Shown here: one piece after another, positions 1 through 58,033 of the stretch | Numbering within the stretch: position 1 is the stretch's first letter | Layout: each line of letters starts with the position of its first letter | NCBI GenBank assembly: GCA_009377755.1 | Contig: WHTM01000033.1 | Location: forward strand, 1 to 58,033 | Direction: 5' to 3' | Length of the DNA: 58,033 nt | Source: Hyphomicrobiales bacterium | GTDB taxonomy: Bacteria; Pseudomonadota; Alphaproteobacteria; Rhizobiales; Xanthobacteraceae | The notes under the pieces: model-generated | Seen by the model: the letters and a program-made list of their open reading frames with translations, nothing else | Told to the model about the DNA's origin: nothing | Databases searched by the model: none | Position numbers and translations under genes: made by a program

Positions 1-1047
1 GCCGGCATCATCGAGCCCGGCCATTTCCGCTTCACCGCCAACGGCGAGACCGTGGTGCGCCTGGAGGAGCGCCTCGGCTACGTCCACAAAGGCATCGAGT
101 CGCTGATGGCGGGTGCGACGCTCGACAAGGCGGCGCGGCTCGCCGGCCGCACCTCGGGCGACAGCACGGTGGCCTACGCGCTTGCCTTCGCGCATGCGGT
201 CGAGGCGGCGCTGGAGATCCAGGCGTCGCCGCGCGCCGTCTATCTGCGCGCGCTGATGGCCGAGCTCGAACGCCTCGCGAACCACTTCGGCGACTTCGGC
301 GCGATCTGCAACGACGCCTCGTTCTCGCTCATGCACGCGCAGTGCTACGTGTTGCGCGAGCAGACTCTGCGAGCGTCCGACGCCTGCTTCGGTCATCGGC
401 TGATGATGGACTGCGTCGTGCCGGGCGGCGTCGCCCGCGACCTTGCCGCCGGCGGCGCCACGCAGGTCGCGGCGCTGCTACAGGAGGTGCGGCGCATCTT
501 CCCGGAACTGGTCGAACTCTACGACAACACCGCCTCGCTACAAAACCGCACGGTGACGACTGGAATTCTCCGTGCCGAGCTCGCGAAGCAGTTCGGGGCC
601 GGCGGCTATGTCGGACGCGCCAGCGGTCGCGCCTTCGACGTCCGCAAGGCGCTTGCGTACCCGCCTTACGATCAACTCGAATTCAGCATCGCGGTTCGCG
701 AGGCCGGCGATGTCAATGCCCGTGTCTGGGTACGGATCGACGAGATCGAGCAGAGCTTGTCGCTGATCGAGCAGATCGTGCGGCGCCTGCCCGACGGACC
801 GATCCAGGTCCCTATCAATCCGGCACCGGGCCGGCGGCGCGAAGGCATTGGTCTTGTCGAAGGCTTCCGCGGCGACGTGCTGGTATGGCTACGGCTCGAC
901 GGCGACCGCGTTGTGCGTTGCCATCTGCGCGACCCGTCGTGGTTCCAGTGGCCGCTGCTGGAGGCCGTGATCGAAGGCAACATCGTCGCCGACTTCCCAC
1001 TGTGCAACAAGTCATTCAACTGCTCCTACTCCGGACACGATCTGTGA
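1..1047 (+). CDS. Hydrogenase-4/NuoD-like large subunit (Ehr type), 5' partial
   Basis: The reading frame is open from base 1, so the N-terminus is outside the window; 348 residues are visible. It begins with the EPGHFRF block and continues with EERLGYVHKGIE, both characteristic of the group 4 [NiFe]-hydrogenase large subunit and NuoD superfamily. Where a true hydrogenase has the RxCGxC nickel motif this protein reads GRTSGDSTV. At the C-terminus, in place of DPCxxC, there is CNKSFNCSYSGHDL with cysteines six apart. That pattern fits the energy-converting-hydrogenase-related (Ehr) complexes, which are thought to lack the NiFe site; their substrate is unsettled. It would sit in a membrane-bound complex with the small subunit encoded 67 bases downstream. 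The stop codon lies inside a palindromic repeat. Confidence 0.85.
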   Translation, partial: AGIIEPGHFRFTANGETVVRLEERLGYVHKGIESLMAGATLDKAARLAGRTSGDSTVAYALAFAHAVEAALEIQASPRAVYLRALMAELERLANHFGDFGAICNDASFSLMHAQCYVLREQTLRASDACFGHRLMMDCVVPGGVARDLAAGGATQVAALLQEVRRIFPELVELYDNTASLQNRTVTTGILRAELAKQFGAGGYVGRASGRAFDVRKALAYPPYDQLEFSIAVREAGDVNARVWVRIDEIEQSLSLIEQIVRRLPDGPIQVPINPAPGRRREGIGLVEGFRGDVLVWLRLDGDRVVRCHLRDPSWFQWPLLEAVIEGNIVADFPLCNKSFNCSYSGHDL

Positions 1048-1095
1048 GCATGATCCCGAAAAGTGGATACCGGTTTTCGGATAAGATTATGCTCA
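1045..1095. repeat. Palindromic repeat element containing the stop codon of the upstream gene
   Basis: Imperfect inverted repeat with outer arms TGAGCAT (1045-1051) and ATGCTCA (1089-1095) and inner arms CCGAAAA (1056-1062) and TTTTCGG (1074-1080). The TGA stop of the large-subunit gene is the first three bases of the element. Very similar elements are, from memory, abundant in Bradyrhizobium-group genomes. It fills most of the gap before the small-subunit gene and may be transcribed as a hairpin between the two cistrons. Confidence 0.75.
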
Positions 1096-1114
1096 AACGA
1101 AAGAAGACTCTTCC

Positions 1115-1630
1115 ATGCGCAGAATGCTGTTCGAGAATCTGGCGCGTACGCCGCTGACGGAGGCGCCGCCTCCCGCGGACGATGCGGCGTTGGCGGAGCT
1201 AGCCGTGAGCGTCGACTATGCGGCGCGGCGGCGGCTCGGGCGCAGCCTTTCGATCCGTCAGGTGGACGCCGGCTCGTGCAACGGCTGCGAGCTGGAAATC
1301 CACGCGCTCAACAACGCATTCTACGATCTGGAGCGGTTCGGGTTGCATTTCGTCGCGTCGCCGCGCCATGCCGACGTGCTGCTGGTAACCGGTCCGGTCA
1401 CCAGGAACATGCGCGAGGCGCTGGAGCGGACCTACCACGCGACCCCCGACCCGAAATGGGTGGTCGCAGTCGGCGACTGCGCGGCCAATGGCGGGATTTT
1501 CGCAGACAGTTACGCCGTTGTCGGTAGCGTCGGCCAGGTCGTCCCGGTCGACCTGCACATCCGTGGCTGTCCGCCGACGCCGATGCAATTGCTGGCCGGA
1601 CTGCTGGCGCTGCTTGAACCGAAGACCTGA
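1115..1630 (+). CDS. NuoB/HyfI-like [4Fe-4S] small subunit of an Ehr/hydrogenase-4-type complex
   Basis: 171 residues, matching the NuoB/hydrogenase-4 small-subunit family. The cluster-ligand motifs are intact: CNGCE near residues 54-58, GDC in the middle and RGCPP near the C-terminus, which together supply the cysteines for the N2-type [4Fe-4S] cluster. It lies directly behind the large subunit with a repeat between them and is probably cotranscribed. The retained cluster beside a large subunit without the nickel cysteines suggests an electron-transfer complex rather than a hydrogenase. The start at 1115 is the first ATG giving a normal N-terminus; a second ATG three codons later is possible. 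Confidence 0.85.
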   Translation: MRRMLFENLARTPLTEAPPPADDAALAELAVSVDYAARRRLGRSLSIRQVDAGSCNGCELEIHALNNAFYDLERFGLHFVASPRHADVLLVTGPVTRNMREALERTYHATPDPKWVVAVGDCAANGGIFADSYAVVGSVGQVVPVDLHIRGCPPTPMQLLAGLLALLEPKT

Positions 1631-1853
1631 GGACGCCGCTCAGTCGACGATCGCCGCGCCGCGACGTGGACGATGTTGCCCCATTCGTCTCCCACGAGCC
1701 GCGCGCACAAATGACGCATGCGAACGTGCGAATGATGTGTGCGGACAATGCGAGGTGATGCACGTCGGCCGGAGTCGGTGGCGGCGGGGAAGCCGTGGGC
1801 TGGCATTGATCGGCGCCGCCGTGCATCATGGCGGCGGAACGAGGGAGTGACGC

Positions 1854-2831
1854 ATGCAGGGCAAAATCGCGCTCGAAGAGCATTTCGCCATCGAGGACAC
1901 GATCAACGACTCCAAGGGATTCTTCCCCGATACCATCTGGACGGAGCTGCGCGGGCGCCTGCTCGACATCCAGGATCGGCGGCTGCGGCTGATGGACCAG
2001 CACGGCATCGAGATGATGCTGCTGTCGCTGAACGCGCCCGCCGTCCAGGCGATCCTCGATCCGGCGCACGCCAACGAACTCGCCCGCAAGGCGAACGATT
2101 TCCTCGCCGAGGAGGTGCGCAAGCGTCCCGACCGCTTCCAGGGTCTCGCGGCGCTGCCGATGCAGGGTCCGGAGATGGCGGCCAAGGAAATGCAGCGTTG
2201 CGTGAAGGAGCTCGGATTCAAAGGGGCGCTGGTCAACGGGTTTTCGCAGATCAGCGACCCGGACACCCCGGTCTACTACGACCTCAAGCAGTACTGGCCG
2301 TTCTGGAAAGTGGTGGAAGAGCTCGATGTGCCGTTCTATCTGCACCCGCGCAATCCATTGGCCCGTGATGCCAGAATCTACGAAGGGCACGGCTGGCTGC
2401 TCGGACCGTCCTGGGCCTTCGGCCAGGAAACCGCGGTGCATTCGCTGCGGCTGATGGGCTCCGGCCTGTTCGACGAATGCCCGCGCCTGCAGATTATCAT
2501 CGGCCACATGGGCGAAGGACTGCCGATCAGCATGTGGCGGGTCGACAACACCAATGCCTGGGTCAAGCCGCGGCACAATTATCCGGCGAAGAAAAAGATC
2601 GCCGATTATTTCCACGCCAATTTCTACATCACGACGTCGGGCAACTTCCGCACCCAATCGCTGATCGACGCCATTCTGGAGATCGGTACCGACCGCATCC
2701 TGTTCTCCACCGACTGGCCGTTCGAGAACGTCGACCACGCGGCGGACTGGTTCGACGCGGCCACCATCAGCGAGAACGATCGGATCAAGATCGGCCGCAC
2801 CAACGCCATGCGGCTGTTCAAGCTTGGGTGA
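1854..2831 (+). CDS. Gamma-resorcylate (2,6-dihydroxybenzoate) decarboxylase-type amidohydrolase
   Basis: 325 residues, the usual length for gamma-resorcylate/2,3-dihydroxybenzoate decarboxylases of the amidohydrolase superfamily. These are metal-dependent, non-oxidative and reversible. The metal and active-site residues can be placed: E8 and H10 in IALEEHF, H164 in FYLHPRNP, H218 in IIGHMGEG and D287 in FSTDWPF. The segments ALVNGFSQ, WLLGPSWAF and TTSGNFRTQ are typical of the resorcylate branch. The expected role is removal of the carboxyl group from a dihydroxybenzoate to give resorcinol or catechol in the cytosol. No other gene of that pathway is adjacent, so the substrate is inferred from family resemblance only. 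Confidence 0.85.
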   Translation: MQGKIALEEHFAIEDTINDSKGFFPDTIWTELRGRLLDIQDRRLRLMDQHGIEMMLLSLNAPAVQAILDPAHANELARKANDFLAEEVRKRPDRFQGLAALPMQGPEMAAKEMQRCVKELGFKGALVNGFSQISDPDTPVYYDLKQYWPFWKVVEELDVPFYLHPRNPLARDARIYEGHGWLLGPSWAFGQETAVHSLRLMGSGLFDECPRLQIIIGHMGEGLPISMWRVDNTNAWVKPRHNYPAKKKIADYFHANFYITTSGNFRTQSLIDAILEIGTDRILFSTDWPFENVDHAADWFDAATISENDRIKIGRTNAMRLFKLG

Positions 2832-2850
2832 TGTTCGCGGGGACTCTCCG

Positions 2851-2989
2851 TTGTCGTCCCGGAAGCCGGAGCGAAGCGTAGGCTATCCGGGAGCCATGTC
2901 TCCCGACGTTTGCGGGGGGCACGCCTCGCTCAAGTGACAGACGCAGGGTCCATGGATCCGGCTCTTGCCGCACTCGGCCGGGACGACAA
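2851..2989. repeat. Long intergenic repeat bounded by 12-bp inverted arms
   Basis: Outer arms TTGTCGTCCCGG (2851-2862) and CCGGGACGACAA (2978-2989) are exact reverse complements and flank about 115 bases with further small inverted segments. The internal phrase ending GGCTATCCGGGA is common in repeats of Bradyrhizobium-like genomes (recalled, not searched). It accounts for much of the 318-base gap between the decarboxylase and hsp20; no gene is seen there. Confidence 0.65.
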
Positions 2990-3065
2990 TGGATGGGTTG
3001 GTGGTCGCCCGGGCAGCAAGAGCCGAAGCCTTGAACGTCCCCCATGAACTGCCCATATTTGATCA

Positions 3066-3094
3066 GACCGGCCCGGCGGGCCGCCGGACCGGTC
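3066..3094. other. GC-rich hairpin upstream of hsp20
   Basis: Arms GACCGGCCCGG (3066-3076) and CCGGACCGGTC (3084-3094) form an 11-bp stem with one mismatch and a 7-base loop, 55 bases before the hsp20 start. No T-run follows, so it is not a typical terminator. It could be part of a 5' leader, but the pyrimidine-rich anti-Shine-Dalgarno stretch of ROSE thermometers is not evident. Confidence 0.4.
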
Positions 3095-3149
3095 GGGGTG
3101 CCGTAAGGGCCCCATTTGCCAAAGTCGCTTAATCGAGGGCTTTGAGACT

Positions 3150-3581
3150 ATGTCCCGTGTCCCGTCCCTGTCCAGTCCGTTCTTGCTCGGATTCGACGAC
3201 ATTGAGCGTGCGCTCGATCGCGTCGCCAAGGCGGCGGACGGCTACCCGCCCTATAATATCGAGCGCCTCGGCCGCGAAGGTCAGAACCCGGAGCGGTTGC
3301 GGATCACGCTGGCGGTCGCCGGTTTCACCCGCGACCAGCTCGACGTGACCATCGAGGAAAGCCAGCTCGTCATTCGCGGGCGGCAGCAGGACGACAAGAC
3401 GCGCCAATTCCTCCACCGCGGCATTGCCGCGCGTCAGTTCCAGCGCACCTTCGTCTTGGCGGACGGCATGGAGGTACTGGCTGCGGATCTGAACAACGGG
3501 CTCTTGTCGATCGATCTCGCCCGGCCGGAGCCGGCGCGAACCGTGAAAACGATCGCCATCAGCGACCGGGACCAATCCTGA
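3150..3581 (+). CDS. Hsp20/alpha-crystallin small heat-shock protein
   Basis: 143 residues: a short N-terminal arm (FLLGFDDIERALDRV), an alpha-crystallin domain at about 35-130 and a short polar tail. Diagnostic segments are YNIER, ITLAVAGF and LVIRGRQQDD, and the GLLSIDL strand near the C-terminus. Family members act as ATP-independent holdases that keep unfolding proteins soluble in the cytoplasm. The spacing and PPYNIERL phrase resemble the IbpA/HspH type of rhizobia. Two DUF1150 genes follow on the same strand, a common arrangement in this order, so cotranscription under heat control is likely. The promoter was not identified with confidence. Confidence 0.9.
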   Translation: MSRVPSLSSPFLLGFDDIERALDRVAKAADGYPPYNIERLGREGQNPERLRITLAVAGFTRDQLDVTIEESQLVIRGRQQDDKTRQFLHRGIAARQFQRTFVLADGMEVLAADLNNGLLSIDLARPEPARTVKTIAISDRDQS

Positions 3582-3624
3582 AAGGACTCGACCGCATAAC
3601 CGCGTCAGAAAGGAGTCGAGGGCC

Positions 3625-3891
3625 ATGACCAACGACAGCAACACTGAACACAACGTCAAGGTTTCGCCGGAAGCGCTCGCCGCGATGGGCGGCGGCCGCA
3701 TCGCCTACGTTAAGCCGATTCGCTCGGAAGACGTGCCGGCGTTGTTCCCGCAGGTGCCGCAAATCGCGCCCGGCATGCAACTGTTCGCGCTGCATGCCGC
3801 CGACGGCACGCCGATGATGCTCACGGACAGCCGCGAGGCCGCGATCGCCAACGCCTGGAGCCAGGAGCTCGAGACCGTCAGCGTACACTGA
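3625..3891 (+). CDS. DUF1150 family protein (first copy)
   Basis: 88 residues with no signal peptide or membrane segment. The conserved DUF1150 blocks are MGGGRIAYVKPIRSEDV and LFALHAADGTPMMLTDSREAAIANA, ending in SVH. The family is, to my knowledge, largely restricted to alphaproteobacteria and often sits directly behind hsp20 genes; its function is unknown. It starts 43 bases after the hsp20 stop, with AAAGGAG upstream of the ATG. The genomic link suggests a stress or chaperone accessory, which is inference. Confidence 0.8.
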   Translation: MTNDSNTEHNVKVSPEALAAMGGGRIAYVKPIRSEDVPALFPQVPQIAPGMQLFALHAADGTPMMLTDSREAAIANAWSQELETVSVH

Positions 3892-4014
3892 CCGGAGGAC
3901 GGAAGGCGGAGGACGGACGACGGATCGTCTTCATCTGTCCACCGTCGTCGGTCATTCGTCCGATTTGAACCGAGCGGCACCCTCGTCCGTCCAATGGACG
4001 AGGAGATCCAAGCC

Positions 4015-4278
4015 ATGTCGTCGACGTTCACCCGCAGTCAGCCCGCGATGTCGCCCGAAACCTTTGCGATGCTTGGCGCAAGGCGCCTCGCCTACGTTCG
4101 GGCGGTCCGCTCCGAGGATGTCGGCTTCATCTACGTCGAAGCGCCGCTGCTCGCACCTGGCCGATTGGTCTTTGTGCTGCATGCCGCCGACGGCACCGCG
4201 CTGGTGATTGCCGAATCCGTGGAGGCGGCCATCGCCGATGCGGCAAACCAACAGCTCGACGCCACGAGCGTGCATTGA
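4015..4278 (+). CDS. DUF1150 family protein (second copy)
   Basis: 87 residues from the ATG at 4015; an in-frame ATG at 3994 would add seven. The later start is preferred because GAGGAG lies just upstream of it. It is clearly a paralogue of the preceding gene: both share LAYV, VRSEDV, an LHAADGT core, an ES/DS-x-EAAIA helix and the terminal SVH. Between the blocks it has diverged (GFIYVEAPLLAPGRL). The two copies are 123 bases apart on the same strand, consistent with an old tandem duplication. The function is unknown. Confidence 0.75.
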   Translation: MSSTFTRSQPAMSPETFAMLGARRLAYVRAVRSEDVGFIYVEAPLLAPGRLVFVLHAADGTALVIAESVEAAIADAANQQLDATSVH

Positions 4279-4310
4279 GACAGGCGCGGGGCGCCCCGGC
4301 TGCGACTGCC

Positions 4311-4772
4311 TTACGCTGCGCTCGCCGGTGGCAGCGCCAGAACCGCATAGATCGCATCGGCGTCGCGGGATTCGCGCAGCTTCTTGGCCGTGTCCGCGTC
4401 GCGTAATAGGCGCGCGACGCGCGCGAGCGCTTTCAGGTGGTCGGCGCCCGCCGATTCCGGTGCCAGCAGCAGGAAGATCAGGTCGACCGGCTGACCGTCG
4501 AGCGCATCGAATTCGATCGATCGATCGAGGCGGGCAAACAACCCGAATAGCCGGTCGAGCTTGCCAAGCTTGCCGTGGGGTATCGCGATGCCATTGCCGA
4601 CCGCGGTCGAGCCGAGCCGTTCGCGCTGCAACAGGATTTCGTAGATGGCCCGGTCGGGCTGCCCGATCAGCTCCGCAGCCTTTGTCGCAAGCTCGTGCAA
4701 CGCTTGCTTTTTTCCGTTCGCCTTGAGGGCCGGAATAATCGCATTGCGCGCGACGAGATCGGTTAGCGGCAT
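4311..4772 (-). CDS. ptsN: PtsN, nitrogen-regulatory phosphotransferase EIIA(Ntr)
   Basis: 153 residues with one PTS EIIA type 2 domain. The phosphorylatable histidine is H66 in GIAIPHGKL, and LLQRERLGSTAVGNG upstream is the conserved helix of EIIA(Ntr). In the nitrogen PTS (PtsP-NPr-EIIA(Ntr)) the protein accepts phosphate from NPr and regulates partners such as K+ transport, sensor kinases and (p)ppGpp enzymes; it does not import sugar. It is the last gene of the conserved lptC-lptA-lptB-rpoN-hpf-ptsN block and ends close to the convergent DUF1150 genes. Confidence 0.95.
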   Translation of the reverse strand: MPLTDLVARNAIIPALKANGKKQALHELATKAAELIGQPDRAIYEILLQRERLGSTAVGNGIAIPHGKLGKLDRLFGLFARLDRSIEFDALDGQPVDLIFLLLAPESAGADHLKALARVARLLRDADTAKKLRESRDADAIYAVLALPPASAA

Positions 4773-4853
4773 CGGGTCGGATCCGAGAATAGAAGAATGC
4801 GCCGCGCGTCCGGGGTCAAAGGCCGCGGACCATAGGAAGGCCCCGCCCGTCCG

Positions 4854-5468
4854 TCAACCGCCGCCGACGTCTCCGCCCGGGCCGACGGCCGGTGGATCGA
4901 TCCACCCGATGTGGCCATCGGCGCGGCGATAGACAATGTTGACCCGCCCGTGTCCCGCGTGCCGGAACACCAGCACCGGCGCACCGGTCATGTCGATATC
5001 CTGCACGGCTTCGCTCACGGATAGCCGGCGCAGTGTCGTGGTCGATTCGGCGATGATAATCGGCGCAAATCCCGACGCCAGGTCATCACTTTCGTCGTGG
5101 TCGGGAGCGGCGATGACGTAGCTTGCCGCCTCGACCGCGGGGTCCGGCGACAGCGCGTCGGTCCGCGCCTTGCCGGCGTGATCCTTGAGGCGCCGCTTGT
5201 AGCGGCGCAACCGCTTCTCGATGCGCGTCGCCGCCTGATCGGCGCTGGCATAGGCGTCGGCAGCCATCGCCTCGGCCTGCAGCACGACACCGGAATCGAG
5301 GTGAATCGCGCATTCGGTGCGGAATCCGAACCCGTCCTTGCCGATGGTCAGGTGACCGGAATAGCCGCCGTCGAAATACTTCCCGAGCGCATCCGAGACG
5401 CGCTCTCCCACGCGCGCGCGCAACGCCTCCCCGATATCGAGATTTTTCCCCGAAATGCGCAGCGGCAT
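4854..5468 (-). CDS. hpf: Long-form ribosome hibernation-promoting factor
   Basis: 204 residues from the ATG at 5468 (MPLRISGKN); an ATG at 5480 would add four. The frame stays open far upstream into rpoN, but that part has no family resemblance. Residues 1-100 are the S30AE/YfiA domain that binds the decoding region of the 30S subunit, with NLDIGEALRARV and the RRYKRRLKDH basic helix. Residues about 145-195 are the C-terminal dimerisation domain (VLVFRHAGHGRVNIVYRRADGHIGWIDP) that pairs 70S particles into 100S dimers. It is located between rpoN and ptsN as in most alphaproteobacteria. No strong Shine-Dalgarno sequence marks either start. Confidence 0.93.
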   Translation of the reverse strand: MPLRISGKNLDIGEALRARVGERVSDALGKYFDGGYSGHLTIGKDGFGFRTECAIHLDSGVVLQAEAMAADAYASADQAATRIEKRLRRYKRRLKDHAGKARTDALSPDPAVEAASYVIAAPDHDESDDLASGFAPIIIAESTTTLRRLSVSEAVQDIDMTGAPVLVFRHAGHGRVNIVYRRADGHIGWIDPPAVGPGGDVGGG

Positions 5469-5521
5469 GGTTCGGCCCATTTGCTGTCGACGAGCCCGGC
5501 CGGGTTCGCCACAGCCTTTAC

Positions 5522-7057
5522 CTATCGTGCCACGCCAGCCTCGGACTGCTTGAGCCGACGCCGCTGCACCGACGACGGAATGCGCATGGCTTCCCGATAC
5601 TTTGCGACGGTCCGGCGGGCGATGTCGATCCCCGACGCCCGTAATTTGTCGACGATCGTGTCGTCGGACAAGATTTCGCGGGGGCCTTCCGCGTCGATCA
5701 ATTGCCGGATGCGGTGGCGCACCGCTTCGGCGGAATGGGCCTCGCCGCCGTCGGCGGCCGCGATTGCCGCGGTAAAGAAGTACTTCAGTTCGAAGATGCC
5801 GCGGCTGGTCGCCATGTATTTGTTCGAGGTCACGCGCGAGACCGTCGATTCGTGCATGCCGATGGCATCGGCCACGGTCTTGAGATTGAGCGGGCGCAGG
5901 TGCTGCACACCGCGGGCGAAGAACGCATCCTGCTGGCGCACGATCTCGGACGCGACCTTCAGGATGGTCTTGGCGCGCTGATCGAGGGCGCGCACGAGCC
6001 AGGTCGCCGACTGCAGGCAATCGGCAAGGTAGGACTTGTCGTTCTCGCCGCGCGCCGTCTTCGACACCTGAGCGTAGTAGCTCTGGTTGACCAGCACCTT
6101 GGGCAGCGTGTCGGAATTGAGCTCGACGATCCAGGTCCCGTCGGCGGCCGGATGCACGAACACATCCGGCACCACCGGCTGCACCAGCGTCGAGCCGAAC
6201 GCGAGGCCGGGTTTCGGATCGAGGCGGCGCACCTCGGCGATCATGTCGGCGAGATCGTCGTCGCCGACGCCGCAGTGCCGCCGCAACGCGGCAAAGTCGC
6301 GCCGCGCCAGCAATTCGAGATGCGCGATCAGCGCCTGCATTGCCGGATCGTAGCGGTCACGCTCCCTGAGCTGGATCGCCAGGCACTCGGTGAGATTGCG
6401 CGCGCAGATGCCGGGCGGGTCAAAGCCCTGCAGAAGGACGAGCACCGCTTCGATCGCGTCCACCCGCGCTCCGAGGGTCGCGGCGACGTCCGCCAGATCG
6501 GCGTTCAGGTAGCCGGCCTCGTCGACCAGGTGGATCAGATGCTGCCCGATTATCCGCTGCACCGGGTCGGCGGTCGCCAGCACCAGTTGCTCGGTCAGGT
6601 GGCCGGCGAGCGTCGTCTCCGCCGAAATGAAGGCCTCCAGATTGTGGTCACCATCATCGCGGCCGCCGGCACCAACGTTGGCCCATTCCGAATAGGCGGG
6701 CGAGGCAGCTTGCCCGGCCCGGGGAGCCGGAGCCGAGCCCTCGTCGGGAAAGACATTGTCGAGCTGGGTTCCGAGCCGGTCTTCCAGGGCGGTCCGGCTG
6801 GTTTCCAGATTCTCGCCAAGCCAGTCGCGGGCGCCGTTCTCATCGGACGCCGAATGCGCCGATTCGGCCGTGTCGCCCTCCACCGGCGCCTCGTCGGAAT
6901 CGGTCCGCTCGAGCAGTGGATTGCGCTCGAGTTCCCCCTCGACGTAGCTGGTCAGCTCCAGGTTCGACAGTTGCAGCAGCTTGATGGCCTGCATCAGCTG
7001 CGGCGTCATGACCAGCGCTTGGCTTTGCCGGAGAAGTAGTTTTTGGGTGAGCGCCAT
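5522..7057 (-). CDS. rpoN: RNA polymerase sigma-54 factor
   Basis: 511 residues from the ATG at 7057, where the protein opens with the canonical MALTQKLLLRQSQ activator-interacting region; the frame extends 25 codons further but without conservation. Region I (about 1-50) is glutamine/leucine-rich, an acidic variable linker follows, then the core-binding domain (PPGICARNLTECL), and a C-terminal DNA-binding part with the RpoN box ARRTVAKYREAM. It directs core polymerase to -24/-12 promoters that need AAA+ activators, typically nitrogen and C4-dicarboxylate genes in this order. It lies downstream of lptB and upstream of hpf on the same strand. Confidence 0.97.
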   Translation of the reverse strand: MALTQKLLLRQSQALVMTPQLMQAIKLLQLSNLELTSYVEGELERNPLLERTDSDEAPVEGDTAESAHSASDENGARDWLGENLETSRTALEDRLGTQLDNVFPDEGSAPAPRAGQAASPAYSEWANVGAGGRDDGDHNLEAFISAETTLAGHLTEQLVLATADPVQRIIGQHLIHLVDEAGYLNADLADVAATLGARVDAIEAVLVLLQGFDPPGICARNLTECLAIQLRERDRYDPAMQALIAHLELLARRDFAALRRHCGVGDDDLADMIAEVRRLDPKPGLAFGSTLVQPVVPDVFVHPAADGTWIVELNSDTLPKVLVNQSYYAQVSKTARGENDKSYLADCLQSATWLVRALDQRAKTILKVASEIVRQQDAFFARGVQHLRPLNLKTVADAIGMHESTVSRVTSNKYMATSRGIFELKYFFTAAIAAADGGEAHSAEAVRHRIRQLIDAEGPREILSDDTIVDKLRASGIDIARRTVAKYREAMRIPSSVQRRRLKQSEAGVAR

Positions 7058-7187
7058 TGGTCGCAGTGCGAATTGGTCCGGTTCTTGCTTTAGCCCGGTT
7101 CGCTCCCGCTGTACACCGGTCCGTGCGGGCAATCGTAAACGGTGTTGATTTCGGGATTATCTCCGGGGTCCGCCGGGACCGGTCGAA

Positions 7188-7973
7188 TCAGAGGCGAAAC
7201 TCCTCGCCGAGGTAGAGCCGGCGAACATCCGGATTGTTGACGATGTCCTCGGCCCGTCCCTCCATCAAGACCTCTCCCGAATAGATGATGTAGGCGCGGT
7301 CGGTCAGGCCCAGCGTTTCGCGGACGTTGTGGTCGGTGATCAGCACCCCGATGCCCCGGTTGGTCAGGTGCCGGACCAGCGCCTGGATGTCGCCGACAGC
7401 GATCGGATCGATCCCGGCGAAGGGCTCATCCAGCAGCACGTAGCTCGGCCGCGTCGCCAGGGCCCGGGCGATCTCCACGCGGCGGCGCTCGCCGCCCGAC
7501 AGCGCAATCGACGGTGTCTTGCGCAGCTGCGCGATGTTGAACTCCTCCAGCAGCGCGTCAAGATCGGCCTCGCGCCGCTGCCGGTTCGGCTCGATGACCT
7601 CCAGCACCGAACGGATATTGTCCTCGACATTAAGGCCGCGGAAGATCGACGCCTCCTGCGGCAGATAACCGATGCCGAGCCGCGCACGCTGGTACATCGG
7701 CAGCCGGGTCACGTCGTAGCCGTCGACCTCGATGCGGCCGCGGTCAGCCTTCACCAACCCGGTGATCATGTAGAACACCGTGGTTTTGCCGGCGCCGTTC
7801 GGTCCGAGCAGGCCGACAACCTCGCCGCGGCGCACGTAGAGGCTGGCGCCTTTCACCACCTTGCGGCGTACGAAGCTCTTCTCCAGCCCGTGGGCGGCGA
7901 GGAAGCCGCCCTGCACGGCGCCCGGCTGGCGGCGGCGGAGTACGGGTTGAGCGGGATGGATCGGCTGGTTCAT
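7188..7973 (-). CDS. lptB: LPS export ABC transporter ATP-binding protein LptB
   Basis: 261 residues: a single ABC ATPase domain with Walker A GPNGAGKTT, Q-loop in YLPQEASIFRGL, signature LSGGERRR and Walker B YVLLDEPFAG followed by the switch histidine in ITDHNVRETL. The C-terminal YSGEVLMEG and YLGEEFRL ending is typical of LptB. With LptF/LptG (not in this window) it powers extraction of lipopolysaccharide from the inner membrane into the LptC-LptA bridge. The order lptC-lptA-lptB-rpoN is the standard one. An N-terminal extension of about 25 residues precedes the domain. Confidence 0.96.
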   Translation of the reverse strand: MNQPIHPAQPVLRRRQPGAVQGGFLAAHGLEKSFVRRKVVKGASLYVRRGEVVGLLGPNGAGKTTVFYMITGLVKADRGRIEVDGYDVTRLPMYQRARLGIGYLPQEASIFRGLNVEDNIRSVLEVIEPNRQRREADLDALLEEFNIAQLRKTPSIALSGGERRRVEIARALATRPSYVLLDEPFAGIDPIAVGDIQALVRHLTNRGIGVLITDHNVRETLGLTDRAYIIYSGEVLMEGRAEDIVNNPDVRRLYLGEEFRL

Positions 7974-8061
7974 CGATGGCGACGCTTCAGCATGTCGTTG
8001 ACGATGTCACACGGATCACGAACGGGACGGGGGTGGAGGTCAATGCTGCCGCGGCCAGCGT

Positions 8062-8745
8062 TCAGCGCAACCGCGGCACGGCCGGCGAACCGTCCCTGCC
8101 GGAATCACCTTCCCGCGTGCTCGGCTGGAACAGGCCCTGCACGCGGCCCCCGTCGGACTCCATGCGCGAGACGGCCGTCCCCATGTCGACAACCAGGCGA
8201 TCGCCGCGCAACACGTTGCGGCCCTGGCTGACCACGACGTTGCCGCGCAGGGTGATGGTGTTCTTGCGCATGTCGAAATCGCCGGCCTCGCCGGTCGCGG
8301 TCTGCTCCTTTTGCGTGACGATGACGTTGCCCTTGGCCTCGAGGCGCCGGATGCGCTGCCCGTCGGCGGTCGGTGGCCCGGAGCGGACGCCGCTGGTGGT
8401 GCCGGCATCCTCCGCCTCATAGTAGACCACGAGCACGTTGCAGCGCAGCTCGGTGTCGCCCTGCTTGACGTGCACCTTGCCTCGGAACGTCGCAACCTTG
8501 GTCTTGTCCTGGACTTCGAGCGCGCTTGCCTCGATCTGGATCGGCTGATTCCGGTTCTTGGAAAATCCCTGCACCGCATTCGGCACATTGGTGGTCGTCG
8601 AGGTGGCGCCCTTCGGCTGTTGTGTGCCGCGCGTCTCGCCCCCCGGCCTGGATTGCGCCATGCTCCGGTCGGACATCGACACCAGCGGCCCCGCCAGGAT
8701 GACAGCGATCAGCGCAGTGCGGTGCAGTCGCGCGCCCTGTTTCAT
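8062..8745 (-). CDS. lptA: LptA/OstA-like periplasmic LPS transport protein
   Basis: 227 residues with a signal peptide at about 1-30 (ALIAVILAGPLVSMSDRSMA, cleavage after SMA) and an OstA beta-jellyroll domain at about 60-190. The core repeats the pattern seen in LptA: IEASALEVQDKTKVATFRGKVHVKQGD, then GNVIVTQKEQTATGEAGDFD and LRGNVVVSQGRNVLRGDRLVVD. It should form the periplasmic bridge carrying LPS to the outer membrane. Its ATG overlaps the stop of lptC by four bases (ATGA at 8742-8745), indicating translational coupling. Confidence 0.92.
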   Translation of the reverse strand: MKQGARLHRTALIAVILAGPLVSMSDRSMAQSRPGGETRGTQQPKGATSTTTNVPNAVQGFSKNRNQPIQIEASALEVQDKTKVATFRGKVHVKQGDTELRCNVLVVYYEAEDAGTTSGVRSGPPTADGQRIRRLEAKGNVIVTQKEQTATGEAGDFDMRKNTITLRGNVVVSQGRNVLRGDRLVVDMGTAVSRMESDGGRVQGLFQPSTREGDSGRDGSPAVPRLR

Positions 8746-9464
8746 TGCTGTGGCACCTGTCCGGGGACGCTGCCCTGATCCTTGTTCGGCATCAGTTGCA
8801 TCGCTACTCCGCCGTTGAAGCGGACCACCTCCCCGGCCTGCTCGATCTCCATCGCGTTGGCATTGACGGTGCCGTTGAGCATCTTCAAGGCCACCGGCTT
8901 CTCGGACACGATGTCGCCCGTGCGCGTGTTGATCACCGCCTGGCTCAGGCGGCCCTCGTAGCCGGTCGAGGATTTCACCAGGATGTTGTCTTCAAGCGTC
9001 AACACTTCCGCCTTGGTGTTGAACAATCCAGTGGCCGCCGACACGTCGACCTGCGAGCGGTCGTGCATCTGAATTTTCGCGCGCAGCTCGATCAGCTCGA
9101 TCAGCTCGGGCTTGGCAATATCCTGCGCCGCCGAGCGCGCGGATAGGTCGTAAGGCCGTGCATCGCGGGTGAAGCCGGAGAGGCGCGGCTGCTCCATCTT
9201 GATCTTGGTTCCGGAGATCACGATGTCGCGCAGTCCAACCGGCAGCTCGCCGAGCAGCCGCAATGGATTGAACCAGGCCGCCAGCGCCAAGACGGCGATG
9301 ACGGCAGCGAAGGCGGCCGGAACCGCGATGCGAGAGACGCGCACCAGCCGGCTGTGCCGCATCGCCGCGCGGAAGGCATTCGCCGTTGTGCGGCGCCGCG
9401 CAGCCGCGAACAAGGCCGGTCCCCGGTATTGCTCGGCTTCGTAAACGACGGCCAAACCGTTCAT
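8742..9464 (-). CDS. lptC: LPS export periplasmic protein LptC
   Basis: 240 residues from the ATG at 9464 (MNGLAVVYEAEQ); the frame could extend 30 codons to 9554 but that part is not conserved. A cytoplasmic stretch is followed by one membrane helix (IAVPAAFAAVIAVLALAAWF) and a periplasmic LptC domain with DIVISGTKIKMEQPRLSGFT. It anchors LptA to the LptBFG transporter and passes LPS to it. It is the first gene of the lptC-lptA-lptB run and ends in the ATGA overlap with lptA. An RNase D-like gene lies just upstream on the same strand. Confidence 0.9.
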   Translation of the reverse strand: MNGLAVVYEAEQYRGPALFAAARRRTTANAFRAAMRHSRLVRVSRIAVPAAFAAVIAVLALAAWFNPLRLLGELPVGLRDIVISGTKIKMEQPRLSGFTRDARPYDLSARSAAQDIAKPELIELIELRAKIQMHDRSQVDVSAATGLFNTKAEVLTLEDNILVKSSTGYEGRLSQAVINTRTGDIVSEKPVALKMLNGTVNANAMEIEQAGEVVRFNGGVAMQLMPNKDQGSVPGQVPQQ

Positions 9465-9569
9465 CCTAAGCTTGTCGTCCGTTGCAGATTCATTCACGCG
9501 GAACTCCAGCCACGTGGCACCGGCATTCAGACAAAGATCACCGCGCCGCGACATGCCAACGCGACGGCT

Positions 9570-10184
9570 TCACGAGTGGGCGAAGACATCCTCCTGGTCC
9601 CAGCCGGCCAGGTCGAGCCGAACGCGGTCCGGAAGAAAACGGAAGCACGCCGCGGCAAGGTCCGCGCGCCCCTCCCGCGCCAGCATGGCGTCGAGCCTAT
9701 CCCTTATCGCATGCAAGTGGAGCACGTCGGACGCCGCATAGGCAACCTGGGCGTCGCTGAGCTCCTCGGCGCCCCAATCGGACGACTGCTGCTGCTTCGA
9801 CAGGTCGACGCCGAGCAGTTCCTTGACCAGGTCCTTCAGCCCATGTTTATCGGTATAGGTTCGCGCCAGCCGCGAGGCGATCTTGGTGCAGTAGATCGGC
9901 GCCGGCATTACCCCGAAGGCCTGATACAGGGCGCCCAGATCGAAGCGGGCGAAGTGGAAGATCTTCAGGATCGACGGGTCGGCGAGCAGCCGGATCAGAT
10001 TGGGCGCCGCGGGCGGGTCCGGCGCGAGCTGCACCACGTCAGCGATGCCGTCGCCCGGCGACAGCTGGACCACGCACAGCCGGTCGCGCTGATGCTGCAG
10101 CCCCATGGTCTCGGTGTCGATGGCGATCGGCCCCGAATAGGCGGACAAGTCAGGCAGATCGCCACGGTGCAGGCGGATGGTCAT
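9570..10184 (-). CDS. Ribonuclease D-like 3'-5' exonuclease (short form)
   Basis: 204 residues from the ATG at 10184 (MTIRLHRGDLPDL). A DEDDy exonuclease domain fills the protein: ExoI IAIDTETMGL with the catalytic Asp and Glu, ExoII FHFARFDLGAL and ExoIII YAASDVLHL, where the tyrosine marks the DEDDy subclass. The HRDC domain of Escherichia coli RNase D is absent, as in the short RND-like proteins common in alphaproteobacteria. The likely role is trimming of tRNA or other RNA 3' ends; the exact substrate cannot be told. It is placed directly before lptC, a frequent neighbourhood. Confidence 0.88.
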   Translation of the reverse strand: MTIRLHRGDLPDLSAYSGPIAIDTETMGLQHQRDRLCVVQLSPGDGIADVVQLAPDPPAAPNLIRLLADPSILKIFHFARFDLGALYQAFGVMPAPIYCTKIASRLARTYTDKHGLKDLVKELLGVDLSKQQQSSDWGAEELSDAQVAYAASDVLHLHAIRDRLDAMLAREGRADLAAACFRFLPDRVRLDLAGWDQEDVFAHS

Positions 10185-10274
10185 GGAGCGGGAAACCTGG
10201 ATCGAACGAGCGTTGGAGTCAGTTGCGGCGGTCGGTCGGCCGCGTTCTAGCACGCACAGGCAGGCCGAAGCCAA

Positions 10275-10684
10275 CGCTCCGCCGCGGCGTTCTCCTTCCG
10301 GCGCCAGGCCCGCGCTTTCGCCTGGGTATTCCAGCCCAGGTCGTCAGCCTGCTCCAGGCGGGGGGCCGCGGGCGGGGCCCCGACGCCGCCCGAGTGCGAG
10401 TTTGCGAGACTCGCCCGCGGGCGCCGCATCCCGTCCCGCCAACATGACGCCTCATGAGAGCGCCCCTCGGCGGACGGGACGCGGGCTGGATGTTTTCCTA
10501 GGGTGTCAAGGATTATTTTCCGGAGATGCCTCGCTGCGCGCCGGCCGGGCTACGAGACGCGCGAAATCCGGGTTGGACCTTCCCACGGATCGCGGCGCTC
10601 CGGATTGCGCTACGCTTCATTCAGGCTACGGGCTGCGATCCGCCACGGGCGCACCAACAACCCGCCCCTGCCGGCGAATCGCGC
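10275..10684. other. Gene-poor gap with a degenerate intergenic repeat
   Basis: About 410 bases between the RNase D-like gene and the amidohydrolase. The part from roughly 10570 to 10640 carries the phrase ATCCGGGTT...CTCCGGATTGCGCTACGC...CAGGCTACGGGC, a degraded copy of the 'CCGGATTGCGCT...GGGCTACGG' repeats also found at 11840-11925 and 23778-23804. The open frames here are GC-rich shadows without family resemblance. No terminator with a T-run was seen. Confidence 0.5.
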
Positions 10685-11755
10685 CTATGTCTTCAGCCGC
10701 GGCATCAGGCTGACTGCGTTGCCGCTCTCGATGCCCTGCAATTGCTCCGGGGTGAGATCGAGCTTTCGCAGCTCCGCAATCTGATCAAGTGGGAAATACG
10801 GATAGTCGCTGCCGTAGGTCACCTGCGACGCCGGCACGAGCTTGAGCAGCGCGGCCATCGTCGGCGCCGAGGTCGCGTTCGCGGTGTCGTAATGCAGTCG
10901 CTTCATTTCTCCCATGATGCCGTCGGGGGCGAACTCCTTGAGGTTCGGCCGCTTGCCGTAGAACGCATCGATGCGTCCGGCCATCAGCGGAATCGTTCCG
11001 CCGGCATGCGAGAACAGCCACTTGATGTCGCGGTGGCGCGCGAAAGAGCCGCTCAGCAGCAGGCTGGTGACGGTGCGAGTGGTGTCGTGCGGGACTTCGA
11101 TCACCGCCGGAAAGGTCCCAACGCTCAGCCGGCCACAGCAGGCCGCGACCAGCGGATGCACATAGATGACGGCCTTGCGCCGGTTGAGCTCATCGAGCAC
11201 CGGCTTGTAGAGCGGATCGCCCAGCCACTTGTCGCCGTAGTTGCTTTGCAGATTGATGCCGTCGGTCTTGAGAGTATCGAACACATATTCGACCTCCTTC
11301 AGCGTGGCATCGACATTCATCATCGACAGCGGCGCGAACATTCCGAAGCGGCCGGGGTAGTCCCTGCGCGTTTCGGCGGCAAAATCCTGGCAGATTCGCA
11401 CGGTTCGCCCCGCTGCCTCCGCGCCGGCGTCGAACCAAAGGCCGGGGGTGGACGCAAGCGACAGCACCGCGGTGCTGACGCCGTTCTTGTCCATTTGCTC
11501 GACGGACCTGGCCGGCGTCCAGTCCGCGACACCGGGGTAGGGCCGGAGCTTGCGCGCGCTCTCCCAGTCCGCCTGAATCTTGAGGTAGGCGGGTGGATAG
11601 TAGTGATGGTGCGTATCGATCAGTTTTGGTGCGGTCTGCCCGAGCAGCGCCGACGCCGGAAAGATCGACGCCGCGCCAACGGCTCCGACGCCGGCGAGAA
11701 ATTGACGCCTGGACGCGTGGCCAGGATCGCAGGCGGGGCAATGGTGGAATTGCAT
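10685..11755 (-). CDS. Tat-exported amidohydrolase (amidohydro_2/ACMSD-like)
   Basis: 356 residues from the ATG at 11755, chosen because GGGAGGACGAC precedes it; the open frame continues upstream through the tRNA, which is not coding. The N-terminus carries a twin-arginine signal ([18 protein letters not shown]). The mature protein opens with the metal-binding motif [11 protein letters not shown] and contains [14 protein letters not shown] and YGSDYPYFP, matching amidohydrolase family 2, which includes aminocarboxymuconate-semialdehyde decarboxylase. It should act in the periplasm on an unknown, perhaps aromatic-derived, acid. It is monocistronic as far as can be seen. The combination of Tat signal and this family is not rare in the order. 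Confidence 0.85.
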
Positions 11756-11932
11756 GTCGTCCTCCCGGCGCTTGCTTTGTTCGATATTCGAGGCAAGTCG
11801 AGCGCCAGGGTAGCCGTCGGCTTTCTCGGCGGCAAGCTGCAAGGACGATGGCCCGGATGGCGCTGCCCGGATTGCGAGGGGGTCCCGGATTGCGCTTTGC
11901 TGATCCGGGCTACGGCGCTGCTGCGGCAGCGA

Positions 11933-12017
11933 TGGTGCCCAGGAGAGGACTCGAACCTCCACGGCTTTCACCACTGGTACCTGAAACCAGCGCGTCTACC
12001 AATTCCGCCACCTGGGC
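11933..12017 (-). tRNA. tRNA-Leu (anticodon CAG)
   Basis: Read on the minus strand, the sequence opens with acceptor arm GCCCAGG and closes with CCTGGGC, a discriminator A and an encoded CCA (11933-11935). The anticodon stem-loop is TGGT TTCAGGT ACCA with anticodon CAG. A long variable arm (GTGGTGAAAGCCGTGG region) is as expected for leucine, and the T arm contains GGTTCGAGTCC. The 85-base length including CCA is normal. It is isolated between two unrelated genes. Confidence 0.97.
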
Positions 12018-12165
12018 CTCGTCGGATCGGTAGCGAGCAGCTTTTGCCTTGTCAATCAAGGCGGCGCTCCCAACCGATCCGTATATGAGGATGCGGCCGG
12101 CGGTCTCCAATCCGGCCCGTCGCCGCGCCTCGCGTGGGCGCTCTCGGCCGGGCGATCATGCGCCT

Positions 12166-12265
12166 CGTCATTGCGAGAAGGCGCAGCCGACGAAGTAATC
12201 CAGGGGCGGGCAGAGCAAGGACTGGATTGCTTCGCCCTCCGCTTCGCTCTGGGCTCGCAATGACG
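12166..12265. repeat. Palindromic intergenic repeat
   Basis: Outer arms CGTCATTGCGAG (12166-12177) and CTCGCAATGACG (12254-12265) are perfect reverse complements. Inside, a further pair reads GAAGTAATCCAG and CTGGATTGCTTC with one mismatch. This type of element is, from memory, widespread in Bradyrhizobium-group genomes. Together with the terminator beside it, it accounts for most of the 333-base gap between the tRNA and the molybdenum hydroxylase. Confidence 0.8.
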
Positions 12266-12268
12266 GCG

Positions 12269-12298
12269 AAAAAAAGCGCCCGCCTCGCGGCGGGCGCT
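12269..12298 (-). terminator. Rho-independent terminator of the molybdenum hydroxylase operon
   Basis: On the minus strand a 10-bp perfect stem, AGCGCCCGCC and GGCGGGCGCT around a GCGA loop, is followed directly by a run of T (plus-strand A-run at 12269-12274). It is 50 bases downstream of the stop codon at 12351, the right position to end that operon. Confidence 0.9.
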
Positions 12299-12350
12299 TC
12301 TTGCTTCGTCGGAGAATGTCGCCCCCGTCCGACGAAGGCTTAAGCTCCGG

Positions 12351-14516
12351 TCAGGCCTTGAGCGTGGCCAGCACCCGCTCCGGAGTGAACGGCATGTGAT
12401 ACAGCCGCTTGCCGGTCAGCTTGTGGAACGCATTGGCGACGGCGCCGGCGATGAACGGATTGCCGATCTCACCAAGCCCGGTCGGACGCGTGTCGGCCTC
12501 GACAAAGCTAACGTGCATCTCCTCCGGCAGGTCGGACATCCGCATCACTGTGTAGTCGTGGAAGTTGGACTGCTCCACGACGCCGTCTTTCACGGTCGCC
12601 CGCTCGTGCAGCACGCTGGAGAGGCCGTAGATGATGCCGCTCTCGATGTTGGCCTTGGCGGCCGCAGGCTGGACGATGGTGCCGCCGTCGATGGCGACCC
12701 ACACCTTGTGCACCTTGACCTTGCCGCTTGCGCGGTCGAGCGAGATTTCCGCAACGCCGGCGCCGAGCGAGCCGGACCGCTCGCTGACCGACAGGCCGAG
12801 CGCCCGGCCCTCGGGCCGCTTGGCCTTCCAGTCGCACATCTGCGCCACCGTCTCGAAGCACTTGCGCGCCTTCGGGGTGAGCGACATCCGCTGCAGCCGG
12901 AACTCCAGCGGATCCATCCCCTGGTCGACCGCCATCTGGTCGACGAAGGCCTCGATGGCGAACACGTTGAAGACGTGGCCGACCGCGCGCCAGTGCTTGA
13001 GCTTGATGCCGTGCGAGATTCCGCGCCGTTCGATGAACTGGTTCGGAATCGCGTAGTAGATCGGCTTGATGCCGGTGTGCAGCAATCCGCCGCCGTCGCC
13101 GACAACGCAATGGCGCCAGCCGACAACCTTGCCGCTGCCGTCGAGCGCCGCTTCCAGGCACTGGAACGCCTGCGGGCGCAGCATGCCCTGGGCGACGTCC
13201 TCCTCGCGTGTCCACAACAGCTTCACCGGACGGCGCACCTCGCGCGCGACCAGCGCCGCTTCGGCGGCGTAGTCGCCCATGGTGCGCCGGCCGAAGCCGC
13301 CACCCATGTAGCACTGGTGGAAGTCCACCTGCTCTTCCTTGAAGCCGAGCGCCTTCGCCACCGCGGCACGTGACACGTCCGGCGCCTGGCTGCCTTCCCA
13401 GATTTCCACCTTGTCGCCCGCATCGTTGAAGCGGGCCACCGCATTGAGCGGCTCCATCTGCGCATGGTAGCCGAAGTCGCTACGGTACTCGGCCTTGTAG
13501 ACCTTCGCTGCACCGGCGAAGGCGGCGTCGGCGTCACCCTTCGAGTCGATGGTGGTCTTCTGCGCCGCAGGATCGTTGTGGATCTTCGCGTAGTCCTGCG
13601 CGAGCGCCTGCTCGGAGTTGAAGCCCTCGGCCTTGCCCTTCTTCCAGGCGACCTTCAGGGTATCTCGCCCCGCCTTGGCACGCTCGAACCGGTCGGCGAC
13701 GACGGCGACGCCGTTCGCCAGCTTGACCGTGCCGATGACACCGGCCATGGCCTTGATCTCGGCGTCGTTCCAAGTGTCGGGCGCAGTGTTGTGCACCGGC
13801 GAGTGCAGCGTGCTCGCATAGACCATGCCGGGCACCTTCACGTCCATGGCGTACTGCGCCGTGCCGTTCACCTTCGACGGGATGTCGCGGCGCGGCACCG
13901 ATTTGCCGATCAGCCGGAACTCGCTCTTCTTCTTCAGCTCGTTCGCAGCCACGGCGGGCAGCGTCGCCGGCACCTTGCCGGATGCCGCGATTTCGCCGTA
14001 ACTCATGCGGCGGCCAGAGGCGGGGTGAACCACAACGCTGGGCTCGGTCTTGAGCGAGGCAGCGTCGACGCCCCAAGTCTCGGCGGCGTTCGTCAGCAGC
14101 ACCTTGCGCACCTGCGCGCCCGCGGTCCGTAGCTGGTCGTAGTACAGCATGACCGCGCGGCTGCCGACGATCCACATCATGCGGTTGCCGCCGATGATGT
14201 AGCCGTAGTTTGCCTTGTCGGCGGGCGCCCACTCGATGACGACCTTCGCCCAGTCGGCATCCATCTCCTCGGCGAGGATCAATGGCAGCGAGGTCATCGA
14301 CCCCTGACCCATCTCGGCGCCGGCACTGAGGATGGTGATCGTGCCGTTCGGCGCGATGCGCACCCACGAGCCAATCTGATGCGCACCGGTCGAGGCCTGG
14401 GCTTCCGACAGCAGGTTGACGCCGTCAGCGCCGAACGCCAGGCAGAACGACATGCCGCCCAACCCGGCCAGCATGCCGCGGCGGGAAATCTCCGGTCCCT
14501 TGATCGCAATGGTCAT
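12351..14516 (-). CDS. Molybdopterin-binding subunit of a xanthine dehydrogenase-family hydroxylase (IorB-like)
   Basis: 721 residues. A twin-arginine signal (ISRRGMLAGLGGMSF) is followed by the two Mo-pterin domains of the aldehyde/isoquinoline oxidoreductase family. Visible motifs include GAEMGQGSMTSLP, QCYMGGGFGRR (molybdopterin contact) and PTGLGEIGNPFIAGA near the C-terminus, which carries the presumed catalytic glutamate. The length and the two-subunit arrangement with a [2Fe-2S] protein and no FAD subunit match isoquinoline 1-oxidoreductase-type enzymes that pass electrons to a cytochrome. It should hydroxylate an aldehyde or N-heterocycle at the periplasmic face; the substrate is unknown. 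It begins four bases after the small-subunit gene. Confidence 0.9.
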   Translation of the reverse strand: MTIAIKGPEISRRGMLAGLGGMSFCLAFGADGVNLLSEAQASTGAHQIGSWVRIAPNGTITILSAGAEMGQGSMTSLPLILAEEMDADWAKVVIEWAPADKANYGYIIGGNRMMWIVGSRAVMLYYDQLRTAGAQVRKVLLTNAAETWGVDAASLKTEPSVVVHPASGRRMSYGEIAASGKVPATLPAVAANELKKKSEFRLIGKSVPRRDIPSKVNGTAQYAMDVKVPGMVYASTLHSPVHNTAPDTWNDAEIKAMAGVIGTVKLANGVAVVADRFERAKAGRDTLKVAWKKGKAEGFNSEQALAQDYAKIHNDPAAQKTTIDSKGDADAAFAGAAKVYKAEYRSDFGYHAQMEPLNAVARFNDAGDKVEIWEGSQAPDVSRAAVAKALGFKEEQVDFHQCYMGGGFGRRTMGDYAAEAALVAREVRRPVKLLWTREEDVAQGMLRPQAFQCLEAALDGSGKVVGWRHCVVGDGGGLLHTGIKPIYYAIPNQFIERRGISHGIKLKHWRAVGHVFNVFAIEAFVDQMAVDQGMDPLEFRLQRMSLTPKARKCFETVAQMCDWKAKRPEGRALGLSVSERSGSLGAGVAEISLDRASGKVKVHKVWVAIDGGTIVQPAAAKANIESGIIYGLSSVLHERATVKDGVVEQSNFHDYTVMRMSDLPEEMHVSFVEADTRPTGLGEIGNPFIAGAVANAFHKLTGKRLYHMPFTPERVLATLKA

Positions 14517-14519
14517 GGC

Positions 14520-14972
14520 TTAGCCCTCCCTCGAAGCGCGCTCGACGGCGGCGATGATGCGGTGATAGGTGCCGCAGCGGCAGATGTTGCCGTCCATGTG
14601 GGCGACGATCTGCGTACGGGTCGGCTTGGGAATTTGCGCCAGCAGTTCCGCCGCCTGCATGATCTGGCCGGACTGGCAGTAGCCGCACTGCGGCACCTGC
14701 TCGGCGATCCAGGCCTTCTGCAGCGGATGCGAGGAGTTCGGCGAGAGCCCCTCGATGGTGACGACTTTCTTGCCGGCGACCGACGCGAGATCGGTCGAGC
14801 AGGAGCGCGTTGCCGCGCCATCGACGTGCACGGTGCAGGCGCCGCACAGCGCTACACCGCAGCCGTATTTCGTGCCGGTCAAGCCGATGTGGTCACGAAT
14901 GACCCACAGCAGCGGCGTGTTGGGATCGGCGTCGACCGAAACACTCCGGTCGTTCAAGGTGAAGGAAACCAT
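14520..14972 (-). CDS. [2Fe-2S] subunit of the molybdenum hydroxylase (IorA-like)
   Basis: 150 residues from the ATG at 14972, preceded by GGGAGGTGTT; the longer open frame upstream lacks conservation. An N-terminal plant-type ferredoxin domain binds one cluster through C38, C43, C46 and C58, and the C-terminal four-helix domain binds the second through C96, C99, C131 and C133 (QCGYCQSG and GNICRCGTY). It transfers electrons from the Mo centre of the large subunit. No signal peptide is present; it presumably leaves the cell as a passenger of the Tat-targeted partner. The pair forms a two-gene operon ending at the terminator at 12269-12298. Confidence 0.93.
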   Translation of the reverse strand: MVSFTLNDRSVSVDADPNTPLLWVIRDHIGLTGTKYGCGVALCGACTVHVDGAATRSCSTDLASVAGKKVVTIEGLSPNSSHPLQKAWIAEQVPQCGYCQSGQIMQAAELLAQIPKPTRTQIVAHMDGNICRCGTYHRIIAAVERASREG

Positions 14973-15347
14973 AACACCTCCCTTGTTCCACCCGGTTCCG
15001 CATTGGCGAGGCCGACCTCGGGCATGACACGTGGCAGGCGGCAATGCGATGTTGGGTTGCTGCAGTTGCTCTATGGCGCCGCGGCGGCCGTGGTGCCCCG
15101 TTATCCGACGGCACCCGCAGCGAAGTTCCTCCCAGAGAAGCGTCGCCTCTCTCATGGGCCGTCAGCGGCGTGCTCGTCGCGGGCGCGTCACCCGGCTCTT
15201 TGGAGCAAGTCTAGCAAACCGGCCTGGGGAAGCGAATCACAAAAAAAATCAACCCCGCGCTGTCTTGCGGCCAACCGGTTCGCACCCCGCATCGTGGTCC
15301 GGAGCAGGCATTCGCCGCATCCCGCTCGAGTCAGTTCCGCCGGGCCA
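14973..15347. other. Gap without a supported gene
   Basis: 375 bases upstream of the molybdenum hydroxylase operon and downstream of the trypsin-like gene. It should hold the operon promoter. An A-run (eight A at about 15240-15247) is the only low-complexity feature; no clear hairpin, repeat or family-like reading frame was found. Confidence 0.5.
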
Positions 15348-16325
15348 TCAATGCATGCTCGGGCGCTTGAGGAAGCGGTTGCGGTCGCTGGACTGTACCT
15401 TCACCCCGAAGGTCTTGCCGTCACGATAGATCAGCATCGGCACCTCGACACCAGCGTCGCCTTGCGCCCAGATGCGGCGGAACAGGCCGGCGAGATTGGC
15501 GACCTCGACGCCGCCGACCGAAATCACCAGGTCGCCGGTCTTCAGATTGGCGCGTTGCGCCGGGCCGTTGTCGGCGAGGCCGACAACCACCACTTTGTCC
15601 TCGACCTCCGTGGCATAGAGGCCGAGCCAGGGCCGCGGCGGCCGGTTCGGCCGGCCGATGGTCAGGCAGTCCTCAAGGATTGGCTTCAGCAGGTCGATCG
15701 GCACGATCATGTTGAGATGCTGGGTCTGCCCGCCGTCGCGCGCCTGTTCGAGCTGCAGCGAGCCGATGCCGAGCAGTTCGCCAGTCGCACCGATGACGCC
15801 GGTACCGCCCCAGTTGGGATGGGCCGGGGTGACGAAGATCGCCTCATCGATCACATATTCCCAATAGCCGGCGAATTCCTGCTTACCGACGATGCGCGCC
15901 GCCACCGAACGCTGCCGACCGCCGGCGCCGCCCACCACCACCCGCTCGCCGAGTTGCGCCGCGTCCGACTGCCCGAGCGGCAGAGCCGGCAGGTCGAGCC
16001 GCGCCAGCGCCTGCACCAGGCCGAAGCCGGTCACCTGATCGTACGCCATCACGTGGCCGGGCACGGTGCGGCCGTCGATCAGATGCAGCCAGATCGTTTC
16101 CGCCTCGGTGATCAGATACCCGATGGTCAGCACCAGGCCGTTCGCGCGGATGACCACGCCGTTCCCCATCCGCTCGGTGCCAAGCGTCTGGGCCGAAAAG
16201 GCGTCGGAAGGAACGATCGACCGGATACCGACGATCGATGCCAGGGCCTGTTCGAGATCGTAGCCATAGTCCGCCGGCTTCGGCTGTAGCGCCGGCGGCA
16301 CCTTCCATTCGCTGATGGACGGCAT
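15348..16325 (-). CDS. Trypsin-fold/PDZ protein with degenerate catalytic triad (HtrA-like pseudoprotease)
   Basis: 325 residues without signal peptide: an S1C (HtrA/DegP) protease-like domain at about 25-220 and a PDZ domain at about 230-310 (WLGLYATEV, LKTGDLVISVGGVEV). Aligned by eye to HtrA, the three catalytic positions are lost. LTNxHVV becomes LTIGYLI (His to Y70), the TDLAV aspartate becomes G100 in DQVTGFGLV, and GNSGGP becomes NWGGTG (Ser to G173). The fold is otherwise intact and the frame uninterrupted, so this is probably a non-proteolytic binding protein. Its partner is unknown. It is transcribed divergently from the NDUFA9-like gene. Confidence 0.8.
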   Translation of the reverse strand: MPSISEWKVPPALQPKPADYGYDLEQALASIVGIRSIVPSDAFSAQTLGTERMGNGVVIRANGLVLTIGYLITEAETIWLHLIDGRTVPGHVMAYDQVTGFGLVQALARLDLPALPLGQSDAAQLGERVVVGGAGGRQRSVAARIVGKQEFAGYWEYVIDEAIFVTPAHPNWGGTGVIGATGELLGIGSLQLEQARDGGQTQHLNMIVPIDLLKPILEDCLTIGRPNRPPRPWLGLYATEVEDKVVVVGLADNGPAQRANLKTGDLVISVGGVEVANLAGLFRRIWAQGDAGVEVPMLIYRDGKTFGVKVQSSDRNRFLKRPSMH

Positions 16326-16507
16326 GACGGACCTCCTTTGCGTTCACCAGGGTCGCGATTCGGAAGTTCGCTTGAGTTTCAACTCCGGAGCGAACGTCGG
16401 ATTGCGGACACGAGGACCAGCCCACATCTATACACGAGGAGGCCGATCTTGTATTCGGCGCGGATCGCCGACAAGGGCCGATCCCCCACGTTCAGCAAGA
16501 TCATCGC

Positions 16508-17476
16508 ATGTCCGAACAGGCCAACCAGGACAAGCTCGTCACCATCTTCGGCGGCTCGGGTTTCGTCGGCCGGCATGTGGTGCGCGCACTGTGCAAGCGG
16601 TTCTACCGTATCCGCGTCGCGGTACGCCGGCCGGACCTCGCCGGCCACCTGCAGCCGCTCGGGCGGGTCGGACAGATTCACGCGGTGCAGGCCAATGTCC
16701 GCTATCCGGATTCGGTCGAAGCAGCCGTCCGCGATGCCAACGCGGTGATCAACCTTGTCGGCGTGCTGTTCGAGCGGGGCGCGCAGCGGTTCGCCGCCGT
16801 GCATACGGCTGGCGCCGATGCGATCGCTCGCGCGGCCCCGGCCGGGGCGGGCGTCGTGCACGTGTCGGCCATCGGAGCCGACGCAGACTCGACGTCGGCC
16901 TATGCCCGCAGCAAAGCAGCCGGCGAGCAGGCGGTTCTGACCGCGGTTCCGGGGGCCACCATTTTTCGCCCATCGATCCAATTCGGCCCGGAGGACAATT
17001 TCTTCAACCGTTTCGCCGCGCTGGCGCGGATGCTTCCGGCCTTGCCGCTGATCGGCGGCGGAGTCACACGGTTCCAGCCGGTGTTCGTCGGCGACGTCGC
17101 CACCGCCATCGCCGACGCGGTCGACGGCAAGACGAAGCCTGGCACCATCTACGAGCTCGGCGGACCTGAGGTGTTCACGTTCAAGGAACTGATGGAATTC
17201 GTGCTGACAACCACCGGGCGCAAGCGATTGCTGCTGCCGCTGCCGTTTCCGCTGGCAAAGCTGCAGGCACGGTTCCTCCAGTTCCTGCCGAAGCCGCTGC
17301 TGACCCCGGACCAGGTCGAACTGCTCCGGTATGATAACGTGGTTTCAGGCGAGGCCGAGCGAGAAGGCCGCACGCTGGAAGGGCTCGGAATCGACCCGAT
17401 CGCGATTGCATCGGTGGTGCCGTCTTATCTCTGGCGGTTCCGCAAGACGGGGCAATTCTCCAATCGCGCAGTATAG
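16508..17476 (+). CDS. NAD(P)-binding protein of the complex I NDUFA9 subunit family
   Basis: 322 residues. An atypical short-chain-dehydrogenase/epimerase Rossmann fold begins with VTIFGGSGFVGRHVVRAL (dinucleotide-binding GGSGFVG at about 14-20). VHVSAIGAD and YARSKAAGE give the usual Y-x3-K pair, and RPSIQFGPEDNFFNRFA is a signature of the NDUFA9-like branch. In alphaproteobacteria these proteins are assumed to associate with respiratory complex I or with quinone metabolism, which has not been settled for most. There is no signal peptide or membrane helix. It is monocistronic and faces away from the pseudoprotease gene. Confidence 0.9.
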   Translation: MSEQANQDKLVTIFGGSGFVGRHVVRALCKRFYRIRVAVRRPDLAGHLQPLGRVGQIHAVQANVRYPDSVEAAVRDANAVINLVGVLFERGAQRFAAVHTAGADAIARAAPAGAGVVHVSAIGADADSTSAYARSKAAGEQAVLTAVPGATIFRPSIQFGPEDNFFNRFAALARMLPALPLIGGGVTRFQPVFVGDVATAIADAVDGKTKPGTIYELGGPEVFTFKELMEFVLTTTGRKRLLLPLPFPLAKLQARFLQFLPKPLLTPDQVELLRYDNVVSGEAEREGRTLEGLGIDPIAIASVVPSYLWRFRKTGQFSNRAV

Positions 17477-17698
17477 CGCTCTCATCTTGGTCCGCTTCGA
17501 CGACTGCGGGCGCTGGCCCTGGCGCCGGCCGGGCCGGACATTCTCCACGCCACCATCACGATGGCATAAGCACCCGCGACGATTCGGCGGTTCTGAGAAA
17601 GATTTTTCTTTTTTCTGTGTAAGGATTGCCTATTTGAAGAACAATACTCTAGTTATTGCTCTAGGCGATCGTTCTAATAATAATTTCCGATCGATAGG

Positions 17699-18520
17699 AT
17701 GCAAATGTCAGCGCAATCGAACGTTCTTCGCGCGGTTCCAAGCCCGGCTGGCGTACCGGACCTTTCCGAACTCGCCGCCCGACTTTCGACAGGCTTCGCC
17801 CTGCTCGGCCTTCCCGACCGCCTGCGTGTCATCCGCGACACGATCCCCGGCCGGATCGCCTTCACGACCAGCTTCGGTATCGAGGATCAGGCGATCACGC
17901 ACGCCATTTTTGACACCGCTCTGGCCGTCGACGTGGTCACGCTCGACACCGGCCGGCTGTTTCCCGAGACCTACGACGTCTGGGCCCAGACCGAGCAGCG
18001 CTACCGGCGCCGCATTCGCGGCTTTTCGCCCAGTCAGGAGCGTGTCGAAGGCTTCGTCGCGCGGGAGGGCATCAATGCGTTCCGCGCCTCCGTCGAGGCG
18101 CGCCATGCCTGCTGTCATATCCGCAAGGTCGAGCCGCTGCGCCGCGCGCTGACCGGCGCCGCCGGCTGGATCGCCGGTCTGCGCGGCGATCAATCGGGAA
18201 ACCGGGCCGCCATGCGTTATGCGGTCGTCGATGCCGCACATGGCGTGATCAAGGTCAATCCGCTGATCGACTGGACGCGCGAGCGCGTGGTCGACTACGT
18301 GCGCGCCAACGACATCCCGTACAACGCGCTGCACGACCGCGGCTTCCTCTCGATCGGCTGCGCTCCGTGCACGCGCGCGGTGGCGCCCGGCGAACCGGAG
18401 CGCGCCGGGCGCTGGTGGTGGGAGCAGGAAGACAAGAAGGAATGCGGCCTGCACCTCGACGCGGCGCCGGACCTGGCACCGCAGCGCACCGAGCGCGCCC
18501 TCGCCGATCATGACGCCTAG
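17699..18520 (+). CDS. cysH: Assimilatory phosphoadenylyl/adenylyl-sulfate reductase
   Basis: 273 residues of the CysH family. A PP-loop-type sulfate-binding domain contains TTSFGIEDQ and VTLDTGRLFPETY. The [4Fe-4S] ligands are all visible: the pair C138-C139 in ACCHIRKVEPL and C221, C224 in GCAPCTR, with the catalytic cysteine C249 in ECGLH. Cluster-containing enzymes of this kind reduce adenylyl sulfate directly, so the likely substrate is APS, with thioredoxin as donor. The upstream 222 bases are markedly AT-rich compared with the rest of the window (about 17600-17698) and probably contain the regulated promoter. No other cys gene is adjacent. Confidence 0.93.
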   Translation: MQMSAQSNVLRAVPSPAGVPDLSELAARLSTGFALLGLPDRLRVIRDTIPGRIAFTTSFGIEDQAITHAIFDTALAVDVVTLDTGRLFPETYDVWAQTEQRYRRRIRGFSPSQERVEGFVAREGINAFRASVEARHACCHIRKVEPLRRALTGAAGWIAGLRGDQSGNRAAMRYAVVDAAHGVIKVNPLIDWTRERVVDYVRANDIPYNALHDRGFLSIGCAPCTRAVAPGEPERAGRWWWEQEDKKECGLHLDAAPDLAPQRTERALADHDA

Positions 18521-18598
18521 CACGATCCCCGTGCATTGACGTTTGCGGCGCGCACCTTACGGTGCCGCAACGACCGCCGCACACTCGGGGAACGCGCC

Positions 18599-19351
18599 AT
18601 GCTCAGGCTCTATCACTACTGGAGCTCGGTCTGTTCGCAGAAGGCCCGCCTGTGCCTCGCCGAGAAGAGCCTCCCGTGGGAAAGCGTGCATGTCGATCTG
18701 TTCAATTTCGAGAACTACCAGCCGGCCTATACCAGGCTCAACCCAAAGGCCCTGGTGCCGGCACTCGATCACGACGGACGCATTGTGATCGAGTCAAATG
18801 TCATCTTGGAGTATCTCGAGGACGTTTTCCCGCAGGTGTGGCTGCGGCCCGGCGACGCCTATGAGCGGTCGCTGGCGCGGCTGTGGCTGTTCAATGCAGA
18901 AGAGATCGCGCACCCCAACGTCGGTGTGTGCTCGCATAATGCGCGGCACGCTGTGCGGTTCAAATCCGCCGGCATTTCTGACGAGGTGGTGCTGCGCGCC
19001 GCCGACCAGTGCCCCAATCCTGTGGTCGGCCTGCGCCTGCGCCGCCGCATCGAAGTGGGCGTGACGGAGGCGGATGAGAACGAGGCCTATGCCAAGCTCG
19101 ACTATCTGCTCGACCAGATGGAGCGGCAGCTGGAACAAGGCCCTTGGCTCGCCGGCGCGCAATACTCGCTCGCCGACATCGGCATGGCGCCGATGATCAA
19201 CCGTATCGAAGTGCTGCCGCGCCCGGAGATCATTGCCGCCGCGCGCCGTCCCAGGGTCGCCGATTGGTGGCAGCGCATTCAGGCTCGGCCGGCATTCGTC
19301 GAGGCGTTCTCGTTCAAGAACCCGAACGCCGACGATCCCGTGAAACGGTGA
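18599..19351 (+). CDS. Glutathione S-transferase family protein
   Basis: 250 residues from the ATG at 18599, with GGGGAACG upstream; the frame extends 21 codons further without conservation. An N-terminal thioredoxin-like domain (LRLYHYWSSVCSQKARLCL, then VPALDHDGRIVIES for the cis-proline and glutathione contact) is followed by an all-helical domain with LADIGMAPMINRIEVL. It is closely related to the GST at 50493, sharing LYH, CSxxxRxCLxEK, NPxxxVPxLxHDG and EYxxDVFPxxxLRP. The substrate is unknown. It follows cysH by 78 bases and may share its transcript, a plausible sulfur/thiol link. Confidence 0.88.
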   Translation: MLRLYHYWSSVCSQKARLCLAEKSLPWESVHVDLFNFENYQPAYTRLNPKALVPALDHDGRIVIESNVILEYLEDVFPQVWLRPGDAYERSLARLWLFNAEEIAHPNVGVCSHNARHAVRFKSAGISDEVVLRAADQCPNPVVGLRLRRRIEVGVTEADENEAYAKLDYLLDQMERQLEQGPWLAGAQYSLADIGMAPMINRIEVLPRPEIIAAARRPRVADWWQRIQARPAFVEAFSFKNPNADDPVKR

Positions 19352-19361
19352 TACGCGTTCG

Positions 19362-20561
19362 CTAAATCTTCACCAGCATCCCGGTCACGTACATGGCTGC
19401 AATGCCGCATACGAAGCCGGCAAGTACCGCCGGCGACAGCCACGAGGTGCCGTGGCGCTGGCTCGTGCGGACCAGATAGGACGTCACCTCGACGATCACC
19501 TGCAGGATTGCGCCGGCGCCGACCGCCAGCGCGAACGCCGACCATTGCGGCGCATAGGCAAGGCTGCCAAGCCACATGCCGACGATCGCCGGCGCGCCGG
19601 CGAGCAGCGCAAGCCCGATGAAGACCGATAGCGGTGGCCGCTTCTCGACCAGCGGCGCGGCGATGCCGATGCCTTCGGTGATGTTGTGCAGCGTGAAGCC
19701 GAGCACCAGGAACGTGCCCAGCGGGGCCGCGCCGGTCGCAAAGGCGGCACCGATCGCCAGCCCCTCGCCGAGATTGTGCAGGCCGATACCGAGCGCGATG
19801 AAGGTCGCGAGCGCGAGGCCGGTCGGGACGCCGCGGCGGCGCCCGATCACGAACAGTCCCAGCGCGGTGACGGTTGCCGCCAACAGCACCATGGCGATTC
19901 CCTGGAAGGCGGCCGCCGCGCGCAGCGCGAGCTCAATCGCTTCCTTGAGCGTGTCGACGAGCAGGAAGGCCAGCAGTCCGACGGTGAGGGCCAGCACGAA
20001 TCCCAGCCCGCTACTCCCCAGTCCGCGCAGGGCCGGATAGAACATCAGCCCGATGGCGACCGGAACGATGCCGACGAAGACGCCGACGATCGCCTGCATG
20101 GTGAGCGCGCTGCCGCTGGGGCGCGGCGTGGCGATCGCCACTTCGATCTCGTGCTTGAACGTCGTTCCTGTCCCGGTCACCACCTTGACTTCGTGCTTCT
20201 CGCCCGGCACCCACGGATAGGGAACATGCAGCCAGGCCGACGCGACGCGACCCAGCGAGCCGGGCGGTGCCTGCATGAAGGTCCAATAGGCGTCATCGAC
20301 CTGCACCTGCGCGATCGTCATCGGCTCCGAGCCACCGGCGCGGACCTTGAGATGAATGCCGTCGCCATCGAGGATGACGCGCTCGAAGGTCAGCTTCTCG
20401 ACCGGCGGCGCGCCGGTGTCGAAGGCCCGCAACGGGTCCCACACGTAGAGCGCCGCGCCCGCGACGGCGAGCGCAAGGAGCGGCGCGAGCAGCCAGAGCA
20501 AGTTGACGCGCCGACCGCGCGCGTCGGCCGCCAGCGCATCGGGGCGCGCCATCTCGTTCAT
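19362..20561 (-). CDS. ZIP-family metal permease with an N-terminal extracytoplasmic domain
   Basis: 399 residues from the ATG at 20561, whose first bases overlap the stop of the multicopper oxidase gene (ATGA). One N-terminal membrane helix (LLWLLAPLLALAVAGAALYVW) is followed by a soluble domain of roughly 120 residues with no recognised family, then about eight membrane helices of the ZIP fold. The metal sites are clear: GIGLHNLGEG and LGFTLHNITEG. ZIP proteins carry divalent metals such as Zn, Fe or Mn towards the cytosol. The extra N-terminal domain probably faces the periplasm and could receive metal from the coupled oxidase, which is inference. Confidence 0.85.
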   Translation of the reverse strand: MNEMARPDALAADARGRRVNLLWLLAPLLALAVAGAALYVWDPLRAFDTGAPPVEKLTFERVILDGDGIHLKVRAGGSEPMTIAQVQVDDAYWTFMQAPPGSLGRVASAWLHVPYPWVPGEKHEVKVVTGTGTTFKHEIEVAIATPRPSGSALTMQAIVGVFVGIVPVAIGLMFYPALRGLGSSGLGFVLALTVGLLAFLLVDTLKEAIELALRAAAAFQGIAMVLLAATVTALGLFVIGRRRGVPTGLALATFIALGIGLHNLGEGLAIGAAFATGAAPLGTFLVLGFTLHNITEGIGIAAPLVEKRPPLSVFIGLALLAGAPAIVGMWLGSLAYAPQWSAFALAVGAGAILQVIVEVTSYLVRTSQRHGTSWLSPAVLAGFVCGIAAMYVTGMLVKI

Positions 20562-21694
20562 GCGGTCGCTTCCGTCACCTCGAACATGCCCATCCAGCCA
20601 AGCTCGGCGAATTCCGATTGATGCGCGTGAAACATGTACGCGCCGGTCTCGTGATTGCGGTAGCTGAACTCGATGATTCCCCGCTGCGCCTGGCACTGCA
20701 TGATCGTATCGACCGTTCGCAGCGTCGGCGTGAGCGACGTCCCGTGGTCGTAGTAGTCGAAGAAGTTCGCGTGCAGGTGAAACGAGTTGATCAAGTCGAA
20801 TTCCAGGATGTTGACGAGATAGATGCGGACCGGCCGCCGACGCGCGATCTGGATCGGGTGCTTCATGAAATGATGCGCCACCGTGTTGACGCCATAGACC
20901 TCGTTCTCATTGTCGAAGTTGGTGTCAAACCCGTTCATCACCATCACCATCTCCTGCCACTCCCGGTTTTCCGGGGTGCCGAGCAGCCGTCCGCGGGCGA
21001 GCGCAGCCTGCTCGGGATGACGCTCCGGATCGGGATCGATGATGAAGGCGCCGTACAGCCCCTTGTGGATGTGCCGCTTCAGCGGCACCGCGTGGCAATG
21101 ATAGAGATGGCAGCCGAACGGCAGCGCATCGAACTCGTAGACGAACTCGCCGCCGGGAATGACTTCGCCCGCGCCCGGCACGCCATCCATGCGCGCCGAG
21201 TGGATGCCATGAAAGTGCATCGTATGCGGATGCGAGCCGCGATTCTGAAAGACGATGCGGAGCCGCTCCCCCTCGGTGGCGCGCAGCGTCGGACCCGGCA
21301 CTCGGCCGTTGTAGGTCCACGCCGCAAAGCGAACCCCGGGCGCGACTTCGATTTCCTTGTCCTCGGCCGTGACCTCGTAGGTGCGCAGCCGGCGCCCGTC
21401 GGGCAGCGTCGATACCGTGCCGGTGGTCCAGTCGGTCAGGATGGCGGTCGGATCGAAGCCGTTGCGCGCGTTGTCGACCTCACCGGGCGTGATCATGCCG
21501 CCGTGGGTGCCGTGCTGGCCCATTCCCTTGATGGCCTGCGGCACCGCGCCCGCGCCACCGTGCTCTGCGTGCGGCACTTGCGTCTGCGCGGCAAGCTCGG
21601 CGGCAATGCCGGTCAGGACCGTGCCGCTGGCCGCGGCGAGGCCGCCGGTCAACAGACCACGCCGACTGAGATTGTCCCGTAGCCAATGCAGCAT
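20558..21694 (-). CDS. Two-domain multicopper oxidase, Tat-exported
   Basis: 378 residues with a twin-arginine signal (NLSRRGLLTGGLAAASG). Copper motifs: HTMHFHGIH (H157-H165) and GCHLYHCHAV (H196, H199, C200, H201) in the first cupredoxin domain, FHLHANFF (H306, H308) and MFHAHQSEF (H356, H358) in the second. The only type 1 copper cysteine (C200) is in the first domain, as in two-domain laccases and nitrite-reductase-like enzymes. The likely reaction is oxidation of a metal ion or organic substrate at the expense of oxygen in the periplasm. It is translationally coupled to a ZIP metal permease, which favours metal oxidation (Fe, Mn or Cu). Confidence 0.9.
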   Translation of the reverse strand: MLHWLRDNLSRRGLLTGGLAAASGTVLTGIAAELAAQTQVPHAEHGGAGAVPQAIKGMGQHGTHGGMITPGEVDNARNGFDPTAILTDWTTGTVSTLPDGRRLRTYEVTAEDKEIEVAPGVRFAAWTYNGRVPGPTLRATEGERLRIVFQNRGSHPHTMHFHGIHSARMDGVPGAGEVIPGGEFVYEFDALPFGCHLYHCHAVPLKRHIHKGLYGAFIIDPDPERHPEQAALARGRLLGTPENREWQEMVMVMNGFDTNFDNENEVYGVNTVAHHFMKHPIQIARRRPVRIYLVNILEFDLINSFHLHANFFDYYDHGTSLTPTLRTVDTIMQCQAQRGIIEFSYRNHETGAYMFHAHQSEFAELGWMGMFEVTEATA

Positions 21695-21729
21695 GGCTGC
21701 CTCTCGCGCCGAAGTAGGCCTAGATGCAG

Positions 21730-21746
21730 TTGCAAATCATTTGCAA
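21730..21746. promoter_or_regulatory. Fur/Mur-family-like palindromic operator
   Basis: Perfect 7-3-7 inverted repeat TTGCAAATCATTTGCAA in the 236-base divergent region between the multicopper oxidase-ZIP pair (minus) and the cation transporter (plus). It ends 36 bases before the oxidase start. Alphaproteobacterial Fur-family regulators (Fur/Mur and relatives) bind TGCAAAT-type palindromes, so iron or manganese control of the oxidase-permease pair is likely. Confidence 0.65.
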
Positions 21747-21930
21747 TCTACTCTGAGAACCATAGGCATTGCAAGGGGCTTGCGGCCGCGGCGCGGCCTC
21801 ACCCGCAGCCCCCGGTTTCGAGCGGCGACAAGGCAACGCGAGGCGCGCCGAGGCCAGCGGGCGCCGTGATTGTGTAACGCCGGGATGGCGGCCCATATCA
21901 CCACTATCGGGCGCGAACAGGCAGGCGGAG

Positions 21931-22575
21931 ATGGGCGTGGATTGCTGCGGACACGGTACGGCCTTCGAGGGCATGTCGGCCGACTACAAGCGGCGCCTCT
22001 GGGCGGTGATCGCGATCAACGCCGGCATGTTTCTGGTCGAAATGAGCGCCGGCGCGCTGGCCGGCTCGCAGGCGCTGCAAGCCGATGCGCTGGATTTCTT
22101 TGGAGACGCGGCAACCTACGGCATCAGCCTGGCGGTGATCGGTTCGGCGTTGCGCGTGCGCGCATGGGCCGCGTTCGCCAAGGGCGTCAGCCTGACGCTG
22201 ATGGCGCTCTGGGTGTTCGGCGCGACCGCGTACCACGTGCTGGTGCTCGACGTTCCGCGCGCCGATGTGATGGGGATCGTCGGCGTCATGGCGCTGGCAG
22301 CAAACGTCGCCAGCGTATTGATCCTGGTCCGCTACAAGGACGGCGATGCGAATGTGCGCTCGGTCTGGCTGTGCTCGCGCAACGACGCGATCGGCAATGT
22401 CGCGGTGATGCTGGCCGCGCTTGGCGTGTGGGCGAGCGCGACCCGATGGCCGGACCTCATCGTCGCCGCCGTCATGGCGGGACTGTTCCTGTATTCCTCG
22501 GTGCAGATCATGCGGCAGTCGTTGCGCGAACTGCGGAGCGAACGGACCGGCGTGCTGGAAACCGCCGCGCGCTGA
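21931..22575 (+). CDS. CDF-like cation transporter
   Basis: 214 residues with about six membrane helices. The N-terminus is cysteine/histidine-bearing (MGVDCCGHG), followed by MSADYKRRLW as in DmeF/CzcD-like efflux proteins. The first metal motif is DALDFFGDAATY in helix 2; the second (NDAIGNVAV) has asparagine where a second aspartate is usual. The expected function is export of a divalent metal from the cytosol. The start at 21931 is preferred because residues upstream in the same frame are not conserved. It diverges from the multicopper oxidase-ZIP pair across the palindrome at 21730 and ends one base from the convergent AraC gene. Confidence 0.8.
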   Translation: MGVDCCGHGTAFEGMSADYKRRLWAVIAINAGMFLVEMSAGALAGSQALQADALDFFGDAATYGISLAVIGSALRVRAWAAFAKGVSLTLMALWVFGATAYHVLVLDVPRADVMGIVGVMALAANVASVLILVRYKDGDANVRSVWLCSRNDAIGNVAVMLAALGVWASATRWPDLIVAAVMAGLFLYSSVQIMRQSLRELRSERTGVLETAAR

Positions 22576-22576
22576 G

Positions 22577-23557
22577 TTAAGCGCCGAGAAAGACCGAGCG
22601 CACGTCGGACGGTGTGGCGCCGTAGGCGCGGCGGAAGGCGCGGTTGAAATAGGAGAGGTCGCCGAAGCCGGCCTCGAAGGCGATGGCGGTGATGGTCGAG
22701 CCGGCGCGGCGCCGGTCGCTCAGCATACGGTGTGCGCGGGCGAGCCGCTCGCCGAGCACGTACTGCGAAAACGTGGTGCCCTCTCTCTCGAACAGCATTT
22801 GCACGTAGCGCGGCGTCACCTGCTGGCGGGCGGCGACCGCGACCACCGACAGGCCGCCGTCGCGAAGGTGCGCGGCGATGTCGGCCTTGACGGCGCTGAG
22901 CCGCGCGGCGCGCAGTCCGCGCTCCCTAGCGACCACCACAGCGTCGCGGCTTGCGCCGACCGTCAGCGCGATGAGATCGTATACATGCGTCACGATCAGG
23001 CGCTGCAGGTCGGGCGCCGCCAGCGCATCGTTGTGCCGCAGCATGTCGAGGTACCCGGTGAGCAGCCGCAGCGCTGCACTGTCGCGGGGAATCGCCCGCG
23101 CGAACGCGTCTTCGAGGTTCGGCACCAGGGCTGCGAGTGCCGTGCGAGGGAGCCACACCCCCAGAAAACGCTTCCCCGCCGGACTGATGCCCTCGTAGAT
23201 ATCTGCGTTCGACAGCAGCACCGCCTCGCCGTCGGCGACCGTTACCTCGCGGCCAAGCTGGGAGAAAATCTCAGCGCCTGCCACGAGAACCGCAAGGGTG
23301 ACGCTGTCGTCGCCGTCCGTAACCAGCGCGCGCGTGCGCGCCACGCGTATGCCGCTATTGACGACAGAGCCCACGGTGAGCCCCGGCAGCACGTGCTGCA
23401 CGGCGTCCATGCGGAAGGGTTGGTCCGGCAACGGCTCCATGTCGAGCCCAATCGATTTGCGTCCCAGGGCCTCTCTGACAAGAGGCACGCGGTCCTGCGG
23501 CGGCAGGTTCCCGGTTGCGAACCGCAGCGTCGCGAACTCAGGCGCCGTCGAGGCCAC
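22577..23557 (-). CDS. AraC-family transcriptional regulator
   Basis: 326 residues. The C-terminal 100 residues form the AraC/XylS double helix-turn-helix (VVAVAARQQVTPRYVQMLFE, then ITAIAFEAGFGDLSYFNRAFRRAYGATPSDVR). The N-terminal part resembles the AraC-binding-like domain of regulators such as FeaR/NphR (VLLSNADIYEGISPAGKRFLGVWLP). The effector is unknown. Its only close neighbour on either side is unrelated by function, so the regulon cannot be read from context. It is transcribed convergently with the cation transporter. Confidence 0.9.
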   Translation of the reverse strand: MASTAPEFATLRFATGNLPPQDRVPLVREALGRKSIGLDMEPLPDQPFRMDAVQHVLPGLTVGSVVNSGIRVARTRALVTDGDDSVTLAVLVAGAEIFSQLGREVTVADGEAVLLSNADIYEGISPAGKRFLGVWLPRTALAALVPNLEDAFARAIPRDSAALRLLTGYLDMLRHNDALAAPDLQRLIVTHVYDLIALTVGASRDAVVVARERGLRAARLSAVKADIAAHLRDGGLSVVAVAARQQVTPRYVQMLFEREGTTFSQYVLGERLARAHRMLSDRRRAGSTITAIAFEAGFGDLSYFNRAFRRAYGATPSDVRSVFLGA

Positions 23558-23777
23558 GGGATAACTCCTTCCCTACTGCCGGCAGTCGATCCTTTCCTTT
23601 GTAACCGCTGAGCGCCGACGGTTCAAAGCCGGACTTCGCTTTTGGACAAACGCTCTCGTTCGCTTCCGTCCAAGACTTCCGGCGCGAACGGTGCCGAGGA
23701 TCGTGGCTCACGGTCGCGCCAGGGAACGTCCGTAGCCCGCATGATGCCGGAGCGGCAAGCCGGCGCGGCAACGACGT

Positions 23778-23804
23778 CCCGGATGTCGCTGACGCTCATC
23801 CGGG
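23778..23804. repeat. Short palindromic repeat (CCCGGATG...CATCCGGG)
   Basis: Arms CCCGGATG (23778-23785) and CATCCGGG (23797-23804) followed by CTACGA. It belongs to the same loose 'CCGGAT...ATCCGGGCTACG' family as the copies near 10570-10640 and 11840-11925. It lies just before the first YadA-like gene in a 268-base gap that otherwise shows nothing. Confidence 0.6.
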
Positions 23805-23825
23805 CTACGAGTTCGGAGAACAACA

Positions 23826-25181
23826 ATGGATTGTTTGCGCTGTTTGACCTCGCCACTCGCGATCGGGGGACGCCGGCGGCGCGCCGTTCGGCTCGCGAGT
23901 TGGGCCTTCGCCGCCGCGGCACTTGCGCTTTCGGGAAGCTCCGCGATGGCCGGATGCGTCTCGGGGGACTTTCCGCTTGCTGGGGCAGACCTACTCGACG
24001 GTCCGAATTGCAAGGCGCAAGGCAGTGCCGGATACGCGACCGCCGTCGGCCGCTTTGCGGTTGCTGGCGGCCCCCGAGCCACTGCGGTTGGCGAAAGTAC
24101 CAACGCGCTAACTGACTACGCGACGGCAACGGGAGCCTTTGCGTCTGGCCTCCGTGGCGCCACAAGCGTCGGTCACGCGGCCAAGGGGACCGGACATTGG
24201 TCCACCGCCATCGGCGCTGGTCCGTCAATTGGTTCCTGGGCGTTGGGGGACTACAGCATCGCCATCGGCGGCGGTAAGGGCGGCGCCAGCGGCGATGCTG
24301 CTTATGCCGGCGAGGACTACGGCATAGCGATCGGAACTGGCGCACAGGCGTTTGGCCGGCAATCCATGGCCGTCGGCGCCTACGCGGGGGACGGTGCCGG
24401 CCACGGGAGCGAAGTCAATTCAGCGTTCGGATCGCGTGCGGGCCGCTCCGTGACCGGCAATAGCAACAGTGCGTTCGGCCAACAAAGCGGCTCGACCGTC
24501 AGCGGCAGTTCCAATTCCGCCTTCGGTGCTGCGGCCGGTGTGGCCGTGACCGGCAATGCCAATACCGCGGGCGGCGCGCTCGCCGGCTGGATCGTCAACG
24601 GGCGCAACAACGCCGCCTATGGCGTCAACGCCGGCGGGAGCGTCACAGGCGACGCCAACGTCGCGATCGGAGCGAGCGCAGGCGGGGACATCACCGCGTC
24701 CAACACCGTCGCGGTGGGCACGAGCGCATCGGCGAGCCGCAACGGCGCGGTCGCGATTGGCAACGGCGCCAGCGCGACGAAGCCGCAAGCCGCGGCGATC
24801 GGCCAGGGTACGGTCGCTAATGTGGCCAATACGGTGTCGGTCGGCTCCGCCGGCAACGAACGGCGCATCGTCAACGTCGCTGACGGCATCAATCCGACCG
24901 ACATGATCAATCTCGGTCAGCTGCAGACGCTGCTGTCGGCGCGGGCGCCGGGCGCGGGCCCGATGGGCACGGTCAATCTCGCGCAGTTCGAAGCACTGTT
25001 GCCGGCGAAGAGGATCGCTGCTGCCGCGCAGCGGCCGCCCCCCGACGACCCAACCGCGCGCCTCATCGACGAAATCCGGAGAGAGCTGCGGGAGGAATTC
25101 CGGCAAGCGTCGGCTGACCTGCGGGCATTGGTGCAGCAGCAACAGGAAGAGATTGCCGAGCTCCAAGGGAGGGTTCCATGA
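23826..25181 (+). CDS. Anchorless YadA-head-like repeat protein, copy 1
   Basis: 451 residues. A signal peptide lies at about 20-43 (LASWAFAAAALALSGSSAMA, cleavage before GC). Residues about 65-345 are tandem 14-residue-type YadA head (Hep_Hag) repeats, with motifs such as ATAVG, SVGHAAKG, YSIAIGGG and NSAFGSRAG. Near 350-375 a haemagglutinin/stalk junction reads RRIVNVADGINPTDMINLGQL. The C-terminus (about 410-451) is a charged coiled coil (LIDEIRRELREEF, QQQQEEIAEL). The membrane-anchor barrel of trimeric autotransporters is absent. It is probably a secreted or periplasmic trimer; two cysteines at the mature N-terminus (GC and GPNC) are shared with its neighbour. Confidence 0.85.
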   Translation: MDCLRCLTSPLAIGGRRRRAVRLASWAFAAAALALSGSSAMAGCVSGDFPLAGADLLDGPNCKAQGSAGYATAVGRFAVAGGPRATAVGESTNALTDYATATGAFASGLRGATSVGHAAKGTGHWSTAIGAGPSIGSWALGDYSIAIGGGKGGASGDAAYAGEDYGIAIGTGAQAFGRQSMAVGAYAGDGAGHGSEVNSAFGSRAGRSVTGNSNSAFGQQSGSTVSGSSNSAFGAAAGVAVTGNANTAGGALAGWIVNGRNNAAYGVNAGGSVTGDANVAIGASAGGDITASNTVAVGTSASASRNGAVAIGNGASATKPQAAAIGQGTVANVANTVSVGSAGNERRIVNVADGINPTDMINLGQLQTLLSARAPGAGPMGTVNLAQFEALLPAKRIAAAAQRPPPDDPTARLIDEIRRELREEFRQASADLRALVQQQQEEIAELQGRVP

Positions 25182-26632
25182 TGCACATCGGTTGCATCGA
25201 TCGCGCAGCGTTGCGGGGAAAGTCCGCGGCTGGCTCGAACCTGTCGCGTCCACGGCAGACGGGACCGGCGGCATGCCGCCATCGCGTCGCCCTGCTCGCG
25301 AGCTGCACCCTCGCGGCCGCGGCGCTCGCATTTTCGGGAAGTTCCGCGATGGCCGGATGCGTCTCGGGGGACTTTCCGCTTGCTGGGGCGGACCTGCTCG
25401 ACGGTCCGAATTGCAGGGGGACAGCCGCCCAGGCCGGCGCGACCGCTGTCGGCAACCTTGCGTTTGCCAGTACCCGATCTACCGCGGTGGGCGACCACGC
25501 GAGAGCGCTAGGCGACTATGCGACGACGGTGGGCGCATTTGCCGGGCGGCCGGGCGTATATACCGGCCATGGCGCCACAATCGTTGGTCATTTGGCCGGC
25601 GCCGCGGGGGCCGGAATCTGGTCCACGGCCATCGGCGCAAGCACGCAAGCCAGCCTTGCTGCCATTGCGGCGGGGTCCTACAGCATCGCCATCGGCGGCG
25701 GCAACAACGCCGGCAATCGAGGCGCAATTGCCTTTGGCGATTACGGCATAGCGATCGGGACCGGCGCACTGGCGTTTGGCGAGCGATCCACGGCCGTCGG
25801 CGCTTACGCCGGGGACGGTGCCGGCGACGGGAGCGCAGTTAATTCGGCGTTCGGATCGCGTGCCGGCCGCTCCGTGACCGGCAATGGCAACACCGCGGTA
25901 GGCCAACAAAGCGGCTCGACCGTCAACGGCAGTTCCAACTCCGCGTTCGGCGCTGCGGCCGGCGCGGCCGTGACCGGCAATGCCAATACCGCAGGCGGCG
26001 CGCTCGCCGGCTGGGTCGTCAACGGCCGCAACAACGCCGCCTATGGCGTCAACGCGGGCGGAAGTATCACAGGCGATGCCAACGTTGCGATCGGGGCGAG
26101 CGCCGGCAGGAGCATCACCGCGTCCAACACCATCGCAGTGGGCACGAGTGCATCGGCGAGCCGCAACGGCGCGGTCGCAATCGGCAACGGGGCGAGCGCG
26201 ACGAAACCGCAAGCGGTGGCGATCGGCCAAGGATCGCTCGCCAATGTCGCAAGTACCGTGTCGGTCGGCTCGGCCGGCAAGGAGCGGCGCATCGTCAACG
26301 TCGCCGCCGGCATCAAGCCGACCGATGCGGTCAATCTCGGCCAGTTGCAGGCGCTGCTGTCGGGGCAGGCGCCGGTCGCAAGCCCGGCCGGCACGGTTAA
26401 TCTCGCGCAGTTCGAGGCGCTGTTGCCGGCCGCGAGCGCTACCGCCGCCGCACCGCGGCCGGCCGCCGCCGCAGACCCGAGCAGCCGCCTCATCGACGAT
26501 GTCAGGAGAGAGCTTCGGCAGGAATTCCAGCAAGCGTTGGCTGACCTGCGGGCACTGGTGCAGCGGCAGCAGCAAGAGATCGTGGGACTCAAGCACCGCA
26601 AGGCAACCGCCGCTCGCACGGCGCGCGAGTGA
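25178..26632 (+). CDS. Anchorless YadA-head-like repeat protein, copy 2
   Basis: 484 residues, a tandem paralogue of the preceding gene, joined to it by an ATGA overlap (25178-25181). It has the same plan: signal peptide (LLASCTLAAAALAFSGSSAMA), GC and GPNC cysteines, YadA head repeats, a stalk-like RRIVNVAAGIKPTDAVNLGQL junction, a proline/alanine linker and a C-terminal coiled coil (RRELRQEFQQALADLRALV) without a barrel. The two genes are nearly identical in long stretches of the repeat region but differ in the first 120 residues of the head. That pattern points to duplication plus local sequence exchange. Its role may be adhesion or a surface coat. Confidence 0.85.
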   Translation: MMHIGCIDRAALRGKSAAGSNLSRPRQTGPAACRHRVALLASCTLAAAALAFSGSSAMAGCVSGDFPLAGADLLDGPNCRGTAAQAGATAVGNLAFASTRSTAVGDHARALGDYATTVGAFAGRPGVYTGHGATIVGHLAGAAGAGIWSTAIGASTQASLAAIAAGSYSIAIGGGNNAGNRGAIAFGDYGIAIGTGALAFGERSTAVGAYAGDGAGDGSAVNSAFGSRAGRSVTGNGNTAVGQQSGSTVNGSSNSAFGAAAGAAVTGNANTAGGALAGWVVNGRNNAAYGVNAGGSITGDANVAIGASAGRSITASNTIAVGTSASASRNGAVAIGNGASATKPQAVAIGQGSLANVASTVSVGSAGKERRIVNVAAGIKPTDAVNLGQLQALLSGQAPVASPAGTVNLAQFEALLPAASATAAAPRPAAAADPSSRLIDDVRRELRQEFQQALADLRALVQRQQQEIVGLKHRKATAARTARE

Positions 26633-26661
26633 GAATATCTGATGCATGATGGAAGCGAGAT

Positions 26662-26733
26662 CGGATGGAGCGACGCTCCATCCGGCCAGGGATCAGCCAT
26701 ACTCACGGATGTCATGCCCGCGAAGGCGGGCAT
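26662..26733. repeat. Two short hairpin repeats behind the YadA-like genes
   Basis: The first hairpin is CGGATGGAGC (26662-26671) with GCTCCATCCG (26675-26684) around GAC. The second is ATGCCCGC (26714-26721) with GCGGGCAT (26726-26733), within the common genomic repeat phrase GTCATGCCCGC...GGGCATCCAG. Neither has a T-run, so termination is uncertain. The second abuts the truncated end of the IS1380 remnant. Confidence 0.55.
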
Positions 26734-26754
26734 CCAGTTAAACACCGCAGTTGC

Positions 26755-27260
26755 CGCTCAAGATCAAGAATGATCTGCTGCGGCGCGCGTTTGTGCGCCT
26801 CCAGGAACAGCTCGACCGGAAGCCTCTTGATGGCCACCGGATTGTGGCTGATCTTGTGATAACGCGTGGGCTCCAATTTGCTCAACTCCAGCCGGTTCAG
26901 CGTCGACTTGCCGGCAACCGGCGCGCAATCCTCGCGCCGAGCCTTGAGCTTGCCCGCCAGCACCGCCATCATCGGATCATGACGCAACTCGTCGTGGTCG
27001 TTGAGGTCCTCGTAGCCGAGAGCGATCCCGAACACCCGCTGGCCGACCAGGGTCACAACCTCATACTCGGTCCACTCGGGACGTCGGACATCGTGGAAGC
27101 ACGCAGCAAACCGATCCATCATACCGATGGCTCGATCCGTCGCGCCCAGAAGCAGCGCCCTGGCGTCCGAAGTGATCGCGCCGCCGTCGAACGCCGCCAC
27201 CACTTCGCGCCCTTCGACAGCTGCAAATCCGAACAAATCTGCGCTACACTCTGTCGGCAT
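26755..27260 (-). pseudogene. IS1380-family transposase remnant, C-terminus missing
   Basis: From the ATG at 27260 the translation matches the start of IS1380-family transposases (MPTECSADLFGFAAVEGREV, then FDGGAITSDARALLL, GIALGYEDLNDHDELRHDP and LNRLELS). The DDE aspartate in AFDGG and the YEDLNDHD block are intact. The similarity stops at QQIILDLE near 26755, where the next expected catalytic block is missing and unrelated repeat sequence begins. Only about 170 of some 440 residues remain. No terminal inverted repeats could be assigned. It marks an old insertion and deletion event behind the YadA-like pair. Confidence 0.85.
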
Positions 27261-27382
27261 CGGAGCGCTCCTCGAATCAATCGAAAGCCGTTGCTGCACG
27301 ACAACTTTCGCTGATTCGGGCGCCCCGATGTACTTAGTTGTGTGAGATATCCGGGCTAAAGATGCGCCGGACTCGACCCGCC

Positions 27383-27856
27383 CTATTGAGTCGGCTCATA
27401 CCGAGTCGTTCCCGCCATGCGGTCCTGCGACTCGATATCCAGGCGCTTCTTTAGCTCGTTCGTCGCGGCGTTGATGTGCTGCATGTTGCTGACGCAGTGT
27501 TGCAGCAGCGCACGATAGTGCCGCAAGCGCCGCCCCCCCTCAGCGGTCGGGCTCGGCATCAATAGCACTGGCGACCCGACAAGCGCGAGGGCCACGCTCG
27601 CCCCAACCGCAAGTGCAGCGCGCTGTCCGGTCATGTCCTCGTAGGCCTCCGCGTGCTTGCGCGCTTCGCGGCAGCCTGCCGAGTTGTATTTGCGGTCAAC
27701 GGGGCTGAGCGCAGCCGCCACCTGCTGCGGAGGCGCCACGTTATGCATCAACAAGGCAATCCGCTCGGCTTGCGAGCGTGACGTTTGCGCATTCGCGCTG
27801 TCGGCCGCCAGCATCGCCACGGCCGTGGCGACGATCGCCATTGTGTGGATTCGCAT
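27383..27856 (-). CDS. Hypothetical exported protein
   Basis: 157 residues from the ATG at 27856 with GGGGAAA upstream; the longer open frame is not supported. A signal peptide lies at residues 1-24 (IVATAVAMLAADSANA, cleavage before QTS). The mature part is alpha-helical by composition, with a hydrophobic segment (AALAVGASVALALVGSPVLLM) that could be a membrane helix. Two cysteines (SAGC and QHC) are present. The C-terminal helix is polar (INAATNELKKRLDIES). I do not recognise the family. It stands alone between the IS remnant and a small membrane protein gene. Confidence 0.65.
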   Translation of the reverse strand: MRIHTMAIVATAVAMLAADSANAQTSRSQAERIALLMHNVAPPQQVAAALSPVDRKYNSAGCREARKHAEAYEDMTGQRAALAVGASVALALVGSPVLLMPSPTAEGGRRLRHYRALLQHCVSNMQHINAATNELKKRLDIESQDRMAGTTRYEPTQ

Positions 27857-28031
27857 GAAATTTCCCCATTGCCCGCGAGCATCGTTCCACAACCCATGCG
27901 AATCCACAATCACAAAGGGATTTCGCCAAAAATTGCATCCAACCGGGGAGCAAGGGTGGGCGACCGCTAAGCGACGCGCCCACGCCCTCTTAACCAACGC
28001 CGGCACCGTCGGCGCTGGGTCCGCGCATCCC

Positions 28032-28334
28032 TCACGCCACGCAGGCGATCAGCGCCCAGACGATAACGGCGATGCGCGCCAGCACCGACCATTCGTGCGG
28101 TCCCTGGTAGCGCACAGCGCTGCGCCAGACGGCGACGACCACGAACACGTTGTAGGGCAGCGGCAGCAGAAAGATCACCAGTGCGACCCACGCCGGCGCA
28201 TCCGCCGCCACGGCGGCAAACGTTCCGATTGTCGTGATCGCGTTTGCCAGGGTGCCGTAGACGATAGCGTATTCCCAGAACGCGCGGGCGAGGCTTTCCT
28301 CGCCGCGCCACAGACGCACCAAGGCGGTGCTCAT
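28032..28334 (-). CDS. Small membrane protein coupled to uppP
   Basis: 100 residues from the ATG at 28334, which overlaps the uppP stop (ATGA at 28331-28334). Three membrane segments are predicted by eye: [44 protein letters not shown] and [13 protein letters not shown]. The start [14 protein letters not shown] is typical of small YhaH/DUF805-like or 'MFS-like small' membrane proteins, but no family is assigned with certainty. Translational coupling to undecaprenyl-diphosphatase suggests a role at the inner membrane in envelope metabolism, which is inference. Confidence 0.7.
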
Positions 28335-29137
28335 CCCCACACCGCCAGCCCCATCAATCCCAGCAAGCCGACGATCAGCCGCCACCAGGCGAACAGCGCA
28401 AAGCCATGACGCGACACGTAGCCGAGGAACGTCCTCACCACGATCCAGCCGGCGATGAACGACGTGGCGAAACCGAGCGCGATCAGCACGGTGTTGTCGT
28501 AGCTCATCAACGCATAGTTCTGGTAGAGGTCATAGGCGAAGGCGCCGGCCATGGTCGGGATCGCCAGGAAGAACGAGAACTCCGCAGCCGAGCGCTTGTC
28601 GGCGCCGAGCAGCATCGCCGACACGATCGTCGCGCCCGAACGCGAGACGCCGGGGATCATCGCCAGGCACTGGAACACGCCGATGGTAAAATACATCGGC
28701 AGCGAGAAGCGCGTGGCATCGTGGTAACGCGGCTTGAGCGCGAGCCCATCGACCCACAGCAGCACTGCACCGCCGACGATCAGCGTGAAGCAGATCACCC
28801 AGGCATTGAACAGCACGCCCTTGATGAAACCGTGCGCCAGCGCGCCGATCACGGCCGCCGGCAGGAATGCGATCACGACGCCAACGACGAAACGGAATTT
28901 GGCGCTGTCAGTGAACATGCCGATGGCGATCACCCACAGCCGCACGAAATAGACCGACAGGATCGCCAGAATCGCGCCGAGCTGGATCAGCACGACGAAG
29001 GTCTTGCCGAATTCGTCATCGCTGAACCCGAAGAAGTGCCCGATCAGCAAGAGGTGGCCCGTCGAGGAGACCGGAAGGAACTCGGTCAGCCCTTCGACGA
29101 TACCGAGCACCATCGCCTTGACGAGATCGGCGGTCAT
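28331..29137 (-). CDS. uppP: Undecaprenyl-diphosphatase
   Basis: 268 residues, the normal length of UppP/BacA, with seven or eight membrane helices. The two catalytic signature regions are present: [14 protein letters not shown] near residues 13-27 and [10 protein letters not shown] near 172-181. The enzyme removes a phosphate from undecaprenyl diphosphate at the outer face of the inner membrane, recycling the lipid carrier for peptidoglycan and O-antigen; extra copies raise bacitracin resistance. Its stop overlaps the start of a small membrane protein gene. It is transcribed divergently from the GST-queG pair. Confidence 0.96.
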
Positions 29138-29364
29138 GAAAAAACCCGGGGACGATGGGCGGTTCGCCGGCCGACGGCATGGAGGGAACGCACAATCGCC
29201 GCGAATCGCACAGACAAGGGTTTGTCGCTTACCCGATCCGTGCCGGCAATGAAATATGTCCGTCGTTACATAGGTTGCTCCGTCGCCCCGGATATCGATA
29301 GGGTGCGCGGCGATTCACACCCGGCCCGCCGGCCGGCCACTCGGCATTGTCCTGTCCGCACCGC

Positions 29365-30057
29365 ATGCTGACGCTGCTGCAACATCCCTTCTGTCCGCAT
29401 TCGCGCTTCGTGCGCGTCGTCCTCGGCGAATATGGATTGGCGGCTCGTCTGGTCGAGGAGCGGATCTGGGAGCGCCGTGAGGAGTTCCTGATCCTCAATC
29501 CGGCCTGCATGACGCCGGTGCTGCTGGAGGAAGGCGGCCCGCCGGTGCCGGGCGCTGCCATCATTGCCGAGTACCTCGACGAAACCCGCGGCGCGGCGCT
29601 CGCCGAGCACCGGCTGCTCCCCTCCGACCCCGCCGAGCGGGTCGAGGTACGGCGGCTGGCCGATTGGTTCAACGATAAGTTCCATGCCGAGGTCAGCGGC
29701 CCGCTGGTGCACGAGCGATTGTACAAGCGCTACATGTCGGTACAGCAGGGCGGCGGGCCGCCCGATACCGACGCGATGCGGGCTGCCAGGATCAACATCC
29801 GCTACCATATGGCCTATATCGGATGGCTGGTGCGCACTCGCGACTGGCTGGCCGGGGACCGCCTGACCTATGCGGATCTGGCCGCCGCCGCGCACCTGTC
29901 GGTGGTCGATTACCTGGGCGATGTGCCGTGGAACGAGGACGAAGCCGCCAAGGCCTGGTACGCACGCGTGAAGTCGCGGCCGTCGTTCCGGCCGCTGCTC
30001 GGCGACATGCTCGCCGGCATTCCGCCGTCTCCGACCTACGCGGACCTGGATTTCTGA
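29365..30057 (+). CDS. Glutathione S-transferase family protein upstream of queG
   Basis: 230 residues from the ATG at 29365 ([15 protein letters not shown]); six more codons are open upstream. The N-terminal thioredoxin-like domain has a CPHS motif, which resembles omega/beta-type cysteine active sites, then [11 protein letters not shown] with the cis-proline. A long helical C-terminal domain contains [20 protein letters not shown]. The stop codon is embedded in the start region of queG (overlap 30054-30057). This GST-queG pairing is common in the order, but a functional link to queuosine is not established. Confidence 0.88.
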
Positions 30058-31196
30058 ACGATCCGAACGGTCTGCGGACGGCGCTCGCGGACGCCGCCGG
30101 CCGCTGCGGCTTCGAGGCCATCGGCATCGTCCGGCCCGACGCCATCCCGGAAGCCATGGGCCGGCTGGCGCGCTTTCTTGCCGATGGCGCCCACGGCGAC
30201 ATGGCCTGGCTGGCAAGCGGGCCGGAGCGGCGCAGCGACCCACGGCTGATGTGGGCGCAAGTCCGCTCGATCGTCATGCTCGGGCTCAACTACGGGCCCG
30301 AAGACGACCCGCTGGCGCTACTGACACGACGCGAGCGCGGCACGATCTCGGTCTACGCCCTTGGCGACGACTACCACGCGGTGGTCAAGACCAAACTGAA
30401 GCATCTGGCGCGCTGGCTCATCGCGACTGCGGGCGGCGACGCGAAGGTGTTCGTCGACACCGCCGCCGTGATGGAAAAGCCGCTGGCGGCGGCGGCCGGC
30501 CTCGGCTGGCAAGGCAAGCACACAAACGTGGTGTCGCGCGACTTCGGCTCCTGGCTGTTTCTCGGCGCGATCTTCACCACCCTCGACCTGCCTGCCGATG
30601 CGCCGCATTCCGATAGTTGCGGGACCTGCAGCGCCTGCCTCGACATCTGCCCGACCGCAGCCTTTCCGGCGCCCTACCGGCTCGATGCGCGCCGCTGCAT
30701 TTCCTACCTGACCATCGAGCACAAAGGCCCGATTCCGCGCGAATTGCGCCCACTGATCGGCAACCGCATCTATGGCTGCGACGATTGCCTGGCAGTCTGT
30801 CCCTGGAACAAATTCGCGCGGGCCGGGCGGGAAGCCAAGCTCGCGGCCCGCGCGACCTTGCGGGCACCAAAGCTGGCGGACCTGGCGCGGCTCGACGATG
30901 CCGGATTCCGGGCGATGTTCGCCCACAGCCCCATCAAACGCACCGGGCGCGACCGCTTTGTACGTAACATATTGATTGCCCTAGGAAACTCCGGCGACCC
31001 CGGCCTTGCTCCGGAGGCTGAGCGGCTGCTCGTGGACGCCTCCCCCCTGGTCCGCGGCGCCGCCATATGGGCTATCGCACGGCTCGCTCCGCACCAGATA
31101 TCGGGGCTTGCCGCCGCTCACCGGCCGGCGGAAAATGACTCCACGGTTGCCGAGGAATGGTCGGTCGCGCTGGGCGCGGCCGCGCCCCGGCTGTAG
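30054..31196 (+). CDS. queG: Epoxyqueuosine reductase, with an apparent CTG start
   Basis: About 380 residues. The cobalamin-dependent enzyme makes queuosine from epoxyqueuosine in tRNA. The DUF1730 region ([17 protein letters not shown], then [16 protein letters not shown]) is followed by two [4Fe-4S] motifs, [15 protein letters not shown] and [15 protein letters not shown], and a C-terminal HEAT-like segment. Homology begins at [16 protein letters not shown], but there is no ATG, GTG or TTG in frame between the GST-overlapping upstream part and that block. The CTG at 30054, overlapping the GST stop as CTGA, is the best candidate. An upstream start inside the GST gene is the alternative. Confidence 0.9.
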
Positions 31197-31206
31197 GGAG
31201 GGAGTG

Positions 31207-31734
31207 ATGGCCGCAGCGAAATCGAATGCCAAGGTGAAGACCCGTGCGAAAAGCGTACGGCGTGCGGCCCCCAGCAAGCAGCGGCGCGTAGCGCCAGCGA
31301 AGCGGCGCCGCCCCGCGCCGAAGGCCGCACCGAAAGCGCGCCGGCCGCAGGCCTTCGTCGTCAGCCATCTGCATGAGGACGACTTCGAAACCGGAGGCCT
31401 GCGCCGCTATGCCAAGTATCGCGATCTTGGAATTGCCGCCGCGACCAGCGGGCTTGCTCGCGCCCACGTCATCCGTTTCGTGCCGCCGTTCCGCGCCGAC
31501 GTGGTGGCGATCCCGCACTATCACGACGTCGACTTCCAGCTGATCTATGTGCTGAAGGGCTGGCTGAGGAGCGAGTTTGAAGGCCACGGTACGATCACGA
31601 TGCGGCAAGGAAGCTGCTGGATACAGCCGCCGCGCACTCGCCACACCCTCGTCGGCTATTCCGACGACTGCGAGGTGCTGGAGGTCATCCTGCCGGCGGA
31701 TTTCAAGACCGTGGAGCTGGGCAAGCCGACCTAG
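31207..31734 (+). CDS. Cupin-domain protein with a lysine/arginine/alanine/proline-rich N-terminal tail
   Basis: 175 residues from the ATG at 31207, preceded by GGGAGGGAGTG. Residues 1-46 are almost only K, R, A, P, S and Q (for example KRRRPAPKAAPKARRPQ), like the tails of histone H1-type or nucleic-acid-binding proteins. Residues about 70-170 are a cupin barrel with IPHYHDVDFQLIYVLKG (metal-binding HxH...) and the second cupin box RQGSCWIQPPRTRHTLVGYSDD. A basic tail on a small-molecule-binding barrel is unusual. The stop codon TAG lies inside a repeat half-element. The function is unknown. Confidence 0.75.
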   Translation: MAAAKSNAKVKTRAKSVRRAAPSKQRRVAPAKRRRPAPKAAPKARRPQAFVVSHLHEDDFETGGLRRYAKYRDLGIAAATSGLARAHVIRFVPPFRADVVAIPHYHDVDFQLIYVLKGWLRSEFEGHGTITMRQGSCWIQPPRTRHTLVGYSDDCEVLEVILPADFKTVELGKPT

Positions 31735-31775
31735 TGTCCCGAATCCGAAGTTCGCAATACCTCGCATCAGGGGGA
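31732..31775. repeat. Half copy of the TAGTG...GAAGTTCG palindromic repeat
   Basis: The sequence TAGTGTCCCGAATCCGAAGT continuing TCGC starts at the stop codon of the cupin gene. It matches the left arm style of the two complete hairpin elements at 48765 and 48855 (TAGTGCC...GAAGTTC). The matching right arm is not obvious before the next gene at 31787, so this is a partial or decayed copy. Confidence 0.6.
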
Positions 31776-31786
31776 CGGGATCGACC

Positions 31787-32761
31787 ATGGCCCTCATCAC
31801 ACGCCGCACCATGCTTGCCGGACTGTCCGCTGCCGCCGCCGTGCGCCCCGGCCGCGCACTGGCGGCCTGGCCGGAGCGCAACATTTCCCTGACGCACGGT
31901 CTCGCCGTCGGCGGCGGCGTGGACGTGAGCGCCCGATTGATCGCCGAGGGACTGTCGCGGCGGCTCGGGGAGTCGGTCGTGGTCGAATCGAAACCCGGGG
32001 CGGCCGGGACGCTCGCAGCCGCGCAGGTCGCGCGGGCCAAGCCTGACGGCTACACGCTGGGATATATTCCGAGCGGCCATGCGGTCGCGGCAGCGACCCA
32101 CAAATCGCTGCCGTACCATCCGACCGACAGCTTCACGATCATCAGCCAGGTGATCGAGTTCCCGTTCGTCGTCGTGACATACACGGGACATCCGATCCGC
32201 ACGATGCCCGACCTGATCAAGGCCGCACGCGAGCGGAGCACCCCGTTGCTCTGCGGCGTTCCGGGACAAGGAACGCCGCAGCACCTATTGATCGAGTATC
32301 TCTCGCGCTTGGCGAAGATCCGGGTCCAGGTGGTGCCGTTCCGTGGCGGCAATCCGGCGCTCACCGAACTTCTCGGCAAGCGGCTCGACTTCCTGATCGA
32401 TCCTCCGATCGCGCTGCTCGGCCAGATCAAATCCGGCGGGCTGCACGCGATCGCCGTCACCGGCGGAACGCGTTTTTCCGGCTTACCGGACGTTGGGACC
32501 ATTGCCGAGGCGGGGTTTCCCGGATTCTCCGTCACCTCCTGGATGGGCGTGATCGCCCCGCGGCACTTGCCGAACGACGTCACGGCGCGGCTCAACACGG
32601 AGCTCAATGCCGTGGTCGCCGATCCGGCCGTTGTTCAGCGCATTCGCGCGATGGGCAGCGAGCCGAAGGCGGGCACGCCGGAAGATTTCAAGAACCGCAT
32701 CGCAGCCGACTTCGCTCGCTGGACCCAGGTGATCAACGACGCCAAGATCGAGCGGATCTGA
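31787..32761 (+). CDS. Bug/TctC-family periplasmic solute-binding protein
   Basis: 324 residues. A twin-arginine-like signal (LITRRTMLAGLSAAAAVRPGRALA) precedes the TctC fold with the family hallmarks GGGVDVSARLIAEGLSRRLGE, VVVESKPGAAGTLAA and YTLGYIPSGHAVA. These proteins deliver carboxylates to tripartite tricarboxylate transporters or act as sensors. No TctA/TctB genes are nearby, as usual for the many orphan Bug proteins in this group. The ligand is unknown. It ends 18 bases before the convergent monooxygenase. Confidence 0.9.
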   Translation: MALITRRTMLAGLSAAAAVRPGRALAAWPERNISLTHGLAVGGGVDVSARLIAEGLSRRLGESVVVESKPGAAGTLAAAQVARAKPDGYTLGYIPSGHAVAAATHKSLPYHPTDSFTIISQVIEFPFVVVTYTGHPIRTMPDLIKAARERSTPLLCGVPGQGTPQHLLIEYLSRLAKIRVQVVPFRGGNPALTELLGKRLDFLIDPPIALLGQIKSGGLHAIAVTGGTRFSGLPDVGTIAEAGFPGFSVTSWMGVIAPRHLPNDVTARLNTELNAVVADPAVVQRIRAMGSEPKAGTPEDFKNRIAADFARWTQVINDAKIERI

Positions 32762-32779
32762 GGACTGCTCTAACCCGGG

Positions 32780-34021
32780 CTAGACGTGCTGCAGCACCTT
32801 CTTCCGCATGCCGTCCTCGAACGCCCAGGCAGGCACACCGGCGGGACCCACGCCCGTCGCCGCCAGGGCCAGCGTCAAGGTGGCGTCTGCCGCCGCGCGA
32901 GCGAAAAACCGTCGCCTCCTTTCCGCCGCCTCGGGGCCGAACTCGCTCTGTAGCGCGGCAATCAATGCGGCAGTGAAGCGGAGCCGACGCAAGCGCTCCC
33001 GACGCTCATCCGCATACGGCTGCAAGTACTGAGGCGACCAGTCGCGCCCGGCAAGCAGCAGTTCCGAGAGCACGCGCACGTCGCGCAGGGCCAGCGAGAG
33101 CCCTTGCCCGATAATTGGATCATTGTAGCCGGCTGCATCGCCGATCAAGACGAGTCCTGGAGAGAAGGGAACGTCGGTCCACGTGTCCTCTCCGCCGAAC
33201 GTTGCGCACGGACCGACCGGAACGCCGCGCGCCAGTGCCTGGGCCTGCGGCAGGCAGGACATGCCCGCAAATGCCTCCAGAAACCGCTCGGCACCTCCCG
33301 TGCCGTTGAAGCGGCCGCGTTGTTCGGGCGCAATGCAGCAGTAGAGTCGGGCCCGCTCACCGCCTTGCGGGAAAATCAAAAACATAACGTCGCCATCCGT
33401 CCCGATGGAGAGGGTATCCTGCGGCCAGCCCGCCAGCCCATCCACAAGGAGTCCGGCGATCATATGCGTGGGCATTGCACGGCTCAGCACGATGCCGGCC
33501 TGCTGACGCACGGTCGACGAGCGCCCGTCCGCCCCGATGACCAGAGCACACCGCACGTGGTGTTCCTGGCCGTCCATTTCGTAGTGGACGGAAGGATCGT
33601 TCCCCACCATCACGCGCGTTTGTCCGGCGCCGCGCAGCACTATCGCCCCGCTTGCTTCGGCAGCCCGCGAGAGAGCATGGCACGCCGCTGGGTGTCCGAC
33701 ACCAATCCACCCCGGCACGCCGGGGACGACCTGGCTCAGGTCACGCGCCGCGGCCTCCGCAGCTGCCGGAGACCGCGTCTCGTCATATGCTACCCGCCAT
33801 CTCGTTAAGACCGCGCCTGCTTCCAACAGGATGTCGTAAAGTCCCAGCCGCTGCGCCTCGGCCACTCCCCAGGCCGGAATGCTCTCGCCCCGGACACGAT
33901 CCCGATAGACCTTCTGCCGTTCCAGCACCACCACCTGTAGTCCGTTTCGGGAAAGCACCGTGGCAATGGCAGAGCCGGCGATCCCCCCTCCGACCACAAC
34001 AACATCTGCGGTCATATCCAT
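32780..34021 (-). CDS. FAD-dependent monooxygenase (PHBH-fold flavoprotein)
   Basis: 413 residues from the ATG at 34021 (MDMTADVVVVGGGIAGSA); the longer frame has no conserved residues. The GxGxxG dinucleotide motif at about 8-16 is followed by VVVLERQKVYRDRVRGESI, and the second FAD motif GDAAGYNDPIIGQGLSLAL is near residue 300. The family comprises group A flavin hydroxylases, acting on phenolic or halogenated substrates with NAD(P)H and oxygen. Divergent transcription from a LysR gene 103 bases away is a typical regulator-target arrangement. The substrate is not predictable. Confidence 0.85.
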   Translation of the reverse strand: MDMTADVVVVGGGIAGSAIATVLSRNGLQVVVLERQKVYRDRVRGESIPAWGVAEAQRLGLYDILLEAGAVLTRWRVAYDETRSPAAAEAAARDLSQVVPGVPGWIGVGHPAACHALSRAAEASGAIVLRGAGQTRVMVGNDPSVHYEMDGQEHHVRCALVIGADGRSSTVRQQAGIVLSRAMPTHMIAGLLVDGLAGWPQDTLSIGTDGDVMFLIFPQGGERARLYCCIAPEQRGRFNGTGGAERFLEAFAGMSCLPQAQALARGVPVGPCATFGGEDTWTDVPFSPGLVLIGDAAGYNDPIIGQGLSLALRDVRVLSELLLAGRDWSPQYLQPYADERRERLRRLRFTAALIAALQSEFGPEAAERRRRFFARAAADATLTLALAATGVGPAGVPAWAFEDGMRKKVLQHV

Positions 34022-34124
34022 GGCGAACTCTTGTTTTCTAGATGCGGCATTAGCTAGGCACAGGGCAATTGCGGAGGGCAGCCGCAAGATTGCAGAATGC
34101 CCAAGCAAGAATGGATAACAAGGC

Positions 34125-35069
34125 ATGTTCGATTGGGATGACGTTCGGTATTTCTTGGCAGTCGCCCGCCACGGCAGCACATTGGCGGCGGCGAAGGCGC
34201 TGCGCGTGAGCCAGTCCACCGTGCATCGGCGGCTGGAGGAATTGGAAAGGCGAATAGGCCGGCAACTGGTGAGGCGTCACCCGACGGGCTATCGTCTCGC
34301 GGAGCTCGGGCAAAAACTGCGCGCCCATGCCGAGCGCATCGAGGACGCCGTGATCGCCTTCGAGCGGCAGTTGGCGGCATCGGCGGGGGAGCTGACGGGA
34401 ACTGTCCGGGTGGCGTGTCCGGAATCGCTCGGGTATCGCCTAATGCGCTCACCACTGCTCGACAAATTGAATGCCAGTTTTCCGTCATTGAGCATTGAGT
34501 TCGTCATGAGCGACGACCTTGCTGATCTGGCAAGCGGGCAAGCCGATATCGCAATGCGCACCGCAGCACCGACCGACCAAAACCTGTTTGGGCGAAAGAT
34601 TTCGGACTCCTACTACGCGGTGTATGCCAGCCGCTCTTATATCGAGCGCCACGGCCGCCCGGAACGGCTGGAGGACATTAATGACCACGCCGTCGTCTCC
34701 TGCGATGACAGCCTGGTCGATCATGCTACCGCCCGCTGGCTTGGTTCGGTGGCCCCGCAGGCCCGGATTGCTGCCAGGGGACGGAGCCTACCGTCGCAGT
34801 TGCTGGCGGCGAAATCCGGTGCAGGCCTGGCGCTGCTCCCGCTCGGCGTAGGTGAATGCGAAAATGAGCTCGTCCGTGTACTTGGGCCGCTTTCGGACGT
34901 CAACAGGCCGTTTTACTTGCTGATGCACGAGGATCTGCGGCGGACGCCCCGCGTCCGTGCTGTTTTCGACTTCATCATCGGCGAGCTTGACATGATCCGT
35001 CCAATGCTCGGGGGCGACATCAGACCGGACCCTCAGGCCCCAATCGGGAAGGTCGTCCGGCAGGACTGA
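34125..35069 (+). CDS. LysR-family transcriptional regulator
   Basis: 314 residues. The N-terminal winged helix-turn-helix (FDWDDVRYFLAVARHGSTLAAAKALRVSQSTVHRRLEELE) is followed by a LysR substrate-binding domain of the pattern seen in 'nitrogen assimilation/anthranilate-type' regulators (IAMRTAAPTDQNLFGRKISDSYYAVYAS). It is divergent from the FAD monooxygenase gene and probably controls it from the 103-base intergenic region. The coding sequence ends 16 bases from the convergent hydrolase gene. No second candidate target is visible. Confidence 0.9.
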   Translation: MFDWDDVRYFLAVARHGSTLAAAKALRVSQSTVHRRLEELERRIGRQLVRRHPTGYRLAELGQKLRAHAERIEDAVIAFERQLAASAGELTGTVRVACPESLGYRLMRSPLLDKLNASFPSLSIEFVMSDDLADLASGQADIAMRTAAPTDQNLFGRKISDSYYAVYASRSYIERHGRPERLEDINDHAVVSCDDSLVDHATARWLGSVAPQARIAARGRSLPSQLLAAKSGAGLALLPLGVGECENELVRVLGPLSDVNRPFYLLMHEDLRRTPRVRAVFDFIIGELDMIRPMLGGDIRPDPQAPIGKVVRQD

Positions 35070-35085
35070 TATGAAATCCAGCCTG

Positions 35086-35859
35086 TCAAAACTCCGCCAC
35101 CGCCGCCAGCATTCGCTCGATGTCCTCTGGCCGCGACAGGCGATGATCGCCATCCTTGATCAGCGTCAGCACCACGTCGTCGCGCGCAAAGCGCGAGACC
35201 AGTTCGACGGTGTGGTCCCACGGCACGTCCGGGTCCTGCACGCCCTGCAGAATGCGCACCGGGCAGCCGGTCTCGATCAGCCCGCCGAGCAGCAGATGGC
35301 TGCGTCCCTCCTCGATCAGCTGCCGGGTGATCGGATAGGGCTCCTCGGAATATTCCGACGGGCGCATCCAGACGCCGGTCTGCTCGAGCTCGCGCTTGGT
35401 CGCCGCCGAGAACCGCTTCCACATCAACTCCTCGGTGAAGTCGACCGCGGGCGCGATCAGCACCAGCGCGGCGACCGACGCATCCGCGCTTGCGCTGCGT
35501 TGCAATTCCCGCATCAGCAGCAGCGCCAGCCAGCCGCCCATCGAGGAGCCGACCAGCACCTGCGGGTCGCGGCAGAATTGCGTGAATACCGCGAGGCTCT
35601 CCTCGAGCCAGCGTCCGATCGTGCCGTCGGTGAAGGCGCCACCCGACTCGCCGTGCCCGGAATAGTCGAACCGGGTGCAGGCGCGGCCGTGCGCCTCGGC
35701 CCAGCGGTCGAGCGCCAGCGCCTTGGTTCCGTTCATGTCGGATTTGAAGCCGCCGAGCCAGAGCAGTCCGGGGCTTTGCCCGACGCGTTTTCGCACGGCG
35801 ATCGTACGGCTCTGCTTGCCGGCGCCGACGGACAGGACTTTAAGCGGCGAATCAGGCAT
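35086..35859 (-). CDS. Alpha/beta hydrolase (ABHD10-like serine esterase)
   Basis: 257 residues from the ATG at 35859. The hydrolase fold shows LLWLGGFKSDM (oxyanion loop), RFDYSGHGESGG, the nucleophile elbow VGSSMGGW with S106 and the histidine at H239 in KDGDHRLSR; the acid is probably in GVQDPDVPW. The pattern resembles the eukaryotic ABHD10 thioesterase and its bacterial relatives that hydrolyse acyl thioesters or acyl glucuronides. There is no signal peptide, so it is cytosolic. It is convergent with the LysR gene. Confidence 0.88.
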   Translation of the reverse strand: MPDSPLKVLSVGAGKQSRTIAVRKRVGQSPGLLWLGGFKSDMNGTKALALDRWAEAHGRACTRFDYSGHGESGGAFTDGTIGRWLEESLAVFTQFCRDPQVLVGSSMGGWLALLLMRELQRSASADASVAALVLIAPAVDFTEELMWKRFSAATKRELEQTGVWMRPSEYSEEPYPITRQLIEEGRSHLLLGGLIETGCPVRILQGVQDPDVPWDHTVELVSRFARDDVVLTLIKDGDHRLSRPEDIERMLAAVAEF

Positions 35860-36139
35860 TTGCTTCTCGCACACTCGGCTAAGCGCGTGAACCGACCGTG
35901 TTTCGCCGCTAGGCTCGGCACAATGCAATGGCAGCGCGGGCCCGGTAGTTTGCCGAACTCATGTTCTCGCCCGAGAGCGTTGCCGCCGCAACCCGCGCCG
36001 TCTATACGTCGTTGCTGGCACGTGACGGCTGAGAAGGCCGCGCCCGGGGTGCAATCGCCTTTGGGAGCCCGGCGTCAAATATTCGGCGCAGTTGGGGGTC
36101 GAAAGTAAGGAATTGGCTTCTCCGTTTTGAGGACGTGAT

Positions 36140-37438
36140 TTGGTTCAGCAGTCGGCGGCGCGTCAATCTCCTCCGACATGGTCCAGCGACGGTGCAACCG
36201 CGGCCGAGCTCCAGCCCGGCGGATCGGCCGGCGTGGTCGCCATGCCGCCGCGGCCGCTGACGGTTCTGATCACCGTGCCGACACTCGATGCCGGGGCCGC
36301 GGATGAAGGCGCGATCGAGCTCGTGCGCATTCTGGTGCGCGCGCACCATCGGCCGATCGTGGTCTCGCGCGGCGGGCGGCATCAGGGCGCCGTGGCCGAG
36401 GCCGGCGGTGAATTCATCCGCCGCGACATGGCGAGCAAGAATCCCTTCACCATGCTGCGCAACAGCGTCGCGCTGGCACGTATCGTGCGGGCGCGCCGCT
36501 GTGATCTCGTGCATGCGCACGGCCGCGCCCCAGGCTGGAGCGCCTATCTGGCCGCACGGATAATGCGCGTGCCGTTCCTCACCACGTGGTACAAGGGCTT
36601 TCGCGAGCAGAATTGGGCGAAGCGGCTCTACAACAGCGTCATGGTGCGTGGCGCTCGCGTGATCGTGGTCAGCGACCAACTCGCCGACCTCGTGCACAGC
36701 CGCTACGGCACCCCGTGGGGCCGCATCGCGGTCATCCCGCGCTGGATCGACCTCGGAAGCATCGAACCTTCGAAGATCGGCCCGGAGCGTGTCGCGGCGT
36801 TGCGTCGGAACTGGGGTGTGGAGCCCGGTACCAAAGTGGTTCTCGCCGTCGGCCGGATACTACGACGCAAAGGACACCACATTGTCGTGCAGGCGATGCA
36901 GCGGCTGAAGCTGCGCGGCGTGAAGAACGTCGTTTGCGTGTTCATTGGCGAGGACCATGGGCGCAGCCGCTATGTCTGCGAGCTCTGGGACCTGGTGCAG
37001 GCAACCGGGACCAGCGACGTCGTCCGCATGGCGGGGCCGGGCGACGATCGTGCCGCCACCTATGCGGCAGCCACCATCGTGGTGTCCGCGGCGACACAAC
37101 CTGAAGGGCTGCAGCGCGCCGTTCTGGAAGCTCAGGCGATGGGCCGTCCGGTGATCGTTTCCGACGCGGGTGCCGGCCCGGAATCGGTGCTGGCGCCGCC
37201 GGCGGTGGCCGATGACCGGATCACCGGGCTGCGGGTTCCGGCCGGCGATCCGGCTGAGTTGGCGGCGGCGCTGGTCCACCTGCTGTCGCTGCCGGACAGC
37301 GACCGCCGGGCGATCGGCGCTCGCGGCCGGAGCTGGGTCATCGGACAGTTCCGCGCCGACGCGGCGGCGGAATCGCTATTGCGCCTTTACGCCGACGTGG
37401 TTGGGCGCGCCGCCTGGTCCGGCCGACAGCGGGATTGA
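36140..37438 (+). CDS. GT4-family glycosyltransferase
   Basis: 432 residues from a TTG start at 36140, chosen because TGAGGA lies about 8 bases upstream; an ATG at 36242 would remove 34 unconserved residues. A GT-B fold is evident: an N-terminal domain with VHAHGRAPGWSAYLAA, then the C-terminal nucleotide-sugar domain with VGRILRRKGHHIVVQAM and the EGLQRAVLEAQAMGRPVI block carrying the E-x7-E motif. The likely role is addition of a sugar in lipopolysaccharide or exopolysaccharide synthesis at the inner face of the membrane. It stands alone upstream of infC. Confidence 0.88.
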   Translation: MVQQSAARQSPPTWSSDGATAAELQPGGSAGVVAMPPRPLTVLITVPTLDAGAADEGAIELVRILVRAHHRPIVVSRGGRHQGAVAEAGGEFIRRDMASKNPFTMLRNSVALARIVRARRCDLVHAHGRAPGWSAYLAARIMRVPFLTTWYKGFREQNWAKRLYNSVMVRGARVIVVSDQLADLVHSRYGTPWGRIAVIPRWIDLGSIEPSKIGPERVAALRRNWGVEPGTKVVLAVGRILRRKGHHIVVQAMQRLKLRGVKNVVCVFIGEDHGRSRYVCELWDLVQATGTSDVVRMAGPGDDRAATYAAATIVVSAATQPEGLQRAVLEAQAMGRPVIVSDAGAGPESVLAPPAVADDRITGLRVPAGDPAELAAALVHLLSLPDSDRRAIGARGRSWVIGQFRADAAAESLLRLYADVVGRAAWSGRQRD

Positions 37439-37828
37439 GCGTGCGGGTTACGCGGAAGAACCGGCGGCCGCACCATTGAAGCGCGGTGCGAAATCAGCGT
37501 GGAATGCGGGCACTATCGCTGGCGACCACAGGGACGCCGCAGTTCAATCCCGTCTCGTAACCACCGATCGGGCGGAACACTGACGCGCGCAAAGTGACGC
37601 CGCGCGGCTCGTGACCCGTCATCCGTTGCGCAATGGCCGGAAGCTCCGCGGTCGCTTCCGGTTCCGCCCGAATGCTATCCGCATCGGCGTTGACTTATTC
37701 CCGGTTTGTGCCGATCTTGTTCCATTGCGGGCAACCAGACCGGGCGGCAGCGAATTTGCGGACCGACGGTGCATCACGGTGCTTTGGCGCCGCCCGCATA
37801 TCGTGCAACAGCAGAGGAGACTTCAGCC
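37439..37828. other. Gap with the presumed infC promoter/leader
   Basis: About 390 bases. No gene is supported. A possible -35 hexamer TTGACT at 37690-37695 with GATCTT 17 bases later is a weak sigma-70 candidate. A well-spaced Shine-Dalgarno sequence, GAGGAGA at 37814-37820, ends the leader and positions the ATT start of infC. Confidence 0.4.
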
Positions 37829-38368
37829 ATTCGTCGACCGATGAGAGCCGCGCAGCCCGTCCAAAAGGACGGTCCGCGCATTAACGATGAGATCCGCTCC
37901 CGCGAGGTGCAGCTGATCGACCAGGACGGCGCTAACCACGGTGTCGTTGAATTCCGAGCCGCGATGGAGATGGCCGAGCAGGCGGGGCTGGATCTGGTCG
38001 AGATTTCCCCCAATTCGACGCCGCCGGTCTGCAAGATTCTCGACTTCGGCAAGTACAAGTATCAGGCGCAGAAGAAAGCGGCCGAGGCCCGTAAGAAGCA
38101 GAAGATCGTGGAGATCAAGGAGATCAAGCTCCGCCCCATGATCGACGATCACGACTACGACGTGAAGATGCGTTCGATGAAGCGCTTCTTCGAAGAGGGC
38201 GACAAGGTTAAGGTGACGTTGCGTTTCCGCGGTCGCGAGATGGCGCACCAGGAACTCGGCGTGCAGTTGCTCGACCGCGTCAAGGGCGATACGGCGCCGG
38301 TTGCCAAGGTCGAGCAGGAGCCGAAATTCGAAGGCCGGCAGATGATTATGGTGCTTGCGCCACGGTGA
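37829..38368 (+). CDS. infC: Translation initiation factor IF-3 with an AUU start codon
   Basis: 179 residues, the usual size. GAGGAGA is 9 bases upstream of ATT at 37829, giving the N-terminus (M)[22 protein letters not shown]; the first in-frame ATG at 37841 would be too far from the ribosome-binding site. An AUU start is the classical autoregulated start of infC in Escherichia coli. The N-domain contains [12 protein letters not shown] and [25 protein letters not shown], the linker is lysine-rich, and the C-domain has [11 protein letters not shown] and [14 protein letters not shown]. It binds the 30S subunit and checks start codons. The stop overlaps a convergent methyltransferase gene. Confidence 0.95.
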
Positions 38369-39332
38369 GCCGGGGACGCGGCGCATGCGCCCGCCGACGG
38401 GCGGTTTCGCCAAATGTGGCAAGCACGTTGGTCCCGACCGTCCAGGGCTTGTTGGCGCCGCTCACCACGGTGACCAGCTTATTCAGCGGGCAGCGCTCGA
38501 TCTCGTCGGGCGGGCGCGAGACGTAGAGGTCGGCGTGATAAAGGCCCTCCGCCTCGTGTCCGCGCGTGTCGATATTGCGGCCTTCCACGGCGCGGACGGC
38601 CGCCTCCATTTCATCGAGATCGGCGAATCGGCGCTGCACGAAAGTCGCGCCTTCGAACTTTTCGGTGACGAGTCCTTGCCGGGCGAGCGTCGACGCGATG
38701 TCGTCGAACGGAAACATTCGGATCACGAAGGATACGACCCAGACCGGCCGACGGTTCCGCACCAGCCGCCCGAGGCGCTCGAAGGTCTTGCTCGACACAT
38801 AGCCTACGCAGCCAGTCGAGATGATGAGATCGACCCCGTCGAAAGCCTCCTGTTCATCCGCCACCGGATCGCGGTTCTCCAGGTCCATCGCCAATCCGAG
38901 ATCGACGGCGCCGCAGGCCTGCGCATAGCGCACGGCGTTCGCTGACACGTCGAGCCCGAGGACCCGCACGTGATCGTGCTTCGGCCATGAGCGGTAGAAG
39001 TTGCGGTCGAGGTCCAGAAGCGCATCGCTCGGCAGGGACCGGAACGCCGGGGCGGTATAGCGCAGGCGCAACGCCTCATAGTCGAGGGCGTACTTTATCA
39101 GGGCGCCGTTCACGCCATAGGAGCACCCGAGATCGAGCACCGTCACCGGCTCATCTTGCTGCTCGGCGCGCGCGCGGATGATCTGCTCGAATACCGGCTG
39201 GGCGAGATGAGGGATGATGTAGTCTAACCGACCCAAATATTTAAAATACTCTCTTGGATCCTTCCTCGAATATAAATCGTCAAAGTTGACTTTGACCTCG
39301 TTGATGTCTCGAAAGTCCGCGGCATTCTTCAT
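38346..39332 (-). CDS. SAM-dependent methyltransferase inserted in the infC-rpmI interval
   Basis: 328 residues from the ATG at 39332 ([13 protein letters not shown]). An upstream ATG at 39392 lies inside a tandem repeat and is judged less likely, though possible. The class I methyltransferase fold has motif [16 protein letters not shown] and a second glycine/aspartate motif ([16 protein letters not shown]). The rest (for example [16 protein letters not shown]) matches no family I can name. Its 3' end overlaps infC by 23 bases on the opposite strand. The first 100 codons and the upstream DNA are AT-rich against the window average, so acquisition by transfer is likely. The substrate is unknown. 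Confidence 0.8.
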
Positions 39333-39373
39333 AAGGAGTTCGCTCCCATTTTCTTGTGAATGTGTTTTTGTGG

Positions 39374-39417
39374 AACTTATTATTAGCGACATAATGGCTT
39401 ATTATTAGCAATATAAT
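39374..39417. repeat. Two adjacent 22-bp direct repeats
   Basis: Copies at 39374-39395 and 39396-39417 share CTTATTATTAGC and TAATGG, differing at two or three positions in between. The period of 22 bp is two helical turns. The surroundings are AT-rich and directly upstream of the methyltransferase gene (minus strand), so the repeats could be an operator or promoter element of that gene. Confidence 0.8.
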
Positions 39418-39794
39418 GGCCGATCTATCGGCGCGCAACCTTGCGGCCAGCCGAGACTTGCGATTGCTTGGTAAAAGAGTCTGGGAGAATCAGTAGCTTG
39501 CGTCGGGTCGTGACCCTATGACGCACCGCCGTTGCCCTGACACTGCATGGGGGGTAGTCGTCGGCGACGCCCCCGCCGTCACGGGTACTGGTTCGCGGCC
39601 GGGCCTGTCTGCGATCAATGCGAAAGACGGCAAGAGCTAAGCGATTGTCTTTTCCGGTATCGTCTGCCATAAACCCGCGCTCTTGCCGCCCGGCCGATAG
39701 GGCTGCCGTGGCGGCGGGATATCGCTCAGCGAGCACGCTCAGACCGAGCAAACCGGCGGACCGGCTTCCCGGGCCGCGCCGCATGGAGAGCCAA
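39418..39794. other. Leader/promoter region of rpmI-rplT
   Basis: About 380 bases without a credible gene. It begins right behind the AT-rich repeat and returns to GC-rich sequence. In many bacteria the rpmI-rplT leader is folded and repressed by L20; possible pairings exist but none is compelling by eye. GGAGAGCC just before 39795 is the rpmI ribosome-binding site. Confidence 0.4.
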
Positions 39795-39995
39795 ATGCCC
39801 AAGCTCAAGAACAAGTCGGGCGCCAAGAAGCGCTTCAAGGTGACCGGCACCGGAAAGGTCGTCTATGCCCACCGTGGCAAGCGGCACGGCATGATCAAGC
39901 GGACCAAGAAGCAAATTCGCCAGCTTCGCGGCACCGCCGTCCTGTTCAAGACCGACGGCGAGACCGTCAAGAAGTATTGGCTGCCCGCAAGCTGA
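39795..39995 (+). CDS. rpmI: 50S ribosomal protein bL35
   Basis: 66 residues, strongly basic, opening with [20 protein letters not shown] and containing [20 protein letters not shown], diagnostic of bL35. The start at 39795 has GGAGAGCC upstream. It binds 23S rRNA in the large subunit and is cotranscribed with rplT 68 bases downstream. The usual direct linkage to infC is interrupted here by the methyltransferase. Confidence 0.97.
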
Positions 39996-40063
39996 CCTCG
40001 CGAGGAGTCGCCGCCGGCGACCGTCAGCACGGATAGCATTCCACCATTGCCAGGAGATCAGCC

Positions 40064-40423
40064 ATGGCCCGCGTCAAACGTGGCGTGACCGCGCACGCCA
40101 AGCACAAGAAAGTCCTCAAGGCTGCCAAAGGCTTTTACGGCCGGCGCAAAAACACGATCCGCGTCGCCAAGCAGGCGGTCGAAAAGGCGAACCAGTACGC
40201 CTACCGCGACCGCAAGCGGAAGAAGCGCACCTTCCGAGCGCTGTGGATCCAGCGCTTGAACGCCGCCGTGCGCCCGTTCGGCCTCACCTACAGCCGATTT
40301 ATCAACGGCCTCGACCTGGCCGGAGTCACGATCGACCGCAAGGTGCTGTCTGATCTCGCCATCGCCGATGCGGCAGCGTTCCAGGCGATCGTCGCGAAGG
40401 CGAAGGCCGCGCTGCCGGCGTAG
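40064..40423 (+). CDS. rplT: 50S ribosomal protein bL20
   Basis: 119 residues of the standard length. It opens with [20 protein letters not shown] and contains [41 protein letters not shown] and [21 protein letters not shown], all hallmark bL20 sequence. It is needed for early assembly of the large subunit and represses its own operon in several bacteria. CCAGGAGATC provides the ribosome-binding site. A repeat element separates it from pheS. Confidence 0.98.
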
Positions 40424-40432
40424 GTTTCCTTT

Positions 40433-40574
40433 TACCCTCCCCTGGAGGGGGAGGGTCGGCGAGCATCGCTTGCGATGCGAGCCGGGGTGGGGTGATGGTT
40501 GTCGTCTCACAAATATGTCACCCCCACCCGGTCCGCTTCGCGGACCGACCTCCCCCCTCCAGGGGGAGGTAGGG
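40433..40574. repeat. Palindromic repeat between rplT and pheS carrying the pheS ribosome-binding region
   Basis: A long imperfect palindrome. The outer arms run CCTCCCCTGGAGGGGGAGG (from 40437) and CCTCCCCCCTCCAGGGGGAGG (to about 40569), with GGGTGGGGTGA and TCACCCCCACCC as inner arms and a smaller hairpin GGTCCGCTTCGCGGACC. Similar elements are common in Bradyrhizobium-group genomes (recalled). The right arm GGGGGAGGTAGGG ends 16 bases before the pheS ATG, so it probably supplies or masks the ribosome-binding site. Confidence 0.8.
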
Positions 40575-40589
40575 CACCGGGGCATTCCC

Positions 40590-41672
40590 ATGTCCGAAAT
40601 TGCGCAACTGGAATCGGAAATTCTCTCCGCCGCGAGCGCCGCCGCCGACGAGGCGGCGCTCGAAGCGGTGCGCGTCGCGGCGTTCGGTAAGAGCGGATCG
40701 ATCTCGGGCCTGCTCAAGACGCTCGGCACGATGTCGCCGGACGAGCGCAAGCTTCAGGGCCCGCTGATCAACGGGTTGAAGGACCGCATGACCGCGGCGA
40801 TCGCCGCGCGCCGGCAGACGCTGGCCGAGGCCGCGCTCGAGCAGCGGCTCAATACCGAGACGCTCGACGTGACGCTGCCGGTGCGCGAGCCGCCCGCCGA
40901 GACCGGCCGCATCCATCCGATCAGCCAGGTCACCGACGAACTCACGGCGATCTTCGCCGACATGGGCTTCGCGGTCGCCGAAGGGCCGGACATCGAGACC
41001 GACGACTACAACTTCACCAAGCTCAATTTTCCCGAGGGGCATCCGGCCCGCGAGATGCACGACACGTTCTATTTCCCGCCCAAGCCGGACGGCTCACGCA
41101 TGTTGCTGCGCACCCACACCTCGCCGGTGCAGATCAGGACCATGCTGGTGCAGAAGCCGCCGATCCGCGTCATCATTCCCGGCCGCACCTATCGCAGCGA
41201 TAGCGACCAGACGCACACGCCGATGTTCCACCAGGTCGAGGGGCTGGTGATCGACAAGACCGCGCACCTCGGTCATCTGAAGTGGATTCTGGAAGAGTTC
41301 TGCAAGGCCTTCTTCGAGGTCGGACAGGTCAAGATGCGGTTTCGTCCGTCGTTCTTCCCGTTCACCGAGCCGTCGCTCGAGGTCGACATCCAGTGCCGCC
41401 GCGACAAGGGCGAGATTCGCTTCGGCGAAGGCGAGGACTGGCTGGAGATTCTCGGCTGCGGCATGGTGCATCCCAACGTGCTGCGCAATTGCGGCCTCGA
41501 TCCGGACGAATACCAAGGCTTCGCCTGGGGGATGGGGATCGACCGCATCGCCATGCTGAAATACGGCATGTCGGACCTGCGGGCATTCTTCGAGGCGGAC
41601 GTGCGCTGGCTCTCGCACTACGGCTTCCGGCCGCTCGATTTCCCGACGCTGGCGGGGGGGTTGAGCCCGTGA
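40590..41672 (+). CDS. pheS: Phenylalanyl-tRNA synthetase alpha subunit
   Basis: 360 residues from the ATG at 40590, the normal length. An N-terminal coiled-coil arm (residues 1-90) is followed by the class II catalytic core. Motif 1 is around [22 protein letters not shown], motif 2 around [27 protein letters not shown] and motif 3 [17 protein letters not shown]. With PheT it charges tRNA-Phe as an alpha2-beta2 enzyme. It appears complete and intact. The partner gene downstream is broken, so a functional beta subunit must come from elsewhere. Confidence 0.97.
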
Positions 41673-41720
41673 GTCGTACATTCCGCTCGATGTATGCGAC
41701 AGGCTCGCCACGCACTCGGT

Positions 41721-41749
41721 CTGTTCCCTCCCCCACAAGGGGGGAACAG
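41721..41749. repeat. Hairpin repeat between pheS and the pheT fragment
   Basis: Arms CTGTTCCC (41721-41728) and GGGAACAG (41742-41749) enclose a further C-run/G-run pair around ACAA. No T-run follows. Such an element between pheS and pheT is not part of a normal tight pheST operon. Confidence 0.6.
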
Positions 41750-41815
41750 GCCTGAGCAAGCGGCATGGGCGGAGAAAACGGAGCAAACGCCGGCCAGCGT
41801 GCGTGGAGGGTCGCC

Positions 41816-42022
41816 ATGAAGTTCACCCTCGCCATGGCTCAAGCAGCATCTCGGCACCGACGGCTCGCTCGACGCGATCGTCGACAAGCTCACCACGATC
41901 GGGCTTGAAGTCGAGGAGCGTCGAGGGCAAGGCGAAACTGTTGGCGCCGTTCAAGGTCGCCTATGTGGTCTCCGCCGGCATGAGGGCGTGTTCGTGCCGC
42001 CCGGCGCCTTCATCCCCGGCAT
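41816..42022 (+). pseudogene. pheT: Degenerate 5' fragment of phenylalanyl-tRNA synthetase beta subunit
   Basis: The stretch can be read as the start of PheT only by changing frame. MKFTLA is followed by one extra base at 41834, then WLKQHLGTDGSLDAIVDKLTT...GLEVEE, another extra base near 41919, then VEGKAKLLAPFKVAYVVSA. The sequence then jumps to AGM(K)GVFVPPGAFIPG with one base missing, which skips about 30 codons of the usual protein (the EQHPNADRL part). After 42022 no PheT similarity is visible, although the normal protein has about 800 residues. GGAGGGTCGCC precedes the ATG. PheT is essential, so either another copy exists or this is an assembly or rearrangement junction. Confidence 0.88.
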
Positions 42023-42382
42023 GGGTGCTTGGGGACGAGCGACTTACGAGGGGCAGCGAAATTTTTGTTGGCGAGCAAGGCGTAGTAGGAGATCACCATT
42101 TCTTGTTGCCACCGATACTGAGAAGTACCTGCTTAAGGCTGGCGAATATCGATTGGAAGTGCTCGCCCTCTTAAGCGAACGATTGCAGTTCCTGCCAAAT
42201 ATTGTACGAATAAAGAAGAATGACTTTGGGAATATTTCGCAGACCAATTGTTTAGCATACGAGGCAGGTACAACGCAGGGCCGGTCGGATGCAACGCCGT
42301 CTGTTCGGCCGTCGTCCGACACCTTGACGAGTTCAATCGGCTGATTCTCCGGTGCGGGGTGCCAAGGGGAGGGTCGGTCCAG
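42023..42382. other. AT-richer segment behind the pheT fragment, no recognised gene
   Basis: The composition drops below the window average at about 42060-42270. The plus-strand frame 41988-42344 is open (with LVATDTEKYLLKAGEYRLEVLALL) but starts inside the pheT fragment and resembles nothing I know. It may be a piece of foreign DNA joined to the broken pheT. GGGGAGGGTC at the end is the ribosome-binding site of the LysR gene. Confidence 0.4.
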
Positions 42383-43342
42383 ATGGGTCAGCGGGGCCAT
42401 GGTCGCATGAACAATATTCCGACCGACTTGCTGCGAACGCTCGTTACCGTGGTCGACCAGCGCAGCTTCACCAAGGCGGCGCAGGTGCTGGGCGTGACCC
42501 AGCCGGCAGTCAGCGCCCAGATCAAGCGCCTGCAGGGCGTCCTCGGCAACGATCTGTTCGATCGGTCAGCTTCCGGACTGAACCTCACGCCGAAGGGCGA
42601 ACTGATCGTCAACTATGCGCGGCGCCTGTTGTCGATCAACGATCTGATCCTGCATGTCGCCGAGCCCAACCCGAGCGCGCAAACGATCCGCGTCGGGGTT
42701 CCGTCGGACTTTCTCGGGGGCAATCTTCCCGCCATTCTCGCCGGCTTTCGTAAGCGGTGGCCCGATTTGCGATTCAACGTCCAGCACGGCGCCTTGGAGC
42801 CGCAGCTGCACGAACTGCGGCAAGGACAACTCGACATTGCGGTTGGGCTGTCCTCCGCCGACCCGAATCCGGAAGCCCGGCACCACTGGGTCGAATCGAT
42901 GGTCTGGTTGCGCGGGCGTGCGACACGGCTCGATCCCGTAGCGCCAGTTCCACTCGTGTCGTTTCGTGAAGATTGCATCTATTACCGCACGGCGGTCACC
43001 GCCTTGAACCAGTCGGGACGCGACAGCGAACTGGTCTTCATTGGGCCGACGATCGTCAGTCTCGCGGCAGCGGTCGGCGCCGGTCTCGGGATCATGGCGC
43101 TGCCGCGAAGCCGCGTCTGGTCGCCGGACCTGATGGTTTGGGATGACGCGCCGCTGCCGAAGTTGCCGGACCTGGCCTGGGGCGTCTATCTGCGCGAAGG
43201 CGGGGAACACGGACCGCTCGAGAATCTCGCCGATTCGATGGCCGCCGAGCTGCATGCCCGGTGCACGATGTCGGTTAAGCAAGCCTCGGGACGAAGCGTG
43301 AAATCCACCGTCGTGATGGCAAGGGCATTGGCGATCAGTTGA
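42383..43342 (+). CDS. LysR-family transcriptional regulator
   Basis: 319 residues from the ATG at 42383, with GGGGAGGG 9 bases upstream; an ATG at 42407 (MNNIPTDLLRTL) is the conserved alternative. A LysR winged helix (TLVTVVDQRSFTKAAQVLGVTQPAVSAQIKRLQ) precedes the periplasmic-binding-protein-like effector domain (RVGVPSDFLGGNLPAILAGF). The effector and targets are unknown. The only neighbour is a NitT/TauT-type binding protein convergently transcribed, overlapping by eight bases. Confidence 0.9.
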   Translation: MGQRGHGRMNNIPTDLLRTLVTVVDQRSFTKAAQVLGVTQPAVSAQIKRLQGVLGNDLFDRSASGLNLTPKGELIVNYARRLLSINDLILHVAEPNPSAQTIRVGVPSDFLGGNLPAILAGFRKRWPDLRFNVQHGALEPQLHELRQGQLDIAVGLSSADPNPEARHHWVESMVWLRGRATRLDPVAPVPLVSFREDCIYYRTAVTALNQSGRDSELVFIGPTIVSLAAAVGAGLGIMALPRSRVWSPDLMVWDDAPLPKLPDLAWGVYLREGGEHGPLENLADSMAAELHARCTMSVKQASGRSVKSTVVMARALAIS

Positions 43343-44360
43343 GCATGCGTTGATCGGCGGGCGGCAACATCGACGCGTCGAAGACCTGCGCGGGCGTGGG
43401 CTTGGCCTTGAACTTGAAAACGAGCGCCTGCTGGTCGATCGCCGCCTGCAGACGCTGCGGGTTGACTCCGCCGTAGCCCTTCGCGCGGACCTCCGGGGTG
43501 AGGATGTTCTCACGGATCGCCATGCGAAGGCGTTCCAATTCGACCTCGGGCTTGGCGAATTCATTGCGTTGAATCACCGACGCGACCGCTGCCGGCGGAT
43601 CGGCGACCGTGTCTTTCAAGCCGCGCAGGAATGCCGAGAGAAAGCCGGAGACAGCCTGCGGATTGTCCGCCGCGAACTTGGTATTGACGATGATCGCGTT
43701 GCCATAGCCCTGTAGGCCGAAGTCGGCCATTCGCCAGACCAGGAGATCGTTGACGGGAACCCCGCGCTCCCGGATGTCGATATATGAGCGAAACGCGAAG
43801 GACGTGATCGCATCGATCTGGCCGGCGGCCAGCATCGGGTCGCGCACCGGGATTCCGACGGTCTCCACTTTTACCTTAGTCGGATCGATGTCGTTGAGCT
43901 TCGCGAACAGCGGCCACTGCGCGCCGCTCGCCGACGCGGCCGGCGCACCGAGCCGTTTGTCTTCCAGGTCCGTGGGGACGGCGAAGCCGCGGCTCTTTCG
44001 CGCGATGATGGCATATGGGGCGAGGTTATAGACGATGAAGATCGGCTTGACCGGAGCGTTTGGATTCTCGTCGCGCCATTGCGTGAGAAGGTTGAGATCG
44101 GCGACACCCATCTGAAACGTCCCGGACGCAACACGAGTGATCGCCTCGAAGGCATTTGACGCCGGCTCGATGCGGACCGTCAGCCCCTCGCGCTGGTAAT
44201 ACCCCTTGTCCTGCGCGACCAGGTACGGCGCCGCCGGCCCCTCGTAGGGGCCATCGAGCGTGAACCTGAGCACGGTTTGCGCCGCGACCGGGTGCGCCAG
44301 CAGCATTACGGCCGTGACGACAAGCCCTGCGCCGATAACGCGGCTGTCACGAAGGGCCAT
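43335..44360 (-). CDS. NitT/TauT-family ABC transporter substrate-binding protein
   Basis: 341 residues from the ATG at 44360, with the strong AAAGGAGGACC site upstream. The signal peptide VIGAGLVVTAVMLLAHPVAAQ is followed by an SsuA/THI5-like fold (GYYQREGLTVRIEPASNAFEAITRVASG). The ligand could be a sulfonate, nitrate, cyanate or pyrimidine-like compound, as the family is broad. The ATPase and permease genes are not adjacent, so this is an orphan component. It faces the LysR gene convergently. Confidence 0.9.
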   Translation of the reverse strand: MALRDSRVIGAGLVVTAVMLLAHPVAAQTVLRFTLDGPYEGPAAPYLVAQDKGYYQREGLTVRIEPASNAFEAITRVASGTFQMGVADLNLLTQWRDENPNAPVKPIFIVYNLAPYAIIARKSRGFAVPTDLEDKRLGAPAASASGAQWPLFAKLNDIDPTKVKVETVGIPVRDPMLAAGQIDAITSFAFRSYIDIRERGVPVNDLLVWRMADFGLQGYGNAIIVNTKFAADNPQAVSGFLSAFLRGLKDTVADPPAAVASVIQRNEFAKPEVELERLRMAIRENILTPEVRAKGYGGVNPQRLQAAIDQQALVFKFKAKPTPAQVFDASMLPPADQRMLN

Positions 44361-44531
44361 CGGTCCTCCTTTCCGGGACCTGCGGGACCGCCCAGCGAAC
44401 GTCACAAAAGATCATGACAATTGAAAGAGCAAGGATGGATTGTGAAGATGCTTTACAGGCTCCCATGACGACGCGAATCCCTGCATGATTGCTATGCCGC
44501 GAACGCTTCAGGTGCCGAAAAGGCTCGAGCC

Positions 44532-47500
44532 ATGACTGTCGCCGCTGATCGCGCCGGCGCTGCCGCGGACCGCCTGCCTGCTTTCCGTGCCCCCTATGCC
44601 GCGCCGGACGAGGAGATCGCCGCCCGCTGGCTCGCCGAGGAGCCACCCGATGCTGCCGGCGAGCAGCGCATCGACGCACTGGCGACGCGTTTGATCGCGG
44701 CGATCCGCTCAAGCTCCGGGGGCATCGGCGGGGTGGAGGATTTCCTCCACGCCTACTCGCTGTCGACGCGTGAAGGCTTGGCGCTGATGGTGCTCGCCGA
44801 GGCGCTCCTGCGCGTTCCTGACGCGGCGACCGCGGATCGTCTGATCGAGGACAAGCTCGCCGCCGGCGACTGGTCGCGCGCACGGTCGCCGACGCTGCTG
44901 GTGTCGGCGTCGGCGTGGACGCTGGGCCTGACGGTGCGGATCATTCATCCTGGCGAAACACCGGAAACCGTGCTCGACAGCCTGGTCAAGCGGCTCGGCC
45001 TGCCGGCGGTGCGTGCGGCCACGCGCCAGGCGATGCGGCTGCTCGGCTCGCATTTCGTCCTCGGCCAGACCATCGAAGAAGCCATCGGCCGCGCGGCCGA
45101 GCATGACGAGGCGCGCATTTCGTTCGACATGCTCGGAGAAGGAGCACGCACGGACGCGGCGGCCGAGCACTATTTCGCGGCCTATGATGCTGCCATCGCG
45201 GCGATTGGCCGCACCGCGGGCAGCCGGGCGCTGCCGGACCGCCCCGGCATTTCGGTCAAGCTGTCGGCCTTGCATCCACGCTACGAAGCGGTATCGCATG
45301 AGCGCGTGCTGGCCGAGCTGGTGCCGCGGCTGCGGATCTTGGTCCGGCGGGCGCGCGACCTCGACCTCAACCTCACCATCGATGCCGAGGAAGCCGATCG
45401 GCTGGAACTGTCGCTTGAGGTGATCGCCGCCGTCCTGCCCGACCCCGCGCTTGCCGGCTGGGACGGCTTCGGGCTTGCGGTGCAAGCCTATGCGAAGCGG
45501 GCGCCGGCGCTGATCGATTGGGCGGAAGCCGCGGCGCGGGCGCTCGGCCGGCGGCTGATGCTGCGGCTGGTCAAGGGCGCCTATTGGGACACCGAGATCA
45601 AGCGGGCGCAGGAGCGGGGCCTCGCCGACTATCCCGTCTTCACCCGCAAGCCGATGACCGACCTTTGCTATATGGCTTGCGTCCGCAAGCTGTTGGCGGC
45701 GCGGCCGGTGATCTATCCGCAGTTCGCCACCCACAACGCGCTTACCGTCGCCAGCGTGATCGAAGCGGCGGGCGGCGTCGAAGGCTTCGAATTCCAGCGG
45801 CTGCACGGCATGGGCGAGGTTCTGTATTCGGCGCTCCGCAGCGAGTGGCCGAATGCGGCCTGTCGCATCTACGCGCCGGTCGGCAGCCATCGCGACCTCC
45901 TCGCCTATCTGGTCCGGCGGCTTCTGGAGAACGGCGCCAACTCGTCGTTTGTATCGGTTGCCGCGGATCCGGCGACACCGATCACGACGCTTCTCGCGCG
46001 ACCGCGTGCGCGGATCGGATCGGCGCAAGCGGCGCGGAATCCGCATATTCCGCTGCCGCGCGACCTCTATCGGCCTGAGCGGCAGAACTCGCGCGGCGTC
46101 GAATTCGGCGATCGCGCGAGCCTCGACGGCTTGCTGGCCGAGGTTCGCAGTGCGTTGCCGCTCCGTGCCGAAGTAGCCCCGCTGGTCGATGGGATTGCGC
46201 TGCGCGGCGTGGAACGCGCGGTGCTCTCACCGATCGATGGAACGGCGATCGGACATGTCACCGAAGGCGATCAGGCGATCGTGTTGTCAGCGATGGCGGC
46301 GGCGCAGGCCGGCTTCTCAGGCTGGTCGGCGACGCCGCGCGAGCAGCGCGCGGCGGCGCTCGAACGGGCCTCCGATCTTCTCGAAGAACGGCGCGGGGGG
46401 CTGATCGCCTTGCTACAGGCCGAAGGCGGCAAGACGTTGGATGATGCCGTATCCGAGGTGCGCGAGGCGGTTGATTTCTGCCGCTACTACGCAGCCCAGG
46501 CGCGCACGTCGTTGGCGCCGCAGGCCTTGCCCGGTCCCACTGGCGAGAGCAACCGGCTCGGCTATCGCGGCCGCGGGGTGTTCGTCTGCATCAGTCCATG
46601 GAACTTCCCGCTGGCGATCTTTCTCGGCCAGATCGCCGCCGCGCTGGTCGCCGGCAACACCGTCGTGGCGAAGCCGGCGGAGCAGACGCCGCTCGTCGCC
46701 TTCGAGGCGATCCGTCTATTGCATCGTGCCGGCGTGCCAGTGAGCGCCTTGCAGCTTGTGCCGGGCGACGGCGCGGTCGGCGCTGCGCTGACCGCTGATC
46801 GCCGCGTCGCGGGTGTCGCCTTCACCGGGTCGACCGAGGTGGCGCGCGCGATCAATCGCAGCCTTGCCGGCCGCGACGGCCCGATCGTTCCGCTGATTGC
46901 TGAGACCGGCGGCATCAATGCCATGATCGTCGACGCCACCGCGTTGCCCGAGCAGGTCACCGACGATGTTCTGACGTCGGCGTTCCGCTCCGCCGGCCAA
47001 CGCTGCTCGGCGTTGCGCCTGCTGTGCCTGCAGGAGGACGTTGCCGACCAGATCCTTGACATGATTGCCGGCGCGGTGCAGGCGCTGCGGCTCGGCGATC
47101 CACGCGACCCGGCGACACACGTCGGTCCGGTGATCGACCTCGAGGCACAGACCCGTCTGCTCGGCTGGATCGATGGAATGGAGGCCCAGGGAAGGGTCCG
47201 TTTCCGTTGGGACCGCGCGGCGGCGTTGCCAGTGTCAGGGCTCTATGTGCCGCCCGCCATCGTCGCGCTCGACCGGGCGCGCGATCTCAAGGAGGAGGTG
47301 TTCGGGCCGATCCTGCACGTGGTACGCTGGCGCGCCGACGAACTCGATATTCTGCTCGACGGGATCGCCGGTAACGGGACGGCGCTCACGCTCGGCATTC
47401 AGTCGCGCATCGATGCCAGGGTGGACCGGATCGCGGCGTGGCTTCCGCATGGAAACGTTTACGTTAACCGAAGCATGATCGGCGCGGTCGTCGGCACCCA

Positions 47501-47666
47501 GCCGTTCGGTGGCTCCGGCCTGTCCGGAACCGGCCCGAAGGCGGGCGGCCCGAATTACCTGCACCGCTTCGTCGTCGAACAAGTGGTAACGGTCAACACC
47601 GCGGCGGCCGGCGGCAATGCGAGCCTGCTCACCGACGATGCCGAGGAGCCCGATCCGGCGGCATAG
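44532..47666 (+). CDS. putA: Bifunctional proline dehydrogenase / glutamate-semialdehyde dehydrogenase
   Basis: 1044 residues. The N-terminal part lacks the ribbon-helix-helix DNA-binding domain of enterobacterial PutA, so it is an enzyme only. The FAD-dependent proline dehydrogenase barrel spans about 60-480 (ISFDMLGEGARTDAAAEHY, VKLSALHPRYE, LVKGAYWDTEIK). The aldehyde dehydrogenase domain spans about 540-1020 with ISPWNFPLAIFLGQ, VAFTGSTEVARAI, IAETGGINAMIV and the catalytic C825 in FRSAGQRCSALR. It oxidises proline to glutamate in two steps with channelled intermediate, passing electrons to the quinone pool and NAD+. No Lrp-type putR is beside it. Confidence 0.96.
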   Translation: MTVAADRAGAAADRLPAFRAPYAAPDEEIAARWLAEEPPDAAGEQRIDALATRLIAAIRSSSGGIGGVEDFLHAYSLSTREGLALMVLAEALLRVPDAATADRLIEDKLAAGDWSRARSPTLLVSASAWTLGLTVRIIHPGETPETVLDSLVKRLGLPAVRAATRQAMRLLGSHFVLGQTIEEAIGRAAEHDEARISFDMLGEGARTDAAAEHYFAAYDAAIAAIGRTAGSRALPDRPGISVKLSALHPRYEAVSHERVLAELVPRLRILVRRARDLDLNLTIDAEEADRLELSLEVIAAVLPDPALAGWDGFGLAVQAYAKRAPALIDWAEAAARALGRRLMLRLVKGAYWDTEIKRAQERGLADYPVFTRKPMTDLCYMACVRKLLAARPVIYPQFATHNALTVASVIEAAGGVEGFEFQRLHGMGEVLYSALRSEWPNAACRIYAPVGSHRDLLAYLVRRLLENGANSSFVSVAADPATPITTLLARPRARIGSAQAARNPHIPLPRDLYRPERQNSRGVEFGDRASLDGLLAEVRSALPLRAEVAPLVDGIALRGVERAVLSPIDGTAIGHVTEGDQAIVLSAMAAAQAGFSGWSATPREQRAAALERASDLLEERRGGLIALLQAEGGKTLDDAVSEVREAVDFCRYYAAQARTSLAPQALPGPTGESNRLGYRGRGVFVCISPWNFPLAIFLGQIAAALVAGNTVVAKPAEQTPLVAFEAIRLLHRAGVPVSALQLVPGDGAVGAALTADRRVAGVAFTGSTEVARAINRSLAGRDGPIVPLIAETGGINAMIVDATALPEQVTDDVLTSAFRSAGQRCSALRLLCLQEDVADQILDMIAGAVQALRLGDPRDPATHVGPVIDLEAQTRLLGWIDGMEAQGRVRFRWDRAAALPVSGLYVPPAIVALDRARDLKEEVFGPILHVVRWRADELDILLDGIAGNGTALTLGIQSRIDARVDRIAAWLPHGNVYVNRSMIGAVVGTQPFGGSGLSGTGPKAGGPNYLHRFVVEQVVTVNTAAAGGNASLLTDDAEEPDPAA

Positions 47667-47749
47667 GGAGTCGACCGCGGAGGGGCGGCATTTTCCATAA
47701 ACTACATTCGTTCACGTAATAGAGAGCGGTTGGGGTTATCCTCCGCGCA

Positions 47750-48130
47750 ATGACTGATTCGCTTAATCGCCTGCATGAGGCCGTGCTGGCCATCCGCATT
47801 GCCGGTTCAGGGCGTTCCCGGACAGCCAAGCTGCTCCAAGCCGGCCGCGCGAAAATGGCCAAGAAGGTGGCGGAAGAGGCGGCCGAAGTGGTGATTGACG
47901 CCATCGGCGGCCAGCGAGACGCTGTTGTCCGGGAAAGCGCCGATCTGCTCTACAATCTTGTTGTGCTATGGGTGTCCATCGGTGTCCGGCCGCAGGACGT
48001 CTGGAGTGAAATGGGCCGGCGCGAGCGGTTGCTTGGGCTCGCCGAAAAGATGCCAAAAACCCGTGTTCCCTCCTCCGAGCGGCGCAAGGTCATCTCGCTG
48101 CAGAAACGCCGGATCAGCAAGTCGCGGTGA
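47750..48130 (+). CDS. hisE: Phosphoribosyl-ATP diphosphatase-like protein (HisE, MazG fold)
   Basis: 126 residues of the PRA-PH family. The all-helical MazG-type core shows the metal-binding pattern KKVAEEAAEVVIDAI and RESADLLYNLVVLW. HisE hydrolyses phosphoribosyl-ATP to phosphoribosyl-AMP, the second step of histidine biosynthesis. It is away from any his operon and has a longer basic C-terminal tail (SSERRKVISLQKRRISKSR) than usual HisE. It may be a second copy or a diverged MazG-like house-cleaning enzyme, so the specific function is moderately sure. Confidence 0.8.
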   Translation: MTDSLNRLHEAVLAIRIAGSGRSRTAKLLQAGRAKMAKKVAEEAAEVVIDAIGGQRDAVVRESADLLYNLVVLWVSIGVRPQDVWSEMGRRERLLGLAEKMPKTRVPSSERRKVISLQKRRISKSR

Positions 48131-48183
48131 GCTGCTGCGTTGTGACATGATCCTGTTTTCTTTGATGTGGTAACGCGGTCCCG

Positions 48184-48765
48184 ATGCTGCGCCGCCTTTA
48201 CGATTATTTCATTGCCGCCGCCGGCAAGCCCCATGCCCTGTGGACGATGGGCGCGATCTCCTTCGCGGAAAGCTCGGTCTTTCCGATACCGCCGGACGTC
48301 ATGCTGATTCCCATGGCGCTCGCCCATCCGAGGCGCGCCTGGTACTACGCCACGATCTGCACCCTGGCCTCGGTAGCCGGTGGGCTCGTTGGCTACGCGA
48401 TCGGCGCGCTGCTTTACGATTCCGTGGGGCAGTGGCTGATCAGCCTCTACGGCTATGCCGACAAGGTCGAGGGCTTCCGCGCCGCCTATGCGGAATACGG
48501 CGCCTGGATCATCCTGCTGAAGGGTCTCACCCCGATTCCCTACAAGGTGGTGACGATTACGTCGGGCTTCGCCAACTACAATCTGTTGCTGTTTATCGTG
48601 CTCTCCATCATCGCCCGCGCGATGCGGTTCTATTTCATCGCATTCCTGCTGCACCGCTACGGCATTCGTGCCCGGCAAATCATCGAGGAGCGGCTCGGGC
48701 TCTGGGTCACGCTCGGCGCCATCGTTGTGTTCGGCGGCCTGATCGCGTCGGTTTATTTGCTCTAG
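48184..48765 (+). CDS. YqaA/DedA-like (VTT domain) membrane protein
   Basis: 193 residues with about five hydrophobic segments. The SNARE-associated/VTT domain motifs are present: AESSVFPIPPDVMLIPMAL near the N-terminus and a G-x-R/K-T-like loop LLKGLTPIPYKVVTITSGF. These proteins are linked to lipid scrambling and envelope maintenance (DedA superfamily). The stop TAG lies at the edge of a palindromic repeat, as in the cupin gene at 31734. It starts 53 bases behind hisE. Confidence 0.9.
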   Translation: MLRRLYDYFIAAAGKPHALWTMGAISFAESSVFPIPPDVMLIPMALAHPRRAWYYATICTLASVAGGLVGYAIGALLYDSVGQWLISLYGYADKVEGFRAAYAEYGAWIILLKGLTPIPYKVVTITSGFANYNLLLFIVLSIIARAMRFYFIAFLLHRYGIRARQIIEERLGLWVTLGAIVVFGGLIASVYLL

Positions 48766-48836
48766 TGCCGCCGATTTGAAGTTCCTGCACCCCTTGCCGC
48801 AATCTCATTCAGGAACTTCAAATCGAAAGCGGCACC
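48765..48836. repeat. Palindromic hairpin element, copy 1 of a tandem pair
   Basis: Arms GTGCCGCCGATTTGAAGTTC and its complement around a 22-base loop. The 16 loop-proximal base pairs are perfect (CGATTTGAAGTTCCTG with CAGGAACTTCAAATCG), and the distal end GTGCC pairs with GGCAC across a small bulge. The preceding gene's TAG stop is at 48763-48765. It is 90 bases ahead of the second copy. Confidence 0.85.
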
Positions 48837-48854
48837 AGAATCTTAAACTTGCTA

Positions 48855-48925
48855 GTGCCCCTTTGCTTCCGAAGTTCGTGTCGGAGGGTGCTGCAATGTA
48901 TCACGAACTTCGGAAGCGGGGCACC
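48855..48925. repeat. Palindromic hairpin element, copy 2 of the tandem pair
   Basis: Arms with GCTTCCGAAGTTCGTG (48865-48880) and CACGAACTTCGGAAGC (48902-48917), with an outer GTGCCCC/GGGGCAC pair separated by three unpaired bases. The loop is about 21 bases. It has the same shape as copy 1 but a different stem sequence, with changes on both arms that keep the pairing. The CTAG at 48852-48855 matches the TAG start of copy 1. Confidence 0.85.
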
Positions 48926-49035
48926 AGGCATCCTGAGACCGGCCTCCGCCTGCGGACCTTGTGGCCGGCATCGGCCTGCCGATTGCAATCGCCCCGGCGG
49001 CGGGGAAAGATCGGCGGGATTTTCAGGGAGGGACC

Positions 49036-49578
49036 ATGAGCCGCGTCGCCAGTCTCGAGCCGGAAGACCTTACGCCGGAACAGAAGAAACTCTACGACGA
49101 GATCGCCGGAGCGCGCGGGCGGGTCGGTGGGCCGTTCGGCATCTGGCTGCGGCAGCCTGCGCTTGCCGATCCGGCAAACCGCTTCGGCAATGCGCTGCGG
49201 CTCCATGGCAAGCTCGACCGGCGGCTGTTCGAGCTGATGACCATTATCGTCGCGCGCCACTGGGGAGCCCAGTACGAGTGGTTTGTGCACGCCGATCACG
49301 GCCGCAAGGCCGGCCTCACCGACGAGGTGATCGAAGCTGTTCGCAACCATCGCATACCGGCGTTCGCGCGCGAAGACGAGCGCCTGGTCTATGACATCGT
49401 CAGCGAGCTCAACGAAACCAGGCGCCTGAGTGATGCCAGCTACCAGCGGGCGCTCGACTTCTTCGGGCTCGATCTCCTGGTCGAGCTGATCACGGCGACC
49501 GGCTTCTATACCCTCGTGGCGATGATGCTGAACGCCTTCGACGTCGACACGCCGGACGGCTCGCGGCCGCTGGCCTGA
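49036..49578 (+). CDS. Carboxymuconolactone decarboxylase-family protein
   Basis: 180 residues from the ATG at 49036, behind GGGAGGGACC. The CMD/AhpD-like helical fold is visible (RLHGKLDRRLFELMTIIVARHWGAQYEWFVHADHGRKAGLTDEVIEAV). The CxxC pair of AhpD peroxidase relatives is absent. True members act on gamma-carboxymuconolactone, but most relatives have unknown substrates. It heads a four-gene set with a cupin, a small protein and a GST, spaced 22-43 bases apart, suggesting catabolism of an aromatic-like compound; this is inference. Confidence 0.85.
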   Translation: MSRVASLEPEDLTPEQKKLYDEIAGARGRVGGPFGIWLRQPALADPANRFGNALRLHGKLDRRLFELMTIIVARHWGAQYEWFVHADHGRKAGLTDEVIEAVRNHRIPAFAREDERLVYDIVSELNETRRLSDASYQRALDFFGLDLLVELITATGFYTLVAMMLNAFDVDTPDGSRPLA

Positions 49579-49613
49579 CCAACCCCATTCCTTGCAACGG
49601 ACACGCAATCCCC

Positions 49614-50114
49614 ATGACCGATCGCACTCCCGTCCGCCGCGTCGTGACCGGCCACGCCCCCGACGACGTCGCCAAGGTGATCGTCGATGGGCCCGCGACC
49701 AACGAACGGCGCCCGCCGGCGGGGCTGGTCTCGACCCTGATCTGGTGCACCGACACGACTCCGGCCGATATCTCGGTCGGCGCCGAATTCGAGGATATGG
49801 GCGCACGCAAGCTCGGGACGCCGCCGCCGACGAATGGAACACGCTTTGCCGTCATCGATTTTCCTCCCGGCTGTCCGCCATCGATGCATCGCACCGAGAC
49901 CATCGACTACGTCATCGTCGTATCTGGTGAAATCGAGATGGACATGGACGACTCGACGGTGAAGCTGAAGGCTGGCGACGTCATGGTCCAGCGCGGCACC
50001 AATCATGCCTGGGCGAACCGCAGCGGCAAGCCGGCGCGGGTCGCCTTCGTCCTGGTCGACGCCAAACCGCTTGGCATCGGCCATGCCATCACCGGCACGG
50101 GCGCCGCAAGCTGA
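49614..50114 (+). CDS. Cupin-domain protein
   Basis: 166 residues. The second half is a cupin barrel with DFPPGCPPSMHRTETIDYVIVVSGEIEMD and GDVMVQRGTNHAWANRS, giving the metal-binding histidine and glutamate pattern. The N-terminal half (RRVVTGHAPDDVAKVIVDG) is typical of cupin proteins found beside aromatic-degradation genes in this order. It may be a small dioxygenase or isomerase. It is the second gene of the 49036-51269 unit. Confidence 0.85.
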   Translation: MTDRTPVRRVVTGHAPDDVAKVIVDGPATNERRPPAGLVSTLIWCTDTTPADISVGAEFEDMGARKLGTPPPTNGTRFAVIDFPPGCPPSMHRTETIDYVIVVSGEIEMDMDDSTVKLKAGDVMVQRGTNHAWANRSGKPARVAFVLVDAKPLGIGHAITGTGAAS

Positions 50115-50137
50115 CATCAACATAGGGGCGAGGTATC

Positions 50138-50449
50138 ATGTTCATCTCAGTACATGCGACCAACGATGTGACGTTCGACGACGAGCAGAATTTTCGCGCC
50201 TTCAAGGTCGTGGTGCGAATTCCGGAAGCCAGCCTGGACGAGGCGCGCGTCGCGCTCGCCGGCTTGGCGACGCTGCCGGACCGCGACACCGCCTGGGTTT
50301 CGGTGGACGCCCTGCGGCAATGGCGGAGCGTCAAGGACGATGCGGAATGGCAGAAGAGCTTCGACGCCATGATCGAGAATGCCAAGCCGCATGGCTGGGT
50401 CGACGAGGCCAACAATGCGATCAAGGCGCACGTGGAGTGGGCGGCCTGA
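50138..50449 (+). CDS. Small conserved-looking hypothetical protein
   Basis: 103 residues without signal or membrane segment. The fold looks mixed alpha/beta (MFISVHATNDVTFDDEQNFRAF at the start, WVDEANNAIKAHVEWAA at the end). GGGGCGAGG precedes the start. I do not recognise the family. The tight placement between the cupin and GST genes argues for a real gene in the same operon. Confidence 0.7.
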   Translation: MFISVHATNDVTFDDEQNFRAFKVVVRIPEASLDEARVALAGLATLPDRDTAWVSVDALRQWRSVKDDAEWQKSFDAMIENAKPHGWVDEANNAIKAHVEWAA

Positions 50450-50492
50450 TCGTCGACTGCTGACCGCGGACGGCGGCAAAAGGGGGACGACA

Positions 50493-51269
50493 ATGTTGGA
50501 GCTTTATCACAGCGGACTGACGACCTGCTCGAAGCAGGTGCGGCACTGCCTGCGCGAGAAGGGGCTGTCCTATGTCAGCCGCTACGTTGAGCTGTGGAAC
50601 TATGAAAACCTGAGCCCGGACTACCTCAAGCTCAATCCCAACGGCGTCGTGCCGACGCTGGTTCATGACGGCAATCCGATCATCAATTCGTTCTGCATCA
50701 ACGAATACATCGACGATGTCTTTCCCGAACCGGCGCTGCGCCCGGCCGACCCGAAGGATCGCGCACGCATGCGCTACTGGGCCTGGACCGCCGACGAGGT
50801 GCACTTGTCACTGGCACGGCTGACGCATGAGCGCATGCTCAAGGCGGCCTTGAAAGACCTCGGCCCCGAGGATCTGCAGATCATGCTCAGGAGCACGCCG
50901 GTCCCGGAGAAGCGCGAGCGCTGGAACCTGCTGGCCAAGGGCGGCTACTCGGCCGATCAGTTGCAGGCGGCGCTCGACAACGTCCTCTTCATCTTCAGGC
51001 GCGTGGAGGAGGAATTGTCGAGCCGCGGGCCTTGGCTCGCCGGCGCGACGTTCTCGCTCGGCGACATCAACATGGTCGCCATCGTGCACCGCATCTTCGA
51101 GCTCTATCCGGACAGGCTTAACCGTTCCGACTTTCCGGTCCTCAACGGCTGGTGGGAGCGCCTGATGGCGCGGCCGGCGGCGGCCTACGTCTATGCCGAG
51201 GACACCGACGAGGTGCCGCAGCGTCCACCGCGGAAATCGATCGCCGGCATTGCGGAGTTCCAGGTCTGA
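50493..51269 (+). CDS. Glutathione S-transferase family protein
   Basis: 258 residues from the ATG at 50493 with AAAGGGGGACGAC upstream. The N-terminal thioredoxin-like fold has LELYHSGLTTCSKQVRHCL and VPTLVHDGNPIINS, and the C-terminal helices include WLAGATFSLGDINMVAIVHRIFELY. It is a paralogue of the GST at 18599. It is the last gene of the CMD-cupin-small protein-GST unit, so a thiol-dependent step (dehalogenation, isomerisation or ring-fission-product opening) fits. The substrate is unknown. Confidence 0.88.
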   Translation: MLELYHSGLTTCSKQVRHCLREKGLSYVSRYVELWNYENLSPDYLKLNPNGVVPTLVHDGNPIINSFCINEYIDDVFPEPALRPADPKDRARMRYWAWTADEVHLSLARLTHERMLKAALKDLGPEDLQIMLRSTPVPEKRERWNLLAKGGYSADQLQAALDNVLFIFRRVEEELSSRGPWLAGATFSLGDINMVAIVHRIFELYPDRLNRSDFPVLNGWWERLMARPAAAYVYAEDTDEVPQRPPRKSIAGIAEFQV

Positions 51270-51538
51270 CGAGATTGTTCTCTGTCTGTCGTCCGGATCT
51301 CCTTCGCGGAGCCTGTGCCCGGACGGGCACAGCGCTGATCCGGGTGCTCAGTCCGCCCGGGCGGCGAGATCCGCGGCCAGATCACGATCGACGAGCAGCC
51401 GCGCCGGTCAGGCGCCCCGCAGCGACGGCTGTTCGGCGGCGTCGAGCACAACGCGCTCCAATCCGATCAGGAGCGAATGATGGAACTGGTGCCCCTGGCC
51501 GGACTGGCGAGGGATGTATCCGTGCAAGCACTTAGCCC
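51270..51538. other. Transition into accessory DNA, no assigned gene
   Basis: About 270 bases following the GST stop. A plus-strand frame ends at 51545 with RLFGGVEHNALQSDQERMMEL and has coding-like codon use, but no start or family could be assigned; it may be the tail of a lost gene. The boundary with the inverted repeat at 51539 could be an element end. No tRNA or integrase is visible. Confidence 0.4.
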
Positions 51539-51601
51539 AAGGTGAGGGCGAAATATGGGTCTTTGAACGTAAAGGGTAATTTTGGGCCGCGCCCTCACCT
51601 T
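51539..51601. repeat. 12-bp inverted repeat at the edge of the accessory region
   Basis: AAGGTGAGGGCG (51539-51550) and CGCCCTCACCTT (51590-51601) are perfect reverse complements separated by 39 bases of lower-GC sequence. The frame from the left arm also contains the TGA of the unassigned reading frame. It could be a transcript hairpin or a mobile-element end. Confidence 0.8.
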
Positions 51602-51615
51602 GATCGCTTCATGCC

Positions 51616-51867
51616 TCATGCCTTCCAAGCCTTGGTCCCGCGCAGACTGCCGTCCGGCAGCCGCTCGAGCGTGCCGTCGTCGATCTTCGCCTGGATGATC
51701 TTCTTCTCTTCGGCTCGGCGGTGTACTTCATCCGACCGGGGAGCGTCCGCAGCGATCAGCTTGCGGACCAGGTCGTCGCTCAGGCCGGCTGACTCGCATA
51801 GCCAGTGGTGCGTTGCCTGCTCGTGCGCGCCGCAGCGTGGGCAGATATCGTCGATCTTCGCGTTCAT
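51616..51867 (-). CDS. Small zinc-ribbon-like hypothetical protein
   Basis: 83 residues. A likely zinc site is near the N-terminus: CPRCGAHEQATHHWLC gives a CxxC pair, histidines and a further cysteine. The rest is charged and helical (HRRAEEKKIIQAKIDDGTLERL). It resembles small phage or island-encoded zinc-finger proteins but no family is recognised. It is transcribed away from the rest of the accessory genes. Confidence 0.6.
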   Translation of the reverse strand: MNAKIDDICPRCGAHEQATHHWLCESAGLSDDLVRKLIAADAPRSDEVHRRAEEKKIIQAKIDDGTLERLPDGSLRGTKAWKA

Positions 51868-52187
51868 TGTTTACGGCGTCCTCTGGCACCCACGGTTTAG
51901 TCCGGCTTATCTATAGCACCCTCGACCGGACAGTTTTTTGCTTTCTTTTGAGCGCCAGGAAGCGGCGGCAAAATCGGTCAACAGCCTCACGGGCTGTCTG
52001 GGGTCGTCGTCGGTTCCGATAAGTGCCGTTCCCGGCAGCAATCGGCCAGCGTATGGCCGCCACCCACCTTCCTGATGTCTAAAGCCTGAATAGTGATGTC
52101 TGAAACATTAATTTCTAATGTAAAACATTGTATTATGATGTGAAAACCATCATATTTAATAGGCTTTAGAGGAAAGGGATACCCCCG
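51868..52187. other. AT-rich control region of the accessory operon
   Basis: About 320 bases. A weak hairpin GTCCGG...CCGGAC ends at 51931 and is followed by AGTTTTTT, possibly a terminator on the plus strand. From about 52080 the sequence becomes AT-rich, contains two inverted repeats (separate entry), and ends with AGAGGAAAGGG, the ribosome-binding site of the gene at 52188. Confidence 0.45.
52105..52154. promoter_or_regulatory. Inverted repeats in the promoter region of the accessory operon
   Basis: ACATTA-ATTTC-TAATGT at 52105-52121 and TATGATG-TGAAAAC-CATCATA at 52134-52154. Both are in an AT-rich stretch 35-85 bases upstream of the first gene, a small ribbon-helix-helix-like protein that might bind them. 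Confidence 0.5.
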
Positions 52188-52370
52188 ATGCGAAACCAGA
52201 AGCCGATCTCGTTCGTGGTGCCGTCGGCGCTGCACGAAGCGATCGAGCGCGCGGCCGATGCCGAGATGATCTCGGTCTCCTCCTACTGCCGTCGCGCGGT
52301 CCTGCACGAAGCGACCGGGCACGGGTTTGTGAGCCCAGAGAAGGGGACCTCCGAATGCCGGCCGATGTGA
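52188..52370 (+). CDS. Small ribbon-helix-helix-like protein
   Basis: 60 residues. A beta-strand-like start (PISFVVPSALHEAIERAA) followed by two helices (EMISVSSYCRRAVLHEA) fits the Arc/MetJ/CopG ribbon-helix-helix pattern of small DNA-binding proteins. AGAGGAAAGGG precedes the ATG. It is the first gene of a run of small overlapping genes and overlaps the next by 16 bases. It may autoregulate through the inverted repeats just upstream. Confidence 0.6.
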   Translation: MRNQKPISFVVPSALHEAIERAADAEMISVSSYCRRAVLHEATGHGFVSPEKGTSECRPM

Positions 52371-52582
52371 GCACCCCGCTGCGTGCCGATTTGGTCGGCG
52401 ATGAGTGCTTGCGCTGTGGTCCGGTCGCCGTTTTCGGGCCGGTTGGACATTCGAGCGTGCGGACGCTGTGTCAACGGTTGGTCCGCGACGGGCACAGCCC
52501 GGATTTGCGTTTGCATGTTTACCGCGGGGACGCGCTCGTTGAGCGCGTATCGTCGCTTCGTGATGGCTCGACCAGCAATTGA
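52355..52582 (+). CDS. Hypothetical protein of the accessory operon
   Basis: 75 residues without recognisable domain or signal. Two cysteines (ECLRCG) form a CxxC that might bind zinc. GGGGACCTCCG lies before the start and it overlaps the previous gene by 16 bases. No relatives are known to me. Confidence 0.45.
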   Translation: MPADVSTPLRADLVGDECLRCGPVAVFGPVGHSSVRTLCQRLVRDGHSPDLRLHVYRGDALVERVSSLRDGSTSN

Positions 52583-52596
52583 GAAAGGACGTTGAA

Positions 52597-53445
52597 ATGG
52601 CAAAGGTGAAAGAGGATACGGCGACTGACCCGAGCATCGCCGAGTTGGCATCATCGGCAAAAACTGCCGATCAGCATGGCGAAGTCGTGAAAGCGGTCAC
52701 CGCGCTTCTCGATGGCGCAAGGCGTGATCTTGCGGCGTTGGAAAATGGCCGCGAGAGCGTCGTGCTGAGCGGCGGCAATTTGGCGGCGCATTCGCGTTCA
52801 GTCAGTGAGGCCGGCGAGACACTGAAAACATTGACGGCCGCTCGTGCTGCGGCTCAAGAGCGGTATCAGCAAGCCTTACGGTCCGAGCAACGTGTGGCCT
52901 TCGAGCGTGATGCCGCGGCTCTATACGAGCGTGCTGTTCCGGCGCTGACGGATGCGTGGCGCAAGCTGCATGGGCTCCTATCGGAGGTCGAGCAGGTCGG
53001 CGGCGAGATCGAACGGCTGGAGCGCGAGGTTTCCGACTGGAACAGCCGCTGCAGGCAGCATGATCGGCTCGATCTCGTTCAGCGTGTGAGTGGTCCTCGT
53101 GAGCGGGTGGCCGGCGAAATTGGGATCCCGTTCCCGCCTCGGCTGACTCCGGTTCCGGTGCTTATGCCGCGCGAATCCGAAGAGGCATTTGCGCTGCGCG
53201 TATCCAATCATCAATCGCAACGCGCCTGGTCCGGACATGAAGCTGAGCCGTTACGCGTGGCCGGCAAGAAGGCTGTCAAAGTCATTGAGCGGCTGGCGGT
53301 GGCCCATCCTGATCTTCGGGCGCAACTGCGGCTTCGCAGCGGTGAGCGGATCAAGCCCGCGCAGCCGCTGACGTTACCGTTGCCGTCGGCGCCGGAGATC
53401 GACAATGTCGAATCGCTGCCGGTCCGATCCGGGGCCACTTTGTAG
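52597..53445 (+). CDS. Coiled-coil hypothetical protein of the accessory operon
   Basis: 282 residues from the ATG at 52597 (GAAAGGACGTTGAA upstream). Heptad-rich helices span about 15-175 (TALLDGARRDLAALENGRES, LYERAVPALTDAWRKL, IERLEREVSDW), then a proline-rich stretch (FPPRLTPVPVLMPRE) and a basic C-terminal part. No signal or membrane segment is present. Codon use is less GC-biased than in core genes of the window. A structural or nucleic-acid-binding role is possible; nothing points to a known phage protein. Confidence 0.65.
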   Translation: MAKVKEDTATDPSIAELASSAKTADQHGEVVKAVTALLDGARRDLAALENGRESVVLSGGNLAAHSRSVSEAGETLKTLTAARAAAQERYQQALRSEQRVAFERDAAALYERAVPALTDAWRKLHGLLSEVEQVGGEIERLEREVSDWNSRCRQHDRLDLVQRVSGPRERVAGEIGIPFPPRLTPVPVLMPRESEEAFALRVSNHQSQRAWSGHEAEPLRVAGKKAVKVIERLAVAHPDLRAQLRLRSGERIKPAQPLTLPLPSAPEIDNVESLPVRSGATL

Positions 53446-53454
53446 GAGACGATC

Positions 53455-54309
53455 ATGAGCGATGCATTTGCTGCCAACTTGACACCGTCGGCGCCCGCTT
53501 CGGACTCGTCGTCCGGCGCACCGGCTGCACCGACGCCTGCTGCGCCGGTGACGCCTACGCCGGCGGCGCCGGAGCCGGACTCAATGATGGGCCGTATCTT
53601 GGCCGATCCGACTTCGCGGCGGGCTTATGAGAAACTCGCGGGCGAGAAAGCCGAGAAGCTTTCGCGGGTGACGATGCCGACGGCCGAACAGTCTGCCGGT
53701 GTTGATCCGTCCGTCCGGCTTCTGCAGATCGAGAATATCGAGCGGCACGATCATGCGCGGTTCGTGGTGCAGAACCTCGCCGCCGAGAAGGAACAGCTCC
53801 TCGCCAAGCAAGCCGCGGCTCCGCAGGATCAACCGGCGCGTATGCTTTCGGATGCTGATAGCCGCCTCAAGATCGATGCGATGGACGGTTCTGCGCAGTT
53901 ACGTGTTGCCTGGGGCGATCAAGCCGACGCCAACCACGCACGCGCGGTCGAGAGCGCGAAGGATTTCCACACCGAGTCCGGCGCCGAGGCGTCGGAGTTC
54001 TGGGGTGGCTTCAACGCGCTGCCGGGCGACGCGCAATTGGCCGCCTACAGCGCGTTCGGCGAGGTGTTGCCGGAGCGCGGCGTCACGGCTCCGCTTGCGG
54101 CGGTGCAGAGCTGGCAGGCCGATGAACAACTGAAGGGACTGGTCTCCGAGTGGGGTTCGCAGGCACCCGCAAAGATGGCGAGAGTAGCGAGTAGGACGAA
54201 GCGCATGCTCGGCGGCATGTCGCCGTCCAGTACCGACGCGGTGGACGCCTGGTTGGGCGGCATGTCAGAGGCGCAATTTCGCCGGACCGTTCGCAGTCTG
54301 GCGCGGTGA
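53455..54309 (+). CDS. Hypothetical protein with proline/alanine-rich N-terminus
   Basis: 284 residues, starting nine bases after the preceding gene with GTAGGAGACGATC as ribosome-binding site. Residues 10-42 are low-complexity P/A/T/S. The remainder is helical and charged (YEKLAGEKAEKL, LLQIENIERHDHARFVVQNLAAEKEQLLAKQ). It resembles the composition of phage scaffold or head-decoration proteins but without a family match. The function is unknown. Confidence 0.65.
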   Translation: MSDAFAANLTPSAPASDSSSGAPAAPTPAAPVTPTPAAPEPDSMMGRILADPTSRRAYEKLAGEKAEKLSRVTMPTAEQSAGVDPSVRLLQIENIERHDHARFVVQNLAAEKEQLLAKQAAAPQDQPARMLSDADSRLKIDAMDGSAQLRVAWGDQADANHARAVESAKDFHTESGAEASEFWGGFNALPGDAQLAAYSAFGEVLPERGVTAPLAAVQSWQADEQLKGLVSEWGSQAPAKMARVASRTKRMLGGMSPSSTDAVDAWLGGMSEAQFRRTVRSLAR

Positions 54310-54340
54310 CCGCCGGTAATGAATGTTCCCGGAGCCGAAC

Positions 54341-54415
54341 ATGACGCCGACCCTGATGGACTGGTTGATGCTGGGGTCCGCGATCGTGTTCAGCTTCGCG
54401 ATCCTGGTGATGTAG
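54341..54415 (+). CDS. Predicted 24-residue single-pass membrane peptide
   Basis: ATG at 54341 with CCGGAGCCGAAC upstream, encoding MTPTLMDWLMLGSAIVFSF and ending AILVM. Almost the whole peptide is one hydrophobic helix. It sits in the 125-base gap between two accessory genes. A similar hydrophobic mini-gene is found at 55408 in the same region, suggesting that small membrane peptides are a feature of this element. Confidence 0.5.
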   Translation: MTPTLMDWLMLGSAIVFSFAILVM

Positions 54416-54434
54416 TTACACGGCATGAATATAG

Positions 54435-54737
54435 GTGGATAACCCATTGAAGGCACAACCAAAGTCGAGGAAGCCCAGAGTGGTCAAGTCGCTGACGACC
54501 GTGGGCGCGCTGCTGAGCGAAGCAGGGGCTGTCTACCGGGCGATGCGCTATGGCCAGATTGAGCATGACGAGGGTCGATCGCTCGTATGGGTTCTCGCTC
54601 AGATGCGGGCAATGGTCGAGGCGCAAGCGCTCGAACGAATCGAGAAGCGGCTCGACGAGCTGTCCGGTGTAGCCATCGAACGGAGGGCGCCACATGGCAA
54701 CGCCATCGAATATCAGCCGGCTCACCTCCCGCATTGA
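54435..54737 (+). CDS. Hypothetical basic/helical protein, GTG start
   Basis: 100 residues from a GTG at 54435 (VDNPLKAQPKSRKPRVV). The core is helical (TVGALLSEAGAVYRAMRYGQIEHDEGRSLVWVLAQM). It overlaps the next gene by 44 bases. The sequence EHDEGRSLVWVLAQMRAMVEA recalls small phage or plasmid proteins, but no family is assigned. Confidence 0.55.
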   Translation: MDNPLKAQPKSRKPRVVKSLTTVGALLSEAGAVYRAMRYGQIEHDEGRSLVWVLAQMRAMVEAQALERIEKRLDELSGVAIERRAPHGNAIEYQPAHLPH

Positions 54738-55122
54738 CCAGCTTGAGGAGCGGCTCAACGTGCGGCCGGTCGCTTATGTCTGGTACGGCCAGTATGAGAA
54801 TGGCGCGGTCCTGACACCGGAGGCCGCCATCGCCCGCTACGTCGAGCTCAATCCGCAGATGAGGAATGCTCAGTTCGTTACCATACAATGGGCTGATCCA
54901 TCCGACGCGGTCCGCGCCGGGCAGGTCAAGCAAGCGGATGTGGATCGCATGTACGGGGTCCAATCGCAGGCTGATCCGGAGTCCGATGCGCTGGCTGAGC
55001 GGATCAAGGCGCTCTGCGAGAGCGATGGGCCGCTGAGCGACGAGGATGCCGCGCTACTTGATCAGGTACGGCAGGTTCTGCACGAACAAGGGCATGTAGA
55101 TGATGGACCCGAACCTACGTAA
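54694..55122 (+). CDS. Hypothetical protein of the accessory operon
   Basis: 142 residues from the ATG at 54694, preceded by CGGAGGGCGCCAC. It begins with a short coiled coil (NISRLTSRIDQLEERLN) and then a small mixed domain (VAYVWYGQYENGAVLTPEAAIARY) and an acidic C-terminus. Start and stop overlap the neighbouring genes. The function is unknown. Confidence 0.6.
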   Translation: MATPSNISRLTSRIDQLEERLNVRPVAYVWYGQYENGAVLTPEAAIARYVELNPQMRNAQFVTIQWADPSDAVRAGQVKQADVDRMYGVQSQADPESDALAERIKALCESDGPLSDEDAALLDQVRQVLHEQGHVDDGPEPT

Positions 55123-55372
55123 GGCTGTGCGGCAGCTCAGCGCGCGCGAGCGGGAGGAATTGCAGAAGCTTGTCGAGCCGCGGCCGCGGTGTTCGAGGCC
55201 AGGCTTCGACGTCACGCCGCCAGCTTCGGCTTTAGGGCCACAGCCGACAGCGGGCGCATTCGCGGTGAAATGCCATGCGCGCGGGCACGACATTTTCGGC
55301 CGCCCTTTAGCGGGTGTGATGCCTTGGACGACGGTTGAGCCTACAGAAGACCCGCTGGCGGAGTTTGATTGA
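55100..55372 (+). CDS. Hypothetical protein of the accessory operon
   Basis: 90 residues from the ATG at 55100; it overlaps the previous gene by 23 bases. A charged helical start (MMDPNLRKAVRQLSAREREEL) is followed by a proline-rich part with CHARGHDIFG. No family is recognised. Confidence 0.5.
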   Translation: MMDPNLRKAVRQLSAREREELQKLVEPRPRCSRPGFDVTPPASALGPQPTAGAFAVKCHARGHDIFGRPLAGVMPWTTVEPTEDPLAEFD

Positions 55373-55407
55373 TTGAGGGTCGGTAACAGCTCTTCTCGGA
55401 CGCAAAA

Positions 55408-55524
55408 ATGATGCCGATCGGTCATCCTGCGAACGACAATTTACCGTCATTCGTGCCTGGGATCGGCACCGTGCTGGTGCTGGTGGCGCTGTCGATGCTC
55501 GGTCGGCTGCTGGTGGGGCTGTGA
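55408..55524 (+). CDS. Predicted 38-residue single-pass membrane peptide
   Basis: ATG at 55408 (a second ATG follows at once), encoding a polar start of about 16 residues and then one membrane helix, GIGTVLVLVALSMLGRLLVG. The upstream ribosome-binding site is weak (GGACGCAAAA). A third hydrophobic segment, VAAAVLFGVAILLM, can be read at 55573-55620 from a GTG and may be another such peptide. Confidence 0.4.
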   Translation: MMPIGHPANDNLPSFVPGIGTVLVLVALSMLGRLLVGL

Positions 55525-55887
55525 TCCCATGGCACCCAGCCGCCGCCTGAGCCGCCGCGCACCCTCGCCTATGTGCAAGTGGCGGCCGCGGTGCTGTTCG
55601 GCGTCGCCATCCTGCTGATGTAGCCCAACCGCCTTCGTTCTCTCCGCCAACATCCACCGCCGCCACATGACCCAGGGGCAGAGAGCGATGGCCGTGGTCG
55701 TGGTCAAGGCCACTTCTTCCAAAATGAAAAAGAAGTTGGAAGAAAATATGGAAGGAGACCAACCTTCCCCCGCACATATTTCGCGCGCTACCACGGGTTT
55801 GCGGAGTCCGTGCTTGCCGGCGTGCGTTCTCTCGATGCTGCCTCGCCCCGGCGCCGCCGCCACTGACAGTCCGCAGCGAGATGGAAA
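55525..55887. other. Gap with no assigned gene
   Basis: About 360 bases. It includes the possible hydrophobic mini-ORF ending at 55623. A purine-rich patch at 55710-55760 (AAAATGAAAAAGAAGTTGG and following) stands out from the GC-rich surroundings. The overlapping frames of either strand lack any family-like features. Confidence 0.35.
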
Positions 55888-55910
55888 CAACTGGGGAAAT
55901 TCCCCAGTTG
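55888..55910 (-). terminator. Perfect 11-1-11 palindrome behind the toxin-antitoxin genes
   Basis: Arms CAACTGGGGAA and TTCCCCAGTTG around one central base. It begins 35 bases downstream of the antitoxin stop (minus strand). On that strand it is followed by TTTCC, so it could act as a weak terminator; an operator function is also possible because palindromes of this quality often bind Xre-type repressors. Confidence 0.45.
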
Positions 55911-55944
55911 ATGTTGCCTCGCCGCGGCGATCCCGCCCCGGCGC

Positions 55945-56241
55945 TCACGCCGGCTCTAGCGCACGCTGTACGGCTTCGGGTTCCCTATCGATAACCATCA
56001 GCAGCACCCGCGCCGGCCCCTCTGGCGTCTTGCGTTTTTGCTCCCAGTCGCGGAGCGTGCCGGGCTTGATTCCGAAGCGTGCCGCAAACTCGGCTTGGCT
56101 CAAGTCCAGCTTCCTTCGGATTTTCTGGACATTGACATTAGCTGGTACGTGCACCCGATAGGTGCTGGCGTCGGCTTCGCCGCGCGCGAACGCGCGGGCC
56201 TCCTTTGCGGCCGCCATCAGCCGCTGTCCCATCTTGTTCAT
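55945..56241 (-). CDS. Xre-family antitoxin (HigA-like)
   Basis: 98 residues. The helix-turn-helix occupies about 40-80 ([44 protein letters not shown]). The length and position directly behind a RelE-type toxin, with an ATGA overlap (56238-56241), fit the HigBA order in which the toxin comes first. It should bind the toxin and repress the operon at the palindrome at 56625-56645. Confidence 0.88.
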
Positions 56242-56618
56242 CGTGCAGTCCTCCGTTTTAACCTTGTTACTCGTGTGCGCACAAATGCTCTGTAGTCGGT
56301 GGCGATCCCAGCTAGCTCATTCCTCAACTCGTTCCGCGCTGCCTTTGAGAGGTTGTCCAGGTCCCCCTTGCTGAAAAGGGCCAGCAGAAAAACCGGGATG
56401 TCGTCGCCTCCGAAATAGGTGACAACGCGATAGCCGCCACGTTTGCCCTTACCGCGGCCGGCGAAGCGTATCTTCCGCGCTCCGCCAGTTCCCTCCATCA
56501 CATCACCGCATTTTGGGTCGCGGCTGATTGTGGCAACGATTGCAGCTACATCATCATCGGATAGCCCCGCTCCGGATGCGTCGCGCTGGAAGCCTGGGGT
56601 TTCGATGACCGCGTGCAT
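56238..56618 (-). CDS. RelE/HigB-type toxin
   Basis: 126 residues from the ATG at 56618 ([19 protein letters not shown]); the longer frame upstream is not conserved. The fold shows the HigB2-like pattern [48 protein letters not shown], as in ribosome-dependent mRNA interferases. The first gene of a two-gene operon with the Xre antitoxin, its start lies seven bases from a perfect palindrome. No Shine-Dalgarno sequence is visible, so it may be poorly or leaderlessly translated. Confidence 0.88.
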
Positions 56619-56624
56619 GGGGAT

Positions 56625-56645
56625 ATATACGGCGTCGCCGTATAT
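56625..56645. promoter_or_regulatory. Palindromic operator of the HigBA-like operon
   Basis: Perfect 10-1-10 palindrome with arms ATATACGGCG and CGCCGTATAT around T. It lies directly upstream of the toxin start and probably overlaps its promoter (the arms themselves resemble a TATA-like -10). The antitoxin is the obvious candidate repressor. Confidence 0.75.
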
Positions 56646-56710
56646 CAAATCAAGGGGGGGCTGCATAGGAAGGTAATCAGGGCTTCTCGCCGCCTTCGTG
56701 GTCGGCCAGC

Positions 56711-56962
56711 GTGCTTGCGCCAGGTGGCAGCGAGACGGCCAGCGTGATCGACAATTCGGGCAATGGCTTCTCGGGTGGTGGCAGGGGCTCAACCTTAGGG
56801 ATCGCCATCACCGCGAAGGTCGACATGGACGTCGGCCACAGCACCGACCGACACGGTCTCGTTGGCGAGGTGTGGGCGCAGTGCCTCAAGCGGGGCCCGT
56901 CATCCATAGTTTCCGCTGCCGCGTGGGATGTGTACTTGCGGTTCAGCTCAGAGGGTAAGTAG
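56711..56962 (+). CDS. Possible small hypothetical gene
   Basis: 83 residues from the ATG at 56711, with codon use that looks coding (third positions mostly G or C). No ribosome-binding site or family match is evident ([27 protein letters not shown]). An opposite-strand frame over the same bases is also open. It ends just before the candidate structured RNA. Confidence 0.35.
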
Positions 56963-57157
56963 GCCCCACCGCCGGCCGGCACGGGGCCCGCCGGGCAGCT
57001 CGGTGGGGCAGCTAAGACGAAGGCCTCGGTTGATCTCCGAGGCCTTGGCAGCCCCAAGGGGCGAGGCTGGGACCCGATAACCTGGGACCGCCTTAGCCCA
57101 GTAAAGCTCCGAAAGCCGCCGTGTCGCAAGCCCGCCGGGGAAGCTCGGCGGGTTTTT
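56963..57157 (+). ncRNA. Candidate structured RNA ending in an intrinsic terminator
   Basis: Four hairpins follow one another without a gene: GCCCCACCG (56963-56971) with CGGTGGGGC (57001-57009), enclosing CCGGC/GCCGG; AAGGCCTCGG (57020-57029) with CCGAGGCCTT (57037-57046), a perfect 10-bp stem; CAGCC (57049) with GGCTG (57065); and the terminator CCCGCCG/CGGCGGG with TTTTT. No known RNA family is recognised. It could be a small RNA of the accessory element or the tail of a longer transcript. Confidence 0.45.
57131..57157 (+). terminator. Rho-independent terminator
   Basis: CCCGCCG (57131-57137) and CGGCGGG (57146-57152) form a 7-bp stem with an 8-base loop, followed by TTTTT at 57153-57157. 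It would end a plus-strand transcript from the candidate RNA or the small gene at 56711, ten bases before the convergent minus-strand gene stops at 57167. Confidence 0.85.
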
Positions 57158-57166
57158 CGCAGCAGC

Positions 57167-57667
57167 CTATTCCGGATTCTGGCGGGCCTTGCGAGCCTGT
57201 TTTATGAAGGGTCTCCGGGCTTCTCTCGGAAGCTTTGACCAATCGTGCCCCACCGCTTGGGCAGCCTCTCTTGCTTTCCGCCGGACTTCCCTCCGGTCGG
57301 CCTCCGTGGGCTTCGGTTCAGTTCGGCGCTTTTCTATTTCTTGCGTTGCTTGTGTTGGCGCCGCCAGCCGTTCGCCATGTCTCTGAATTAGGCCCTCAGC
57401 CGCCTTAGCAAAGTAAGCGAGACCGGCAGGTAGATTGGCTTCAACTTTCGCGTGGTCGTCCATAACAACAATCGTGCCAGTCACGGACGCGCCGACGACG
57501 TGGACCTTGAAACTGAGCGTGTCTCCGCCTTCGTCCCACGTTGCCTGTTCGAGGTTAGCCACAGCTCCGAACGTCGGCTTAAACTTCGGAATCCCATCAC
57601 TGATCTGGTGCCTTGCCCCAGGTTTCCCGAGCTGGTGCGGAACAATCACACTTATCGTTTTTGACAT
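57167..57667 (-). CDS. Polyhydroxyalkanoic-acid-system (PHA granule-region)-like protein
   Basis: 166 residues from the internal ATG at 57667, which has GGGAAGGTTCTGGG upstream. MSKTISVIVPHQLGKPGARHQ and FGAVANLEQATWDEGGDTLSF match the PHA_gran_rgn type of small proteins found near polyhydroxyalkanoate genes. A charged extension of about 60 residues follows (EADRREVRRKAREAAQAVG, then KLPREARRPFIKQARK). The frame remains open 324 bases upstream, so a longer fused protein starting at 57991 is possible. Finding this domain inside accessory DNA is unexpected. Confidence 0.65.
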   Translation of the reverse strand: MSKTISVIVPHQLGKPGARHQISDGIPKFKPTFGAVANLEQATWDEGGDTLSFKVHVVGASVTGTIVVMDDHAKVEANLPAGLAYFAKAAEGLIQRHGERLAAPTQATQEIEKRRTEPKPTEADRREVRRKAREAAQAVGHDWSKLPREARRPFIKQARKARQNPE

Positions 57668-57991
57668 TCCCAGAACCTTCCCACGGAGCGCGGTGTCAGA
57701 CCTGATCAACTGCCAGCACTTCTTGAGAACCGCGTTTTTTTTCTCGATGAATTTGTCTTGTTCAAGTAGGTCACACCAGCGCTGAACGGTTCGGAGCGCA
57801 AAGGCGTGGGCTTGGCAATAGGCCTCAGCGCCGGGGATCAATGCGCCCGTTCTGGCGCTTTGATTTTTATGTTGCCTGCTTTTCCGGTCGCCGCCCTTCG
57901 GAAACTTTGTCTGGTAGATCTCGGTGCCGTCCGGAATGTGGTTGGGATTGGGCGTGGCGCGATCTCCGGTAACATGAAGGTATCGGGTCAA
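57668..57991 (-). other. In-frame upstream segment resembling a phage ParB/methyltransferase fragment
   Basis: The frame continues from the PHA-like gene up to a TTG at 57991, after a stop codon. It encodes a segment with FPKGGDRKS and, further on, ALRTVQRWCDLLEQDKFIEKKNAVLKKCWQL, patterns I associate with ParB-like or DNA-modification proteins of phages in this order. It is either an N-terminal domain of a fused protein or a leftover of a deleted gene. Confidence 0.4.
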
Positions 57992-58033
57992 GCGGCGAGG
58001 TCAATCGGCTGATCGATGGGCTTGGTGTCGAGC

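Follow-up and report, generated by a model that had tools for sequence, protein, structure and literature searches.

In some bacteria, pheS and pheT lie at separate places in the genome. A search of the literature found no paper on unlinked pheS and pheT. In the staggered-break model of inversion, the stretch at a breakpoint ends up at either border of the block in opposite orientation, and one copy can stay whole while the other decays. Inversions with staggered breaks are described for Drosophila in the available portions of two reports (PMC5080602, PMC6861252). The accessible text on the Bradyrhizobium REP elements Br-REP1 and Br-REP2 presents them as intergenic palindromes (PMC5082802), and a further paper, as far as its accessible text goes, has gene loss in symbionts as its subject (PMC10333215).

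We investigated a split pheST operon in the window, which is the entire contig C64 (58,033 bp) of a draft genome of 5.2 Mb (95 contigs, completeness 95%, reported contamination 1.1%) from an uncultured bacterium, the sole representative of its genus in the comparison set. Among the named loci, those with the most similar pheS were mostly from Hyphomicrobiales bins, including Pseudolabrys, Pseudorhodoplanes and Xanthobacteraceae. As in the bacteria with separate pheS and pheT, the genes for the two enzyme subunits do not lie together; unlike in those bacteria, the cut is recent enough for a pheT stub and three joins to be still readable, and adjacency is the rule in the family. The locus would resemble inversions of the staggered-break model in that a breakpoint stretch is found at both borders in opposite orientation. 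It differs from those described in Drosophila in that the duplication is present at one of two breakpoints, the other having lost its gene, and in that the sequence present twice belongs to a bacterium and is the 5' end of an essential gene. The features around pheS are as follows.

40590-41672, + strand: intact pheS (TIGR00468, 330 bits; Pfam tRNA-synt_2d and Phe_tRNA-synt_N), end A of the cut rplT-pheS/pheT neighbourhood
41673-41815, + strand: pheS-stub spacer of the type that precedes pheT in relatives, with an inverted repeat of the TCCCTCCCCC type at 41718-41752
41816-42022, + strand: pheT stub, the remains of about the first 103 codons, with two bases gained, one base lost and 33 codons lost
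42023-42409, no strand: filler of 387 bases between the stub and the LysR gene, GC 0.54
42410-43342, + strand: LysR-type regulator gene (Pfam LysR_substrate and HTH_1), end F of the cut thiolase/LysR neighbourhood
43335-44405, - strand: NMT1-like substrate-binding protein gene (Pfam NMT1), the ancestral neighbour of LysR
44532-47666, + strand: putA-like proline dehydrogenase / aldehyde dehydrogenase gene (Pfam Pro_dh and Aldedh)

The first-pass annotation had allowed for a second pheS elsewhere; a genome-wide search with the TIGR00468 profile found none, the window copy being the single match. Several relatives, such as L008, carry a spacer similar to 41673-41815, so the stub occupies the old pheT site. 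The earlier description of a frameshifted, internally deleted pheT fragment behind an intact pheS agreed with our alignment, lesion by lesion. The stub aligned from its ATG with codons 1-52 and approximately 86-103 of the complete pheT on contig C69, and it differed from the latter by an extra base at 41834, another near 41919, a gap of 99 nt (33 codons) at about 41973 with CGCCG common to both edges, and the loss of one base near 41983. With a broken frame and about 103 codons, 33 of them missing, it falls short of the length of a functional PheT.

Comparison of the two join zones that hold a pheT start by BLAST gave 85% identity over 163 nt (E 6e-47) and 92% over 48 nt. Over 205 columns the stub and the C69 pheT were 84% identical; in none of the 108 relatives' loci to which 41816-42022 was aligned did the identity of pheT with the stub exceed 79.5%. 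Among the 109 sequences compared it was nearest to the C69 gene, with a sister support of only 0.65. The two share no exact 20-base word. The earlier proposal of genuine decay, made on the basis of several separate lesions, was supported. A 52-residue reading of the stub retained 20 of the 21 positions that are conserved over 90% in 109 loci, indicating that it is a real pheT remnant, the age of which is not dated thereby. Changes between the stub and the C69 pheT fell on 7/69, 10/69 and 16/67 of the first, second and third codon positions, counts that do not separate early from late decay.

A second, complete pheT had been anticipated elsewhere, and one was found. It starts at C69:31512, has 805 codons and no stops, and is the only complete pheT found in the genome. 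It matched TIGR00472 with 688 bits over positions 1-798 of 798, and all five of its domains (tRNA_bind, B3_4, B5, beta-chain CLM and FDX-ACB) exceeded the Pfam cut-off. It is flanked on the left by a TerB-family gene and by an SDR gene of which about the first 26 codons remain, and on the right by the right-hand neighbours found in relatives, amine oxidase among them. Transcription of pheT would now start from the TerB side or from its own promoter, and the PheS and PheT subunits would assemble from separate transcripts. With the operon split in this way, it becomes testable whether PheS and PheT depend on a common transcript. As a separate observation, genes for a beta-helix protein and for a possible peptidoglycan-binding protein lie between pheT and the amine oxidase gene, at about 33980-36100 of C69 (14981-17097 in the numbering of locus L003), and the amine oxidase gene follows pheT directly in some relatives, such as L014 and L018.

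We examined the arrangement of pheS and pheT in relatives. Of 80 named loci, 73 have pheT after pheS, on the same strand and no more than 2.1 kb away, and in the remaining seven the contig ends within about 700 bases of pheS. Of 36 further genome loci, 35 have pheS and pheT adjacent and in one the contig ends; some of these perhaps come from the same organisms as the named loci. These counts cover the most similar loci and are no full census (pheS was found in 284 of 296 family genomes, and eight new loci were kept). The gene order to the left of the window pheS, comprising a glycosyltransferase-like gene, infC, rpmI and rplT (which we take them to be from their proteins), is as in relatives. 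The relatives' order is preserved both to the left of the window pheS and to the right of the C69 pheT, so the operon was cut between these two genes. In one groundwater relative, L005 (JACPOA010000090.1), the contig ends 650 bases after pheS and that stretch (7078-7728) contains no pheT; an endonuclease-like frame was seen there by eye, and spacers this long occur in relatives with pheT, so that this may mean nothing.

Three ancestral neighbourhoods are cut in this genome: rplT-pheS/pheT, TerB-SDR/GATase and thiolase/LysR. The new joins are pheS-stub/LysR on C64, TerB-SDR stub/pheT on C69 and thiolase/GATase on contig C32. These three joins, on three contigs, consume all six cut ends and close one cycle, bearing out the recombination join that the first-pass annotation had considered for this site. 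TerB was found in 17 of the 24 relatives searched; a complete SDR gene stands beside it in 17/17 of these loci, and GATase is in view in 9/17. An orthologue of the SDR remainder was not found in the genome, the best matches being 38-39% identical. The thiolase gene directly precedes LysR in 14 of the 24 relatives' loci examined (4/24 are weak paralogues). On C32, thiolase (84% identical) and GATase (71%) are about 155 bases apart, and the genes of C32 and C64 stand in one row, meeting at thiolase/LysR, in all four relatives mapped. The NMT1-like gene occupies the same place in G223, G262, G318 and G286, and the putA-like gene belongs to the same ancestral neighbourhood as LysR in G223, G318 and G286.

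At their left ends, C64 and C69 share a head-to-head overlap of exactly 111 bp, through which a single reading frame continues.

1-1044, + strand: partial gene for a 49-kDa-type complex I / hydrogenase subunit, the first 111 bp being the overlap with C69

Pfam identified Complex1_49kDa on the window side of this gene and gave no match on the C69 side, where the sequence looks, by eye, like the start of the same kind of subunit. The overlap makes TerB...pheS one block, with pheS and pheT on opposite strands about 72 kb apart. In the relative G239, GATase, TerB, the block, pheS and pheT stand in one uninverted row, and the block is also kept, with rearranged parts, in G033 and G165. Conservation is imperfect: one gene (window ~17.8-18.5 kb) is elsewhere in G033 and G239. 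Approximately 11 kb at the overlap (window 1-1800 plus C69 1-9400) compare with about 1 kb in G239, probably as a result of an insertion here or a loss in G239. An excised circle of the pheT...TerB block was also considered as the origin of C69, whose 172 kb is close to the distance in G165, and was unsupported by gene order.

Relative to the order in relatives, pheT has thus shifted from the pheS side of a retained block to its TerB side and to the opposite strand, as an inversion of the block predicts. The pheS border adjoins LysR, not the SDR-GATase side that a simple inversion would have brought there, so a second event is needed; one inversion leaves both the LysR and the thiolase/GATase joins unexplained. 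We consider the best explanation, and a likely one, to be an inversion of TerB...pheS with a duplicated pheT 5' end, followed by a second rearrangement that reused the break after pheS. The pheST operon would have been cut by inversion of the block (~72 kb here). A clean break through the pheT 5' end would destroy an essential gene, from which we infer that the breaks were staggered or copied, leaving the pheT 5' end at both block borders in opposite orientations. One copy would have stayed whole with the gene body and the copy beside pheS would have decayed; the stub does lie opposite in orientation to the C69 pheT across the block. The second rearrangement would then have put LysR in place of the SDR-GATase side. 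An inversion could account for this step too, provided that thiolase-LysR had the reverse orientation in the ancestor; G231 shows that orientation, and G165, G286 and G033 do not (positions and strands as read by the analyst).

Duplication was seen at the pheT 5' end only, and the SDR breakpoint shows loss without duplication, which counts against a simple staggered-break model. Each step of the favoured sequence is a known kind of event, and genome reshuffling of this kind is common; the place of the break is unusual, and the interest is in a break through the 5' end of an essential gene that leaves a complete copy. Cells should not survive a break at the start of an essential gene in an operon, and the presence of the cut end twice, once whole, suggests a route of survival. 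The locus also offers a readable example of an operon split in which all three joins are known, against a background of adjacency in all 73 scorable named loci.

The pheT 5' end might instead have been duplicated first, by another route, and a clean break between the two copies could have followed. This would produce the same final layout, and the sequence does not order the two events. We regard it as unlikely, because it requires an extra event exactly at the later breakpoint and because two pheT starts were not noticed in any of the relatives compared.

An assembly or binning artefact, in which the joins would stem from chimeric contigs or from a bin that mixes two organisms, has to be weighed for a draft of 95 contigs with the joins spread over three of them. 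The stub and the intact pheT lack a common exact 20-base word, so a join made on them by an assembler is unlikely, and three independent false joins would have had to close one cycle accidentally. The separate lesions in the stub, the finding of a single pheS and a single pheT, and the low reported contamination also speak against an artefact; agreement in tetranucleotide make-up between the parts does so weakly, as a relative agrees nearly as well. These results make an artefact quite improbable.

A move of the block in the same direction, or a large tandem duplication followed by loss of one copy of each part, with the stub as the lost pheT copy, fits the three joins taken alone, and the tandem form would account for the stub with no need of staggered breaks. 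Both readings were compatible with the data up to the discovery of the head-to-head overlap. That overlap gives pheS and pheT opposite strands, an arrangement not produced by a same-direction move, and we hold both forms to be very improbable.

Acquisition of the complete pheT from another lineage, followed by decay of the native copy, is similarly very improbable. The first FastTree runs placed pheS and pheT beside different relatives, and the end branch of pheT was above the median (0.23 vs 0.14). The two trees place the genome among nearly the same relatives (25 shared of 26 and 26) at low resolution, the pheS grouping was not rejected by the pheT data (p-AU 0.63), and the pheT grouping obtained 0.12 from the pheS data in the AU test. 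Trees and AU tests thus gave no firm conflict, at low resolution, and the candidate was set aside. The C69 pheT moreover retains its ancestral right-hand neighbours, and the stub is closer to it than to any other pheT compared.

If the locus order of G033 is that of the ancestor, the three joins would mean a chromosome fission, in which the GATase-to-thiolase block closed into a separate replicon with the thiolase/GATase join on C32 as the seam while the inversion moved pheT out of the operon, and we consider this extremely improbable.

Returning to the favoured inversion and second rearrangement, we examined the joins for repeats. A dispersed palindrome with a unit of about 75 bp, CTAG ends and the core TGTCCCGAATCCGAAGTTCGC was identified. 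Its core occurs at 102 genome sites at up to three mismatches, compared with none for a reversed control, and related palindromes adjoin several copies. Examples of copies are listed here.

Window 31735-31755: palindrome copy
C69:31453: palindrome copy
C32:43062: palindrome copy

Within the approximately 60 bases that separate the SDR stub from pheT is a 52-bp palindrome match with 44 identical positions, which scored 64 compared with at most 25 in 100 shuffles. The palindrome was absent from the remaining two joins. Relatives' loci, 1.88 Mb in all, contained it six times, two of these being one site counted twice, and a variant is present at low number in some relatives. A REP-like site near the thiolase of G223 precedes the gene and is not at the break. 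Like Br-REP1 and Br-REP2, as these are described in the accessible text (PMC5082802), the palindromes are intergenic, number about a hundred or more and vary strongly in number between relatives. They differ from Br-REP1 and Br-REP2 in sequence, in their ~75-bp unit with CTAG ends and in the 52-bp piece at the SDR/pheT join. The 19-base core was not found in the literature searched. The palindrome may have driven the break at SDR/pheT or may have landed there later. If a role of this REP-like palindrome were shown, it would link such repeats to the break-up of operons.

The DNA after the stub had been described as AT-richer and unrelated to pheT, and both points held: the GC content of 42023-42409 (0.54) is lower than that of most of the window, and the stretch showed no relation to pheT. 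Comparison with the relatives' loci gave no convincing match. This filler extends about 25 bases beyond the end given earlier (42382), since LysR begins at 42410. It had no match among plasmids, one weak match among phages (E 0.5) and nothing in the protein database at E <= 10. As regards a transposon or IS at the joins, the one open filler frame tried contained no Pfam family, and the plasmid and phage searches gave no useful match.

At the right end of C64, positions 52000-58033 deviate in composition, with a GC content of 0.617 and a tetranucleotide correlation of 0.95-0.96 with other parts. This end contains a RelE-like gene (56238-56792, - strand) and open frames without a Pfam match, and it may be a mobile element.
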